Source of the DNA: Salvelinus alpinus
Taxonomy: Eukaryota > Chordata > Actinopteri > Salmoniformes > Salmonidae
Direction: 5' to 3'
Assembly (NCBI RefSeq): GCF_045679555.1
Contig: NC_092096.1
Location: 31,701,624-31,765,623 of the forward strand
Length of the DNA: 64,000 bases
How positions within the stretch are numbered: position 1 is the stretch's first letter; each line of letters opens with the position of its first letter. The notes beneath the pieces were generated by a model. That model was not told the DNA's origin and did not search any database. It saw nothing but the letters and a program-made list of their open reading frames with translations. Shown in pieces: positions 1 to 64,000 of this stretch. The position numbers and the translations under genes were made by a program.

Positions 1-269
1 CCTACCATCTTTAGTTACATAACAAATGATTCAACAAATTCGACAGGATTGTTCTTTAAATACCCACGGACAATTTCTACTGGTAGGAATACAGAAATAG
101 TTTGAGGTGACCGTACTGCAAAGTATTTCTCTGTGGTAACAAAGGGATTCTCAACTTTCATTTTGGCAGAGTGGGGAAAGGAGTTTCTGTCTTTACGACC
201 GTTGAAAACCTGTGGTGGGAGAGACACAGATAGGGCTTTGATCCTCACCCAAAAGGGGCACGTCATGAT
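1..269. other. Unassigned left-edge sequence
   Basis: No family is recognised here. A minus-strand open stretch runs from 290 to 15, but it begins inside the V relic at its right edge and shows no domain I can name. It may be a repeat fragment or a piece of a gene cut by the window edge. Confidence 0.3.
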
Positions 270-342
270 AATCTTTAGCCCAGACTCCACTGATGGTCAG
301 AGTTAAATCACTATGATTTCCACTGCCACTGAATCTAGATAT
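270..342 (-). pseudogene. IgL V segment relic (framework 3)
   Basis: The minus strand reads RFSGSG, then TLTISGV, which is the framework-3 core shared with the better V genes at 18, 22, 42, 48 and 54 kb. The match stops at about 342, where LINE sequence begins, and at about 270, where unrelated DNA begins. There is no leader, FR1, FR2 or recombination signal. It is the leftmost remnant of the light-chain locus and keeps the minus orientation of the other V genes. Confidence 0.75.
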
Positions 343-347
343 GCATA

Positions 348-3083
348 TCCAAGATGGCGTAGCAGTGGGGATGACTTTTGATTGTCTGGTTCAGTCCCTT
401 GTATATATCATTTTTCTTTGTATATATTTTGTATATATTTGTATATTTTTTCAGACTCTCCCGTTGCAACGTCCCCCTGAGGCCCATCTGCTAGCCTGCT
501 GCTAGCCCCGGCCTGCTGGCTGTCTGAATCGCCATGCCTCCAGCTCGCCTAGCTACTCACTGGAATCTATGACCACTCGGCTACATATGCCTCTCCCTAA
601 TGTCAATATGCCTTGTCTTTTGCTGTGTTGGTGAGTAATCTTTGTCTTATTTCACTGTAGAGCCTCCAGACCTGCTCAATATGCCTTAGCTAGCCCTTGT
701 GTTCCACCCCCCACACATGCGGTGACCGCACCTGGCTTAAATGGTGACTCTAGAGACAAAACCTCTCTCATCGTCACTCAATGCCTAGGCCTACCTCCAC
801 TGTACTCACGTCCTACCATACCCTTGTCTGTACATTATGCCTTGAATCTATTCTTCCACGCCCAGAAACCTGCTCCTTTTACTCTCTGATCCGAACGCAC
901 TAGTTCTCTTAGCCTTTAGCCTTTAGCCGTACTCTTATCCTACTCCTCCTTTGTTCCTCTGGTGATGTAGAGGTTAACCCAGACCCTGCAGGCCCCAGCA
1001 TCACTCCCATTCCCCAGGCGCTCTCATTTGTTGACTTCTGTAACCGTAAAAGCATTGGTTTCATGCATTCTCTGCGCTACGGATCCCTTTAGCGGGATCA
1101 CTTTCCTAAACAACCGCTAGCATTGCTGGGCGCCAAATGCAAAAATATTACTAAAAATATTTATAATCATGCAATCACAAGTAAAATATACCAAAACACA
1201 GTTTAGCTTGTTGTTAATCCACCTATCGTGTCAGATTTTGAAAATATGCTTTACAGCGAAAGAAATCCAAGCTTCTGTGAGTGTAGCAATCAATGCTAGA
1301 ACAGTTAGCCTTATATTAGCTTGGTTAGCTTGGTCACAAAAGTCAGAAAAGCAATAGAATTAATCGCTTACCTTTGATAATCTTCGGATGTTTGCACTCA
1401 CGAGACTCCCAGTTAAACAACAAATGTTATTTTTGTTCGATAAATATTACTGTTATCACAAAGAAACGCCATTTGGGTTGCGTGTTATGTTGAGAAAACC
1501 AAAGCCTTGTTCCGTTCGACAAATTCCAAAAAGTATCCGTAGTGGTCGTAGAAACATGTCAAATGTTTTTTATAATCAATCCTCAGGTTGTTTTTAACAA
1601 ACATAATCGATAATATTTCAACCGGACCATAACCTATTCAATAAGAGAGCAAAAAGAAAATGGAGAGCTCCTCTCTCGCGCGCAGGAACTATTCAGAGGA
1701 CACCAGACTACTTTTGAAAAATCTCGCTAATTTTTCTAAATAAAAGCCTGAAACTATGTCTAAAGCCTGGTCACAGCCTGAGGAAGCCATTGGAAAAGGA
1801 ATCTGGTTGATACCCCTTTAAATGGAAGATAGACGGTCCAGGAAACACAGATTTTCTCAGGTTTTCGTCTGCAGAATACGTTTTGTTATACTCACAGACA
1901 ATATTTTGACAGTTTTGGAAACTTTGGAGTGTTTTCTATCCTAATCTGTAAATTATATGCATATTCTACGATCTGGGCCAGAGAAAATGTCCGTTTACCT
2001 TGGGAACGTTATTTTAAGAAAAAATATAATTCCCCCCCCAGTTAACATTAGAAGCCTCTTCCCTAGGTTTGTTTTATTCACTGCTTTAGCACACTCTGCC
2101 AACCCGTATCTCCTAGCCGTGTCTGAATCCTGGCTTAGGAAGGCCACCAAAAACCCTGAAATGTCCATCCCTAACTATAACATTTTCCGACAAGATAGAA
2201 CTGCCAAAGGGGGCTGAGTTGCAATCTACTGCAGAGATAGCCTGCAGAGTTCAGTCATACCATTCAGATCTGTGCCCAAACAAATTGAGCTTCTACTTTT
2301 AAAAATACACCTTTCTAGAAACAAGCCGCTCACCATTGCCGCTTGTTATAGACCCCCCTCATGCCCCAGTTGTGCCGTGGACACCATATGTGAATTGATC
2401 GCCCCCCATCGATCTTCAGAGTTCATACTGTTAGGTGACCTAAACTGGGACATGTTTAACACCCCGGCCGTCCTACAATCTAAGCTAGATGCCGTCAATC
2501 TCACACAAATCATTAAGGAACCTACCAGGTACAACCCTAAATCCGTAACCATGGGCAGCCTTTTAGATATAATCCTGACCAACCTCCCCTCTAAATACAC
2601 CTCTGCTGTCTTCAACCAGGATCTCAGCGATCACTGCCTCATTGCCTGCGTGCGTATTGGGTCCGCGGTCATCACTGTCATCACTGTCAAACGCTCCCTA
2701 AAACAGTTCAGCGAGCAGGCCTTTCTAATCGACCTTGAAGGATATTGACCTCATCCCGTCAGTAGAGGATGCCTGGTTGCTCTTCAAAAGCGCTTTCCTC
2801 TCCATCTTAAATAAGCATGCCCCATTCAAAAAATGTAGAACTAAGAACAGATATAGCTCTTGGTTCACTCCAGACCTGACTGCCCTTGACCAGCACAAAA
2901 ACATCCTGTGGCGTTCTGCATTAGCATCGAATAGCCCCCGCGATATGCAACTTTTCAGGTAAGTCAGGAACCAATATACACAGTCAGTTAGGAAAGCTAA
3001 GGCTAAGGCTAGCTAGAAATTTGCATCCTGTAGCACTAATTCCAAAAAGGTTTGGGACACTGTAAAGTCCATGGAGAATAAGA
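348..3083 (+). mobile_element. L2-like LINE, 5' half, with inserted DNA element
   Basis: A non-LTR retrotransposon with a long 5' leader, a leucine-rich stretch with a 2A-like motif near 958-987, and an AP-endonuclease-like domain at about 2041-2680 (motifs AVSESWL, LLGDLNWD, LSDHCLIACVR). More coding sequence follows to about 3080. The endonuclease frame is broken by stops, for example near 2216. A TTAA-type DNA element at 1067-2041 splits the coding region just before the endonuclease. The reverse transcriptase half is missing; the LINE ends where a Gypsy gag fragment begins. L2 assignment is by motif style and is moderately sure. Confidence 0.75.
1067..2041. mobile_element. TTAA-flanked non-autonomous DNA element (piggyBac-like)
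   Basis: This block interrupts the LINE reading frame: the protein reads NRKSIGFMH before it and NIRSL after it. A TTAA lies at 2042-2045 on the right junction. The left TTAA is not clean. No transposase is present; short open stretches inside are chance. Target type and size suggest a piggyBac-like non-autonomous element. Confidence 0.6.
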
Positions 3084-3296
3084 GCACCAGCCGCCCACTG
3101 CATTTTTCCAGTCTCCCTCACTCCATACGGCGTTGGCCACCTCCAGGGCTTTGCCTGAGAGGCAGGAGACGAGGGCGGACACGCTCTCACGTCCCGAAGG
3201 AGCCGGGTGGACAGTCGCCAGGTAGAGTTCCAGCTAGAGTAGGAACCCCTGGCATCTGGCCGCCGTCCCATCATACTCCCTCAGGAGTGCAAGCCG
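3084..3296 (-). mobile_element. Gypsy-type LTR retrotransposon, gag fragment
   Basis: The minus strand resembles the gag of fish Gypsy elements (capsid region). It is an isolated, truncated fossil fragment with no LTR attached, lying between the LINE and the V-J minisatellite. It has the opposite orientation to the Gypsy pol piece that starts at about 3581, so the two are probably separate insertions. Confidence 0.65.
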
Positions 3297-3315
3297 AATC
3301 CGCAAGCGCAAGCCG

Positions 3316-3478
3316 AACTTCAGTACTATCAGTCCCTATTGTATTATACTAGTACTTCAGTACTATCGGTCCCTGTTGTATTATACTAGTACTTCAGTAA
3401 TATCAGTCCATATTGTATTATACTAGTACTTCAGTACTATCAGTCCCTATTGTATTATACTAGTATTTCAGTACTATT
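3316..3478. repeat. V-J minisatellite, block 1 (about 37-bp unit)
   Basis: Tandem copies of a unit containing TACTAGTACTTCAGTACT followed by ATCAGTCCCTATTGTATTA. The unit holds two perfect palindromes, TACTAGTA and AGTACT (twice). The same unit recurs upstream of every J-like segment that follows a V gene in this window. Confidence 0.9.
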
Positions 3479-3548
3479 AGGGTGGTACAGAGAGTGCTCT
3501 GTGAGTGAAGGTGCTCACTCTTATGTGAAGGACTTCACCAGAATTAAT

Positions 3549-3580
3549 CCTTGTGGTAGACTTTTGGAAGTGGCACAAAG
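3549..3580 (+). pseudogene. IgL J segment remnant, cut by Gypsy
   Basis: A heptamer-like CCTTGTG (3549-3555) is followed by GTAGACTTTTGGAAGTGGCACAAA, matching the start of the J at 43397. The homology then stops and Gypsy pol sequence begins. No nonamer is present upstream, unlike at 9.6, 9.9 and 43.4 kb. Not functional. Confidence 0.7.
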
Positions 3581-5840
3581 CACTTACAACTTGGTGCGTA
3601 TCCGAGAGGGAGACGAGTGGAAGATGGCTTTCAGTACCACCTCTGCCGTACGGGTTGATGAATGCGCCATCAGTCTTCCAAGTCTTTGTAGATGAGATTT
3701 TCAGGGACCTGCACGGGCAAGGTGTAGTGGTGTATATCGACGACGTTCTGATATACTCCGCTACACGCGCTGAGCATGTGTCCCTGGTGCGCAGAGTGCT
3801 TGGTCGCCTGTTGGAGCATGACCTGTACGTCAAGGCTGAGAAATGACTGTTCTTCCAACAGTCCATCTTCTTCCTAGGGTATCGCATTTCCACTTCAGGG
3901 GTGGAGATGGAGAGTGATCGCATTGTAGAAGTGCGTAATTGGCCGACTCCCACCACGCTAAAGGAGGTGCAGCGGTTCCTAGGGTTTGCCAATTACTACC
4001 GGAGGTTTATCCGGGGTTTTGGTCAGGTGGCAGCTCCCATTACCTCACTGCTGAAGGGGGGCCCGGTGCGCTTGCAGTGGTCAGCTGAGGCGGACAGGGC
4101 TTTTAGTCACCTGAGGGCTTTGTTTACCTCGGCTCCCGTGTTGGCCCATCCGGATCCCTCTTTGGCGTTCATGGTGGAGGTGGACGCGTCCGAGGCTGGG
4201 ATAGGAGCCGTGCTCTCTCAGCGCTCGGGTACACCACCGAAGCTCCACCCCTGTGCCTTCTTCTCGAAGAAGCTCAGCTCGGCGGAGCGAAACTATGATG
4301 TGGGGGACCGGGAGCTGTTGGCTGTCGTCGAGGCTCTGAAGGCATGGAGACATTGGCTTGAGGGGGCGAGACACCCTTTTCTCATCTGGACTGACCACCG
4401 CAATCTGGAGTACATCCGGGCGGCGAGGAGACTGAACCCTCGCCAGGCAAGGTGGGCCATGTTTTTCACCCGTTTTGTATTTACCCCTTCATACAGACCA
4501 GGCTCTCAAAATGTTAAGGCAGACGCATTGTGCCGGCTGTATGACACAGAGGAGCGGCCCATGGATCCCACTCCCATACTCCCGGCCTCTTGCCTGGTGG
4601 CACCGGTAGTGTGGGAGCTGGACGCCCGACATTGAGAAGGCGATGCGTACAGAGCCCGCTCAATTTCAGTGTCCGGCTGGGCGTATGTACGTTCCGTCTG
4701 CTGTCCGCGACCGGCTAATCTATTGGGCCCATACGTCACCCTCCTCTGGTCATCCTGGTATCGGTCGGACAGTGCGCTGTCTTAGTGAGAAGTACTGGTG
4801 GCCCACTTTAGCTAAGGACGTGACGGTTTATGTTTCCTCCTGCTCGGTGTTCGCCCAGTGCAAGGCTCCTAGACACCTGCCCAGAGGTAAGTTACAACCC
4901 TTATCCGTTCCACAACGGCCGTGGTCGCACCTGTCGGTGGATTTCCTAACCGATCTTCCACCTTCACAGGGTAACACCACAATCCTTGTCGTTGTGGATC
5001 GTTTTTCTAAGTCCTGTTGTCTCTCTTTGCCCGGTCTCCCTACGGCCCTACAAACTGCAGAGGCCCTGTTTACACACGTCTTCCGGCACTACGGGGTGCC
5101 TGAGGATATAGTGTCTGATCTGAGTCCCCAGTTTACGTCAAGGGTCTGGAAGGCGTTCATGGAATGTCTGGGGGTCCCGGTCAGCCTTACCTCAGGTTTT
5201 CACCCCGAGAGTAACGGGCATGTGAAGAGAGGTAACCAGGATGTGGGTAGGTTTCTGAGGTCTTATTGCCAGGACTAGCCGGGGGAGTGGGCAGCGTTCG
5301 TGCCCTGGGCAGAGATGGCCCAGAACTCGCTCCGCCACTCCTCCACTAACCTTTCTCCCGTCCAGTGTGTATTGGGGTTTCAGCCGGTTCTAGCTCCTTG
5401 GCATCAGAGTCAGACCGAGGCTCCTGCGGTGGAGGACTTGCTCCGGCGCGCGGAGGAAACATGGGACGCCGCCCATGTCCATCTTCAGAGCGCCGTACTG
5501 CGCCAGAAAGTTGGCGCAGACCGTCAACGCAGTAAGGCCCCGGTGTTCGCACCGGGGGACTGGGTCTGGCTCTCGACCCGAAACCTGCCCCTCCACTTGC
5601 CCTGTCGCAAGCTGGGTCCGCGGTTTGTGGGGCCATTTAAAGTCCTGAGGAGAGTGAACGAGGTAAGTTACAGGTTACAGCTTCCCCCCGATTACCGCAT
5701 TAACCCCTCGTTTCATGTGTCTCTCCTCAGGCCGGTGGTGGCTAGCTCACTCCAGGAGTCTGAGGTGTGAGAGGTTCCTCTACCCCCTCTGGACATCGAG
5801 GGGGCCCCGGCGTACTCCATTCGTTCCATACTGGCGTTGC
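3581..5840 (+). mobile_element. Gypsy-type LTR retrotransposon pol, truncated
   Basis: A fossil pol region in the order reverse transcriptase (YIDDV box near 3735), RNase H (about 4080-4520), integrase with zinc-binding and core parts (about 4640-5300), and a C-terminal part leading into a chromodomain-like start (about 5560-5840). Both ends are missing and no LTRs flank it. It is broken, with several breaks. It lies inside the J remnant at 3549. Confidence 0.9.
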
Positions 5841-5842
5841 AG

Positions 5843-6089
5843 TTCTTAACACACAAACCGGTGTGCCTGGCACCTACTATCATACCCCATTAAAAGGTAC
5901 TTCAATATTTTCTCTTGCCCATTCACTCTCTGAATGGCACACATATACAATTCATATCTTAATTGTCTTAATTGTCTAAAGACTTAAAAATCCTTCTATA
6001 ACCTGTGTCCTCCCCTTCCTCTACCCTGATTAAAGTGGATTCAGTTTGAGGTGTTGGTCGGTCAAATAAGAAAGGGAACCTATGATACT
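5843..6089. repeat. Salmonid interspersed repeat fragment
   Basis: An AT-rich block with ACCGGTGTGCCTGGCACCTA and a run ending in a duplicated TTAATTGTC. I recognise the style of a common salmonid dispersed repeat. A fragment from what looks like the other end of the same family lies at 15770-15838. No coding content. Confidence 0.5.
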
Positions 6090-7738
6090 CTACACTGTAG
6101 TCCTCAACACTATCACTGTGTCTAGTCCTCAACACTATCACTGTGTCTAGTCCTCAACACTATCACTGTATCTAATCCTGAACACTACCAATGTGTCTAG
6201 TCCTGAACACTATCCCCGTGTCTAGTCCTGAACACTATCACTGTGTCTAGTCCTCAACACTATCACTGTGTCTAGTCCTCAATACTATCCCTGTGTCTAG
6301 TCCTCAACACTAGCATGGTGTCTAGTCCTGAACACTATCACTGTGTCTAGTCCTCAACACTATCTCTGGTCTAGTCCTCAACATTATCACTGGTCTAGTC
6401 CTCAACGCTATCACTGGTCTAGTCCTCAACACTATCACTGGTGTAGTCCTGAACACTGTCACTGGTCTAGTCCCTAACATTATCACTGGTCTAGTCCTCA
6501 ACATTATCACTGGTCTAGTCCTCAACACTATCCCTGTGTCTAGTCCTGAACACTATCACTGTGTCTAGTCCTCAACACTATCTCTGGTCTAGTCCTCAAC
6601 ATTATCACTGGTCTAGTCCTCAACGCTATCACTGGTCTAGTCCTCAACACTATCACTGGTCGAGTCCTGAACACTGTCACTGGTCTAGTCCCGAACACTG
6701 TCACTGGTCTAGTCCCTAACACTATCACTGGTCTAGTCCTCAACATTATCACTGGTCTAGTCCTCAACGCTATCACTGGTTTAGTCCTCAACACTATCAC
6801 TGGTCTAGTCCCTAACACTATCACTGGTCTAATCCCTAACATTATCACTGTGTCTAGTCCTCAACACTATCACTGTGTCTAGTCCCTAACACTATCACTG
6901 GTCTAGTCCCTAACACTATCACTGGTCTAGTCCTCAACACTATCACTGTGTCTAGTCCCTAACACTATCACTGGTCTAGTCCCCAACACTATCACTGGTC
7001 TAGTCCCTAACGCTATCACTGGTCTAGTCCTCAACACTATCACTGTGTCTAGTGAGTCCTTAACACTATCCCTGTGTCTAGTCCTCAACACTATCAAGGT
7101 GTTTAGTCCTGAACACTATCACTGGTCTAGTCCCTAACACTATCACTGGTCTAGTCCCTAACACTATCACTGGTCTAGTCCTCAACACTATCACTGGTCG
7201 AGTCCTGAACACTGTCACTGGTCTAGTCCCGAACACTGTCACTGGTCTAGTCCCTAACACTATCACTGGTCTAGTCCTCAACATTATCACTGGTCTAGTC
7301 CTCAACGCTATCACTGGTTTAGTCCTCAACACTATCACTGGTCTAGTCCCTAACACTATCACTGGTCTAATCCCTAACACTATCACTGTGTCTAGTCCTC
7401 AACACTATCACTGTGTCTAGTCCCTAACACTATCACTGGTCTAGTCCCTAACACTATCACTGGTCTAGTCCTCAACACTATCACTGTGTCTAGTCCCTAA
7501 CACTATCACTGGTCTAGTCCCCAACACTATCACTGGTCTAGTCCCTAACGCTATCACTGGTCTAGTCCTCAACACTATCACTGTGTCTAGTGAGTCCTTA
7601 ACACTATCCCTGTGTCTAGTCCTCAACACTATCACGGTGTTTAGTCCTGAACACTATCACTGGTCTAGTCCCTAACACTATCACTGGTCTAGTCCCTAAC
7701 ACTATCACTGGTCTAGTCCTCAACACTATCGCTGGTCA
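6090..7738. repeat. Minisatellite of 22-24-bp units with 538-bp higher-order repeat
   Basis: About seventy tandem units of the type TCTAGTCCTCAACACTATCACTG with small variants. A longer block is repeated: the rare variant GGTCGAGTCCTGAACACTG is at about 6658 and again 538 bp later, and TCTAGTGAGTCCTTAACACT is at about 7047 and again 538 bp later. Open reading frames across it (for example repeats of MLRTRPVI) are products of the repeat, not genes. Many units contain CACTGTG, the sequence of an RSS heptamer. Confidence 0.95.
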
Positions 7739-8330
7739 AGTCCGCCCCCTCAGCACCTGCAGCTAAGTCTGTCTGAGAGTGGTCTGAGTGGGGAGAAGAA
7801 AACTGAAAACTATCTGTTATTGGCAGAGAGACTTGGAACTCTCTTTGTTACTGGTCTATTAACCCATTTGCCACATGGTAATGTCACCATGGAAAGCCGA
7901 AACTCCCTCCAATGCAAACCTGCTAATTAGAAGGTCCTACTGTATGTACAGTACATCGTATTTTCAACCAGGAACTATCAGGAAATAACACTGATCCATT
8001 TTTTTCACACTTTTACAATGTTAGTTTAATCAGCTGTTGTTCAATATGATATAAAACACAGGAAAAAACTGAATTTTGACTTCACAGGGCCTAGATAAGC
8101 TGCAGACCACATTACCTAATAGATTACTGCTGGTTTTACAGCAGTGGAGAATAACTACAGTATGTGACCTGAAAGGACATCTTTCACTGCAGGAGTCTGA
8201 GTCATACTGAGAAAAGAATAACACATTGTCAAGATCAGATTCCATTTAAGTTCAGTTTTCTGAAATATTATATGCTTTAGAATTCAACTGCAACTTTACC
8301 TTGAAATCAAACGGCAAGCATCAAGATGAA

Positions 8331-8681
8331 GGAATCTACTCAATCTGTATCGCGGAAGTTCAACATTACAGCGTGATTGACGTTTAAAGGCACTGTTCTT
8401 GCATTAGCGGAGACTGCTTTCACCGTAAAAGCATGCATGTGGAGCTGCAGGTAGCCTAGTGGTTAATAGGTCGCTGGTTCAAGTCCCCGACTTGACTTGG
8501 TGATAAATCTGTCAATGTGCCCTTGAGCAAGGCACTTAACTGTAATTGCTCCTTTAAGTCCCTCTAGATAAGAGCCTCTGCTAAGTGAAGTAAATGTAAT
8601 ATGTTGGATCAATTGAAAATGATCTTCACATTTCTATCGTGCAATTTGTAATGCTTCAGCGATACAAACTGAACAGAGCCC
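8331..8681. mobile_element. Short inverted-repeat element with nested SINE
   Basis: The ends are inverted: TCTACTCAATCTGTATCG on the left and AGCGATACAAACTGAACAGA on the right. A short direct repeat, GATGAA, flanks it at 8325-8330 and 8682-8687 inside the V leader. No coding sequence. It carries a SINE at 8439-8606. A relative with the same end sequence lies at 8936-9126. Confidence 0.7.
8439..8606 (+). mobile_element. tRNA-derived SINE (salmonid type)
   Basis: GTAGCCTAGTGGTTAATAGG and GGTTCAAGTCCC resemble the A and B boxes of a tRNA promoter. The tail CCTTGAGCAAGGCACTTAAC and GAGCCTCTGCTAAGTGA is typical of fish tRNA-derived SINEs. The exact salmonid subfamily is not decided. Confidence 0.75.
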
Positions 8682-8752
8682 GATGAAAGTCATGGTTGTT
8701 GTTGGTTCTGTTGTCATGACGGACAGCTCTCAGTCATGACGTGTTAAACCCA

Positions 8753-9126
8753 AATGTTTATACACTCTAGCGGGCATATGCATATTCATGTTTTAAATCT
8801 ATTTCAGTTTCCAAGTAGGCTCCCATCACTAAAACTGTATTTTATCCTGCACATGTTGGCTTTTATAACAACAAACATCATACATTTTACTTCAATATAT
8901 TGTATATGCCAAGTTTTCTGCCACACCATTTCAACTTTCATATCAGCTGAAGGGCTCTATTCAATCCGTATCGTTGAACAATATATTGTATATGCCAACT
9001 TTTCTGCCACACCATTTCAACTTTCATATCAGCTGAAGGGCTCTATTCAATCCGTATCGTTGAAGTTCACAGCTAAAGCCCAAATAAAATGCAAAGGCTT
9101 CAGTGATACAGATTGAATAGAGCCCT
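8753..9126. repeat. Degenerate inverted-repeat element with internal 80-bp duplication
   Basis: The block from TCTGCCACACCATTTCAACT to CAATCCGTATCGTTGAA occurs at about 8921-8981 and again at about 9002-9062. The right end GATTGAATAGAGCCC at 9111-9125 is the inverse of GGGCTCTATTCAATC. The part from 8753 to 8920 is AT-rich and has nothing recognisable. Confidence 0.6.
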
Positions 9127-9585
9127 AACTGTCTGTTCACTCATGCTTGGACTCTTATGTAAGTTCCTCAAATCAGTTAGTGAACCCTTCTCTAAACTAA
9201 AGCTGGTAGGATTCCTCTGGTAGTGGTGTCTGACTTTACAACCGGAGATATATCTGAGATTAACAGGGAATATACACAACATGAATCAATATTACTGCTG
9301 TTACTTTTTCTCCTGTCTTTCACATGGACAAAATGGAGGAACACAAATGCTGGATGTAATGTTGAACACTGACTTTTCTGTTCCTAAGAGGATATCTGAT
9401 ACACAGAAGAAAGACTAATGACAAATATCTAGATTTGAGATGTAATTTATATTTTTTATGAATTGTATAAACAGCTCATATGAAGTGTTTATTTTACCTC
9501 GAAAGATGTTAAATGGTATTTGTGTTAAATGTGATTCTGTATGAGTGATTTTCACTGTAACAGCTGAAGCATCACAGAACAGAGA
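9127..9585. other. Sequence upstream of J1, no gene seen
   Basis: AT-rich DNA between the V relic and the first J. No V, J or repeat unit is recognised. Short open frames are not supported. Confidence 0.4.
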
Positions 9586-9624
9586 GGTTTTTGTGCGAGC
9601 AGTAATAGGGATTGTGTCACTGTG
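9586..9624 (+). promoter_or_regulatory. J1 recombination signal, 23-bp spacer
   Basis: Nonamer GGTTTTTGT at 9586-9594, a 23-nt spacer at 9595-9617, and consensus heptamer CACTGTG at 9618-9624. This is the partner for the 12-bp-spacer V signals on the minus strand. Confidence 0.95.
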
Positions 9625-9662
9625 GTGTACTTTTGGTAGCGGCACCAGACTTGATGTTGGAA
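9625..9662 (+). CDS. IgL joining segment J1
   Basis: A 38-nt J encoding C-T-F-G-S-G-T-R-L-D-V-G plus the first base of a split codon, followed by splice donor GTAAGT at 9663. FGSG is the J hallmark. The phase-1 donor matches the acceptor phase of C1 at 10574, and the joined codon is Ser. It has a perfect signal directly upstream and looks functional. A near-identical J2 lies 344 bp downstream; the first residues differ (Cys-Thr in J1, Tyr-Thr in J2). Confidence 0.93.
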
Positions 9663-9929
9663 GTAAGTAAACAACAAAATTAACCACTTTTTTTTTTCAC
9701 TTGTTGATATCACTGTAATTTCTCTGTCAACTGTATGACTTTATGTTGAGCAATTATTTTGTTTGTTTTACACCTTTATATTTTATAATAAAACTGTAGT
9801 GTTTTCATTTAATCAAAAAACTATTTCAAATGAAGAATTTAACATTATATTTGACCAGTATTCATCTGAGTTCATGATTTAAACCACAGTCTGAAATATG
9901 TAAGTATTCAGCTTTCCCAATGAGTGTTA

Positions 9930-9968
9930 GGTTTTTGTGCGAGCAGTAATAGGGATTGTGTCACTGTG
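9930..9968 (+). promoter_or_regulatory. J2 recombination signal, 23-bp spacer
   Basis: Nonamer GGTTTTTGT at 9930-9938, a 23-nt spacer and heptamer CACTGTG at 9962-9968. The spacer is identical to that of J1, so J1 and J2 are a recent tandem duplication. Confidence 0.95.
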
Positions 9969-10006
9969 GTACACTTTTGGTAGCGGCACCAGACTTGATG
10001 TTGGAA
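9969..10006 (+). CDS. IgL joining segment J2
   Basis: A 38-nt J encoding Y-T-F-G-S-G-T-R-L-D-V-G, with donor GTAAGT at 10007. Same length, phase and framework as J1. Likely functional; joins by splicing to C1. Confidence 0.93.
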
Positions 10007-10573
10007 GTAAGTTTCTTGATGTTTGTCTGATTCCATTTTTTTTCTTAAACTCTTTATTCTCTATTAAAACATTTAGATTTGAGATATTTTACTTTCCAAA
10101 AATATTGTTATATATTGATTTTGACTGAGTCTTCTTTCAACAGCTGATTTAATCAAAATGTTAAATTGCAGGCAGTTGTTGTTTTATTTGTATGATTGCA
10201 GACTATATAACTCGTATTCTGTTACGATAACTATAATATTTGTTATTGTAGTCATCGGTACGTTGTGTTCATGATAGTCACATTGGTAATGTGAACATAA
10301 AAGGTCTCTGTTATGTTTGTATCCAACCTCTTGGATTCTGCAAAATACTACAAATATGAGTATTCTGATCAGATACGTTCCTAAAAAAATATCTATATGA
10401 CAAAGTACTGCTAAAGTTAAACACGTCATACTTGTATACGTTATACTTGTAATCTACTTCATATCCTTTGACTATTTGTGTTTTCTTTAAGTCATTTAGC
10501 AATCTAACTTACATATTAAGTCATTTCCAAAGTACTTTGTTTTGATATAGTTGATGTGTTGTGTTTCTTCCAG
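10007..10573 (+). other. J2-C1 intron
   Basis: AT-rich intron between the J2 donor (GTAAGT) and the C1 acceptor (TTCTTCCAG ending at 10573). An enhancer may lie here by analogy with other light-chain loci, but I see no convincing motif cluster. Confidence 0.7.
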
Positions 10574-10890
10574 GTAACAGTTCCCCCACCCTGACCGTCC
10601 TGCCCCCCTCTAGTGAGGAGCTGTCCAGTACAACAACAGCCACACTGATGTGTCTGGCCAATAAGGGCTTCCCCTCAGACTGGACCATGAGCTGGAAAGT
10701 GGACGGCAACAGCAAGAAGCAGGAGGCCAGTCCCGGGGTTCTGGAGAAGGACGGTCTGTACAGCTGGAGCAGCACCCTGACTCTCACTGGCCAGGAGTGG
10801 ACCAAGGCAGGAGAGGTGACATGTGAAGCCCAGCAGAAATCCCAGACTCCGGTCACCAAGACCCTGAGGAGGGCTGACTGTTCTGGGTAG
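10574..10890 (+). CDS. IgL constant region C1 (kappa-like)
   Basis: A single C1-set immunoglobulin exon that forms the constant half of the secreted or receptor-bound light chain. Features in order: acceptor CAG at 10571-10573; [13 protein letters not shown] at the start; first intradomain Cys in ATLMCL; Trp in MSWKVDG; SSTLTLT; second Cys in GEVTCEA; and a C-terminal Cys in RRADCSG that would pair with the heavy chain. The TAG stop is at 10888-10890. Length is about 106 residues, normal for CL. The reading frame is intact and the acceptor phase matches J1 and J2. C1 and C2 (44241) share only about half of their residues by eye, so they are different isotypes. Which named teleost isotype (L1 or L3 group) this is cannot be settled by eye. 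Confidence 0.95.
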
Positions 10891-11135
10891 GACCCACCAG
10901 TCACACACCCCTGTGGAGAGAGGACGCTGGTTCCTCGGCTTTAACTTGCTTTGTTCTAATATCAGTTGTTCTCTGATTTAGTGATCACTCTCGTGTAGAC
11001 TAACAGGGGGCTTGGCTTGAGTTTATGTGTCAATCCATTCTGTACACTGAGATTTTGTTAGTTTTAGATTTGATGTGATCTGCTTTTATTCACTCATGTT
11101 CGCTTTGATTCTTTGATTATGTAATAATTGATTAA

Positions 11136-11141
11136 AATAAA
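11136..11141 (+). terminator. Polyadenylation signal of C1
   Basis: AATAAA about 245 nt after the C1 stop, in AT-rich DNA followed by TTTTCTTTTT. Position and sequence fit the end of the light-chain transcript. Confidence 0.75.
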
Positions 11142-11794
11142 GTTTTCTTTTTGGAATGCATATTTGTGTTGTTTCTATTAATGAACTTGATAATATATAT
11201 ATTTGTAATATTGTGGAAAATAAATGTAATCAGTAAGGCTGATTAATGGTGTATTTGAAAACTGTCAGGCCTAAACCTTATTCTCACTTAATATCATCAT
11301 TGACCAGTAATTAATACTATCACAATATAATATGTTATGGTCTGTGCTTTGAAGCTAAAAACATTTTTTTTTTATTCTACAAGTGCCACTACTTCAAGAT
11401 AGAGAGTAGAGAGAAAGTCTTCTCTACCTCCAACACCCTGGGAACAGAGTGAACATCTGGTGACAGTTCTGCTCTATTCTGGGACAAGCAGAACCACCGA
11501 GCGCCTTTCTATGTAAATCTGTTTCACTCCCATAGCTACCAGTCTAGTTTCAGTTTCACTGCCTGGACTGGGCCAGATGTGAGTGGGTGGACTAGTTTTA
11601 CTGTAACCTCTATGGTGGATTCAAGGAGGGGGACATTCTTACATTGAATAAACCACCATTTAATAGATGACATATAAGATGGGTATTACTAAAGACAGGC
11701 ATTGACAGTTACTGACATCAAATTCTAATTCATAATTGGTTACGGACATCTGTGTATTGTCTGAGCTCAAAATATTTTAAAATATTTTTCCTGA
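11142..11794. repeat. Intermodule IgL duplicon flank, copy 1
   Basis: From about 11400, GTCTTCTCTACCTCCAACAC, GGGAACAGAGTGAACATCTG and GGACTGGGCCAGATGTGAG recur in the same order at about 16600, 20730, 40840, 46620 and 53990. They mark the start of each V-bearing module. The part from 11142 to 11400 has nothing recognised. No gene. Confidence 0.75.
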
Positions 11795-11885
11795 AAGCAG
11801 AGGGAAAGTGTTAAACTCACAGGGCTATAAACCCTCCCAGAGCACTGAAGCATGTGCTGCCAATGCAAAGGGTTCTCTCTATGCA
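11795..11885 (-). pseudogene. IgL V promoter and leader-flank relic
   Basis: GAAAGCAGAGGGAAAGTG joins directly to GTTAAACTCACAGGGCTATA and CTGAAGCATGTGCTGCCAAT, the sequence found upstream of intact V leaders at 23.1 and 42.5 kb. The leader codons between them are deleted and no V exon remains. A LINE begins immediately to the right. Confidence 0.7.
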
Positions 11886-11889
11886 ACCA

Positions 11890-14800
11890 GACTTTCATGG
11901 TCCCCCAGGGACTAGCAGAATCCTTTTTCTTTTACGACTCTGACGAGCCCGAGGCGGAGGATATACGGCTCCCTCGGGAACAGAACCTGACCCCAGTCAT
12001 CTGCATGAAGAGAAGACGGAGAAAGAGAGGCCATAGAAAGAGTGCAGGATATCTAAGAAAGTCTTGAGCCATTACTCACCTGAGGTAGAGTATCAAATGA
12101 TAAGCTGCAGACCACATTACCTACCGAGAGAGTTCTCATCTATATTCTTTGTAGCTTTTTACATACCACCACAGTCAGAGGCTGGCACCAAGATAGCATT
12201 GAATGAGCCGTACACCACATCTGTCATTGGCTTCATCAATAAGTGCATCAATGACGTCGTCCCCACCGTGACCGTACGTACATACCCCAACCAGAAACCA
12301 TGGATTACAGGCAGCATCCGCACTGAGCTAAAGGCTAGAGCTGCCACTTTCAAGGAGCGGGACTCTAACCCGGACGCTCATAAGAAATCCCGCTATGCCC
12401 TCCGACGAAGCATCAAACAGGCAAAGCGTCAATACAGGACTAAGATCGAGTCTTACTACACCGGCTCTGACGCTCGTCGGATGTGGCAGGCCTTGCAAAC
12501 CCTTACAGACTACAAAGGAGAGCACAGCCGAGAGCTGCCCAGTGACACGAGCCTACCAGACGAGCTAAATGACTTCTATGGTCACTTCGAGGCAAATAAC
12601 ACTGAAACATGCAGCCGATGTAAGACCTTTAGACAGGTCAACATTCACAAGGCCGCAGGGTCAGATAGATTACCAGGACTTGTACTGTGAGCATGTGCTG
12701 ACCACCTAGCAAGTGTCTTCACTGACATTTTCAACCTCTCCCTGTCCGAGTCTGTAATACCAACATGTTTTAAGCAGACCACCATAGTGCCTGTGCCCAA
12801 GAACACTAAGGTAACCTGCCTAAATGAATACCGACCCATAGCACTTACGTCTGTAGCCAAGGCTGGTCATGGCTCACATCAACACCATCATCCCAGAAAC
12901 CCTAGACCCACTCCAATTTGCATGCCGTCCCAACAGATCCACAGATTATGCAGTCTCTATTGCACTCCACACTGCCCTTTCCCACCTGGACAGAAGAAAC
13001 ACCTATGTGAGAATGCCATTCATTGACTACAGCTCAGCGTTTAACAACATAGTGCCCTCAAAGCTCATCAATAAGCTAAGGACCCTGGGACTAAACACCT
13101 CTCTCTGCAACTGGATCCAGGACTTCCTGATGGGCCGCCCCCAGGTGGTAAGGGTAGGTAACACCACATCCGCCACGCTGATCCTCAACACGGGGGCCCC
13201 TCAGGGGTGTGTGCTCAGCCTCCTCCTGTACTCCCTGTTCACTCATGACTGCACAGCTAGGCACAACTCCAGCACCATCATTAAGTTTGCCGATGACACA
13301 ACAGTGGTAGGCCTGATCACCGACAACAACGAGACAGCCTATACGGAGGAGGTCAGAGACTTGGCCTCGACGTGATCAAGACAAAGGAGATGATAGTGGA
13401 CTACAGGACAAAGAGGACTGAGCATGCCCCCATTCTCATCAATGGGGCTGCATTGGAGCAGGTTGAGAGCTTCAAGTTCCTTGGTGTCCACATCACCAAC
13501 AAACGAACATGGTCCAAGCACACCATGACAGTCGTGAAGCGCGCACGACAAAACCTATTCCCCCTCAGGAGACTGAAAAGTTTTGGCATGGGTCCTCAGA
13601 TCCTCAAAAGGGTCTACAGCTGCACCATCGAGAGCATCCTGACTGGTTGAATCACTGCCTGGTATCGCAACTGCTCGGCCTCCGACCGCAAGGCACTACA
13701 GAGGGTAGTGCGAACGGCCCAGTATATCACTGGTGCCAAGCTTCCTGCCATCCAGGACCTCTATACCAGGCGGTGTCAGAGGAAGGCCCCGAAAATTGTG
13801 AAAGTCTCCAGCCACACTAGTCATAGACTGTTCTCTCTGCTACCGCATGGCAAGCGGTACCGGAGTGCCAAGTCTAGGTCCAAGAGGCTCCTAAACAGCT
13901 TCTACCCCCAAACCATAAGACTCCTAAATATCTAGTCAAATGGCTACCCAGACTATTCACAATGCCCCCCCCCCCCCTCTCCACACCACTGTCGCTCTCT
14001 GTTTTCATCTATACATAGTCACTTTAACTTCTCTTGGGTAGGGGGCAGCATTCGGAATTTTGGATGAAAAGCATGCCCAAATTAAACTGCCAGCTACTCA
14101 TCCCCAGAAGATAAGATATGCATATTATTAGTAGATTTGGATAGAAAACACTCTGAAGTTTCTAAAACTGTTTGAATCATATCTGTGAGTATAACATAAC
14201 ATATTTAGCAGGCGAAACCCCGAGGACAAACCATTCAGATTTTTTTTTTTGAGGTCACTCTCTTTTCAATTAGATTTTATTGGGAAACCAGATTTCTAAG
14301 GGACTTTCTTGCCATTCCTACCGCTTCCACTGGATGTCAACAGTCTTTAGAAATTGGTTGAGGTTATTCCTTTGTGTAATGAAGAAGTACGGCCATCTTG
14401 AAGGAGAGTCACTTGAAGTGTCCTGTTAGATAGAAGCGCGTGACCAGAAAGCTAGCTACAGTTGGTTTTAATCCTGTATTGAACACAGATCATCCAGATC
14501 AAAAATACCTAAAGTTGTATTACAAAAGTAGTTTGAAAAGTTTGGACAAAGCTTACAGGTAACTTTTGAGATATTTTGTAGTCACGTTGTGCAAGTTGGA
14601 ACCGGTGTTTTTCTGGATCAAACGCGCCAAATAAATGGACATTTTGAATATATATCGACGGAAGTAATCGAACAAAAGGACCATTTGTGATGTTTATGGG
14701 ACATATTGGAGTGCCAACAACAGAAGCTCGTCAAAGGTAAGGCATGAATTATATTTTTATTTCTGCGTTTTGTGTCGCGCCTTCAGGGTTGAAATATGCT

Positions 14801-15705
14801 TATCTCTCTTTGTTTACAATGGTGCTATCCTCAGATAATAGCATCGTTTGCTTTCGCCGAAAAGCCTATTTGAATTCTGACATGTTGGCTGGATTCACAA
14901 CCAGTCTAGCTTTAATTTGGTATCTTTCATGTGTGATTTAATGAAAGTTAGATTTTTATAGTAATTAATTTGTATTTGGCGCTCTGCATTTTCTCAGGCT
15001 TATTGCCAAGTGAGACAGTAGCGTCCCGCCTAAACTCAGATTTTTGGAAATAAATGTGAACTTTACCGAACAAAACATACATGTATTGTGTAACATGAAG
15101 TCCCATGAGTGTCATCTGATGAAGATCATCAAAAGTTAGTGATTAATTTTATCTCTATTTCTGCTTTTTGTTACTCCTCTCTTTGGCTGGAAAAATGGCT
15201 GTCTTTTTCTGTGACTTGGCTCTAACCTAGCATAATCGTTTGGTGTGCTTTCGTCGTAAAACCTTTTTGAAATCGGATACTTTGGCTGGATTTACAACAA
15301 GTGTATCTTTAAAATGATGTAAAATACTTGTATGTTTGAGGAATTTAAATTATGGGATTTCTGTTGTTTTGAATTTGGCGCCCTGCTGTTTCACTGGCTG
15401 TTGACGAGGTGGGACGCTACCGTCCCACATACCCTAGTGAGGTTAATTAACTCTACCTACATGTACATACTACCTCAACTAACCGGTGCCCCTGCACATT
15501 GACTCTGTACAGGCACCCCCCTGTATATATTGTTATTTTTTACTGCTCCTCTTTATTTACTTGTTACTTTTATCTCTTATTCTTATCCGTATTTTTTTAA
15601 ACTTCACTGTCTGTTAGGGCTCGTAAGTAAGCAGTTCACTGTGAGGTCTACACCTGTTGTATTCGGAGCACGTGACTAATTCAATTCGATTTGATTTGAT
15701 TTGAC
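11890..15705 (+). mobile_element. Rex1/CR1-like LINE with TTAA element in its 3' UTR
   Basis: A non-LTR retrotransposon, 5' truncated. An N-terminal remnant at 11900-12067 contains a basic run (ICMKRRRRKRG). A post-endonuclease linker follows (VRTYPNQKPWITG, TKIESYYTGSDARRMW). Reverse transcriptase lies at about 12650-13370 ([28 protein letters not shown]) and the C-terminal part to 13935. Several frameshifts and stops. The 3' UTR is split at 14024 by a DNA element and resumes at 15443, ending in the TTTGATTTGATTTGA tail near 15705. A second copy lies in reverse at 30798-33878. Confidence 0.85.
14028..15442. mobile_element. TTAA-flanked non-autonomous DNA element, 1.4 kb
   Basis: It sits in the LINE 3' UTR, TTAA at 14024-14027 on the left and TTAATTAA at 15443-15450 on the right, after which the LINE sequence resumes. 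End sequences are partly inverted (CTCTTGGGTA and TACCCTAGTGAG). Inside, two similar halves begin near 14728 and 15120 (ATCGTTTG, GGCTGGATT, ATTTGGCGC), an internal tandem duplication. No transposase. Likely piggyBac-like by target type. Confidence 0.7.
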
Positions 15706-15769
15706 TTGTGGTTGTAATTGCTTCAGAAATGCTTTAACGTGACGGTGCATGAGTTGATGTATTTTCATC

Positions 15770-15836
15770 ATTACTGATATACACAGAGTGTACAAAACAT
15801 TAGGAACATCTGCTCTTTCCATGACAGACTGACCAG
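15770..15836. repeat. Salmonid interspersed repeat end
   Basis: TGTACAAAACATTAGGAACA and TCCATGACAGACTGACCAGG are a widespread salmonid repeat end, probably the same family as 5843-6089. It abuts a Tc1 copy. Confidence 0.5.
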
Positions 15837-16593
15837 GTGAGGTCGAAGTAATTCTCAGTAGCTCCGAGACAGGATTGTGTCGAGGCACATATCTGGGGAA
15901 GGGTACTAAAACATTTCTGCAGCATTGAAGGTCCCCAAGAACACAGTGGCCTCCATCATTCTTAAATGGAAGAAGTTTGGAACTACCAAGACTCTTCCTA
16001 GAGCTGGCTGCCCAGCCAAACTGAGCAATCGGGGGAGAAGGCGCCTTGGTCATGGAGGTGACCAAGAACCCGAGGATCACTCTGACAGAGCTCCAGAGTT
16101 CCTCTGTGGAGATAGAAGAACCTTACATAAGGACAACCATCTCTGCAGCACTCCACCAATCAGGCCTTTATGGTAGAGTGGCTAAACGGAAGCCACTCCT
16201 CAGTAAAAGGCACAACAGCCCGCTTGGAGTTTGCCAAAATGCACCTAAAGGACTCTCAGACGATGAGAAACAAGATTCTCTGGTCTGATGAAGCCAAGAT
16301 TGAACTCTTTGGCCTGATTGCCAAACGTGACGTCTCGAGGAAACATGGCACCATCCCTACGGTGAAGCATGGTGGTGGCAGCATCATGCTGTCAGGATGT
16401 TTTTCAACGGCAGGGACTGGGAGACTAGTCAGGATTAAGGGAAAGATGAACCGAGCAAAGTACAGAGAGATCCTTGATGAAAACCTGCTCCAGAGCACTC
16501 AAGACCTCAGACTGGGCCAAAGGTTCACCTTCCAACAGGACAACAACCCAAAGCACACAGCTAAGACAACGCATGAGCGGCTTCGGGACAAGT
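15837..16593 (+). mobile_element. Tc1/mariner transposon, truncated both ends
   Basis: Transposase remnant with helix-turn-helix-like text (VPKNTVASIILKWKKFG), catalytic region pieces ([26 protein letters not shown]) and a third part (FQQDNNPKHTA). The frame changes at about 16040 and 16260. Both terminal inverted repeats are missing, and the 3' end stops within the transposase at about 16593, where IgL duplicon flank resumes. It is the same family and relative position as the Tc1 at 45475-46517, probably the same ancestral insertion followed by deletion. Confidence 0.9.
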
Positions 16594-17735
16594 AGGTACC
16601 CTGGACTGGACCAGATGTGAGGGAGTGGACTGGTTTGAACCTCCATGGTGGATTGAGGGAGGGTACAATAACAGATATTCCAACATGTTATCTGTAGTAT
16701 CTGGGATCTACATCTGTTTATATTAGTTACTATGCTGTTACTATGCAGTGATGTATTACGACAGTGTTACGTTACGACACCTAATAGGAAATGCACATGC
16801 ACACTAGTGTGCCCGGAGACTGTAGAGCACGAGAGGTTTTGACTAAACGAAAACTAACTGTACTCCCATCTCCTGCCTGGTCATTTCTCCACAACACAAA
16901 TATTACATTATCTATAACAGATCAAATTGATATTATACATAATGTAGATATGTCTAATGCCTGAACCCAGCATCATGTCTTACCCACAGATCTAACAGTC
17001 AGTAACCTGCTCATCAAAATAGTTAATATAATACTAGATGATCACATCAATACCTGGTTGTGAGGTGTATAATATGGGGATTGTATCTAGGGGGCTGATG
17101 CTGATGTAACATCACCTTCTTTCTCTTTTCTTCTGTACATCTTATTTTGCATATTGGACTGGTGTTGTGGGAATTTCAATACTTCAAATAACTTTTATAG
17201 GTGCACTATAATGATGATGATGATGATGGGGATGATAATGATGATGATGATGATGATGGGGAACATGTGATCTGAATGATGCTTTCTAAACATATTCAAA
17301 GTTGACTTCACTACACCAGTGTTCCATGTCACTGTCTCTTCTATGACAGAACCTCAGGTTGTTTTGATGGGTTATGATCATGTTATATCATCTCAATAAA
17401 TATGGTTGAATCTTTGCTAGAAACTCACTACCTGACTGGGGGACCTTGCAGTGACTGGGGGACTTTGCAGAGACTGGGATATTTATTCTGAAATAATGTG
17501 AGACATTCTTTCACATGGAGTCCATTCAACTTATTGTCTGAAATATTATTAAAGGTTTGTTTGCCATAGGGAAAAGGGAAGGAATTTTTATGCAGTCTGT
17601 GTTGTCAGTTCAGGAATGATTTAACATAAAGCTGGATAAGTTGACATTATAGTCACCATCACTGATATACTTAGTTCAGTGTATTTTAGTTCAGTCAGAG
17701 TTCCATGTCACTGTCTCTTCCCCCTCAGCACCTGC
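16594..17735. repeat. Intermodule IgL duplicon flank with ATG microsatellite
   Basis: Matches 46790-47703 in order. It includes an (ATG/GAT)n tract at about 17208-17262. About 200 bp near 16690-16905 have no counterpart at 46.9 kb, so they are an insertion of unknown family or a deletion in the other copy. No gene. Confidence 0.7.
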
Positions 17736-17740
17736 AGTAG

Positions 17741-18096
17741 TGTCACAGCCGTCGTCGGAAGGAGACCAAGGTGCAGCATGGTGAGCGTACATTTTCTTTT
17801 ATTATAGTAAATGTCACCAACAAAACAAGAAAACAAAGAAACGACCGTGAAGCTTAACAGGGCATTAGTGCCACTAACAAAGATAACTATCCACAAACAC
17901 CAAAGGAAAAAAGGTTGCCTAAGTATGATTCCCAATCAGAGACAACGATAGACAGATGGGCCTTATTGAGAACCATACCAGGCCTAAACATAGAAATACA
18001 AAACACAGAAATAAAGAAACTAGAATGCCCACCCTAGTCACACCCTGGCCTAACCAAAATAGAGAATAAAAGCCTCTCTATGGCCAGGGCGTGACA
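17741..18096 (-). mobile_element. Solo LTR, Gypsy-like group A
   Basis: A 356-bp element starting TGTCACAGCC and ending GCGTGACA, flanked by the 5-bp target duplication AGTAG (17736-17740 and 18097-18101). It lies just 3' of V-A. An element of the same length, site and orientation is at 47709-48064, so it predates the segmental duplication. Confidence 0.85.
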
Positions 18097-18145
18097 AGTA
18101 GGTCCCAGCTGTATCACTACAGTCACTGTGCAGTTTGACTGAGGG

Positions 18146-18163
18146 AGGTTTTGTATCACTGTG
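18146..18163 (-). promoter_or_regulatory. Shortened recombination signal of V-A
   Basis: Heptamer CACAGTG (minus strand, 18157-18163) is kept, but nonamer-like sequence follows after only 2-3 nt instead of 12. In V-B the same stretch reads nonamer, 12-nt spacer, heptamer. About 10-11 nt including the spacer are missing. V-D has the same defect. Confidence 0.8.
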
Positions 18164-18688
18164 TGAACTCATTTTTACTATTGATGTAGTGGTAATTCTG
18201 ACAGTAGTAATCTCCTGCATCTTCAGCCTGGACTCCACTGATGGTCAGAGTGAAGTCACTATGAGTTCCACTACCACTGAATCTAGATGGGGTCCCAGAC
18301 TGAAGGGTTGCAGCATTGTAAATAAGGAGTTTAGGAGCTCCTCCAGGTTTCTGTTGGTACCAGGCTAGACGGGGATAAGAGGTCCCTGCATCATACACAT
18401 TACTGCTGGTTTTACAGGTCAGATAGATTGTCTGTCCTGGGAGAACAGTTTTCACTGCAGGAGTCTGAGTCACAATGACCTGTCCTCTGGATTCTGAAAC
18501 AGAAATATTTAAGATCTCAGAGAACATTTGGTCATGTTGTCTAAATCTGTCCAAGTCTCATTTTTTCAATTTGAGACTAAATTAAGATGAAACATTTAAA
18601 TAATAAACAGATTTTAGACCAACAGAATGTAAATCATACCTTGAATTAAAGACATCAGTATCCACACAAAGCTCACAATAAAGGTCAT
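18164..18688 (-). CDS. IgL variable gene V-A
   Basis: Kappa-like V gene in two exons. The leader at 18640-18688 reads [16 protein letters not shown] with a GTATGA donor. The V exon is 18164-18493, after acceptor TTTCAG. The V domain shows TQTPAVKT, first Cys in [50 protein letters not shown]1 is longer than in V-D. All exons are open and the start codon is present. The recombination signal is damaged (see 18146-18163), so it may not be able to rearrange. Minus orientation, opposite to J and C. The upstream octamer is imperfect (ATGCAAAG). Confidence 0.9.
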
Positions 18689-18952
18689 TGTTAAAGTTCT
18701 GTTGTTATGAAGGACAGCTCTCAGTCATGAAGTGTTAAACTCACATGGCTTTAAACACTCCCAGAGCATTGAAGCACTTGCTGCCAATGCAAAGTGTCCT
18801 ATGTAAATATTCTTCCTGGTAAGAACCCACATTCAACTGTTAACTATGATTCAGATTATTTCATTATGTTTTAAATAACTACTACTGTAAATCAGTGATT
18901 CAAGATGAACATTTAATTATCTGCGTTCTTTAGTGGACTGTAGTCATAATTC

Positions 18953-19163
18953 AGAACTATCCGTCCCTACTGTATTATACTAGTACTTCATGATTATCAG
19001 TCCCTACTGTATTATACTAGTACTTCAGTACTATCAGTCCCTATTGTATTACACTAGTACTTCAGTTTTATCAGTCCCTATTGTATTATGCTAGTACTTC
19101 AGTACTATCAGTCCCTATTGTATTATACTAGTACTTCAGTACTATCAGTCCCTATTCTGCCCT
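18953..19163. repeat. V-J minisatellite, block 2
   Basis: About five copies of the 37-bp palindromic unit seen at 3316, lying between V-A and the J remnant at 20345. Confidence 0.9.
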
Positions 19164-19246
19164 ACAAAGGCAAAACTTAGTAACAACGAATTCTGATGTG
19201 TAGTAATGGCCAGGTATATTATCTGATTAATGTGATAATTAGTTTC

Positions 19247-19653
19247 TGTCACACCCTGATCAGTTTCACCTCATTATTGTCTCCACCCCCTCCAGGAGTT
19301 GCTTGTTTTCCCCAGTGTATTTATCTGTGTTTCCTGTCTCTCTGTGCCAGTTCGTCTTGTATCTTTCGAAGTCAACCAGCATTTTTCCCATTCTCCTGCT
19401 TTTTGCATTCTCCTTTTTCTAGTCCTCCCAGTTTTGACCCTTGTCTGTTTCTGGACCCGCCTGCTTGACCATTCTGCCTGGCTTGACCACAAGCATGTCT
19501 GCCACTCTGTACCTCCTGGACTCTGGTCTGGTTTTGACCTTTTTGCCTGTCCACGACCATTCTCTTGCCTACCCCTTTGGATTAATAAACATTGTAAGAC
19601 TCCAACCATCTGCCTCCTGTGTCTGCATTTGGGTCTCGCCTTGTACCGTGATA
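19247..19653 (+). mobile_element. Solo LTR, group B
   Basis: Begins TGTCACACCCTGATC, carries an AATAAA-like signal (TTAATAAACATTG) near 19580 and is flanked by GTTTC (19242-19246 and 19654-19658). Same family as 19865-20244 and 40917-41290. Short open frames inside are not genes. Confidence 0.8.
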
Positions 19654-19799
19654 GTTTCTTGACACAAAAACAAGCCAGTTGATCAGAATATATCATGGGT
19701 TATCAGAAATTGATGTCTGGCTATACAGAAAAAGACTTTGAAGTCAGATTTTGCAGAAGAAAAAAAATGACAGTTATTGCGTTTTGCCAGTATTGGGCA

Positions 19800-19864
19800 G
19801 TATTGTGTTATAATAGTAGTTCAGTACTATCAGTCCCTATTGTATTATACTAAAACTTCAGTAC
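19800..19864. repeat. V-J minisatellite, block 3, split by LTR
   Basis: Two degenerate units. The array resumes after the inserted LTR at 20245-20283. Confidence 0.8.
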
Positions 19865-20244
19865 TATCACGCTTAAGGTAAGACCCAGATGCAGACAGTG
19901 TCAAGGAAACAAAGCTTATTTCCAAAACAGGGACAGGCAAAAGACAGGTCAAGGCAGGTAAGGGTCAATAATCCAGTAAGGTGGGGTAAGGTATAAAACG
20001 GCAGGCAGTCTCAGGGTCAGGGTAGGCAGAACGGTCAAAACCATGAAGGACTAGAAAACAGAAGCAAGAAACATGCAGGAGCAGAGAAACAAACGCTGGT
20101 AGGTTTTACGAAACAAAACAAACTGGCAACAGACAAACAGAGAACACAGGTATAAATACACAGGGGATAATAGGGAAGATGTGCGACACCTGGAGGGGGG
20201 TGGAGACAAGCACAAAGACAGGTGAAATAGATCAGGGTGTGACA
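19865..20244 (-). mobile_element. Solo LTR, group B, inside minisatellite
   Basis: Reverse orientation: TATCACGC on the left and GGGTGTGACA on the right, flanked by AGTAC (19860-19864 and 20245-20249). The target is the AGTACT palindrome of the minisatellite. Confidence 0.8.
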
Positions 20245-20344
20245 AGTACTATCAGTCCCTATTGCAGTGTACTTCAATACTATGATTCTCAGCTCTGTCT
20301 GTGAATGTGCTCACTCTTATGTGAAGGACTTCACCAGCATGAAC

Positions 20345-20388
20345 CACTGTAGTGGACTTTTAGAAGCGGCAAAAACTGGTCCTGAAAA
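20345..20388 (+). pseudogene. IgL J pseudogene
   Basis: Heptamer-like CACTGTA (20345-20351), then 37 nt (GTGGACTTTTAGAAGCGGC...), then donor GTAAGT. It is one nt short and the FG of FGSG is changed to F-R. The nonamer is missing upstream. No C exon follows. Confidence 0.85.
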
Positions 20389-21236
20389 GTAAGTCAATTT
20401 TTGTATTCTCTCATTGAAACAAAATGTAATCATGCAATTGAACAACGTTATGAGATGTTATCTTCTCCAGAGGTAAGACTTTCAGGCTGTTTCTTTTTAA
20501 TAATGTCTGTGGACAGATTAGTGGAGGGCAGTCACCAAAGTGAGAGAGTTGTTCACATACCACCAACTTTATGTACCAATAATAAAATCATAACACACAC
20601 TGCTCAAAGGTTGCTTTCCATAACACATATATTTATCATGATTAATTCCTAATATGTTTCTATTAAATTAGATGTTTTTTCAATGGTTTTCAACAATGTG
20701 TGGTCTACACTTCTCCATTATATTTTCCCTGGTCTTCTCTACCTCCAAACCCCGGGGAACAGAGTGAACATCTGGTCATAGTGCAGCTTTGTTTTGGGAC
20801 AAGCAGAACCAACCAGCCCTGTCTATGCAAATCTGTTTCAATCCCACAGCTACCAGTCTTGCAGTTGACCTGTTTCACTGTTCCCTGGACTGGGTCAGAT
20901 GTGAGGGAATGGACTGGTTTTTAACATTGATGGTGGATTCAGGGCAGGAGACATTACAGATATACCACCATGTAATTAATGACAGATAAAACAGATATTA
21001 TACTTTATGATAATGGTGTGTAGTGTATGTCTCTACATAAATGTGTCATGTTTGAGCCCAGCATCATGTCTCACTCACAGATCTAACAGCTCATGAAAAG
21101 GGTTAATACATGCTAGATGATCACATCAATAACTGGTTTGAAGCGCATGTAGGGAATTGGTTTGGGGGGCTGATACTTTTATTTTTACTTCTGTAGATCT
21201 TACTCTGCATATGGACTGGTATTGTCTTCCAAAACT
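20389..21236. repeat. J intron joined to post-C flank, then duplicon flank
   Basis: 20400-20575 matches the J-C intron of the 43.4-kb module. At about 20575-20600 (TTATGTACCAATAATAAAAT) it switches to sequence that lies after C2, so the C exon was lost by deletion. From 20690 on it is the intermodule flank. No gene. Confidence 0.75.
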
Positions 21237-22057
21237 TGTCGTGGCAGAATCAGATTTAGCTAGGTAACATAGATGTTAAGATGTTATTTTCATCATATGC
21301 TTGTGAGATACTTGTCATTAGAATGGTTCCCTTTGGACTATAGGGTTGGAAGTGCATTTTCCCTTCTGAGATAGGGAAAATAACTTGGGGCCCAGAGAGG
21401 GGAGAGGTCAGGCTTGTCTTCATATGTCAATGTAGCTGTTAAACCATGTGATGTGAAGGGATGGCGTTATTAATGGGGAACCAGTTAGTTATCTCATACA
21501 ATGTCTGTACGCCAGTCACTCCCTACTTTTCTCATGGGGGGAAGGAGTATGGCAGTGTTTGTAACCATTGTATGTCCCCTCTGAGGTTGCCCTTAACTTG
21601 ACCTAGTAATGACCTAAGAGGCTCACTGTCTTTTCTGAGCTTATCCAGGAGGGTTTGTATTATTGGATGGCAGTATCTAGACTTGACAATTGATATATGC
21701 CATTGGATGAGGTAATGTTTTGGTAGACAGTGAAGTACCAAGAATGAGATTGAAACCTTGTTTTGGGAGACCAAACTGAACGATGATTTATAGCTATGGG
21801 ATACTCCTCTTTCGGGTAAAGGATTCTTTGGAAGTTGAGAGGGGTGTATCTTGGCTATAAATGAAACTAAGAATTGTTTTGTAAGCACTCTCAGAGAATT
21901 CATTTATAGACACTGAATTGATCTGAGAGTCAAAAAGGGCTTTGGTGAAGCTCATACATATATATTATTAAAGATGGACATTATAATATAACTCTCACTT
22001 GTGTGTGGTTGGCTCTCTCTCTCTCTCTATTGAGTAATACAGGAAATTACCACGACA
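21237..22057. mobile_element. Solo LTR-like element, 821 bp, 4-bp target duplication
   Basis: Starts TGTCGTGGCAGAA and ends AATTACCACGACA, TG...CA ends, flanked by AACT (21233-21236 and 22058-22061). The paralogous site at about 54484 is empty with a single AACT. Size and 4-bp duplication fit a retrovirus-like LTR; the family is not settled. It postdates the segmental duplication or was never in the other copy. Confidence 0.75.
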
Positions 22058-22538
22058 AACTAAAGATAACTTGTATATACACTTTCAGTTCATGACCAAT
22101 ATAACAAGTAACAACCATGATGATGATCAGCCAAAATTGAAAAGTGAAAGACTAAAGTTACATACATGGGATGCTTTAGTGAATTTCAGAATGTCTGGAA
22201 TAGAAAAGGCAGAAATAAAACAATTCAATAAGCATTCGCAGCCAGTCATCCAAAACATAGTCCTATGCAGTCGTTAAATTCCTACAGAAGGCTGAGGATG
22301 TGTGTTCAACAGGCAGACAAGTTTCAAACCATTTAAATGCATTCAAATCATTTTTGTGAAGAACTTTAGTGTTATTGTGGCACGTTGGAGAACGTGTGAT
22401 TTGTATGATACTTTCTAACCATTTTCAAAGTTGACCTCCTCTACTGATCAGTGTTTCATGTCACTGTCTCTTCCCCCTCAGCACCTGCAGTAGGTCCCAG
22501 CTGTAGCAGTACAGTCACTGTGCAGTCTGACTGAGGGA
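22058..22538. other. 3' flank of V-B
   Basis: Matches 54500-54721 over part of its length. It holds a short ATG/GAT-rich stretch near 22118. The part at about 22120-22370 has no counterpart at 54.5 kb and nothing recognisable. No gene. Confidence 0.5.
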
Positions 22539-22566
22539 GGTTTTTGTATGGCTCTGTATCACTGTG
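22539..22566 (-). promoter_or_regulatory. V-B recombination signal, 12-bp spacer
   Basis: On the minus strand: heptamer CACAGTG (22560-22566), 12-nt spacer, nonamer ACAAAAACC (22539-22547). Both elements match consensus. Confidence 0.95.
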
Positions 22567-23054
22567 TGAACACCCAGACACTGTTGGGGTAGTGTAAACT
22601 CTGACAGTAGTAATCTCCTGCATCTTCAGTCTGGACTCCACTGATGGTCAGAGTGAAGTCACTCCCAGATCCACTGCCACTGAATCTAGATGGCGTCCCA
22701 GACTGAAGGGTTTTAGCCCAGTATATTAGGAGTTTAGGAGCTCCTCCAGGTTTCTGTTGATACCAGTGCAGATAGTGTCCATTGCTGTTACTGTATACAG
22801 CACTGCTGGTCTTACAGCTGAGACTGACTGAGTGACCCACTGAAACAGCTTTCACTGCAGGAGTCTGGGTCACTGTGACCTGGCCTCTGGACTCTGAAAC
22901 AGAGATGCTATGTATATTTAGAATGTAATTGTTCATTCATTTGTCCAGTACTGTATAAAATAATGACTTTATATTGTTAGGGTCATTTTCTGTAAATTAT
23001 ATTACCTTGAAAGCAGAGGGCAAGTGTCCAGATGAAGATGGTGATAGAAGTCAT
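22567..23054 (-). CDS. IgL variable gene V-B
   Basis: Leader exon 23006-23054 ([16 protein letters not shown], donor GTAATA) and V exon 22567-22893 after acceptor TTTCAG. The domain begins [17 protein letters not shown], has Cys in LSCKTSS, a CDR1 of [11 protein letters not shown] type, [32 protein letters not shown] and DAGDYYCQS. All frames are open, the signal is perfect and two octamers lie upstream: this V looks functional. It is the duplicate of V-E (54750), from which it differs mainly in CDR3. It must join a plus-strand J by inversion. Confidence 0.95.
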
Positions 23055-23156
23055 GGTTGTTGTGGGTTCTGTTGTCATGAAGGACAGCTCTCAGTCATGA
23101 AGTGTTAAACTCACAAGGCTATAAACACTACCAGAGCACTGAAGCATGTGCTGGCT

Positions 23157-23182
23157 ATGCAAATTCTCCTCTCTATGCAAAT
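23157..23182 (-). promoter_or_regulatory. Two octamers of the V-B promoter
   Basis: ATGCAAAT at 23157-23164 and 23175-23182, read as ATTTGCAT on the V coding strand, about 100-130 nt upstream of the leader ATG. This is the Oct-binding element of light-chain promoters. In V-E only the distal one is perfect. Confidence 0.85.
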
Positions 23183-24091
23183 GATGTTCCGAGGAACAGC
23201 TAACACCATCAATGAATGCTGAGAACAGAATTTGTTTCAAAGGCTATCTCACCGTGGTATCTAAAAATAACATGAGTAAGCAAAAAGTAGGTGCCTGTGC
23301 TTCTAGAATTCAAGTGGCTTCTTACTGTGAGGCTCTGCTACAGACAATCTGTTGAGGATAAAATAGGAGTTGGTCTCAATTTCTCCCCAGTGGTTCGAGG
23401 TGGTAACAACAGAAACCTCAGTGTTTCGGTGAACCTAGATAGATGTTAAAACACATAAAGAGAAAGATATACCACAGTAACAGAAATGATACAGTAGCCA
23501 AACAGCAAATCAAACCCCACAAAAAGGAATTTAATCTAAAGTGACTCACTGGAAAAAATGCCTAAAAGCACAGAGTTTACTAAAACACAAATTTACATAA
23601 AATATACAAATATAGAGCCTTTTGTTTGGCAAATAATAACGAAAAAAATCTAGATGTTCAGAATGTCATGTGGTTTTGACCAATTCTCGTTAGAGGATTC
23701 ACTCAATCCAATCCCTTTAAAATATGTTGCTTCGTTAAGTTCAGTGAATAGGTCCTTATGTCACAACACGTGCACTTATAGTGAAATACATGACAAAAAA
23801 CATTCTGTCCATTACACTTAGATTTAAGCACCGATACAAAGGTTAGTTACGTGTCTGTTTTCCGACAAAGAAAAAGTGGGATGGATGTTGAGTCTCTTCA
23901 GCAATATCCAACATAGCAACACTGCCTCTTTGATAGAATACAGTACCTCTCCGAAAACAACGCAGGAGACAGGAGACACAGGTCATTGTAATTGTTTATA
24001 CACCTCTTTTCCAGAAGTCATTGTTGAGTCATTGCATCTTTCCTGTGGCTCTACAAAACTGTCTTCAGATGACACTAATGCTTCCTCGTGG
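23183..24091. other. Spacer between V-B and the SANT-array copy
   Basis: Nearly identical to 55357-56267, so part of the segmental duplication. In the minus direction it would be the 3' end and downstream region of the SANT-array gene. A 141-codon plus-strand open frame (23876-24301) is conserved in both copies only because the DNA is duplicated. Confidence 0.5.
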
Positions 24092-27000
24092 TCAGATTGG
24101 AATAATACTCAGGTTCAGTTGCGTCGTCCTCGTCTGACACTGCTCTGCTGTTTTCATGAAGCCCTGGTCAGCCATCATTTGAGAGATCTCTGTATAAATG
24201 TGTTCCAGTTCAGTGTTTCCCCTCAGGACCTCTTGGATTCTGTCACTGCCCCACATGTCAAGGAGGGCTTCAGTCTCCTCAATGCTCCAGGGGAGATCTA
24301 GTTCCCACGGTGATGAACAGCTGCCTGATTCTGGAGAGACTGAAAAAAAAATGAAAACAAAGGCCCAACGTTGATAGTATAACGTAAAAACAGTATTTAC
24401 TATACAGAGATTAGGAGATTGTTTCTTTACCTGTTCCTTGGACTTGCCCACCTGGGACCTCTCCCATGTCTGTGGCGCCGTTTGATTCCTCAGCCAGAGA
24501 GTCACAGGATAGATACTTGTTCCCGAATATTTGCACAAACTGATCGTAGAATTTGCACTCCACTTTTTCCCCTCCAATCCTGGGAAAATAGAACATAACA
24601 TTTGGTTGTTGATGCAATGCTTATTCCTCATATCTGGTTAGTAATGAGCTTTGCTTATCTAACATGAGCATGGCAAACATCTGGCCATGAATACACAACT
24701 GTTCCATCAGTATGGAGTCTTCGTAATCAATTCACAATTATAAATAGTGGGTATCAATTTCAAATCCATATCTTTTCCCCCATGGCTTACTGTTTGCTCT
24801 CGCAGAACTGGCGGAAGTTGGCCTTTAGCCGCTTCACTCTAGACTGGCACTGTTCGGCTGTCCTCAGGTAGCCCTCGTTGGCCATGGCCTGAGAGATCTC
24901 AGTGAAAATGTGTCTGTTTTTGGTGCAGCCCTTCAGATCCTCCTGGACCTCGTCACTCCCCCAGATACTGAGGAGGACCTGGGTCTCACTGTCGCTCCAG
25001 GGGAACTTGGAGCCGTCAGTTAAAGGACGGCTAGCTGAAGACAAAGACACCCAATGAACACATTGTTTACAATGGGAAGTGGGTTAGTTGAAGTAAGACA
25101 ACTCATAGAACATTTAAAGGTATGGTATGGCTTTGCTTTAACTTTTTGACTTTTTAGTCAACCTCAAGTGTAGACTCCCAGACAGCAGCTTCCTCATTGT
25201 CTAACGAATCTTCAGCCAAACTGTCGACTTTGAGCTCTCTCGAGAAATTCTCTTCCATCTGGTCGTAGAACTTACATTCCCTTCTGAGGAAATACTGTTC
25301 AGAGGGAATTTCAGTTGGATCATCAACAGTGATAAAAACAAGACTGCAAATACATCGTTTATTAATGAGATGAAAGGCATGAATTTATATCCGATGATGT
25401 GGTGTAATTTATAAAGTAAATAACTAGACATGAAATGGTAGTTATAAATCCTTTGCATTCACTTGTCATGGTGGAAGCTGGCCTTGAGTCGCTTGATGCG
25501 GGTGTGGCACTGCTCAGCCGTCCTGATGAACCCCTGGGCCGTCATCCTCCGTGAGATGTATTCAAACACATGTCTGTTCTTCAAGCAGCCGCGGAGGGAG
25601 AGTATATTAGGTGGCTACTAAGTACATTTTTAGAAGATTTATTACGACTAGGGTGCTGATTTGACCTGACCAGGACAAACAACTGTTGGCACTGACACAG
25701 GAAAATCACAGGGCCCTAATTACATTAGACTTCGAGGGTAAAGATGATGAGGAGGCACCATACATGTTTCCTGATCTGCTTCCTCAGTGGGATCTAGAAT
25801 GAAGTCATCACACAAATCAACAATCTCTGCATCGGGGAAGAGAGTGTCGTTGCCTAGCACCGGCTCCAGGAACCTGTAGTATCTGAAGAGTAAGGGCTCC
25901 CCTCCGTTTCTGTAGGTACGACCAGAGGTAGAGGGAGGTGGAGAACAATGGGAGGTGAAGGGTTCATTTGTAGCAGGTCCCATTTTAGGCACCATGACTC
26001 GCCTTACCCACAAATAATCTGTGCTTTCCACTTACGTCCTGCTGTGGAGACAACGTCGGTAGGTTTTCCTCAGCCGCTTTAACCTCGAGTGGCACTGCTC
26101 AGCCGTTTTGAAGTGCCCAATGGTGGCCAGCTTCTCTGCTATGTCGGCGAAAATGTGCCCGTTGTGGACGTAGCCTCGGAGGCTCGTCTAGACCTCCTCG
26201 TTCCCCCACAGCTCAATGAGGGCCAGCATCTCTGGCTCCAACCACGGGGTGCATCTCATCCCATCAGCATCTGCTCCCGGAAACATATATATTGGAAACC
26301 TCCAGATCTTAGCTATCGCTCTGCTGATTGGATTGACTGAGTCTTCAGTGTAAACAGACAACTGTCTGTATTACCACCGTACCTGTGTCCTGGTCTACTG
26401 TTTGATCGTCTCTTTCATCATACTCATCAATGGAGGCCGCTTCATGCCCAAGTATTCGCTCCAGCTGATTGTAGAACTTGTATTCCACTCTATTTCTTCC
26501 ACATCTAAGAAGACCAGACAGAAAAGAAAGCCATTTTGATGAGAAAAAAAAGTGTCCTGAAATTTTTCTGGGATGCAGTATTCTGGCTATGGGTTTGATT
26601 AGAGTACACTTATTTGCATGTTTCTGTAAATTAATATCAACATAGAAACATCAGAAGGTGTCCAATTTAAACCTGTTTTGTAAACACATACTTTTGTCTG
26701 TCGTAGCACTGACGGAAGATGTTCCTCATGGACTTGACTTTCCAACGACACTGCTCTGGGGTCTTGGAGTACCCTTGGTCATGCATCTTTTCTGATATGT
26801 CCATGTAGACAGGGCCGTTGTGGACAAAGTCTCTCAGCACCCTCTGAACCTCGTCCTCCCCCCAGATGTTAATGAGGGCCAGGGTCTCAGGATCCGACCA
26901 CGAGCCTGGTGTGATCCTCTCAGAAGTGGTGTAGTTGTCCGCTTCTGTAGACTCTAAATACATTTTTATTTTATCTTTATTTAAACAGGAAAAGCCCATT

Positions 27001-27838
27001 GAGACCCAGAATCTCTTTTTCAAGGGCGACCTGGACAGGAAGGCAGCAACAATCATTACATAATTAAAACATACAACAAAACAGTACAATTCAGCAACAT
27101 GATCCAGCCTAAAAAAAAAACATTTACACGCCTCTGTAACAGAATCTCCCATGAAAAATGTACATTTACATGAAAGTGTCCCTGTTTAGACTTGGCAATG
27201 CAACTTGTGTTGATGGGACGGCACCTACAATAGAACCAGTAGCTAAATATGATGTAACAAACGGGGTTCAATCTGGCATACCCATGCAGGGTGTCATTAG
27301 ATAGTTAGCATAGTTTGAAATGAGCTGAACTTTTACCTTGAAGTGAGTCACTCTTTGATTCCTCTGATATGTCATTGGTCAAGTCTGTCACCACTGTGCT
27401 GCTGGAGGGAGGCTGCCTCTCAAGTATTTGCTCCAAAATATCGTAGAACTTGAAATCAACCTGCTCAGATGAACTAGGAACAGCACAGGTAGAGAGAGAT
27501 TGAATCTAATTTTGCAATCTGTAATCCGATTCACATTAGCTACATTACAAATGTATCAATAACAGAAACTGAAACGCAATGGTTACCTGATGGTTTCTTG
27601 GCACTGCCGATAGCTGGCTTTCAAGCGCTTTATCCTGGTGTGGCACTGCTCTGCAGTTCTGTAATAACCACAGATGTTGACATTTTCCCGAAATCTCTGA
27701 GAATATGTGACCGTTGTGCGGGCAGCGCTTCAGGTTCTGCTGCACAGTGTCGTCTCCCCAGAGCTCCAGGAGAATCACCGTCTCGCCGTCTACCCAGGGG
27801 ATCTTCTTCCTGTCCCATGGCACGCCCACTACAGACTC
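24092..27838 (-). pseudogene. Decayed copy of the SANT-array gene (units 3-8 only)
   Basis: Exon homologies in array order, high to low: S3' 27588-27838, L3' about 27338-27476, S4' 26693-26955, L4' about 26384-26504, S5' 26036-26275, L5' about 25763-25913, S6' 25467-25597, L6' about 25150-25291, S7' 24791-25034, L7' 24431-24579, S8' 24092-24330. S4', S7' and S8' are still open. Damage: one extra base in S3', a Gln-to-stop change in S5' near 26190, loss of the first half of S6', and a stop plus lost donor in L6'. Units 1-2 and the TIN2-N exons are absent, so there is no promoter end. An unclassified 215-bp insertion follows S4' at about 26962-27170. Confidence 0.9.
26962..27170. mobile_element. 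Short inserted repeat in SANT-array copy
   Basis: Absent from the matching position at 59262-59275. Begins TTTTTATTTTATCTTTATTT and contains GCCCATTGAGACCCAGAATC. It resembles fish short repeats of SINE or MITE type; class not settled. Confidence 0.5.
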
Positions 27839-28025
27839 TGGATGGATCAGAGTCAAAGAGAAAGAGTGTGTGAGAAAGACTGGCCCAATCCCAAACCGTC
27901 CACTCACCCTTATCCCTAAACCTTTGTTGCCTCCACCTCTCAGATATCAAAGAATGAGTCAGATATACTAGGATGAGTTTTTTCCCAGTCCTTCTATACC
28001 CATACAGGGGTCTTCAAGTTGATAT

Positions 28026-28415
28026 TGTCACGTTCCTGACCTGTTTTCTGTTGTGTTTGTATTATTTAGTTGGTCAGGGCGTGAGTTGGGGTGGGTTGTC
28101 TGTGTCATTTTCTATGTGGGGTTGTTTGTGTTCGGCCGGGTATGATTCTCAATCAGAGGCAGCTGTAGATCGTTGTCCCTGATTGAGAATCATACTTAGG
28201 CAGCCAGGGTTCACGTGTGTGTTTGTGGGTGTTTGTTCTTCCGTGTAGTCGTTGTGCCTCACGGGACTGTTTGTCGGTTTTCTATTTTGTTATTTTGTTT
28301 CATGTATAGTGTTCAGTTCGTTGATAATAAATTATGGACACTACCCACTCCGCATATTGGTCTGATCCTTCGCGCTTCTCCTCGTCCGAGGAGGAGGAAT
28401 TAGAAAGCCGTAACA
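28026..28415 (+). mobile_element. Solo LTR, group C
   Basis: TGTCACGTTCC to GCCGTAACA with target duplication GATAT (28021-28025 and 28416-28420). Contains an inverted pair (GATTCTCAATCAGAGGCAG and its partner) typical of this LTR group. The duplicate region near 60115 lacks it, so it is younger than the duplication or lost there. Confidence 0.85.
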
Positions 28416-28420
28416 GATAT

Positions 28421-28620
28421 TATTAGATTTTACTAGTGAAAGTAAAAAATATATATTGGGGATTGTAAATGATGCACACAATTACATTGACGGAAGCCAC
28501 AATTATCTTCAATATTAAATCTGATCTACCCCCATATAATACTTTTTTTAAATGATGTACCCCCACTTCTAAAACCAAAGTTGCACCCTTGATTATACTA
28601 GTATTTCAGTACTATCGGTG
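28421..28620. other. Right edge of the left segmental duplicon
   Basis: Similarity to the 60.1-kb region fades at about 28440. The rest is AT-rich, ending in one or two degenerate 37-bp minisatellite units at 28590-28622. Confidence 0.5.
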
Positions 28621-29036
28621 TGTATTGTACTGTTGACCATGATGTCCTTCTGGACAGACTGGAGAGTAGGGTTGGCCTCTCCGGTCCAGGCCTAAATTGG
28701 TTTAACCGGTGGAGAGTTTTTTTGTCACCGTTGGTGAACATAAAAATACGTATCACATGTGGCATTTCACAAGGTTCGATTTGGGTCCTGTTCAGTTTAT
28801 ATATGTTATCATAAAGCACAGCATTGATTTTCACTGCTACGCAGATGATACCCAACTTTGCATTTTTGTGTCACCAGAGGATTTTAGCTCCAATTATTAG
28901 ACTGTAGTAGTGATTTAAATACTTGGATGGCTAACAATTTCCACCAGCTAAATCAAGACAAGACCGAGGTACTTATTGTTGGAGCCAAAGCACAGAGAGA
29001 GAATCTGGCTGCGCATTTTAATTCACTGTCACGCCC

Positions 29037-29421
29037 TGACCATAGTTTGCTTTGTATGTTTACATGTTTTGTTTGGTCAGGGTGTGATCTGAGTGGGAAT
29101 TCTATGTTGTATGTCTAGTTTGTCTGTTTCTGTGTTTGGCCTGATATGGTTCTCAATCAGAGGCAGGTGTTAGTCGTTGTCTCTGATTGGGAACCATATT
29201 TAGGTAGCCTGTTTTGTCATTGTGGGTTGTGGGTGATTGTCTATGTTAGTTGCGTGTGTCAGCACATTTCTTATATAGCTTCTTGTTCGTTTATTGTTTT
29301 GTATAGTTTGTTCAGTGTTCTCTGTTTATTAAATTCATGATGAACACATACCACGCTGCATTTTGGTCCTCCGATCCTTCCAACTACTCCTCCTCAGACG
29401 AGGAGGACGACGAGCGTGACA
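29037..29421 (+). mobile_element. Solo LTR within L2 LINE (first)
   Basis: TGTCACGCCC to GCGTGACA, target duplication TTCAC (29032-29036 and 29422-29426). Confidence 0.85.
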
Positions 29422-29449
29422 TTCACGGGCAATAAAGAAAAGCTGATAC

Positions 29450-29942
29450 TGTCACGTTCCTGACCTATTTTATGTTATTTTTGTATATGTTTAGTTGGTC
29501 AGGGCGTGAGTTGGGGTGGGCATTGTATGTTTTGTGTTTAGATCACTGTTAATCAGCCTTATATGGTTCTCAATCAGAGACAGGTGGTTTACGTTTTCCT
29601 CTGATTGGGAACCATATATAGGCTGGCTGTTCACACTGTTTGTTTGTGGGTGATTGTCTCCTGTGTTTGTGTCTGCGCACCACACGGGATTGTTTCGGTG
29701 TTATTTCGTTTGATGTAGTCTGTTTCCTGCTCGTGAGTTCTTCGTGTCTATTATTGTAAGTTCCATGTTCAGGTTTCGTCTAAGTTGTCCGTTTGTTATT
29801 TTGTATTTCTGAAGTCTAGTTCGTGTCAGTGTTCGTCTGTTTTTTCAATAAATCATTATGTCAGCACACCTCGCTGCGCATTGGTCTACCGATCCTTCTC
29901 TCCTCTCCTCGTCCGAGGAGGAGGAAGACGACACCCGTTACA
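29450..29942 (+). mobile_element. Solo LTR within L2 LINE (second)
   Basis: TGTCACGTTCC to CCCGTTACA, target duplication GATAC (29445-29449 and 29943-29947). Group C, longer than the 28026 copy. Only 28 bp separates it from the first LTR. Confidence 0.85.
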
Positions 29943-30594
29943 GATACAGAGACTCTCATCCATGCTTTTCTTACAAGCATGCTTGACCACTGTAATGCTC
30001 TCCTGTCTGGTCTACCCAAGAAAGCCATTGGTCAACTGCAAAACATACAACATGCTGCAGTACGGGTACTGACCAAGTCTAGACGGAGAGCAAACATTAT
30101 ACCGGTTTTAAGGTCTCTGCACTGGCTGCCTGTGAGTTTTAGAATTCATATTAAGATTGTTTTTTAAGTCAATCCATTAGTGTGCACCCCAATACATGTC
30201 AAACATGCTTTTAAGTTATGTACCCAGTAAGTCCCTCAGGTCCTCTGGCACTGGCCTTTTAACTATCCCAAAGCCTAGGACCAAGAGGCAAGGAGAGGCA
30301 GCCTTTAGTTACTATGCCCCCAACCTCTGGAATAGCCTGCCAGAGAACTTGAGGGGGGCTGAAACTGTGGGCATATTTAAAAGAGATCTTAAAACACCTT
30401 TTTTACTTAGCTTTCCTTAGGATGCTTTTTAATTGTTTAGTTTGTGTCATTCTTTTGTTTTTTATCTTATGTTCGTTGTTTAGCAAATATTTCAGCTTTA
30501 TTTTCATCATTTTTTGTTTTTTCCTGTAAAGCACATTGTGTTGCATTCCATGTCTGAAATGTGCTGTATAAATAAAGCTTGATTTGATTTGATT

Positions 30595-30797
30595 GTATTA
30601 TACTAGTACTTCAGTACAATCAGTCCCTATTGTATTGTTCTTGTACTTCAGTACTATCAGTCCCTAAAGTACTGAAATACTAGTATAATACAATAGGGAC
30701 TGAAGTACTAGTATAATACAATCAGTCCCTATTATATTGTAATAGTACTTCAGTACTCTCAGTCCCTATTGTATAATACTAGTACTTCAGTACTATT
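30595..30797. repeat. V-J minisatellite, block 4, with inverted units
   Basis: Several 37-bp units. Between about 30666 and 30712 the units run in reverse (AATACAATAGGGACTGAAGT), so the array contains a head-to-head inversion. Confidence 0.85.
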
Positions 30798-33700
30798 CAA
30801 ATAAAACAAAATACAATTTTATTTGTCACGGGCAAAAAATAAGAAATAATTTATAACTGGTAATTTATCATTTAGAACTTTACTAAATAATTTTGAACTT
30901 TACTAAATAAACTGAAGTAAACAATAAAAAAAGGAAAAAGGAAACAGAAAATAACAAATAATTAAAGAGCAACAATAAAATAATAGTAACTAGGCTATAT
31001 ACAGGGGATACCGGTACAGAGCCAATGGGGGGGTTAGCTGTTCAGGAGTGTTATTGCTGGGGGTAGAAGCTGTTAAGAAGCCTTTTGGACCTAGACTTTG
31101 TGCTCCAGTACCGCTTGCTGTGCAGTAGCAGAGAGAACATTCTATGACTAGGGTGGCTGGTGTCTTTGGCAATTTCCAGGGCCTTCCTATGACACCGCCT
31201 GTTAAAGAGGTCCTGGATGAAAGGAAGCTTGGCCCCAGTGATGTACTGGGCCGTACGCATTACCCTCTGTAGTGTCTTGTGGTTGGAGGCCGAGCAGTTG
31301 CCATACCAGGCGGTGAGGCAACCAGTGAGGATGCTCTCGATGGTACAGCTGTAAAACCTTTTGAGGATCTGAGGACCCATGCCAAATCTTTTCTGTCTCA
31401 TGAGGGGGAATAGGCATTGTCATGCCCTCCTCAAAACTGTCTCGGTGTGTTCGGACCATGACAGTTCGTTGGTGATGTGGACACCAAGGAACTTGAAGTT
31501 CTCAACCTGCTCCACTACAGCGCTGTCAATGAGAATGGGGGCATGCTCGGCCCTCCTTTTCCTGTAGTCCACTATCATCTCCTTTGTCTTGATCACGTTG
31601 AGGGAGAGGTTGTTGTCCTGGCACCACATTGCCAGGTCTCTGACCTCCTCCCTATAGGCTGTCTCATCGTTGTCTGTGATCAGGCCTACCACTGTTGTGT
31701 TGTTGGCAAACTTAATGATGATGTTGGAGTCGTGCTTGGCCATGCAGTCATGGGTGAACAGGGAGTACAGGAGCGGACTGAGCACGCACCCCTGAGGGGC
31801 CCCCGTGTTGAGGATCAGCATGGCAGATGTGTTGTTACCTATCGTCACCACCTGGGGGCAGCCCGACACGAAGTCCTGGATCTAGTTGCAGAGGGAGGTG
31901 TTTAGTCCCAGGGTCCTTAGCTTAGTGATGAGCTTTGAGGGCCTTATGGTGTTGAACGCTGAGCTGTAGTCAATGAACAGCATTCTCACGTAGGTGTTTC
32001 TTTTGTCCAGGTGGGAAAGGGCAGTGTGGAGTGCAATAGAGATTGCATCATCTGTGGATCTGTTGGGGCGGTATGCAAATTGGGCCATGACCAGCCTTTC
32101 AAAGCACTTCATGACTACAGACGTGAGTGCTACGGGTCGGTAGTCATTTAGACAGGTTACCTTGGTGTTCACGGGCACAGGGATTATGGTGGTCTGCTTG
32201 AAACATGTTGGTATTACAGACTCGGTCAGGGACAGGTTGAAAATGTCAGTGAAGACACTTGCCAGTTGGTCAGCGCATGTCGGAGTAAACATCCTGGTAA
32301 TCCGCCTGGCCCTGCGACCTAGTGAATGTTGACCTGGTTAAAGGTCTTACTCACATCGGCTGCGGAGAGCGTGATCACACAGTTGTGTTGGAACAGCTGC
32401 TGCTCTCATGCATGCTTTAGTGTTGCTTGCCTCGAAGCGTGTATAGAAGTAGCTTGTTTGGTAGGCTCGTGTCACTGGGCATCTCACGGCTGTGCTTCTA
32501 TTCGTAGTCCGTAATAGTTTGCAAGCCCTGCCACATCCGACGAGCATTGGAACCGGTGTAGAAGGATTCAATCTTAGTCTTGTGTTGACACTTTGCCTGT
32601 TTGATTGTTTGTCGGAGGGAATAGCGGGATTTCTTATAAGCGTCTGGGTTAGAGTCCCGCTCCTTGAAAGCGACAACTCTACCCTTTAGCTCAGTGCGGA
32701 TTTTGCCTGTAATCCATGGCTTCTGGTTGGGGTATGTTCGTACGGTCACTGTGGGGACAACGTCATCGATGCACTTATTGATAAAGCCAGTGACTGATGT
32801 GGTGTACTCCTCAATGCCATCGGAAGAATCCCTGAAGTTATTCCAGTCTGTGCTAGCAAAACAGTCCTGGTGCTTAGCATCTGCATCATCTGACCACTTC
32901 CATACTGAGCGAGTCACTGGTACTTCATGCTTTAGTTTTTGCTTGTACGCAGGAATCAGGATGATAGTGTTATGGTCAGATTTGCCAAATGGTGGGCAAG
33001 AGAGAGCTTTGTACGCATCTCTGTGTGTGGAGTGAAGGTGGTCTGGAGTTTTTTTCCTCTGGTTGCACATGTAACATGCTGGTAGAAATGAAGTAAAATG
33101 GATGTAGGTTTCAATGCATTAAAGTCCCCTGCCACTAGGAGCGCCGCCGCTGGTTGAGCATTTTCTAGTTTGCCTATGGGTGCGGTCTTAGTGCCAGCAT
33201 CGATTTGTGGTGGTAAATAGACAGCTATGAAAAATATAGATGAAAACTATCTTGGTAAATAGTGTGGTCTACAGCTTATCATGAGATACTCTACCTCAGG
33301 CGAGCACAATTTTGAGACTTCATTAATATTAGATTGTGTGTACCAGCTGTTATTGACAAATAGACACAGACAGCCACCCCTTTTCTTACCGGAGGCAGCT
33401 GTTCTATATTGCCGATGCACGGATAACCCAGCCAGTTGTATGATATCCATGTCGTCGTTCATCAACAACTCGGTGAAACATAAGATATTACCGTTTTTAA
33501 TGTCCCGTTAGTAGGATAGTCTTGATTTGAGCTCATCCAGTTTGTTATCCAATGATTGCATGTTGGCTAATAGGACCGATGGTAGAGGCGGGTTACCCAC
33601 TCGCCCTCGGATTCTTACAATGCAACCTGACCTACGAACCCTATATCTCTGTTTCTTCTTCATGCAAATTATGGTGTTTTGGGCCTTCGGTGGGCCTTCG

Positions 33701-33878
33701 GTGTCTGAAGTAAATCCTTCAAAGTCCGACACGTTAAAGAAAAAGTCTTCATCCAGTACGAGGTTAGTAATCGCTGTTCTGAACACCAGAAGCTCTATTC
33801 GGTCATAAGAGACGGTGGCTGAAACATTATGTAAAAAATAACGGCAGCCATCTCCTCCAACGCCATTATTCACTATTA
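30798..33878 (-). mobile_element. Rex1/CR1-like LINE, near full coding length
   Basis: Reverse orientation. From 33878 down: a basic N-terminal part (ICMKKKQRYRVRRSG), an AP-endonuclease region (LLANMQSLDNKLDELKSRL, RGGCLCLFVNNSWY), a linker (YPNQKPWITGKIRTELKG), reverse transcriptase ([27 protein letters not shown], with the YADD-type box changed to FANN), a C-terminal part (GCLTAWYGNCSASN) and a 3' end with TTTTATTTGTCACGGGC. Frameshifts and stops break the frame in several places. It replaced the DNA just upstream of the J pseudogene at 33935. Confidence 0.85.
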
Positions 33879-33934
33879 TTAGGGTGGAACTGCGAGTGCT
33901 GTGTGTGTGAAGAATCCTACTCTTGTGTGAAGGA

Positions 33935-34004
33935 GGTTTTTGTACAGAGACACCAGAATGAATTACTGTGGGGGACTTTTGGAAGCGGCACAAAATAGTG
34001 CTGA
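33935..34004 (+). pseudogene. IgL J pseudogene with 20-nt spacer
   Basis: Nonamer GGTTTTTGT at 33935-33943 is perfect, but the spacer is 20 nt and the heptamer is TACTGTG (33964-33970). The J keeps GGGACTTTTGGAAGCGGCAC but lost one base before TAGTGCTG, giving an in-frame stop, and the splice donor reads ATAAGT. Not functional. Best relative is the J at 43397. Confidence 0.88.
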
Positions 34005-34505
34005 AAAATAAGTAAACTTTTGTCTGTCTTCTCTGATAAAACAAAATGTAATCACGCTATTGAACAACGTAATGAGATGTTATCATCTTCTCCAGAGGAA
34101 AGACTTTTAGGCTATGTATTTCCTAGAGATTTCTACGGACAGATTGGTAGATTGGTAGAGGGCAGAGTCAGTGAAGTGAAAGAATACCACCAAGATTATT
34201 TGGAAATATAACTATGTATTCTAACTTGCATTTTAAAAAGAGCACATTTTGACATACAGTATTGCATGTCAGCTCATTGTTCTGTCGAGTTGTAGCTATT
34301 ACTATTTCTATAATATAAGCAACAATTTGTATTATTTTCATGGTAGATATTAACACTGACATGGTTTAAAGGGAACCTCATCTATAGTTTTGAATAGTAT
34401 TTTGAGGTCATTTTGTCTTGTGTCTCAGAGTAGATTTGACAAAATTGATATGGAGATTTACACTGTGAATAGTAAATCTGATAATTAAATCTGAATGTGT
34501 GATAT
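34005..34505. other. J-C intron relic, part 1
   Basis: Collinear with 43441-43895 in the intact J-C2 module (for example TTTAAAGGGAACCTCATCTA). No gene. Confidence 0.75.
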
Positions 34506-34865
34506 TGTCACGTTCTGACCTTAGTTTTTTTTGTTATGTCTTTGTTTTAGTATGGTCAGGGCGTGAGTTGGGTGGGTAGTCTATGTTCTTTTTTCTAGGT
34601 TGTGGTTTTGTGTTTGGCCTGGTATGGTTCTCAATCAGAGGCAGGTGTCGTTCGTTGTCTCTGATTGAGAATCATACTTAGCTAGCCTTTTCCCACCTGT
34701 GTGGTGTGGGTGATTATTTTAGTGTTTTTGTTTGCACCTTACAGAACTGTTGCGTTTCGTTCTCCTTTGTTATTTTGTTTAGTGTTCTCTGTTTAATAAA
34801 TATAATGATGAACACTTACCACGCTGCGCTTTGGTACTCACCTCATTCCAACGACGAGCGTGACA
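34506..34865 (+). mobile_element. Solo LTR in J-C intron
   Basis: TGTCACGTTCTGACC to GCGTGACA with target duplication GATAT (34501-34505 and 34866-34870). The paralogous site at about 43895 is empty. Confidence 0.85.
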
Positions 34866-34870
34866 GATAT

Positions 34871-35240
34871 CAGTTTACTGCATGTCTTTGCAGATTTAGG
34901 GGTGGTTTGCAAAACACATTAAGCCTAGTCCTGGACTAAAAAGCAAGCTCAATGAATAATCTTCATTGAAAGTTATTTTAGGACTTGTCTTCAACCCCAT
35001 CCTAGTGTTTTGTTGCTCTTGGTGGGCTAAACTGTAGAGCATGAATGTAACATACATTTATCTGATGGATTCCTTTGACAACAAATATTTTCAGAGTTTA
35101 TTTTTGCCTTTATCTTTATAGATTGTGTTTTGTTGTTGTCGGTTGTTCTCAGTACTGTAGCTAGTTGTTTATCCTGTGTGTATTGTCTCTCATCTCCTCT
35201 ATTATATTGTAGACTATATTATATAGGATTATACAGTAGT
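34871..35240. other. J-C intron relic, part 2, ending at lost C exon
   Basis: Collinear with 43905-44230 up to the bases just before the C2 acceptor (TTTATCCTGTGTGTATTG). The C exon itself is absent. An LTR starts at 35241, and post-C sequence resumes at 40192. Confidence 0.75.
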
Positions 35241-35793
35241 TGTCACGTTCCTGACCTGTTTTCTGTTGTTTTGTATGTGTTTGACGGTCAGGGCGTGAGT
35301 TTGGGTGGGTAGTCTTTGTTATGTGTTTCTGTGTTGGTTTAAGGGTGACCTGATATGGCTCTCAATTAGAGGCAGGTGGTTTTCATTTCCTCTGATTGAG
35401 AGCCATATTAAGGTAGGTGTTTTCACTTTGATTGTTGTGGGTGGTTGTCTCCTGTGTCAGTATGTTACGCCACACGGGACTGTTTTCGGTTTTGTTTGTT
35501 CATTCGTTTTATGTAGTCAGTTTTCCTGTTATTGCGTTCTTCGTGTTACATGTAAGTTCGTCGCACCAGGGGCCTGTTGCACAAAAGTAGAATTAAGACA
35601 TCCGGGATAAATGACTCAGCTGAGCTCAATGAAGCCAAAACATGTGCGTCCAGGCTTAATTGGTTGCACAAAGACCAAGCCAGGATGAGCAGACACGGAT
35701 TCATTAAGCCAGGTGAAACCAATCCTGGATAGGTGCGCGCTCACGGCTCACTCAAATAGACCCCGCCACAGATCACAGATTAACTGATTTACC

Positions 35794-36211
35794 ATGGCAA
35801 CTAGAGCCGCGTACTTTTCACCGTCGGAAGCACAAATCCTCATGGAGGCATACGAGGAGGTAAAAGATATAATTAAGAAGAAAGGCAACACCGCCACAGT
35901 GATAAAGCAAAGAGAAAAAGCGTGGCAAAGTATTGCAGACCGCCTGAATGCGTAAGTAGTGCACAATTACACACTCACCGCTCCGCTGAAACATCACAAT
36001 TACAATTCAAATATTTAATTCACATCTCCAAAAATGCAGTTGTACTGTAATTATGAAACGGTTAAATTTTTAATTGAAATGCACTGCAGATATGAGTGAA
36101 ATTGTGTAAAGTAACTCCATCACACTGTATAAAGCTATGATAAATTTTGATATTTTTACTGAAAACAAGACAAAAATACCAAGTAATTTTTTGCAGTGTG
36201 ACTCCATTAAA

Positions 36212-36242
<31 letters not shown>

Positions 36243-37383
36243 TACACATGAACGGGCCAAAACGGACATGGCAGCAGGTCAAAATCAAATACAAGAACAT
36301 TCTGCAGAATGGTATGGTCCCTGACTAATATTTAACAAAGCACAAGCATATATTGTACCCAGAAGGTGCCTGCTCACACATTGTCTGTACTGTTTTAGCA
36401 GTGAAAAAGAATACCCACAGACAAGGCACGGGTGGTGGGTCACCAAAGGCTGACCTTACCCCAGCAGAGGACATGGCCTTGGAGCTAAATAAAGGCAGGC
36501 CCGTCTTAGAGGGGATCCCTGGGGGGAAAGAGACGAGCATAGGTTCCTCCCAAGATGCCACCCGCTTCATTCAAGGTATGTCCTTCCATCTCTACATGGG
36601 ATACAACCACATTCATATTGAATCAATTTGGACTGTCTGACTTTGGTTTACCTATTGCCTTGCAGTGTCTGGCAGCACTGTGTTCCTGTTAGAGCCACCA
36701 GCACAAGCACCAGACGATGCTGATCCAGTGAGTACTCCATCAAAGGCATACTGTAGGCCTGGCATGTCTTGTCTACTAGCTTCAATATGAATCCGATTAA
36801 ATGTGATAGGGTGAAGGCCCCAGTGCAGCAGCAACAGCACATGATGGAGACGATGATGAGGAGGAGACCATCTCTCTGGATTCCAGAAGGCATGAGGTAT
36901 CATGTTAAGACTGTGAAAGTACTATTTACCCTACAATGGTGAGGAGTCCTCATCAAAATCAAAAAATCTAATTTCTTTTACAGGACCCAGATGCTATACA
37001 GTGGGAAAACCAGCCTGGCAACATAGTGCGTATTAATAAAAGGACACCACATCCTGCCAAATTCCAGCTGCGCTAATTGTATTGTGTTCACAGAGCTCAC
37101 AAGCTATCAGAAAGTTGTATGGCAACCACCTCCGGCGCCAAATAGAACTGGCAGACATAGACATTCAGTACAAGAAGAAAAAGATGGAAAATCTTGCACT
37201 GGAGTCTGAAATAAAAAAGAGGACAATTAGGAAACTGGACCTTGAAATTAAAAAAACTTGAGAGGGAGGTGAGATATGCCTTCAATGTACACTGTATGCT
37301 AACTGTAACACAAATGTATTAATCATTATTTTTCTTTCCTCCCCCAGCTCCAAGAAGATGACACAGCTCAAAATAAAAATTAG
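35794..37383 (+). CDS. Harbinger Myb/SANT-like DNA-binding protein
   Basis: Accessory protein that in this superfamily binds DNA and helps bring the nuclease to the nucleus. Predicted exons: 35794-35951 (MATRAAYFSPSEAQILMEAY, trihelix start), 36241-about 36312 (NGPKRTWQQVKIKYKNIL), then exons from about 36401, 36666, 36811, 36985, 37094 and 37348. A central acidic part (DGDDEEETISLDS) and a C-terminal coiled coil rich in Lys/Glu (IDIQYKKKKMENLALESE). A run of seven A near 37250 appears one base too long: it gives a TGA at 37259-37261, where the family would continue with KLERE and a last exon ending at 37383. Splice sites are by eye. Confidence 0.8.
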
Positions 37384-37603
37384 GTATATTCTCGTAAAGT
37401 CAAGTGAGCCATGACATATGAGCTCTTATTGTGAGCACACAGGACGGTGGCATCTTTCTAAGGTTTTTTTTATTTTCCCAGCAATCAGTACAACCAAGTC
37501 ATCGTTATAAGGCATCGCCCTCTTTTGCCCACCCCCCCAGCACCAGGTGTGGCCACTAGCCTATATGAAGGCCCAAAATTGTGTGTTCCTTTCTGCTCTG
37601 ACA

Positions 37604-38894
37604 ATGGCATGCCCATTCGTGCGAGATGTGGTGGATGAAGAAGCACTTGTGCTGAGGAGAGCCTTCAGGCGAGAAAGGGTCTTCAGGGACCGGTTGGACC
37701 CACTGGCCTTCCCTGATGACCATCTATATGAAAGATACAGGTTTTCTGCAGATGGCATCAGGTATCTATGCAGACTACTGGGTCCCAGGATTAAGCACCG
37801 CACTGCACGGAGCCATGCACTGAGTGTGGAGCAAATGGTTTGTGTGGCCTTGCGCTTTTTTGCTAGTGGAGCCTTCCTGTACTCAGTGGGGGATGCAGAA
37901 CAGCTGAACAAGGCCACAATTTGCCGCACAATAAGGAGTGTGTGTCTGGCTATCAAAGCATTAGCAGATGTCTTCATCTCCTTCCCTGGCCACAGAAGAC
38001 TCTGTGACATCAAAGAGGAGTTCTATAGGATTGCAGGTAAGAGGATCTACAAATTACAGGACAACTGTTAACACATAGTAGGATACTCATTACTTTGTGT
38101 GACAGGTTTCCCCAATGTCATTGGTGCAGTGGACTGCACACACATAAGGATAAAAGCCCCCTCAGGTGCCCATGAGGCCGATTTTGTGAATAGGAAATCC
38201 TTTCACAGCATTAATGTTCAGGTGAACATAACTTTTTGATATTGTCCATTGACGAACACTCTTCATTGCCAGTGATGTGCATTGATTGGTGTAATATTCC
38301 TCATCTTATGATTTCAGATGGTCTGCAATGCTGACTGTGTGATCAGCAATGTTGTGGCAAAATGGCCTGGCTCAGTCCATGACTCCAGAATCTTTCGGGC
38401 CTCTGAAATCTATCAGTGCCTATCACAAGGTAAGCCACACAACCCCTATTTATAACCATCATGGCTGTGTCAAGAATATCACTGTGTTTATGAGGTAGTA
38501 ATGATGAGATTTTGTGTTGACAGGTGAATTCTCTGGTGTGTTGCTGGGAGACAGGGGGTATGGCTGCCAGCCTTTTCTCCTGACACCTTTCACAGACCCC
38601 CAGGAAGCACAGCAGGCCTACAACCATGCCCATGCCAGGACCAGGGCCAGAGTTGAAATGACCTTTGGCCTCCTGAAGGCACGCTTTCACTGCCTTCACA
38701 AATTAAGGGTCAGCCCTGTTAGGGCATGTGATATTACTGTGGCTTGTGCTGTCCTCCACAATGTGGCCTGCCTGAGGAAGGAGAGGGCCCCCAGAGTGCC
38801 ACCAGCCATGGACTGGGACAATCCGACAATCTTCCCTGATGACGACAGTGGTCGGCTGCTGAGGGACCAATATGTGTTGAATTATTTTAGTTAG
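37604..38894 (+). CDS. HARBI1-like transposase (DDE nuclease)
   Basis: Endonuclease that excises and inserts Harbinger elements. Four predicted exons: 37604-38036 ([20 protein letters not shown]; helical region), 38106-38221 (first catalytic Asp in GAVDCTH), 38318-38429 (HDSRIFRAS) and 38524-38894 (second Asp in LLGDRGY, Glu in VEMTFG), stop TAG at 38892-38894. All splice junctions follow GT-AG and keep frame (phases 1, 0, 1). About 343 residues, normal for HARBI1-type nucleases. An upstream in-frame Met at 37547 exists; 37604 is chosen because the family starts MACPF. No break seen. Confidence 0.92.
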
Positions 38895-40023
38895 TATGTG
38901 TGCTTTCAATTTTGGTTAAATATGTCCTGCGGTGGCAGAGTAATTTGAGTTTTTTTGGGTTCGTTTTTTGACGAATTTGGCCTCTTATGATGTTTGTGCG
39001 GTATACTGTGTGTAATACAAGGCTGCAGGGAGGCTACTGCATCCATTCATTTGTCTGTTCAGTTGATGTGTATGGATTTGTCCTGCATTTATTTTAGTGT
39101 GCAGACATGCAGGGTGTGTTATATACAGACCTTTGAATGTGTATGTATCATTTTGTATAATATGCTTGGATTCTGTGCTTTCCATCTTGTAGAGTCACTG
39201 TGACTTCAGTTTCGAAAGGAGCTGATGGTTTACCTGCTTTGTTTTGTCCTTATTCAATAAAGGAACATAATGTTACACATTGTGTTTTTATATTCATATG
39301 GAATGTGTATTTGTTTATATGACAGAGTACTAGGGCCACACTGAAGAAAAAGGATAAAGTCATAAATTTATGAGGCTGGTTCTTTCTGCAGAAAAGCTAC
39401 ATATTGTTTTTACAGTTTTGATACTTATGACAATGTGATACTTAATATTCTGGCACATCAGCATGTCTTTGTTTATGAAACCATACTGAAGTACAATTTC
39501 ACGAAATGCCCCACATCTGTCATTTTAACAACTGTCCTCCTTTAAAACAACAGGTTACAATATTATGACTTGTGTTTTTTTCCCCTCTGTGGCCCTAATA
39601 TTCTATCATTTTATATATAGCCTTATAGTCTATGGGAAACTGTAAATTATCTAATGATAGCAACATCATCTAAAAATCATTTTTTATCCAAAATCATTGA
39701 AATTAATGATCACAAACGTTTAAATAATAACAGTGGGTCTAGTTATATGTGATAACAATGTATAGTGAGCAGTGAAATAACTATTGGTTTCCATTTGTGG
39801 TGACTGCTGACTGACATTAGGGATGAGATTAAATAGATCCTGGAATTTAGCCTGGTCTGGAGCAGGCTAGCTCCACAGAATAAATCTCCATGGTAATTTA
39901 TACCATAACATATCCTCCTGCCCCCTATCCATCTTTAGTGCAACCGGATTACGGATCAATTGAGCCAGGATCACCAAGATATCCTGGCTTAATCCCTTAT
40001 CCTAGTTTTGTGCAACAGGCCCC
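38895..40023. other. Harbinger 3' non-coding region
   Basis: AT-rich tail of the transposon with an AATAAA at about 39257. It ends in the right inverted repeat. No further gene. Confidence 0.7.
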
Positions 40024-40191
40024 TGGTCTGTCTACTTCGTTTGTTGTTTTGTAGTTTGTTTAAGAGTATTTCGTTTCGTCTTTTGTCTTGTTAAATAAAT
40101 ATTATGTCATCATACCTAGCTGCGTATTGGTCCTCCGATCCTTCTCTCCTCTCCTCGTCTGAGGAGGAGGAAGATCTAGAAAACCGTTACA

Positions 40192-40916
40192 GTAGTGCTG
40201 TGTGCTAAATTAACTATTTTGAGAGTAAGTTGTGCATGTCTTCTTGACTCAGAGTTTAAATAACTTGTTTTGATTGGAGAAAAAATACGGAAAGAGTTAA
40301 TTTAATCATGATTCCAGTCATCACTATCTCATAAATAGGCAGCACATTTCATACTAATTTACATCAATCAGCTTCATTATTTCATTATTGTACATTCCAC
40401 AGGATACAATCAACAGCCTGATCAACTCTATATGAAGGAGATGTCGCACTGCATGAGGCAAAGTGTGGTCACACCAGATAATGACGGGTTTTCTGATCCA
40501 CGCCCCTACCTACCGTATCTGCATTCCTAGTTGTATCTCATGGACTTGACTTTTCAACGACACTGCTCTGGGGTCTTGGAGTACCCTTGGTCATGCATCT
40601 TTTCTGCTACTCTCATCATTTCAAACAGAATTAAAAGTGCATCAGATCCAACAAATACTCTGCAATCATTTCTACAACTGAATGATCCTGTTATACTGTA
40701 GCACCAATACCAGTAAGAAAAATGTGTGATATTTGGTGATAAACCTATAAGATCTGCTCTCACAACTCACACTGCTAAACAGTTACTTTCCATAACAAAC
40801 TGTATATATTTCTAATGTTTAATTGCTAATATGGTGACAGTGCTGCTCTATTCTGGGACAAGCAGAACCACCCAGCCCTGTCTATGCAAATCTCAGTTTC
40901 ACTCTGTGCCACGCCC
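40192..40916. other. Post-C flank without a C exon, with a SANT fragment
   Basis: 40192-40390 matches the sequence after C2 (GTAGTGCTGTGTGCT, then TTTCATACTAATTTACATC). A salmonid dispersed repeat fragment is at about 40440-40530. A SANT exon fragment is at 40534-40607. Duplicon flank begins at about 40835. Confidence 0.7.
40534..40607 (-). pseudogene. Orphan fragment of SANT unit 4
   Basis: The minus strand reads EKMHDQGYSKTPEQCR followed by KVKSMR-like codons, matching unit S4 at 58994-59255. Only about 74 bp are present, without splice sites, inside the IgL intermodule region about 18 kb from the gene. Confidence 0.85.
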
Positions 40917-41290
40917 TGATCTGTTTCACCTGTCCTTGTGATTGTCTCCACCCCCTCTAGGTGTCGCTTATTTCCCCCGGTGTATTTATCCCTGTGTTCC
41001 CTGTTTCTCTGTGCCAGTTCGTCTTGTATGTTCAAGTCAACCAGCGTGGTTTCCTGTGCTCATTCTTTTTCTGTTCTCTTTTTGCTAGTCCTCCCGGTTC
41101 TGACCCTTGCCTGATTCTGGACTCTGTACCCGCCTTCCTGACCATTCTGCCTGCCTTGACCTCGAACTGGTTGGGACCTTTTGCCTGTCCACGACCATTC
41201 TCTTGCTTACCCCTTTTGGATTATAATAAATAAAGACTTAAACCATCTGCCTCCTGTGTCTGCATCTGGGTCTCGTCTTGTGCCCTTATA
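40917..41290 (+). mobile_element. Solo LTR, group B
   Basis: TGCCACGCCCTGATC to CCCTTATA with target duplication CTCTG (40912-40916 and 41291-41295). Same family as 19247-19653. Confidence 0.8.
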
Positions 41291-41929
41291 CTCTGACAGC
41301 TATCAGTCTAGCAGTTGAACAGTTTCACTGCCTGAAATACCCTGAACTGGGCCAGATGTGAGGGAGTGGACAGGTTTAACCTCTATGGTGGATTCAGGGA
41401 GGTAGACATAACAGATATGTCACCATGTAATTAATGACAGATAAAATGGAAATTATACTTTATGTAGATAGTGTCTCATGTTTGAACCCAGCATCATGTC
41501 TCATTCACAGATCTAACAGTCAGGAACCTGCATATTGAAAATAGTTCATATAATCCTGTAAAATCAAATCCATTTCAATCAGACATTTGATCATGAGATC
41601 CATTTGGGGACTTGTTTTGGGGGCTGAAGTGATTGTAACGTTGATCTAATGTTGAGGTCATAACACCTTTTGTTTTACTTCTTACTTTGCCTTTGGACTG
41701 GTGTTGTGTTTCCAAACCTCAAAACTTTTAGATGATCTTTCAGGTCATGACAAATATGAGTCACAACCATGATGATGATGATGGAGAACATGTGATTTAA
41801 ATTACGCTTTCAACCCTTATTCAAGGTGTCCTTGCTGATCAGTGTTCTATGGTACTGTCTCTTCCCCCTCAGCACCTGCAGTAGGTCCCAGCTGTAGCAG
41901 TACAGTCACTGTGCAGTCTGACTGAGGGA
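41291..41929. repeat. Duplicon flank upstream of V-C 3' end
   Basis: Intermodule flank as at 11400, with a short ATG/GAT tract near 41770. No gene. Confidence 0.7.
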
Positions 41930-41957
41930 GGTTTTTGTACGGCTCTGTATCACTGTG
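41930..41957 (-). promoter_or_regulatory. V-C recombination signal, 12-bp spacer
   Basis: Minus strand: heptamer CACAGTG (41951-41957), 12-nt spacer, nonamer ACAAAAACC (41930-41938). Consensus. Confidence 0.95.
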
Positions 41958-42475
41958 TGAACACCCAGACACTGTTGAGGTAGTGTTCACTCTGACAGTA
42001 GTAATCTCCTGCATCTTCAGCCTGGACTCCACTGATGGTCAGAGTGAAGTCACTCCCAGATCCACTACCACTGAATCTAGATGGTATCCCAGAGTTACGG
42101 GTACTAATGAAATATGTAAGGAGTTCAGGAGATTCTCCGAGTTTCTGTTGATACCAGGCCAACCTCTGTCCATAGTTATCACTGTATACTGCACTGCTGG
42201 TCTTACAGCTGAGCCTGACTAAGTCACCCACTGAATTAGTTTTCACTGCAGGAGTCTGAGTCACAGTGATCTGGCCTCTGGACTCTGAAAAATAAATGTA
42301 ATTAACATTAAATCGTGCATTAATTTGCTCATTGCTTTACAAAATAATGACTTTACAATAACATAATGGTATTACTTTAATAAGGTTAGGTAACTAGTCA
42401 GGGTAATTTTCTGTAAAATATAATACCTTGGAGACAGAGGGCAAGTGTCCAGATGAAGAAGGTGATACAAGTCAT
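41958..42475 (-). CDS. IgL variable gene V-C
   Basis: Leader 42427-42475 ([16 protein letters not shown], donor GTATTA) and V exon 41958-42284 after acceptor TTTTTCAG. The domain reads [20 protein letters not shown], Cys in [55 protein letters not shown]. It differs from V-A/B/D/E in framework 2 (LGESPELLT in place of PGGAPKLLI). Open, with a perfect signal. It lies about 1 kb from a usable J and 2 kb from C2, in the opposite orientation. The nearest octamer is imperfect (ATGCAAAC). Confidence 0.95.
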
Positions 42476-42762
42476 GGTTGTTGTGGGTTCTGTTGTCATG
42501 AAGGACAGCTCTGTCATGAAGTGTTAAACTCACAGGGCTATAAATACTCCCAGAGCACTCAAGCATGTGCTGCCAATGCAAACTGTCATATGTAAATAGT
42601 CTTAGTGGTAGTATCTACATTCATAACTGTTAGCTATGTAACTACATAGAGATTATGCAGATACAGAATATTTCATTGTGTTTTAAATAATGTATGCTGT
42701 AAATGTGATCTAAGAGCAAAATGTAATTATCTAAGTGTCAGTGGATTATACTCATAACCCAG

Positions 42763-43302
42763 AACTATCAGTCCCTATTGTATTATTCTAGTACTTCAGT
42801 ACTATCAGTCCCTTTTGAGTTATACTAGTACTTCAGTACAATCAGTCTCTCTTGTATTATACTAGTACTTCAGTACAATCAGTCTCTATTGTATTATGCT
42901 CATCCTTCAGTACTATCAGTCTCTATTGTACTATACTCGTACTTCAGTACTAACAGTCTCTATTGTATTATACTAGTACTTCAGTACTATCTGTCCCTAT
43001 TCTATTCTACTAGTACTTCAGAATTATCAGTCCCAATTCTGCCCTGCAAAGGCAAATCTCAGTAACAATGAAACTGGTCAAAAATCTTTTATCTGTTGTA
43101 ATGGCAAGTATATTCCCTGATTTACGTGGTATATAGTTTTCTGACACAATAACAAGACAGTTGACAGTTGGTTATCAGAAATTGCTGTCTGTCTATACAG
43201 GAAAATACTTTAAAGTCAGATTTTGAAGATTTGCAATTATTGTATTACACTAGCACTTCAGTACTAACAGTCTCTATTGTATTATACTAGTACTTCAGTA
43301 TT
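42763..43302. repeat. V-J minisatellite, block 5
   Basis: About seven 37-bp units at 42763-43035, then 200 bp of unique sequence, then two more units ending at 43302, just before the J at 43397. Confidence 0.9.
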
Positions 43303-43357
43303 CAGGGTGGGACTGAGCTCTGTGTGTCAAGGTGCCTGCCCACTCTTGTGTGATGGA

Positions 43358-43396
43358 GGTTTTTGTACGGTGACTTCACCATTATGAATCATTGTG
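43358..43396 (+). promoter_or_regulatory. Recombination signal of the C2-linked J
   Basis: Nonamer GGTTTTTGT (43358-43366), 23-nt spacer, heptamer CATTGTG (43390-43396). The heptamer has T for C at the third base; CAC is the most conserved part of an RSS, so activity may be low. Confidence 0.85.
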
Positions 43397-43434
43397 GGAG
43401 ACTTTTGGAAGCGGCACAAAACTAGTGCTGAAAA
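43397..43434 (+). CDS. IgL joining segment linked to C2
   Basis: 38 nt encoding E-T-F-G-S-G-T-K-L-V-L-K plus one base of a split codon; donor GTAAGT at 43435. Phase 1 fits C2 (joined codon Thr). This is the best of the FGSGTKLVLK-type J segments in the window. Confidence 0.92.
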
Positions 43435-44240
43435 GTAAGTACATTTTTGTCTTCTCTCATTTAAACAAAATGTAATCATACTATGAACAACGTTCTGAGA
43501 TGTTATCATCTTCTCCAGAATAAATACTTCAAGGCTATATCTTTTTAGAGATTACTGGGGACAGATAGGTAGATTGGTAAATGGCAGAGTCACCAAAGTG
43601 AGAGAATTGTTCACATACCACCAAGTTTATATTCTAACATGTGATTTAAAAAGAGGACATTTTGATATACAGTATTGCATGTCAGCTCATTGTTCTGTCG
43701 AGATGTAGCAACAACTATTTCTATAATAAAACAACATAGATGTTAAAACTGATATGGTTTAAAGGGGAACCTCATCTAGAGTTTTAAATAGTATTTTGAG
43801 GTCATTTTGACTTGTGTCTCAGGGTGGATTTGACAAAATGTACATGGAGATTTACAATTTGAATAGTAAATCTGATTATTAAATCTGAATATAAATCTGT
43901 TTACTGCATGTTTTTGTAGACTTAGGGGTGGTTTGCCAGACACATTAAGCTTAGTCCTGGACTAAAAAGCAAGCTCAATGGATAATCTTCATTGAAAGTG
44001 ATTTTTAGTCTAGGACAAGGCTTCATCTGTTTCCAGGAAACCCCCTCCTAGTGTTTTGTTACTCTTGGTGGGTTAAACTGTAGAGCATGAATGTAACATA
44101 CATGTATCTGATGGATTGCTTTGTCTAAAAATATTTTCAGAGTTTATTTTTGCCTTTATCGTTATAGGTTAAGTGTTTTGTTGTCCTTGGTACTGTAGCT
44201 AGTTGTTTATCCTGTGTGTATTGCCTCTCCTCTCCTCCAG
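43435..44240 (+). other. J-C2 intron
   Basis: Intron from GTAAGT to CTCCTCCAG. It matches 34005-35240 apart from the LTR there. No gene. Confidence 0.75.
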
Positions 44241-44559
44241 CTGGTCCCTCTATCAGACCTACAGTGTCTCTGCTCCCCCCGTCCTCTGAGCAGCTCTCTG
44301 GGGGCTCGGCCACACTGGCCTGCCTGCTGAGTGGCTACTCCCCCCAGGGGGCGATGGTGAGCTGGGAGGTGGACGGGGAGGAGGGAAGGAGGGGGTCCTG
44401 ACCACCACAGAAGAAGAAAAGGGCGGCCACTACAGCCGCAGCAGCACCCTGACCCTGAGCAAGGCACTCTGGGAAGAGGGAGAGGTGTACACTTGCAGGG
44501 TCACCCATGACGACACCAGTGAATCGGCTGCCTTCCGGAGAAGTCACTGTAGTGTCTAG
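44241..44559 (+). pseudogene. IgL constant region C2, one frameshift
   Basis: C1-set immunoglobulin exon: PTVSLLPPSSEQL, first Cys in ATLACLLSG, Trp in VSWEVDGEE, SSTLTLSKALWEEGE, second Cys in VYTCRVTH, C-terminal RRSHCSV and TAG at 44557-44559. The frame breaks between VSWEVDGEE and GVLTTTEEE (about 44375-44400): one base is missing relative to an open CL, giving a TGA at 44399-44401. Everything before and after is well conserved, and acceptor and poly(A) signal are good. Either a recent pseudogene, an allele, or a sequencing error in a G/A-rich run. It differs clearly from C1 (10574). Confidence 0.88.
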
Positions 44560-44732
44560 TGACCGGAGAAGCCATTGTAGGAGGCTAGAGTCCCCACATG
44601 GTGCTGGTGAAGGAAACATTAGTGTTTTAGAGCTGAATGTTACAGTATAATAGTGAATAATATCAGTAGTGCTGTGTGCTGAATTCAGTATTTTGTGATT
44701 AAGATGTAAATGTCATCTTGCTTCTGAGTTCA

Positions 44733-44738
44733 AATAAA
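44733..44738 (+). terminator. Polyadenylation signal of C2
   Basis: AATAAA about 175 nt after the C2 stop (CAAATAAAGCTTGTTTTAAT). Confidence 0.75.
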
Positions 44739-44970
44739 GCTTGTTTTAATTGAAATATAACCATAAGAGTTACTTTAATGATCATTCCAGTGATTACTAT
44801 CTCATGAATAGGAAGCACATTTCATACTAATTCATATAAAAGGCCATCTGATTTAACAAATACTCTGCAATCATTTCTACAAATGAATGATCCTGTTTTA
44901 CTACAGCACCAATACCAGTGCGAATAATTAGTGATATTTGATAATAAACTCTAAGATCTGCTCTCAGAAC

Positions 44971-45432
44971 TGTCACGAACCGGCTCAGAGCCCGTAACAA
45001 AAAGGGAGACAATGTAGAGATAAGGAATAACAAAAATATATTTATTAACTAAAGTAAACAATTTACAATTAACAATGGTGTATGCAGTCAGTAATCAGTA
45101 GTGTAAGTTAGTGGTTGCGTGCATAGATGGTGATAATGAGGGGTGTTGAAAGGTGCCCAAGCAAACAAACAAACAAACAAACAAACAAACAAACAAACAA
45201 ACAAACAAACAAACAAACAAAACGTCCACAAAAATGCCACAACCAAATCCAACAGTGTGTCTGCATGGAGAGAGTCTCCTCAATGAATGGGGAAAAGGTG
45301 TATTTATCCCGGGACACACCCGGGCCCAGGTGTGTCCCATTTTGCTGACGACCCTCCCGGCTCCGCCCACCGACATCCTATTAAGGAAAACAAGAGCAAA
45401 TAATTTGACAGACAGAGTGGGAGGGTCGTCAT
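44971..45432 (-). mobile_element. Solo LTR with (CAAA)n, antisense
   Basis: TGTCACGAACC on the left, flanked by AGAAC (44966-44970 and 45433-45437). The paralogous site near 51740 is empty. Read on the minus strand it carries a TATA-like GGGATAAATACACC. A (CAAA)n microsatellite is at 45163-45222. Confidence 0.7.
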
Positions 45433-45474
45433 AGAACTCACACTGCTGAACAGTTACCTTCCATGACATATATA

Positions 45475-46517
45475 CAGTGCATTCGGAAAGTGTTCAGACC
45501 GCTTCCCTTTTTCCACATTTTGTTACGTTAGAGACAGGATTGTGTCGAGGCACAGATCTGGGGAAGGGTACTAAAACATTTCTGCAGCATTGAAGGTCCC
45601 CAAGAACACAGTGGCCTCCATCATTCTTAAATGGAAGAAGTTAAGAACCACCAAGACTCTTCCTAGAGCTCGCTGCCAAGCCAAACTGAACAATCGGGGG
45701 AGAAGGGCCTTGGTCAGGGAGGTGACCAAGAACCCGATGGTCACTCTGATAAAGCTCCAGAGTTCCTCTGTGGAGATGGGAGAACCTTACAGAAGAACAA
45801 CCATCTCTGCAGCACTCCACCAATCAGGCGTTTATCGTAGAGTGACCAGACGGAAGCCACTCCTCAGTAAAAGGCACAACAGCACACTTGGAGTTTGCCA
45901 AAAGGCACCTAAAGGACTCTCAGACCATGAGCAACAAGGTTCTCTGGTCTGATGATGCCAAGATTGAACTCTTTGGCCTGATTGCCATACGTCATGTCTG
46001 GAGGAAACCTGGCACCATCCCTACGGTGAAGCATGGTGGTGGCAGCATCATGATGTGGTGATGTTTTTCAGAGGCAGGGACTGGGAAACTAGTCAGGATC
46101 AAGGGAAAGATGAACGGAGCAAAGATCCAGAAAGATCCTTGTTAAAAACCTTTGCCAGAGCATACAGGACCTCAGACTGGGGCGAAGTTTCACCTTTCAA
46201 CAGGACAACGACCCTAAGCACACAGCTAAGACAACGCAGGTGTGGCTTCGGGACAAGTCTCTGAATGTCCTTGAGTGGCCCAGCCAGAGCTTGAACCCGA
46301 TCGAACATCTCTGGAGAGACCTGAAAATAGCTGTGCAGTGACGCTCCCCATCCAACCTGACAGAGCTTGAGTGGAGAGAACAATGGGAGAAATTCTCCAA
46401 ATACAGGTGTGCCAAGCTTGTAGCGTCATACCTAAGAAGACTCGGAGCTGTAATCGCTGCCGAAGGTGCTTCAACAAAGTACAGAGTAAAGGGTCTGAAT
46501 ACTTTCAGAATGCAATG
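45475..46517 (+). mobile_element. Tc1/mariner transposon with both ends
   Basis: Inverted ends CAGTGCATTCGGAAAGTGTT and CTTTCAGAATGCAATG lie between TA dinucleotides (45473-45474 and 46518-46519). A deletion removes the part after GTTACGTTA near 45530, including the transposase start. The remaining transposase ([35 protein letters not shown]-like text) has frameshifts. Same family as 15837-16593. Confidence 0.92.
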
Positions 46518-46519
46518 TA

Positions 46520-47703
46520 TCTATAATGTTTAATTCCTAATGTGATTTTATTATATTAGATGTTTTAGCAATTGTTTTCAATAATGTGTAGTCTACACTT
46601 TTCCATTATTTTCCCCCTGGTCTTCTGTACCTCCAACCCCCTGGGAACAGAGTGAGGGAACAGAGTGAACATCTGGTGACAGTACTGCTCTATTCTGGGA
46701 CAAGCAGAACCAACCAGCCCTGTCTATGTAAATCTCAGTTTCACTCTTACAGCTTCCAGTCTAGCAGTTGACCTGTTTCACTGCCTAAAGTACCCTGGAC
46801 TGGGCCAGATGTGAGGGAGTGGACTGGTTTGAACCTCCGTGGTGGATTCAGGGAGGGTACAATAACAGATATTCCAACATATCATCTATGACAGACAAAA
46901 TGTATATTATACATCATGTAGATATGTAGATAATGCCTGAACCCAGCATCATGTCTCATTCACAGATCTAACAGTCAGTAACCTGCTCATCAAAATAGTT
47001 AATATAATGCTAGATGATCACATCAATATCTGGTTGTGAGGTGTATAATATGGGGATTGTATCTAGGGGGCTGATGCGAATTTGTTCATAACTGTCTTGC
47101 CTAGTTAAATAAATAAAAACATTTGCATATTGGACTGGTGTTGTGGGTATTTCAAAACTTTAAATAACTTTTATAGGTGCACTATAATGATGATGATGAT
47201 GATGGGGATGATAATGAGGATGATGATGATGATGATGGGGAACATGTGATCTGAATGATGCTTTCTAAACATATTCAAAGTTGACTTCACTACACCAGTG
47301 TTCCATGTCACTGGTTCTTGTATAACAGAACCTCAGGTTGTTTTGATGGGTTAAGATCATGTTATATCATCTCAATAAATATGGTTGAATCTTTGCTAGA
47401 AACTCACTACCTGACTGGGGGACCTTGCAGTGACTGGGGGACTTTGCAGTGACTGGGATATTTATTCTGAAATAATGTGAGACATTCTTTCACATGGAGT
47501 CCATTCAACTTATTGTCTGAAATGTTATTAAAGGTTTGTTTGCCATAGGGAAAAGGGAAGGACTTTTTATGCAGTCTGTGTTGTCAGTTCAGGAATGATT
47601 TAACATAAAGGTGGATAAGTTGACATTATAGTCACCATCACTGATATACTTAGCTCAGTGTATTTTAGTTCCATGTCACTGTCTCTTCCCCCTCAGCACC
47701 TGC
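46520..47703. repeat. Intermodule IgL duplicon flank
   Basis: Matches 16594-17735 and the start of other modules. An ATG/GAT microsatellite is at 47188-47246. No gene. Confidence 0.75.
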
Positions 47704-47708
47704 AGTAG

Positions 47709-48064
47709 TGTCACGGCCGTCGTCGGAAGGAGACCAAGGTGCAGCGTGGTGGGCGTACATTTTCTTTTATTATAGTAAATGTCGCCAACAAAACAAGAAA
47801 ACAAAGAAACGACCGTGAAGCTTAACAGGGCATTAGTGCCACTAACAAAGATAACTATCCACAAACACCAAAGGAAAAAAGGTTGCCTAAGTATGATTCC
47901 CAATCAGAGACAACGATAGACAGCTGTCCCTTATTGAGAACCATACCCGGCCAAAACATAGAAATACAAAACATCGAAATAAAGAAACTAGAATGCCCAC
48001 CCTAGTCACACCCTGGACTAATCAAAATAGAGAATAAAAGCCTCTCTATGGCCAGGGTGTGACA
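47709..48064 (-). mobile_element. Solo LTR, group A, duplicate of 17741 copy
   Basis: 356 bp, TGTCACGGCC to GGTGTGACA, target duplication AGTAG (47704-47708 and 48065-48069). Same site as next to V-A. Confidence 0.88.
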
Positions 48065-48131
48065 AGTAGGTCCCAGCTGTATCACTACAGTCACTGTGCA
48101 GTCTGACTGAGGGAGGTTTTGTATCACTGTG

Positions 48132-48639
48132 TGAACTCATTTTTACTATTGATGTAGTGGTAATTCTGACAGTAGTAATCTCCTGCATCTTCAGTCTGGA
48201 CTCCACTGATGGTCAGAGTGAAGTCACTCCCAGATCCACTGCCACTGAATCTAGATGGCGTCCCAGACTGAAGTGTTGTAGCATAGTAAATAAGGAGTTT
48301 AGGAGCTCCTCCAGATTTCTGTTGGTACCAGTCTAGATTGTTATACACATCACTGCTGGTTTTACAGTTCAGAGAGACTGTTTGTCCTGGAAGAACAGTT
48401 TTCACTGCAGGAATCTGGTGTCCCAGCGACCTGTCCTCTGGATTCTGAAACAGAAATATTTAAGATCTCAGAGAACATTTGGTCATGTTGTCTAAATCTG
48501 TCCAAGTCTCATTTTCTCAATTTGAGACTAAATTAAGATGAAACATTTAAATAATAAACTGATTTTAGACCAACAGAATGTAAATCATACCTTGAAAAAA
48601 ATACATCAATATCCACACAAAGCTCACAATACAAGTAAT
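48132..48639 (-). pseudogene. IgL variable pseudogene V-D
   Basis: Duplicate of V-A. The V exon 48132-48444 keeps [42 protein letters not shown] and DAGDYYCQN. The leader start codon is changed (ATG to ATT at about 48637-48639), FR1 has one extra base near 48413-48420, and the recombination signal has the same lost spacer as V-A (heptamer at 48125-48131, nonamer-like run immediately adjacent). Not functional. Confidence 0.9.
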
Positions 48640-48909
48640 TGTTAAAGTTCTGTTGTTATGAAGGACAGCTCTCAGTTAAGTGTTAAACTCACAGGGCTAT
48701 GAACACTCCCAGAGCATTGAAGCACTTGCTGCCAATGCAAAGTTTCCTATGTAAATATTTTTTCCTGGCAAGGACCCACATCCAACTGTTAACTATGATT
48801 CAGATTATATAGATTATTTCATCATGTTTTAAATAACTACTACTGTAAATCAGTGATTCAAGACGAACATTTAATTATCTGCATTCTTCAGTGGACTATA
48901 TTCATAACC

Positions 48910-49036
48910 CAGAACTATCAGTCCCAATTGTATTATACTAGTACTTTATGATTATCAGTCCCTATTGTATTATACTAGTACTTCAGTACTATCATTCCCT
49001 CTTGTATTATACTAGTACTTCAGTACTATCAGTCTC
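48910..49036. repeat. V-J minisatellite, block 6, split by LTR element
   Basis: About three units. The array resumes at 51065-51110 after the LTR element, and a last piece is at 51345-51412. Confidence 0.88.
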
Positions 49037-51064
49037 TGTCACGCCCTGACCTTAGTTATCTATGTTTTCTTTATTATTTTGGTTAGGTCAGGGTGTGACG
49101 AGGGTGGGTATGCTTGTTTTGGATTGTCTAGGGTTTTTTGTATGTCTAGGGGTGTTGGTAAGTCTAGGCATATGTATGTCTATGGTGGCCTGAAATGGTT
49201 CCCAATCAGAGGCAGCTGTTTATCGTTGTCTCTGATTGGGGATCATATTTAGGTTGCCATTTCCCCTTTTGGTTTTGTGGGTTCTTATTCTATGTTTAGT
49301 TGCCTGTCTGCACTAGCCATATTAGCTTCACGGTTCGTTTTGCTATTTTGTTCGTTTTGTTCAGTGTTCATTTTTTAAATAAAGAATAATGTACGCTTAT
49401 CACGCTGTGCCTTGGTCTCCTCCCTTTGACGGCCGTGACAGAAGAATCCACCACAAAAGGACCAAGCAACATGTGAATGAGGAGCGGACATCCTGGGCCT
49501 GGGAGAAAGATGAGTGGAGGACATCCTGGACCTGGGAGGAGGTAATGGCAGGGGACAAGACCTTGCCATGGAAGCAGGTGGAGATAGCACAGGAGGAACG
49601 GCGACGATACGAGGGGACACGGTTAGCAAGGAAGCCCGAGAGGCAGCCCCAATAATTATTTGGGGGGGGGGCACACGAGGAGATTGGCTGAGTCAGGTTG
49701 GAGCCATTAGCCAACTCCTCGTGCTTACCGTGGGGAGCGTGTAACTGGTCAGGCACCGTGTTATGTAGAGATGCGCATGGTGTCTCCAGTTCGCATTCTT
49801 AGCCCGGTGTGCTCTATTCCAGCTCCTCGCATTTGCCGGGCTAGAATGGGCATCCAGCCAGGACGGATGGTGCCGGCTCAGCGCTCCTGGTCTCCAGTAT
49901 ACCTCCTTGGACCAGGATATCCTGCGCCGGCTCTGCGTACTGTGTCTAAGGTGCGTCTGCACAGCCCAGTGCATCCTGTGCTAGCGCCCCGCACTTGCCG
50001 GGCTCAAGTGAGCATCCAGCCAGGACGCATTGTGCCAGCTCCATGCTGCAGATCTCCAGTGCGCTTCCACAGTCCAGTACGTCCTGTGCCTCCTCTCCGC
50101 ACTCGCCCTGAGGTGCGTGTCTTCAGCCCAGGACCACCAGTTCCGGCACCACGCATCAGGCCTCCAGTGCGCTTCTACAGTCCAGTACGGCCTGTGCCTT
50201 TTCCCCGCACTCGCCCTGAGGTGCGTGTCCTCAGCCCGGTACCACCAGTTCCTGCACCACGCATCAGGCTTCCAGTGCGCTTCCATAGTCCAGAGCTTCC
50301 GGCGACAGTAGCCAGTCCAGAGCTTCCGGCGACAGTACCCAGTCCAGAGCTTCCGGCGACAGTACCCAGTCCAGAGCTTCCGGCGACGTTTCACAGTTCA
50401 GAACCTCCAACGACGGGCCACAGTCCGGAACCTCCAACGACGGGCCACAGTCCAGAACCTCCAACGACGGGCCGCAGTCCGGAACCTCCAACGACGGGCC
50501 ACAGTCCGGAACCTCCAACGACGATCCCCAGTCCGGAGCCTCCAACGACGATCCCCAGTCCGGAGCCTCCAGCGACGATCCCCAACCCGGGCCTCCAGCG
50601 ACGGTCCCCAGCCCGGGATCTCCAGCGAGGGTACCCGGTCCGGGGCCTCCGGTGATGATCTGCAGTCCAGAGCCTCTGGCGATGATCCACGGTCAAGATC
50701 TACATAGGCGGAGGGTTAGTTTAGTTATCTATGTTTTCTTTATTATTTTGGTTAGGTCAGGGTGTGACGAGGGTGGGTATGCTTGTTTTGTATTGTCTAG
50801 GGTTTTCTGTATGTCTAGGTGTTGGTAAGTCTAGGCATATGTATGTCTATGGTGGCCTGAATTGGTTCCCAATCAGAGGCAGCTGTTTATCGTTGTCTCT
50901 GATTGGGGATCATATTTAGGTTGCCATTTTCCCTTTTGGTTTTGTGGGTTCTTATTCTATGTTTAGTTGCCTGTCTGCACTAGCCATATTAGCTTCACGG
51001 TTCGTTTTGTTATTTTGTTTGTTTTGTTCAGTGTTCATTCTTTAAATAAAGAATGACCGTGACA
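49037..51064 (+). mobile_element. Non-autonomous LTR retrotransposon with proline-rich frame
   Basis: 5' LTR 49037-49440 (TGTCACGCCC to GGCCGTGACA) and 3' LTR about 50716-51064, flanked by GTCTC (49032-49036 and 51065-51069). The two LTRs are nearly identical by eye, so it is young. The 1.27-kb interior has no pol. It holds an open frame at 49771-50655 rich in proline, with tandem SPEPPTTGH-type repeats, and no recognised domain. Belongs to the Gypsy-like group A LTRs. Confidence 0.85.
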
Positions 51065-51069
51065 GTCTC

Positions 51070-51412
51070 TATTGTATTAAACTAGTACTTCAGGATTATC
51101 AGTCCCTATTCTGCCCTACAAAGGCGAATTTTGTAAAAAATCTTTGATCTGTTGTAATGGCCAGGTATATTATCTGATTAATGTGATATTTAGTTTCTTG
51201 ACACAAAATCAAGCCGCTTGATCAGAATATAGAATGGGTTATCAGAAATTAATGTCTGTCTATACAGAATAATACTTTGAACTCAGATTTTGCAGTAAAA
51301 ATGTTTCACATAGTTAATGCGTTTTGCCTTTATTGGGCAGTATTGTGTTATACTAGTAGTTCAGTACTATCAGTCCCTATTGTAGTGTACTAGTATTTCA
51401 GTACTGTTAAGG
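51070..51412. other. V-J spacer with minisatellite pieces
   Basis: Matches the 19.16-19.86-kb region without its LTRs. No gene. Confidence 0.7.
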
Positions 51413-51478
51413 TGGTACTGAGAGTGCTCTGTGTGTGAATGTGCTCACTCTTATGTGAAGGACTTCACCACCATGAAT

Positions 51479-51523
51479 CATTGCGGTGGACTTTTGGAAG
51501 CGGCACAAAACTGGTGCTATAAA
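51479..51523 (+). pseudogene. IgL J pseudogene
   Basis: Heptamer-like CATTGCG (51479-51485) and a 38-nt J with FGSGTKLVL but a TAA at its end; donor GTAAGT. No nonamer: the bases that hold it at 43.36 kb are deleted. The C exon is missing downstream as at 20.4 kb. Confidence 0.87.
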
Positions 51524-51787
51524 GTAAGTCCATTTTTGTATTCTCTCATTAAAACAAATGTAACCATGCAATTGAACAACATTATGAGATGTTATCTTCT
51601 CCAGAGGAAAGACTTTCAGGCTGTTTCTTTTTAATAATGTCTGTGGACACATTGGTAGAGGGCAGAGTCACCGAAGTGAGAGAATTGTTCACACACCACC
51701 AACCTTATGTAGCAATAATAAAAAATAAACCTCTAAGATCTGCTCTCAGAACTCACACTGCTAAACAGTTGCTTTCCATAACATATA
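51524..51787. other. J intron fused to post-C flank
   Basis: The junction (TTATGTAGCAATAATAAAAA near 51706) matches that at about 20575, so both modules share one C deletion. No gene. Confidence 0.7.
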
Positions 51788-53883
<2,096 letters not shown>

Positions 53884-53885
53884 TA

Positions 53886-54721
53886 TATTTGTAATGTTTA
53901 ATTCCTAATATGATTTTATTAAATTAGATATTCTTTCAATGGTTTTCAACAATGTGTGGTCTACGCGTTTCCATTCTATTTTCCCTGGTCTTCGCTACCT
54001 CTAACCCCCTGGGGACAGAGTGAACATCTGGTGATAGTGCAGCTGTTTTGGGACAAGCAGAACCAACCAGCCCTGTCTATGTAAATCTCAGTTTTACTCC
54101 CACAGCGACCAGTCTAGCAGTTGAACAGTTTTACTGCCTGAAATACCCTGGACTGGGCCAGAAGTGAGGGGGTCGACTGGTTTTAACCTCTATGGTGGAT
54201 TCAGGGGGGGGACATAACAGATATGCCACCATGTAATTAATGACAGATAACATGGATATTATACTTTATGATAACAGTGTGTGTCTCTACATCAATGTGT
54301 CATGTTTGAGCCCAGCATCATGTCTCACAGATCTAACAGCTCATGAAAAGGTTTTAATACATGCTAGATGATCACATCAATAACTGGTGGTGAAGTGCAT
54401 GTAGGGAATTGGTTTGGGGGGCTGATACTTTTCTTTTTACTTCTGTAGATCTTACTCTGCATATGGACTGGTATTATCATCCAAAACTACAAATAACTTG
54501 TATATACACTTTCAGTTCATGTCCAATAAAACAAGTTACAACCATGATGATGATAATGATGACGACGTTGGAGAACGTGTGATTTGTATGATACTTTCTA
54601 CCAATTTTCAAAGTTGACCTCCTCTACTGATCAGTGTTCCATGTCACTGTCTCTTCCCCCTCAGCACCTGCATTAGGTCCCAGCTGTAGCAGTACAGTCA
54701 CTGTGCTGTCTGACTGAGGGA
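53886..54721. repeat. Intermodule duplicon flank upstream of V-E 3' end
   Basis: Matches 20640-22538 minus the LTR there. No gene. Confidence 0.7.
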
Positions 54722-54749
54722 GGTTTTTGTACATCTCTGTATCACTGTG
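54722..54749 (-). promoter_or_regulatory. V-E recombination signal, 12-bp spacer
   Basis: Minus strand: heptamer CACAGTG (54743-54749), 12-nt spacer, nonamer ACAAAAACC (54722-54730). Consensus. Confidence 0.95.
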
Positions 54750-55228
54750 TGAATACTCCACCACTGTGGTAACTCTGACAGTAGTAATCTCCTGCATCTT
54801 CAGCCAGGACTCCACTGATGGTCAGAGTGAAGTCACTCCCAGATCCACTGCCACTGAATCTAGATGGAGTCCCAGACTGTAGGGTTTTAGACCAGTATAT
54901 TAGGAGTTTAGGAGCTCCTCCAGGTTTCTGTTGATACCAGTGCAAATAGTGTCCATTGCTGTTACTGTATACAGCACTGCTGGTCTTACAGCTGAGACTG
55001 ACTGAGTGACCCACTGAAACAGCTTTCACTGCAGGAGTCTGGGTCACTGTGACCTGGCCTCTGGACTCTGAAACAGAGATGCTATGTATTTTTAGAATGT
55101 AATTGTTCATTCATTTGTCCAGTACTGTATAAAATAATGACTTTATATTGTTAGGGTAATTTTCTGTAAATTATATCACCTTGAAAGCAGAGGGCAAGTG
55201 TCCAGATGAAGATGGTGATAGAAGTCAT
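54750..55228 (-). CDS. IgL variable gene V-E
   Basis: Leader 55180-55228 (same residues as [18 protein letters not shown]) and V exon 54750-55067. Frameworks match V-B almost exactly. The germline CDR3 end is shorter (CQSYHSGG against [10 protein letters not shown]), giving a 318-nt exon. Open, with a perfect signal and one perfect octamer (55349-55356). It is the rightmost V. Every J lies to its left, so it can join only across intervening modules. Confidence 0.95.
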
Positions 55229-55348
55229 GGTTGTTGTGGGTTCTGTTGTCATGAAGGACAGCTCTCAGTCATGAAGTGTTAAACTCACAAGGCTATAAAC
55301 ACTACCAGAGCACTGAAGCATGTGCTGGCTATGCAAAGTCTCCTCTCT

Positions 55349-55356
55349 ATGCAAAT
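55349..55356 (-). promoter_or_regulatory. Octamer of the V-E promoter
   Basis: ATGCAAAT, read ATTTGCAT on the V strand. The proximal copy at 55331-55338 is ATGCAAAG, one base off. Confidence 0.8.
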
Positions 55357-56267
55357 GATGTTCCGAGGAACAGCTAACACCATCAATGAATGCTGAGAAC
55401 AGAATTTGTTTCAAAGGCTATCTCACCATGGTATCTAAAAATAACATATGAGTAAGCAAAAAGTAGGTGCCTGTGCTTCTAGAATTCAAGTGGCTTCTTA
55501 TTGTGAGGCTCTGCTACAGACAATCTGTTGAGGATAAAATAGGATTTGGTCTCAATCTCTCCCCAGTGGTTCGAGCTGGTAACAACAGAAACCTCAGTGT
55601 TTCGGTGAACCTAGATAGATGTTAAAACACATTAAGAGAAAGATATACCACAGTAACAGAAATGATACAGTAGCCAAACAGCAAATCAAACCCCACAAAA
55701 AGGAATTTAATCTAAAGTGACTCACTGGAAAAAATGCCTAAAAGCACAGAGTTTACTAAAACACAAATTTACATAAAATATACAAATATAGAGCCTTTTG
55801 TTTGGCAAATAATAACGAAAAAAATCTAGATGTTCAGAATGTCATGTGGTTTTGACCAATTCTCGTTAGAGGATTCACTCAATCCAATCCCTTTAAAATA
55901 TGTTGCTTCGTTAAGTTCAGTGAATAGGTCCTTATGTCACAACACGTGCACTTATAGTGAAATACATGACAAAAAACATTCTGTCCATTACACTTAGATT
56001 TAAGCACCGATACAAAGGTTAGTTACGTGTCTGTTTTCCGACAAAGAAAAAGTGGGATGGATGTTGAGTCTCTTCAGCAATATCCAACATAGCAACACTG
56101 CCTCTTTGATAGAATACAGTACCTCTCCGAAAACAACGCAGGAGACAGGAGACACAGGTCATTGTAATTGTTTATACACCTCTTTTCCAGAAGTCATTGT
56201 TGAGTCATTGCATCTTTCCTGTGGCTCTACAAAACTGTCTTCAGATGACACTAATGCTTCCTCGTGG
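55357..56267. other. Spacer between V-E and the SANT-array gene end
   Basis: Duplicate of 23183-24091. In the minus direction it is downstream of the array stop. A minus-strand stretch at about 56155-56270 is open in another frame and acidic (EALVSSEDSFVEPQERCNDS), perhaps an alternative last exon. The rest has nothing recognised. Confidence 0.5.
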
Positions 56268-56506
56268 TCAGATTGGAATAATACTCAGGTTCAGTTGCGT
56301 CGTCCTCGTCTGACACTGCTCTGCTGTTTTCATGAAGCCCTGGTCAGCCATCATTTGAGAGATCTCTGTATAAATGTGTTCCAGTTCAGTGTTTCCCCTC
56401 AGGACCTCTTGGATTCTGTCACTGCCCCACATGTCAAGGAGGGCTTCAGTCTCCTCAATGCTCCAGGGGAGATCTAGTTCCCACGGTGATGGACAGCTGC
56501 CTGATT
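56268..56506 (-). CDS. SANT unit 8, last and C-terminally shortened
   Basis: S8: LPWSIEETEALLDMWGSDRI, LEHIYTEISQMM, GFMKTAEQCQTR, then a sequence unlike the other units (TTQLNLSIIPI) and stop. The KRLK third-helix part is missing. Two in-frame acceptors are possible (exon start 56506 or 56515). Confidence 0.75.
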
Positions 56507-59500
56507 CTGGAGAGACTGAAAAAAAAAAATGTAAACAAAGGCCCAACGTTGATAGTATAACGTAAAAACAGTATTTACTATACAGAGATTAGGAGATTGT
56601 TTCTTTACCTGTTCCTTGGACTTGCCCACCTGGGACCTCTCCCATGTCTGTGGCGCCGTTTGATTCCTCAGCCAGAGAGTCACAGGATAGATACTTGTTC
56701 CCGAATATTTGCACAAACTGATCGTAGAATTTGCACTCCACTTCTTCCCCTCCAATCCTGGGAAAATAGAACATAACATTTGGTTGTTGATGCAATGCTT
56801 ATTCCTCATATCTGGTTAGTAATGAGCTTTGCTTATCTAACATGAGCATGGCAAACATCTGGCCATGAATACACAACTGTTCCATCAGTATGGAGTCTTC
56901 GTAATCAATTCACAATTATAAATAGTGGGTATCAATTTCAAATCCATATCTTTTCCCCCCATGGCTTACTGTTTGCTCTCGCAGAACTGGCGGAAGTTGG
57001 CCTTTAGCCGCTTCACTCTAGACTGGCACTGTTCGGCTGTCCTCAGGTAGCCCTCGTTGGCCATGGCCTGAGAGATCTCAGTGAAAATGTGTCTGTTTTT
57101 GGTGCAGCCCTTCAGATCCTCCTGGACCTCGTCACTCCCCCAGATACTGAGGAGGACCTGGGTCTCACTGTCGCTCCAGGGGAACTTGGAGCCGTCAGTT
57201 AAAGGACGGCTAGCTGAAGACAAAGACACCCAATGAACACATTGTTTACAATGGGAAGGGGGTTAGTTGAAGTAAGACAACTCATAGAACATTTAAAGGT
57301 ATGGTACGGCTTTGCTTTACCTTTCCTTTGGTCAACTTCAAGTGTAGACTCCCAGACAGCAGCTTCCTCATTGTCTAACGAATCTTCGGCCGAACTGTCA
57401 ACGTTGAGCTCCCTTGAGAAAATCTCCTCCATCTGGTCGTAGAACTTACATTCCCTTCTGAGGAAAGGGAAGATTAGACAATTTAATTTCAGTTGAATCA
57501 TCATATCCTCTGACCACATGTACTATGTAACAATAAGAGTGATAAAAACAAAACTGCAATTACATTGTTTACTAATGTGATGAAATTAAGTAAAGCATTG
57601 ATTTGTTGACTTAAAGATATTGCATCAATTTATATCCGATGATGTGGTGTAATTTATAAAGTAAATAACTAGACACGAAATGGTAGTTATAAATCCTTTG
57701 CATTCACTTGTCATGATGGAAGCTGGCCTTGAGTCGCTTGATGCGGGTGTGGCACTGCTCAGCCGTCCTGATGAACCCCTGGGCCGTCATCCTCCGTGAG
57801 ATGTATTCAAACACGTGTCTGTTCTTCAAGCAGCCGCGGAGGGAGAGCTGCACATGGTCCTCACCCCAGACCTCCAGCAGAGCCTGGGTCTCCCGATCGG
57901 ACCAGGGCATCTTTCTGCTGGACTCCGCCACAGCGTAACTGACTGAGCCCTGGCCTTCAAAAAAATATGTTTTTGGGAGGCTTTAGGTGGCTACTAAGTA
58001 CATTTTTGAAGATTGATTATGACTAGGGTCACGATTTTACCTGACCAAGATAAACAACTGTTGGCACTGACACAGGAAAAACACAGGGCCCTAATTACAT
58101 TAGACTTCAAGGGTAAGGATAATGAGGAGGCACCATACCCGTTTCCTGATCTGGTTCCTCAGTGGGATTTGGATTGAAGTCATCACACAAATCAACAATC
58201 TCTGCATTGAGGGAGAGCGTGTCGTTGCCTAGCACCGGCTCCAGGAACCTGTAGTATCTGAAGAGTAAGGGCTCCCCTCCGTTTCTGTAGGTACGACCAG
58301 AGGTAGAGGGAGGTGGAGAACAATGGGAGGTGAAGGGTTCATTTGTAACAGGTCCCAATTTAGGCACCATGACTCGCCTTACCCACAAATAATCTGTGCT
58401 TTCCACTTACGTCCTGCTGTGGAGACACCGTCGGTAGGTTTTCCTCAGTCGCTTAATCCTCGAGTGGCACTGCTCAGCCGTTTTGAAGTGCCCCATGGTG
58501 GCCAGCTTCTCTGCTATGTTGGCGAAAATGTGCCCGTTGCGGACGCAACCTCGGAGGCTCGCCTGGACCTCCTCGTTCCCCCACAGCTCAATGAGGGCCA
58601 GCGTCTCTGGCTCTGACCATGGGGTGTGTCTCATCCCATCAGCACCTGCTCCGGGAGACATATACATTGGAAACATCCAGTGTCTTCAGTGTTAACAGAT
58701 AACTGTCTGTATTACCACCGTACCTGTGTCCTGGTCTACTGTTTGATCGTCTCTTTCATCATACTCATCAATGGAGGCCGCTTCATGCCCAAGTATTCGC
58801 TCCAACTGATTGTAGAACTTGTATTCCAGTCCCTTTCTTCCACATCTAAGAAGACCAGACAGAAAAGGAAGCCATTTAAAAAATTGAGATGCAGAATTGT
58901 GGCTATGGGTTAGATTATACACTTATTTGTATGTTTCTGCAAATGAAAATCAACATAAAGGGTCCAATTTAAACCCGTTTTGTACACACATACTTTTTCC
59001 TGTCGTAGCACTGACGGAAGTTGTTCCTCATGGACTTGACTTTCCAACGACACTGCTCTGGGGTCTTGGAGTACCCTTGGTCATGCATCTTTTCTGATAT
59101 GTCCATGTAGATGGGGCCGTTGTGGACAAAGTCTCTCAGCACCCTCTGAACCTCGTCCTCCCCCCAGATGTCAATGAGGGCCAGGGTCTCAGGATCCGAC
59201 CACGAGCCTGGTGTGATCCTCTCAGAAGTGGTGTAGTTGTCCGCTTCTGTAGACTCTAAATACAAAACAGCCCAATAACATGAAAGTGTCCCTGTTAAGA
59301 CTTGGCAAAGGAACTTGTGTTGAAGGGACAGCAACTACAGTAGAACCAGTAGTTAAATACATAACAAACAGGGTTCAATCTGACATAGCCATGCTGGGTG
59401 TCATTAGAAAGTTTGCATAGTTTGAAATGAGCTGAACTCTTACCTTGAAGTGAGTCACTGTTTGATTCCTCTGATATGTCAATGGTCAAGTCTGTCACCA

Positions 59501-62500
59501 CTGTGCTGGTAGAGGGAGGCTGCCTCTCAAGTATTTGATCTAAAATATTGTAAAACTTAAAATCAACCTGCTCAGATCCAGATGAACTAGGAAGAGCACA
59601 GGTAGAGAGAGATTGCAAAATTAGAATCAAATCTGTAATCCAATTCACATTAGCAACATGACAAATGTATCAATAATAGAAGCTGAAATGCAATGACTAC
59701 CTGATGGTTTCCTGGCACTGCCGATAGCTGGCTTTCAATCGCTTTATCCTGGTGTGGCACTGCTCTGCAGTTCTGTAATAACCACGGATGTTGAGCTTTT
59801 CCGAAATCTCTGAGTATATGTGACCATTGTGAGGGCAGCGCTTCAGGTTCTGCTGCACAGTGTCGTCTCCCCAGAGCTCCAGGAGGATCACCGTCTCGCT
59901 GTCCACCCAGGGGATCTTCTTCCTGTCCTCTGGCACGCCCACTACAGCCTCTGGATGGATCAGAGTCAAAGGGAAAGAGTGTGTGAGAAAGATTGGCCCA
60001 ATCCCAAACCATCCACTCACCCTTATCCCTAAAACCTTGCTGACTTCGTATCACAGATATCAAAGAATGAGTCAGATATGCTAGGTTGAGTTTCTTCCCA
60101 GTCCTTCAAGTTGATCTTATTATAGTTTAGTAGTGAAAGAGGAACTGGTTAACCAGTAGAGAATGTGACCATACCCCTCTCCTGGGAAGAGTAAACAGAG
60201 CACTCGTTGTCTGCTGACCATGCTTCTCTAGACTCCATGTCAAGACAGTTTTCTGACACCTCCACGTATGAGGGAAGCTCATTCCCCAGTATTCTCTCCA
60301 GTAGGTCATAGAATTTGCATTCTACTTGCTCTCTGCCTTTCATGCTGCGTTTGGGGAAAGACAACAAAGCACATTTTCAAAACAAATCATTTTTCTGGCT
60401 CACATAGACAAAATGTAAGGCATCACAGGATATCAACCAAGAATGTAAAAGCCCGAGCATAGATCCATGTGGGACTCCCAATGCACAAAGAAAATGATTG
60501 TTAAACTATAACTGACATACTTGTTCTCGTAGCACTGTCGGAAACTCCGTTTCAGTCTTTTAACCCTCGTCTGGCACTGCTCTGCAGTCCGGATAAAGCC
60601 CTGGGCAGACATCTTTTGGGATATCACAGCAAAAATGTGCCCATTTCTATGCATACCCCTCAATTCCCTCTGCATTTTGTCATCTCCCCATATGTTGATT
60701 AGGGTGAGGGTCTCCAAGTCTGTCCAGGGAACACTTCTGGTTCCTTGAGTGGAAATAGAGACAAACACAAGAGCAGTGATCACTGATTATTAATCACTTG
60801 ATTGATTTAGATGAATCACATTGCACATTCCAAATGTAAAATCAGCTGTATTAATATTCAAGCAGGATGACCGCTTTATAAAGTGGAGGGCAACATGCTG
60901 CATGCAAACACACATTAGTCCCTTTCCCAAGAGCCAATATTATGTGATTTACCAAGAAAGGCACAATCGGACCATACCCATCTCTTCTAGACCAGAATGG
61001 CCAGGGAACTCCCAATCATCAGTGTCTTCTAGCTGGTCATCTGTCACCTCTTCAACATCATAGGTGACCTCAGGAACCGTTAAGGGGGACACATTCCCAA
61101 GTATTCGCTCTAGCTGGTCATAAAATTTACACTCCACTCTGTATATAGGGAATGGTTTCAGTGTGAGAATATAGACAAGCACATTCCAGGGATATTGTCC
61201 ATAACAAACAAAAATATAGAATAATTATAAATTATAAAGTATATATATATATTGCAAATGTTCTTCTGTAATGTACTCACTTCTGCTGGAGAGACTGACG
61301 AAAGCTGTTCTTCAATCGTTTGATCCTGGTCTGACACTGCTCTACAGTTCTCATGTAGCCTCTCTCAGACATGTTTTTGGAAATGAGAGTGAACACGTGG
61401 CGATTTTTGACACAGCCTTTCAGAACTCGCTGCACAGAGTCTTTTCCCCAAATGTCTATGAGGTTTAGAGTCTCATCATCCGACCAAGGGACTTTGGTGT
61501 CAATCGTCATGGGATAGGCAGCACCTTGGGGTTCTGGACACAAAAGGGTAAGTAAAACTGTTATGCATTTTCTTTTACCATGTACTGTATTTCACATTTC
61601 ATTCAGAATGAACAGAGATTCCACACCTGTGTATTCTCCCCATATCGAGATGAGAGGAGAGTCACTAGAAGATTCGATATTCACTGGAGAATCACTGTAA
61701 AAGAGGAACACAGCAATGTACATAAAGCAGATTTAAAATTCCCTCCCCAAGGGGGAATGGAAAAATGGAATGACATCAAAGGCATGCAGGGAGACACCAA
61801 TATGAGCTACTTCAATATCAGTTCTTACTGAAACAGAGGTGAATCTGCTTGTCGTTTCCGGGGAACCTCCGAACTGTCGCTCATTTTCCTCTTCGAGGGC
61901 AGAGTCTGCCCTCTCCTACTCTCATTTGCTGAAAATGATGTTCCCTCCTCCACAATTTCATCTGTTTCAATTCTGTCCCTCTGTTCATTTCGCTTCTGTC
62001 TTGTTCTCTCAGATATCCTCCTCTTGCCAGTCTCCAGATTTGATTGGTCAATGGGAATCTCAATAATCTCTTCTTTATTTGGATGGTTTGAGATTGGTGT
62101 GGCCTCTTGCAGGTGTTTTTGAGTATGTTTGTCAGCAGTAGTCCCCAGTTTTGTGACCGGAGGGAGAGACAGAGAGGAGAGGATGCAGTCGTTCATAGGT
62201 AAAGAGCAAATGTCTGAGAGAAATAGAGAATGAGGCTTAGTAAATCACTGCGACTTCTCACCCGTTTAGTTACAGTCAAATAATACATTTATAATCAAAG
62301 CAAAGTGATACAGTAGCAAAGATCATTACTCATTAGTCATAATTATCTACTAAGCCAGCCTTACCTTTTACGTCAACGTGTCCAAGATTTCTGTGATGTT
62401 CAATTAAAGCCTTCATTTGCTCTGGCGGAGTCGCTGATTGCAAACACTCATCCAGAACTGAGGGGGCTCCATCAAGCCATGACACCATCTGAGAAAGAGC

Positions 62501-63755
62501 CCTTAGTCATTAGCAGTGGTAGGTCATTAGCAGTGGTAGGTTAAATTTTAATACAATACATGCTGTATTCTGAAGGCTAACTGAAGGCGATAGTCAAGGT
62601 GCGTATGTGAAATAAAATGTTGAGTTCAATGGTAGCACCTGTGCAAAGTCTGGTACAGGCAGCAGCTCCTCCAGTCTGGAGAGGAACTCCCACAGGAGAA
62701 TCTCCAGTGCTGTGTCATACTTCTGGCCGTACTGTACTGGGAACACCTCCTGGGGGAGTTAGAAGACATAGAAAAAAATGGAACCGTGAGTGAGAGGGGG
62801 GAGGGAGAGAGAGAGAGAGAGAGAGAGAAAATGAGGGAGAGTGTCATCATCTCACCAGGAAGAAGTGCTCTTTCACACCTGGGTCTTGTAGCAGGGTTTG
62901 GACCAGCTCCAAGAAATTGGCCCCGGAGTTTTCTACTTGTGCATCAGTCACCTGTAACATGCACACACACCGCGGGAGATGAATTACCCAAACTATGTGT
63001 GTATTTCTTCCTATTGATTAAATGTATTTTATGCACATGAGGCTGCTGAGGGGAGAACGGCTCATAATAATTGCTGGAATAAAGTGAATGGAATAACACA
63101 TGGTAACCATGTGTTTGATACCATTCAATTTATGCCATTTCAGACATTACTATGAGCCCGTTCTCCCCAATTAAGGTGCCACCAGCCGCCTGTGGGTTAA
63201 TGTGCATAGTAAATCACCCACACAGTGGTCCCTGGGTGTAGTAATGGAAGCTTTGATTCTGTCCAGGTGGGGCTGGATGGTCTCAGGGTCGACTTGGTGA
63301 TCACCACGACACAACTCCAGAACCAGCTATGGTCACAAAAAAAGTATTTCAACGCTATCATCTGCGCTCTTGATACACTATCACCAGTGCGCTACTGGTT
63401 TACTGGTTCAACTATCAACCACTGTTCGACAGATTGGAGGAAACTAATATGGTTGTTAGCAATAGCTAAATGTACAAAAATAAACTACATTTCAGTCACT
63501 AAACAAATCCATCTGCAGAAACCCATGCACACACATCCACACACGTGCTAACCCTGGCTCTCAGTCCCAGGATGAGTTGGGCCCTCTGCCGGTAACTCAG
63601 CAGCTCTGGAACCATCTCTGTCACCGAGGTGACAAACTCCTCCAGCATCCCATAATGCATGACAAGTCCTTTCTGCACAACTTGCCACATAGCAGCTGAC
63701 AGAAGTTGCAGGGGTGGGGCCAAAAGCCGTAAATAAGAAATTGATAGAAGGGGAT
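56268..63755 (-). CDS. TIN2-N domain protein with eight SANT-like domains
   Basis: Predicted nuclear DNA-binding protein of 22 exons on the minus strand: five TIN2-N-like exons, two linker exons, then (SANT exon + linker exon) seven times and a final SANT exon. All junctions are GT-AG and all phases agree: SANT exons run phase 1 to 2, linker exons 2 to 1, so the frame continues from 63755 to the stop at 56268. The TIN2-N fold is known from shelterin TIN2 and, in fish, from the N-termini of some DNA-binding protein families; SANT/trihelix domains bind DNA. The function of the whole is unknown. The start may be an ATG at 63786 read through to exon 1, or lie in an exon beyond 63755. Exon coordinates are listed separately. 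Confidence 0.85.
56609..57213 (-). CDS. SANT unit 7 (S7 56970-57213; L7 56609-56757)
   Basis: S7: FPWSDSETQVLLSIWGSDEV, NRHIFTEISQAM, GYLRTAEQCQSRVKRLKANF. L7: EVECKFYDQFVQIFGNKYLS. Confidence 0.85.
57321..57954 (-). CDS. SANT unit 6 (S6 57708-57954; L6 57321-57457)
   Basis: S6: MPWSDRETQALLEVWGEDHV, NRHVFEYISRRM, GFIRTAEQCHTRIKRLKASF. L6: RECKFYDQMEEIFSRELNVD and an acidic tail. Its duplicate in the left copy has lost the first half. Confidence 0.83.
58139..58645 (-). CDS. SANT unit 5 (S5 58411-58645; L5 58139-58284)
   Basis: S5: TPWSEPETLALIELWGNEEV, NGHIFANIAEKL, HFKTAEQCHSRIKRLRKTY. L5: PLLFRYYRFLEPVLGND, the most altered linker (Cys lost). The acceptor of S5 is taken as the CAG ending at 58646. 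Confidence 0.8.
58724..59255 (-). CDS. SANT unit 4 (S4 58994-59255; L4 58724-58845)
   Basis: S4: GSWSDPETLALIDIWGEDEV, NGPIYMDISEKMHDQGYSKT, PEQCRWKVKSMRNNF; the most divergent unit (TAEQC becomes TPEQC). L4: LEYKFYNQLERILGHEAAS. A fragment of S4 is found at 40534-40607. Confidence 0.85.
59444..59950 (-). CDS. SANT unit 3 (S3 59701-59950; L3 59444-59586)
   Basis: S3: IPWVDSETVILLELWGDDTV, NGHIYSEISEKL, YYRTAEQCHTRIKRLKASY. L3: QVDFKFYNILDQILERQPPS; here the VECKFYDQL motif is more divergent (VDFKFYNIL). Confidence 0.85.
60175..60743 (-). CDS. SANT unit 2 (S2 60521-60743; L2 60175-60332)
   Basis: S2: VPWTDLETLTLINIWGDDKM, NGHIFAVISQKM, GFIRTAEQCQTRVKRLKRSF. L2: QVECKFYDLLERILGNELPS and an acidic tail. 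Both keep the phase rule. Confidence 0.85.
60978..61533 (-). CDS. SANT unit 1 (S1 61281-61533; L1 60978-61138)
   Basis: S1: VPWSDDETLNLIDIWGKDSV, NRHVFTLIS, GYMRTVEQCQTRIKRLKNSF, with the three Trp/Phe-type core positions of a trihelix fold. L1: VECKFYDQLERILGN followed by an acidic tail (VTYDVEEVTDDQLEDTDD). Confidence 0.85.
61627..62213 (-). CDS. Linker exons 6 and 7 (basic/acidic, nuclear-signal-like)
   Basis: Exon 6 is 61829-62213 and exon 7 is 61627-61694. Low-complexity charged sequence with basic clusters KRRISERTRQKR and PSKRKM and EVPRKRQ, likely nuclear localisation signals, and acidic stretches (KEEIIEIPID). Exon 7 is short and Ser-rich (NIESSSDSPL). Enters phase 1, leaves phase 1, joining into SANT unit 1. 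Confidence 0.75.
62365..63755 (-). CDS. TIN2-N-like domain exons (exons 1-5)
   Basis: Exons 63553-63755, 63222-63326, 62856-62951, 62639-62749 and 62365-62488. Text in order: YLRLLAPPLQLLSAAMWQVV, MHYGMLEEFVTSVTEMVPEL, SYRQRAQLILGLRAR; LVLELCRGDHQVDPETIQPH; VTDAQVENSGANFLELVQTL; EVFPVQYGQKYDTALEILLW; MVSWLDGAPSVLDECLQSAT. AA-x-WQVV, LEEF, P-x-L-x-x-YR and L-GL-A resemble the N-terminal helical domain of TIN2 (TINF2). Whether it binds shelterin partners cannot be told from sequence. Confidence 0.82.
62800..62829. repeat. GA microsatellite in intron 3
   Basis: (GAGA)n between exon 3 (62856-62951) and exon 4 (62639-62749) of the TIN2-N gene. Confidence 0.9.
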
Positions 63756-64000
63756 CTGTGAGAGAGAAATAATTATACTCACACATTAAAAACACTACTA
63801 AGATCTACCAGCTCATTGGGTATTTGCTGTTTCAAAGACATTACGTCATAGGACTGACTGGCCAACATTAGTGTAAGGGAGCCCTCTACTGGCCCTTCAA
63901 GACAAAAACAATGCCACATTATTTATTTAGCCACCCCATGCTTATACTGTAATTTGAGAATATGAATTAGTAGTGAGCCTGTGTTTAGTGAACATATGGG
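63756..64000. other. Upstream end of the TIN2-N gene
   Basis: On the minus strand an ATG at 63786 is in frame with exon 1 without splicing (MCEYNYFSLTD). A CTCTCACAG acceptor at 63756-63758 would instead imply an upstream exon. A short ATG frame (MSLKQQIPNEL then GTAGAT) exists near 63813-63848, but its phase does not fit exon 1. No promoter is recognised. Confidence 0.4.

Follow-up and report, generated by a model that had tools for sequence, protein, structure and literature searches.

A TIN2-type domain joined to eight SANT/trihelix units in one gene model, a variant within a TINF2_N-headed family of putative DNA-binding proteins

TIN2 is the scaffold of shelterin, the complex that protects telomeres. 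Telomeric Myb domains of the TRF type carry the telobox, a VDLKDKWR-like motif. The trihelix protein GT-1 from Arabidopsis recognises the site GGTTAA, which is similar to the telomeric GGTTAG. KRAB and SCAN are head domains of multiplied zinc-finger families with varied DNA-binding arrays. FiNZ likewise heads a multiplied zinc-finger family whose arrays vary (PMC10547256). The TRFH domain of mammalian TIN2 binds peptides of TPP1 and TRF2, for which F152 and E153 are needed (PMC8262337, PMC7617103), and replacement of A15 by R in human TIN2 abolishes TPP1 binding (PMC8262337).

The gene described here lies in a 64-kb stretch of DNA (the window) at 31.70-31.77 Mb of contig 11 in a 2.37-Gb genome. 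Like TIN2 (PDB 5xyf), it encodes a whole TINF2_N (TRFH-like) domain with a glutamate at the place of the TPP1-contacting E153; unlike TIN2, its protein model lacks a strict TRF-docking motif and carries eight DNA-binding domains, and its head is placed, with modest support, in a tree away from the probable fish tinf2 pair. The DNA-binding units are like GT-1 (PDB 2ebi, 2jmw; PF13837) in profile and in fold, as modelled for the second unit only, but they stand as eight tandem units behind a TIN2-type head. The likeness to KRAB, SCAN and FiNZ families is one of analogy; those heads are unrelated to TINF2_N.

The gene model and its domains

An earlier note on this DNA had claimed that a single open gene, in unbroken phase over 22 exons, encodes a TIN2-type head followed by eight SANT/trihelix units. 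The gene model rebuilt from the sequence upholds this reading, and the coordinates, exon count and unit count given there were all correct. The 22 exons run on the minus strand from 63755 to 56268 (Table 1), and the joined frame comprises 1,360 codons with a single, terminal stop. All 21 introns are of the GT-AG type and the phases agree across the whole model, every 'a' exon of the SANT units being 1-2 and every 'b' exon 2-1. The Pfam search that the same note had proposed recovered TINF2_N (PF14973) with an E-value of 8.8e-56 and 188.8 bits against a cut-off of 29.4, over 149/149 profile positions, and Myb_DNA-bind_4 (PF13837) in each of the eight units at 48.0 to 74.9 bits, above the cut-off of 27. 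Compared with human TIN2 (5xyf) by phmmer, the head gave an E-value of 6e-15. It is these domain E-values that carry the argument against a chance origin of the gene model.

Table 1. Exons of the window gene, truncated copies of its array and the shared alignment end point (phases in brackets)
Feature	Position	Strand	Basis or remark
E1, first TINF2_N exon found (1-0)	63553..63755	-	frame, Pfam
E2, TINF2_N (0-0)	63222..63326	-	frame, Pfam
E3, TINF2_N (0-0)	62856..62951	-	frame, Pfam
E4, TINF2_N (0-0); W/E at human F152/E153 places	62639..62749	-	frame, Pfam, 5xyf alignment
E5, end of TINF2_N region (0-1)	62365..62488	-	frame, Pfam
E6, family motif DCILSSLSLPP and basic linker (1-2); TAA at donor if unspliced	61829..62213	-	
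E7, 68-nt linker exon, phase-restoring (2-1)	61627..61694	-	frame
S1a, SANT/trihelix helices 1-3 (1-2)	61281..61533	-	frame, Pfam
S1b, domain-end stretch VECKFYDQLERILG, then acidic linker (2-1)	60978..61138	-	frame, Pfam
S2a	60521..60743	-	frame, Pfam, AlphaFold2 model
S2b	60175..60344	-	frame, Pfam
S3a	59701..59950	-	frame, Pfam
S3b	59444..59586	-	frame, Pfam
S4a	58994..59255	-	frame, Pfam
S4b	58724..58845	-	frame, Pfam
S5a	58411..58645	-	frame, Pfam
S5b	58139..58284	-	frame, Pfam
S6a	57708..57954	-	frame, Pfam
S6b	57321..57457	-	frame, Pfam
S7a	56970..57213	-	frame, Pfam
S7b	56609..56757	-	frame, Pfam
S8a, degenerate final unit and stop codon	56268..56515	-	frame, Pfam, K/R count
Copy B, truncated broken S3-S8	23825..28021	-	S1, S2, TINF2_N not found; repeat-like sequence above
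Copy C (L037)	contig 11:31.665 Mb		
Copy D (L036)	contig 37		possible ohnologue
End point of local alignments with the three truncated copies, S2b-S3a intron	60107..60107	.	

The eight units form one clade and are all built on a common two-exon plan, a pattern consistent with tandem duplication. They resemble trihelix GT-1 in profile and fold, the fold having been modelled by AlphaFold2 for S2 only and compared by VIA-align with 155 chains. Their recognition stretches hold 6-9 K/R in 26 residues in S1-S7; S8 is degenerate, with 2 K/R in the 20 residues before the stop. The window protein contains no match to a relaxed telobox pattern, and neither a TTAGGG or CCCTAA doublet nor a C2H2 pattern occurs anywhere in the 64-kb window. 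By eye, the E7 peptide SDSPLISIWGEY looks like the opening residues of a SANT domain (LIDIWGKD) and is maybe the remnant of a ninth unit.

The places corresponding to human F152 and E153 were read from the alignment with 5xyf, where a numbering offset of 2 fits F152, E153 and K160. They hold W and E in the window gene and in the two loci L024 and L028, as in 16 of the 24 domains compared; the others have GG (four finger loci), WQ (three) or CQ (one). The A15 place is occupied by L in the window gene and by V in L024 and L028. Judged from these residues, the window head may still be able to take a TPP1-type peptide, and some of the finger relatives perhaps not. The GG residues are those of L009, L011, L012 and L013, a hint that one subgroup has lost docking of the TPP1 type.

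Downstream of the TINF2_N exons, a motif D-x-[ILV]LS-x-LS[LFIH] was found in 19 of 24 loci examined (raw count), among them the window gene, L024, L028, and finger and SANT types; it is missing from L014, L022, L025, L027 and L034, the last of which was not covered downstream. This family motif resembles the TRF-docking motif [FY]xLxP but does not match it. In the protein model, which lacks the first exon, [FY]xLxP has no match, the nearest being LSLPP at residue 228; L024 alone has YLLSP at the motif place.

TINF2_N-headed genes in the same genome

The joining of the two domain types had been presented as unusual, and the genome search does not support a one-off fusion: TINF2_N heads a large family, and contigs 22, 26 and 29 again combine it with SANT. 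Scoring of 150 of 196 candidates gave at least 125 exon-level matches to TINF2_N. At least 60 first-exon matches (starting at profile position 1-9, counted by eye, the window's own included) lie on 13 contigs (2, 3, 7, 10, 11, 21, 22, 23, 26, 29, 30, 31 and 37), many of them clustered. Twenty of the 25 best first-exon matches, best-scoring rather than random, were taken as sampled loci (L009-L028), with 10 kb around each, mostly downstream and overlapping for L009/L011 and L021/L022.

C2H2 fingers were present downstream on the same strand in 18 of the 20 sampled loci and SANT units in none. An open frame with at least five fingers occurs somewhere in 16 of the 20 (in L021 the longest is that of a neighbour copy), and L010 and L026, with at most one and two fingers in an open frame, look degraded. 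In L009, L011, L012 and L013 one uninterrupted reading frame holds both the motif and 11 fingers, and in L021 one holds the motif and four. Across 151 distinct fingers, variability is among the highest at contact positions -1, +2 and +3. These TINF2_N-C2H2 genes have the same head as the window gene, phase-0 domain exons where checked and, in most, the family motif, but their DNA-binding part consists of C2H2 fingers, which the window gene lacks. The window gene itself shows the TINF2_N exons, the family motif and a downstream DNA-binding array that characterise the family.

The 24 TINF2_N domains were placed in a tree rooted on L024/L028 (L027 was dropped; L034 and L026 are partial). The earliest branch is the finger locus L021, and the largest finger group has the window gene as its sister, a node with support of 0.77 with the window gene and 0.86 without it. 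The window domain groups with the zinc-finger types rather than with the L024/L028 pair at this modest support (0.77). It shares 55-56% of residues with L024/L028 and 54-76% with the remaining 21 domains, and because these ranges overlap identity alone cannot separate the pair from the others. L024 and L028 are the probable tinf2 pair, since they stand apart in the tree and neither fingers nor SANT units were found in the 9.5 kb fetched for each.

Matches to PF13837 occur at 70 places in the genome (134/134 candidates scored). Apart from the window array and its copies, some of these matches on contigs 22, 26 and 29 cluster with TINF2_N, and fingers are present there too. On contig 29 (L032 and L033) the TINF2_N exons come after a SANT exon that bears an ATG and has a phase-1 donor; behind them lie an open frame of 548 residues, holding the motif and two SANT units, and then seven finger patterns. 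Contig 26 carries a relative (L038), likewise modelled with TINF2_N, two SANT units and C2H2 fingers. On contig 22 (L035) a SANT exon with a phase-1 donor leads to TINF2_N and then to a frame with eight fingers. These models come from sequence alone, and the splices to the fingers are putative. They unite TINF2_N and SANT within one gene model as in the window; they differ in that their SANT units are uninterrupted or lie in a 5' exon, belong to other clades and are followed by fingers.

As E1 is entered at phase 1, codon 1 being completed by an upstream exon, at least one further exon must lie upstream. No start exon was found in the ~6.9 kb above E1 (L031). The upstream flanks of relatives gave no blastn match to this stretch, no SANT exon was found in it, and none of four candidate stretches aligned locally for a first exon scored clearly above shuffles. 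A pattern for a short ATG exon followed by a phase-1 GTRA[GC] donor (first donor only) had no match in the 3.5 kb above E1. Among the finger types, L001 and L004 have a short start exon (MDKRVK...) with a phase-1 donor; in the contig-29 and contig-22 genes the exon before TINF2_N is the SANT exon, again with a phase-1 donor.

Broken array copies and rival readings

We prefer, with a probability of about 0.6, to read the locus as a single protein-coding gene that belongs to a large family of TINF2_N-headed DNA-binding proteins and carries a SANT array where most sampled relatives have fingers; its product would act as a tether to repeated DNA. Three truncated and broken copies of S3-S8 (B, C and D) provide a comparison. 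In-frame stops interrupt 2 of 673 compared codons in B, 1 of 206 in C and 2 of 526 in D, with exons lost or cut, and the 5 kb above the contig-37 array (L039) contain no match to TINF2_N, S1 or S2. The dN/dS values against the window gene are 0.40 (B), 0.35 (C) and 0.44 (D). With D as outgroup, 10 synonymous and 9 nonsynonymous changes fall on the window branch, and 11 and 20 on that of B. If the nonsynonymous share expected under neutrality is set at 0.79 (site count), p is 0.002 for the window copy and 0.045 for copy B; at 0.72, our correction for transition bias, the values are 0.02 and 0.23. The window copy is intact and, as judged from the substitutions, under purifying selection.

All alignments of B, C and D to the window gene stop at the same base of the S2b-S3a intron (Table 1), and the flank beyond it is common to the copies. 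Exon/intron identity to the window gene in S3-S4 is 95.0/88.0% for B, 92.6/90.8% for D and 97.5/95.4% for C, and the site patterns there (A being the window copy) are AC|BD 20, AD|BC 4 and AB|CD 1. The shared end and the AC|BD excess would be explained either by a truncated copy that seeded B, C and D followed by conversion of C, or by a recent join. The latter would mean that S3-S8 were once a separate block, to which TINF2_N-S1-S2 was joined at 60107 only in the window copy. The end point and upstream flank that the copies share with each other and not with the window gene, together with the grouping of the window copy with truncated C, speak for such a fusion; S1 and S2, however, share clade and exon phases with S3-S8, and the S2b-S3a intron is a compact 224 bases in the window gene against repeat-like sequence in B, C and D. 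Moreover, the exons of copy B are 99-100% identical to those of the window gene in S7-S8 as against 92-99% in S3-S6; conversion tracts are therefore probable, and the closeness to C could be due to them. Truncation plus conversion is clearly favoured over a recent join, in view of the compact window intron and of S1 and S2, which are members of the same array clade. We regard the fusion as unlikely, if the least improbable of the rivals, and it would be compatible with a fused gene that now works in the manner preferred here.

About as unlikely is that the locus yields two products, a short TIN2-like protein from E1-E6 and a SANT array expressed as a separate gene or isoform. Read unspliced, the E6 donor gives a TAA at once (SPLFQ*), so that a short product without SANT units is possible, and L024 and L028, with neither fingers nor SANT units, have the family motif within long open frames of 295 and 267 codons. 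Against this, the E6 donor is GTAAG, E7, without which E6 and S1 would be out of phase, restores the phase exactly, and its own donor fits S1, 93 bases further on. That the gene is a relic, open by chance or recently dead and making no protein, is improbable: its three sister arrays are broken and its last unit is degenerate, but 1,360 codons are open with intact splice sites, and nonsynonymous changes on the window branch are fewer than neutral. Least credible of all, and very improbable, is that the gene is fish TIN2 itself, working in shelterin. The full TINF2_N domain, the motif common to the probable tinf2 genes and an identity of 55-56% to L024/L028, compared with 54-60% to the finger types L009-L013, would suit it; the domain nevertheless sits with the zinc-finger types, apart from L024/L028 (node support 0.77), and [FY]xLxP is absent.

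Possible function and other features of the window

If the window gene encodes a single tethering protein, the basic and rather similar recognition helices of S1-S7 would recognise a series of short, related DNA sites, S8 would no longer bind DNA, and the array would achieve multivalent binding to clustered short sites. By analogy with the binding of TPP1 and TRF2 peptides in mammals, the TINF2_N head and the motif could dock a peptide-bearing partner, which the protein would bring to repeated DNA; telomeric, satellite or transposon-derived DNA are all possible. The sequence evidence suggests that a telomere-protein domain has been reused as a general DNA-tethering head.

On its sequence features the window gene is a variant within this TINF2_N-headed DNA-binding family, of which the literature matches listed, covering few subscription journals and preprints, contain no description. 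The family itself is a larger surprise than the window gene and merits separate study. A wider proposal, which we put forward tentatively and consider doubtful, is that in salmonid-like fish the TIN2 head serves as a KRAB-like effector module: dozens of TINF2_N proteins with fingers or SANT units would bring a partner of the shelterin type (TPP1/POT1 or a substitute) to repeats or transposons throughout the genome, and the window gene, with its 7-8 trihelix units, would be specialised for arrays of a single short site, perhaps of GT-box or TTAGGG-like DNA. The multiplication of the TIN2 domain tens of times in one genome, at the head of zinc-finger and SANT proteins, would mean that a telomere-protein module has joined the fast-growing kind of DNA-binding family that KRAB, SCAN or FiNZ usually head. 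It opens two questions to test: whether these proteins act in competition with shelterin or feed into it, and whether repeats can be silenced or marked through a head of the TIN2 type.

Elsewhere in the window, open frames at 54742-55110 and 48127-48459 on the minus strand are, by eye, immunoglobulin light-chain V-like, and those at 2218-5767, 12037-13372 and 31423-33118 resemble, again by eye, transposable-element reverse transcriptase or integrase.
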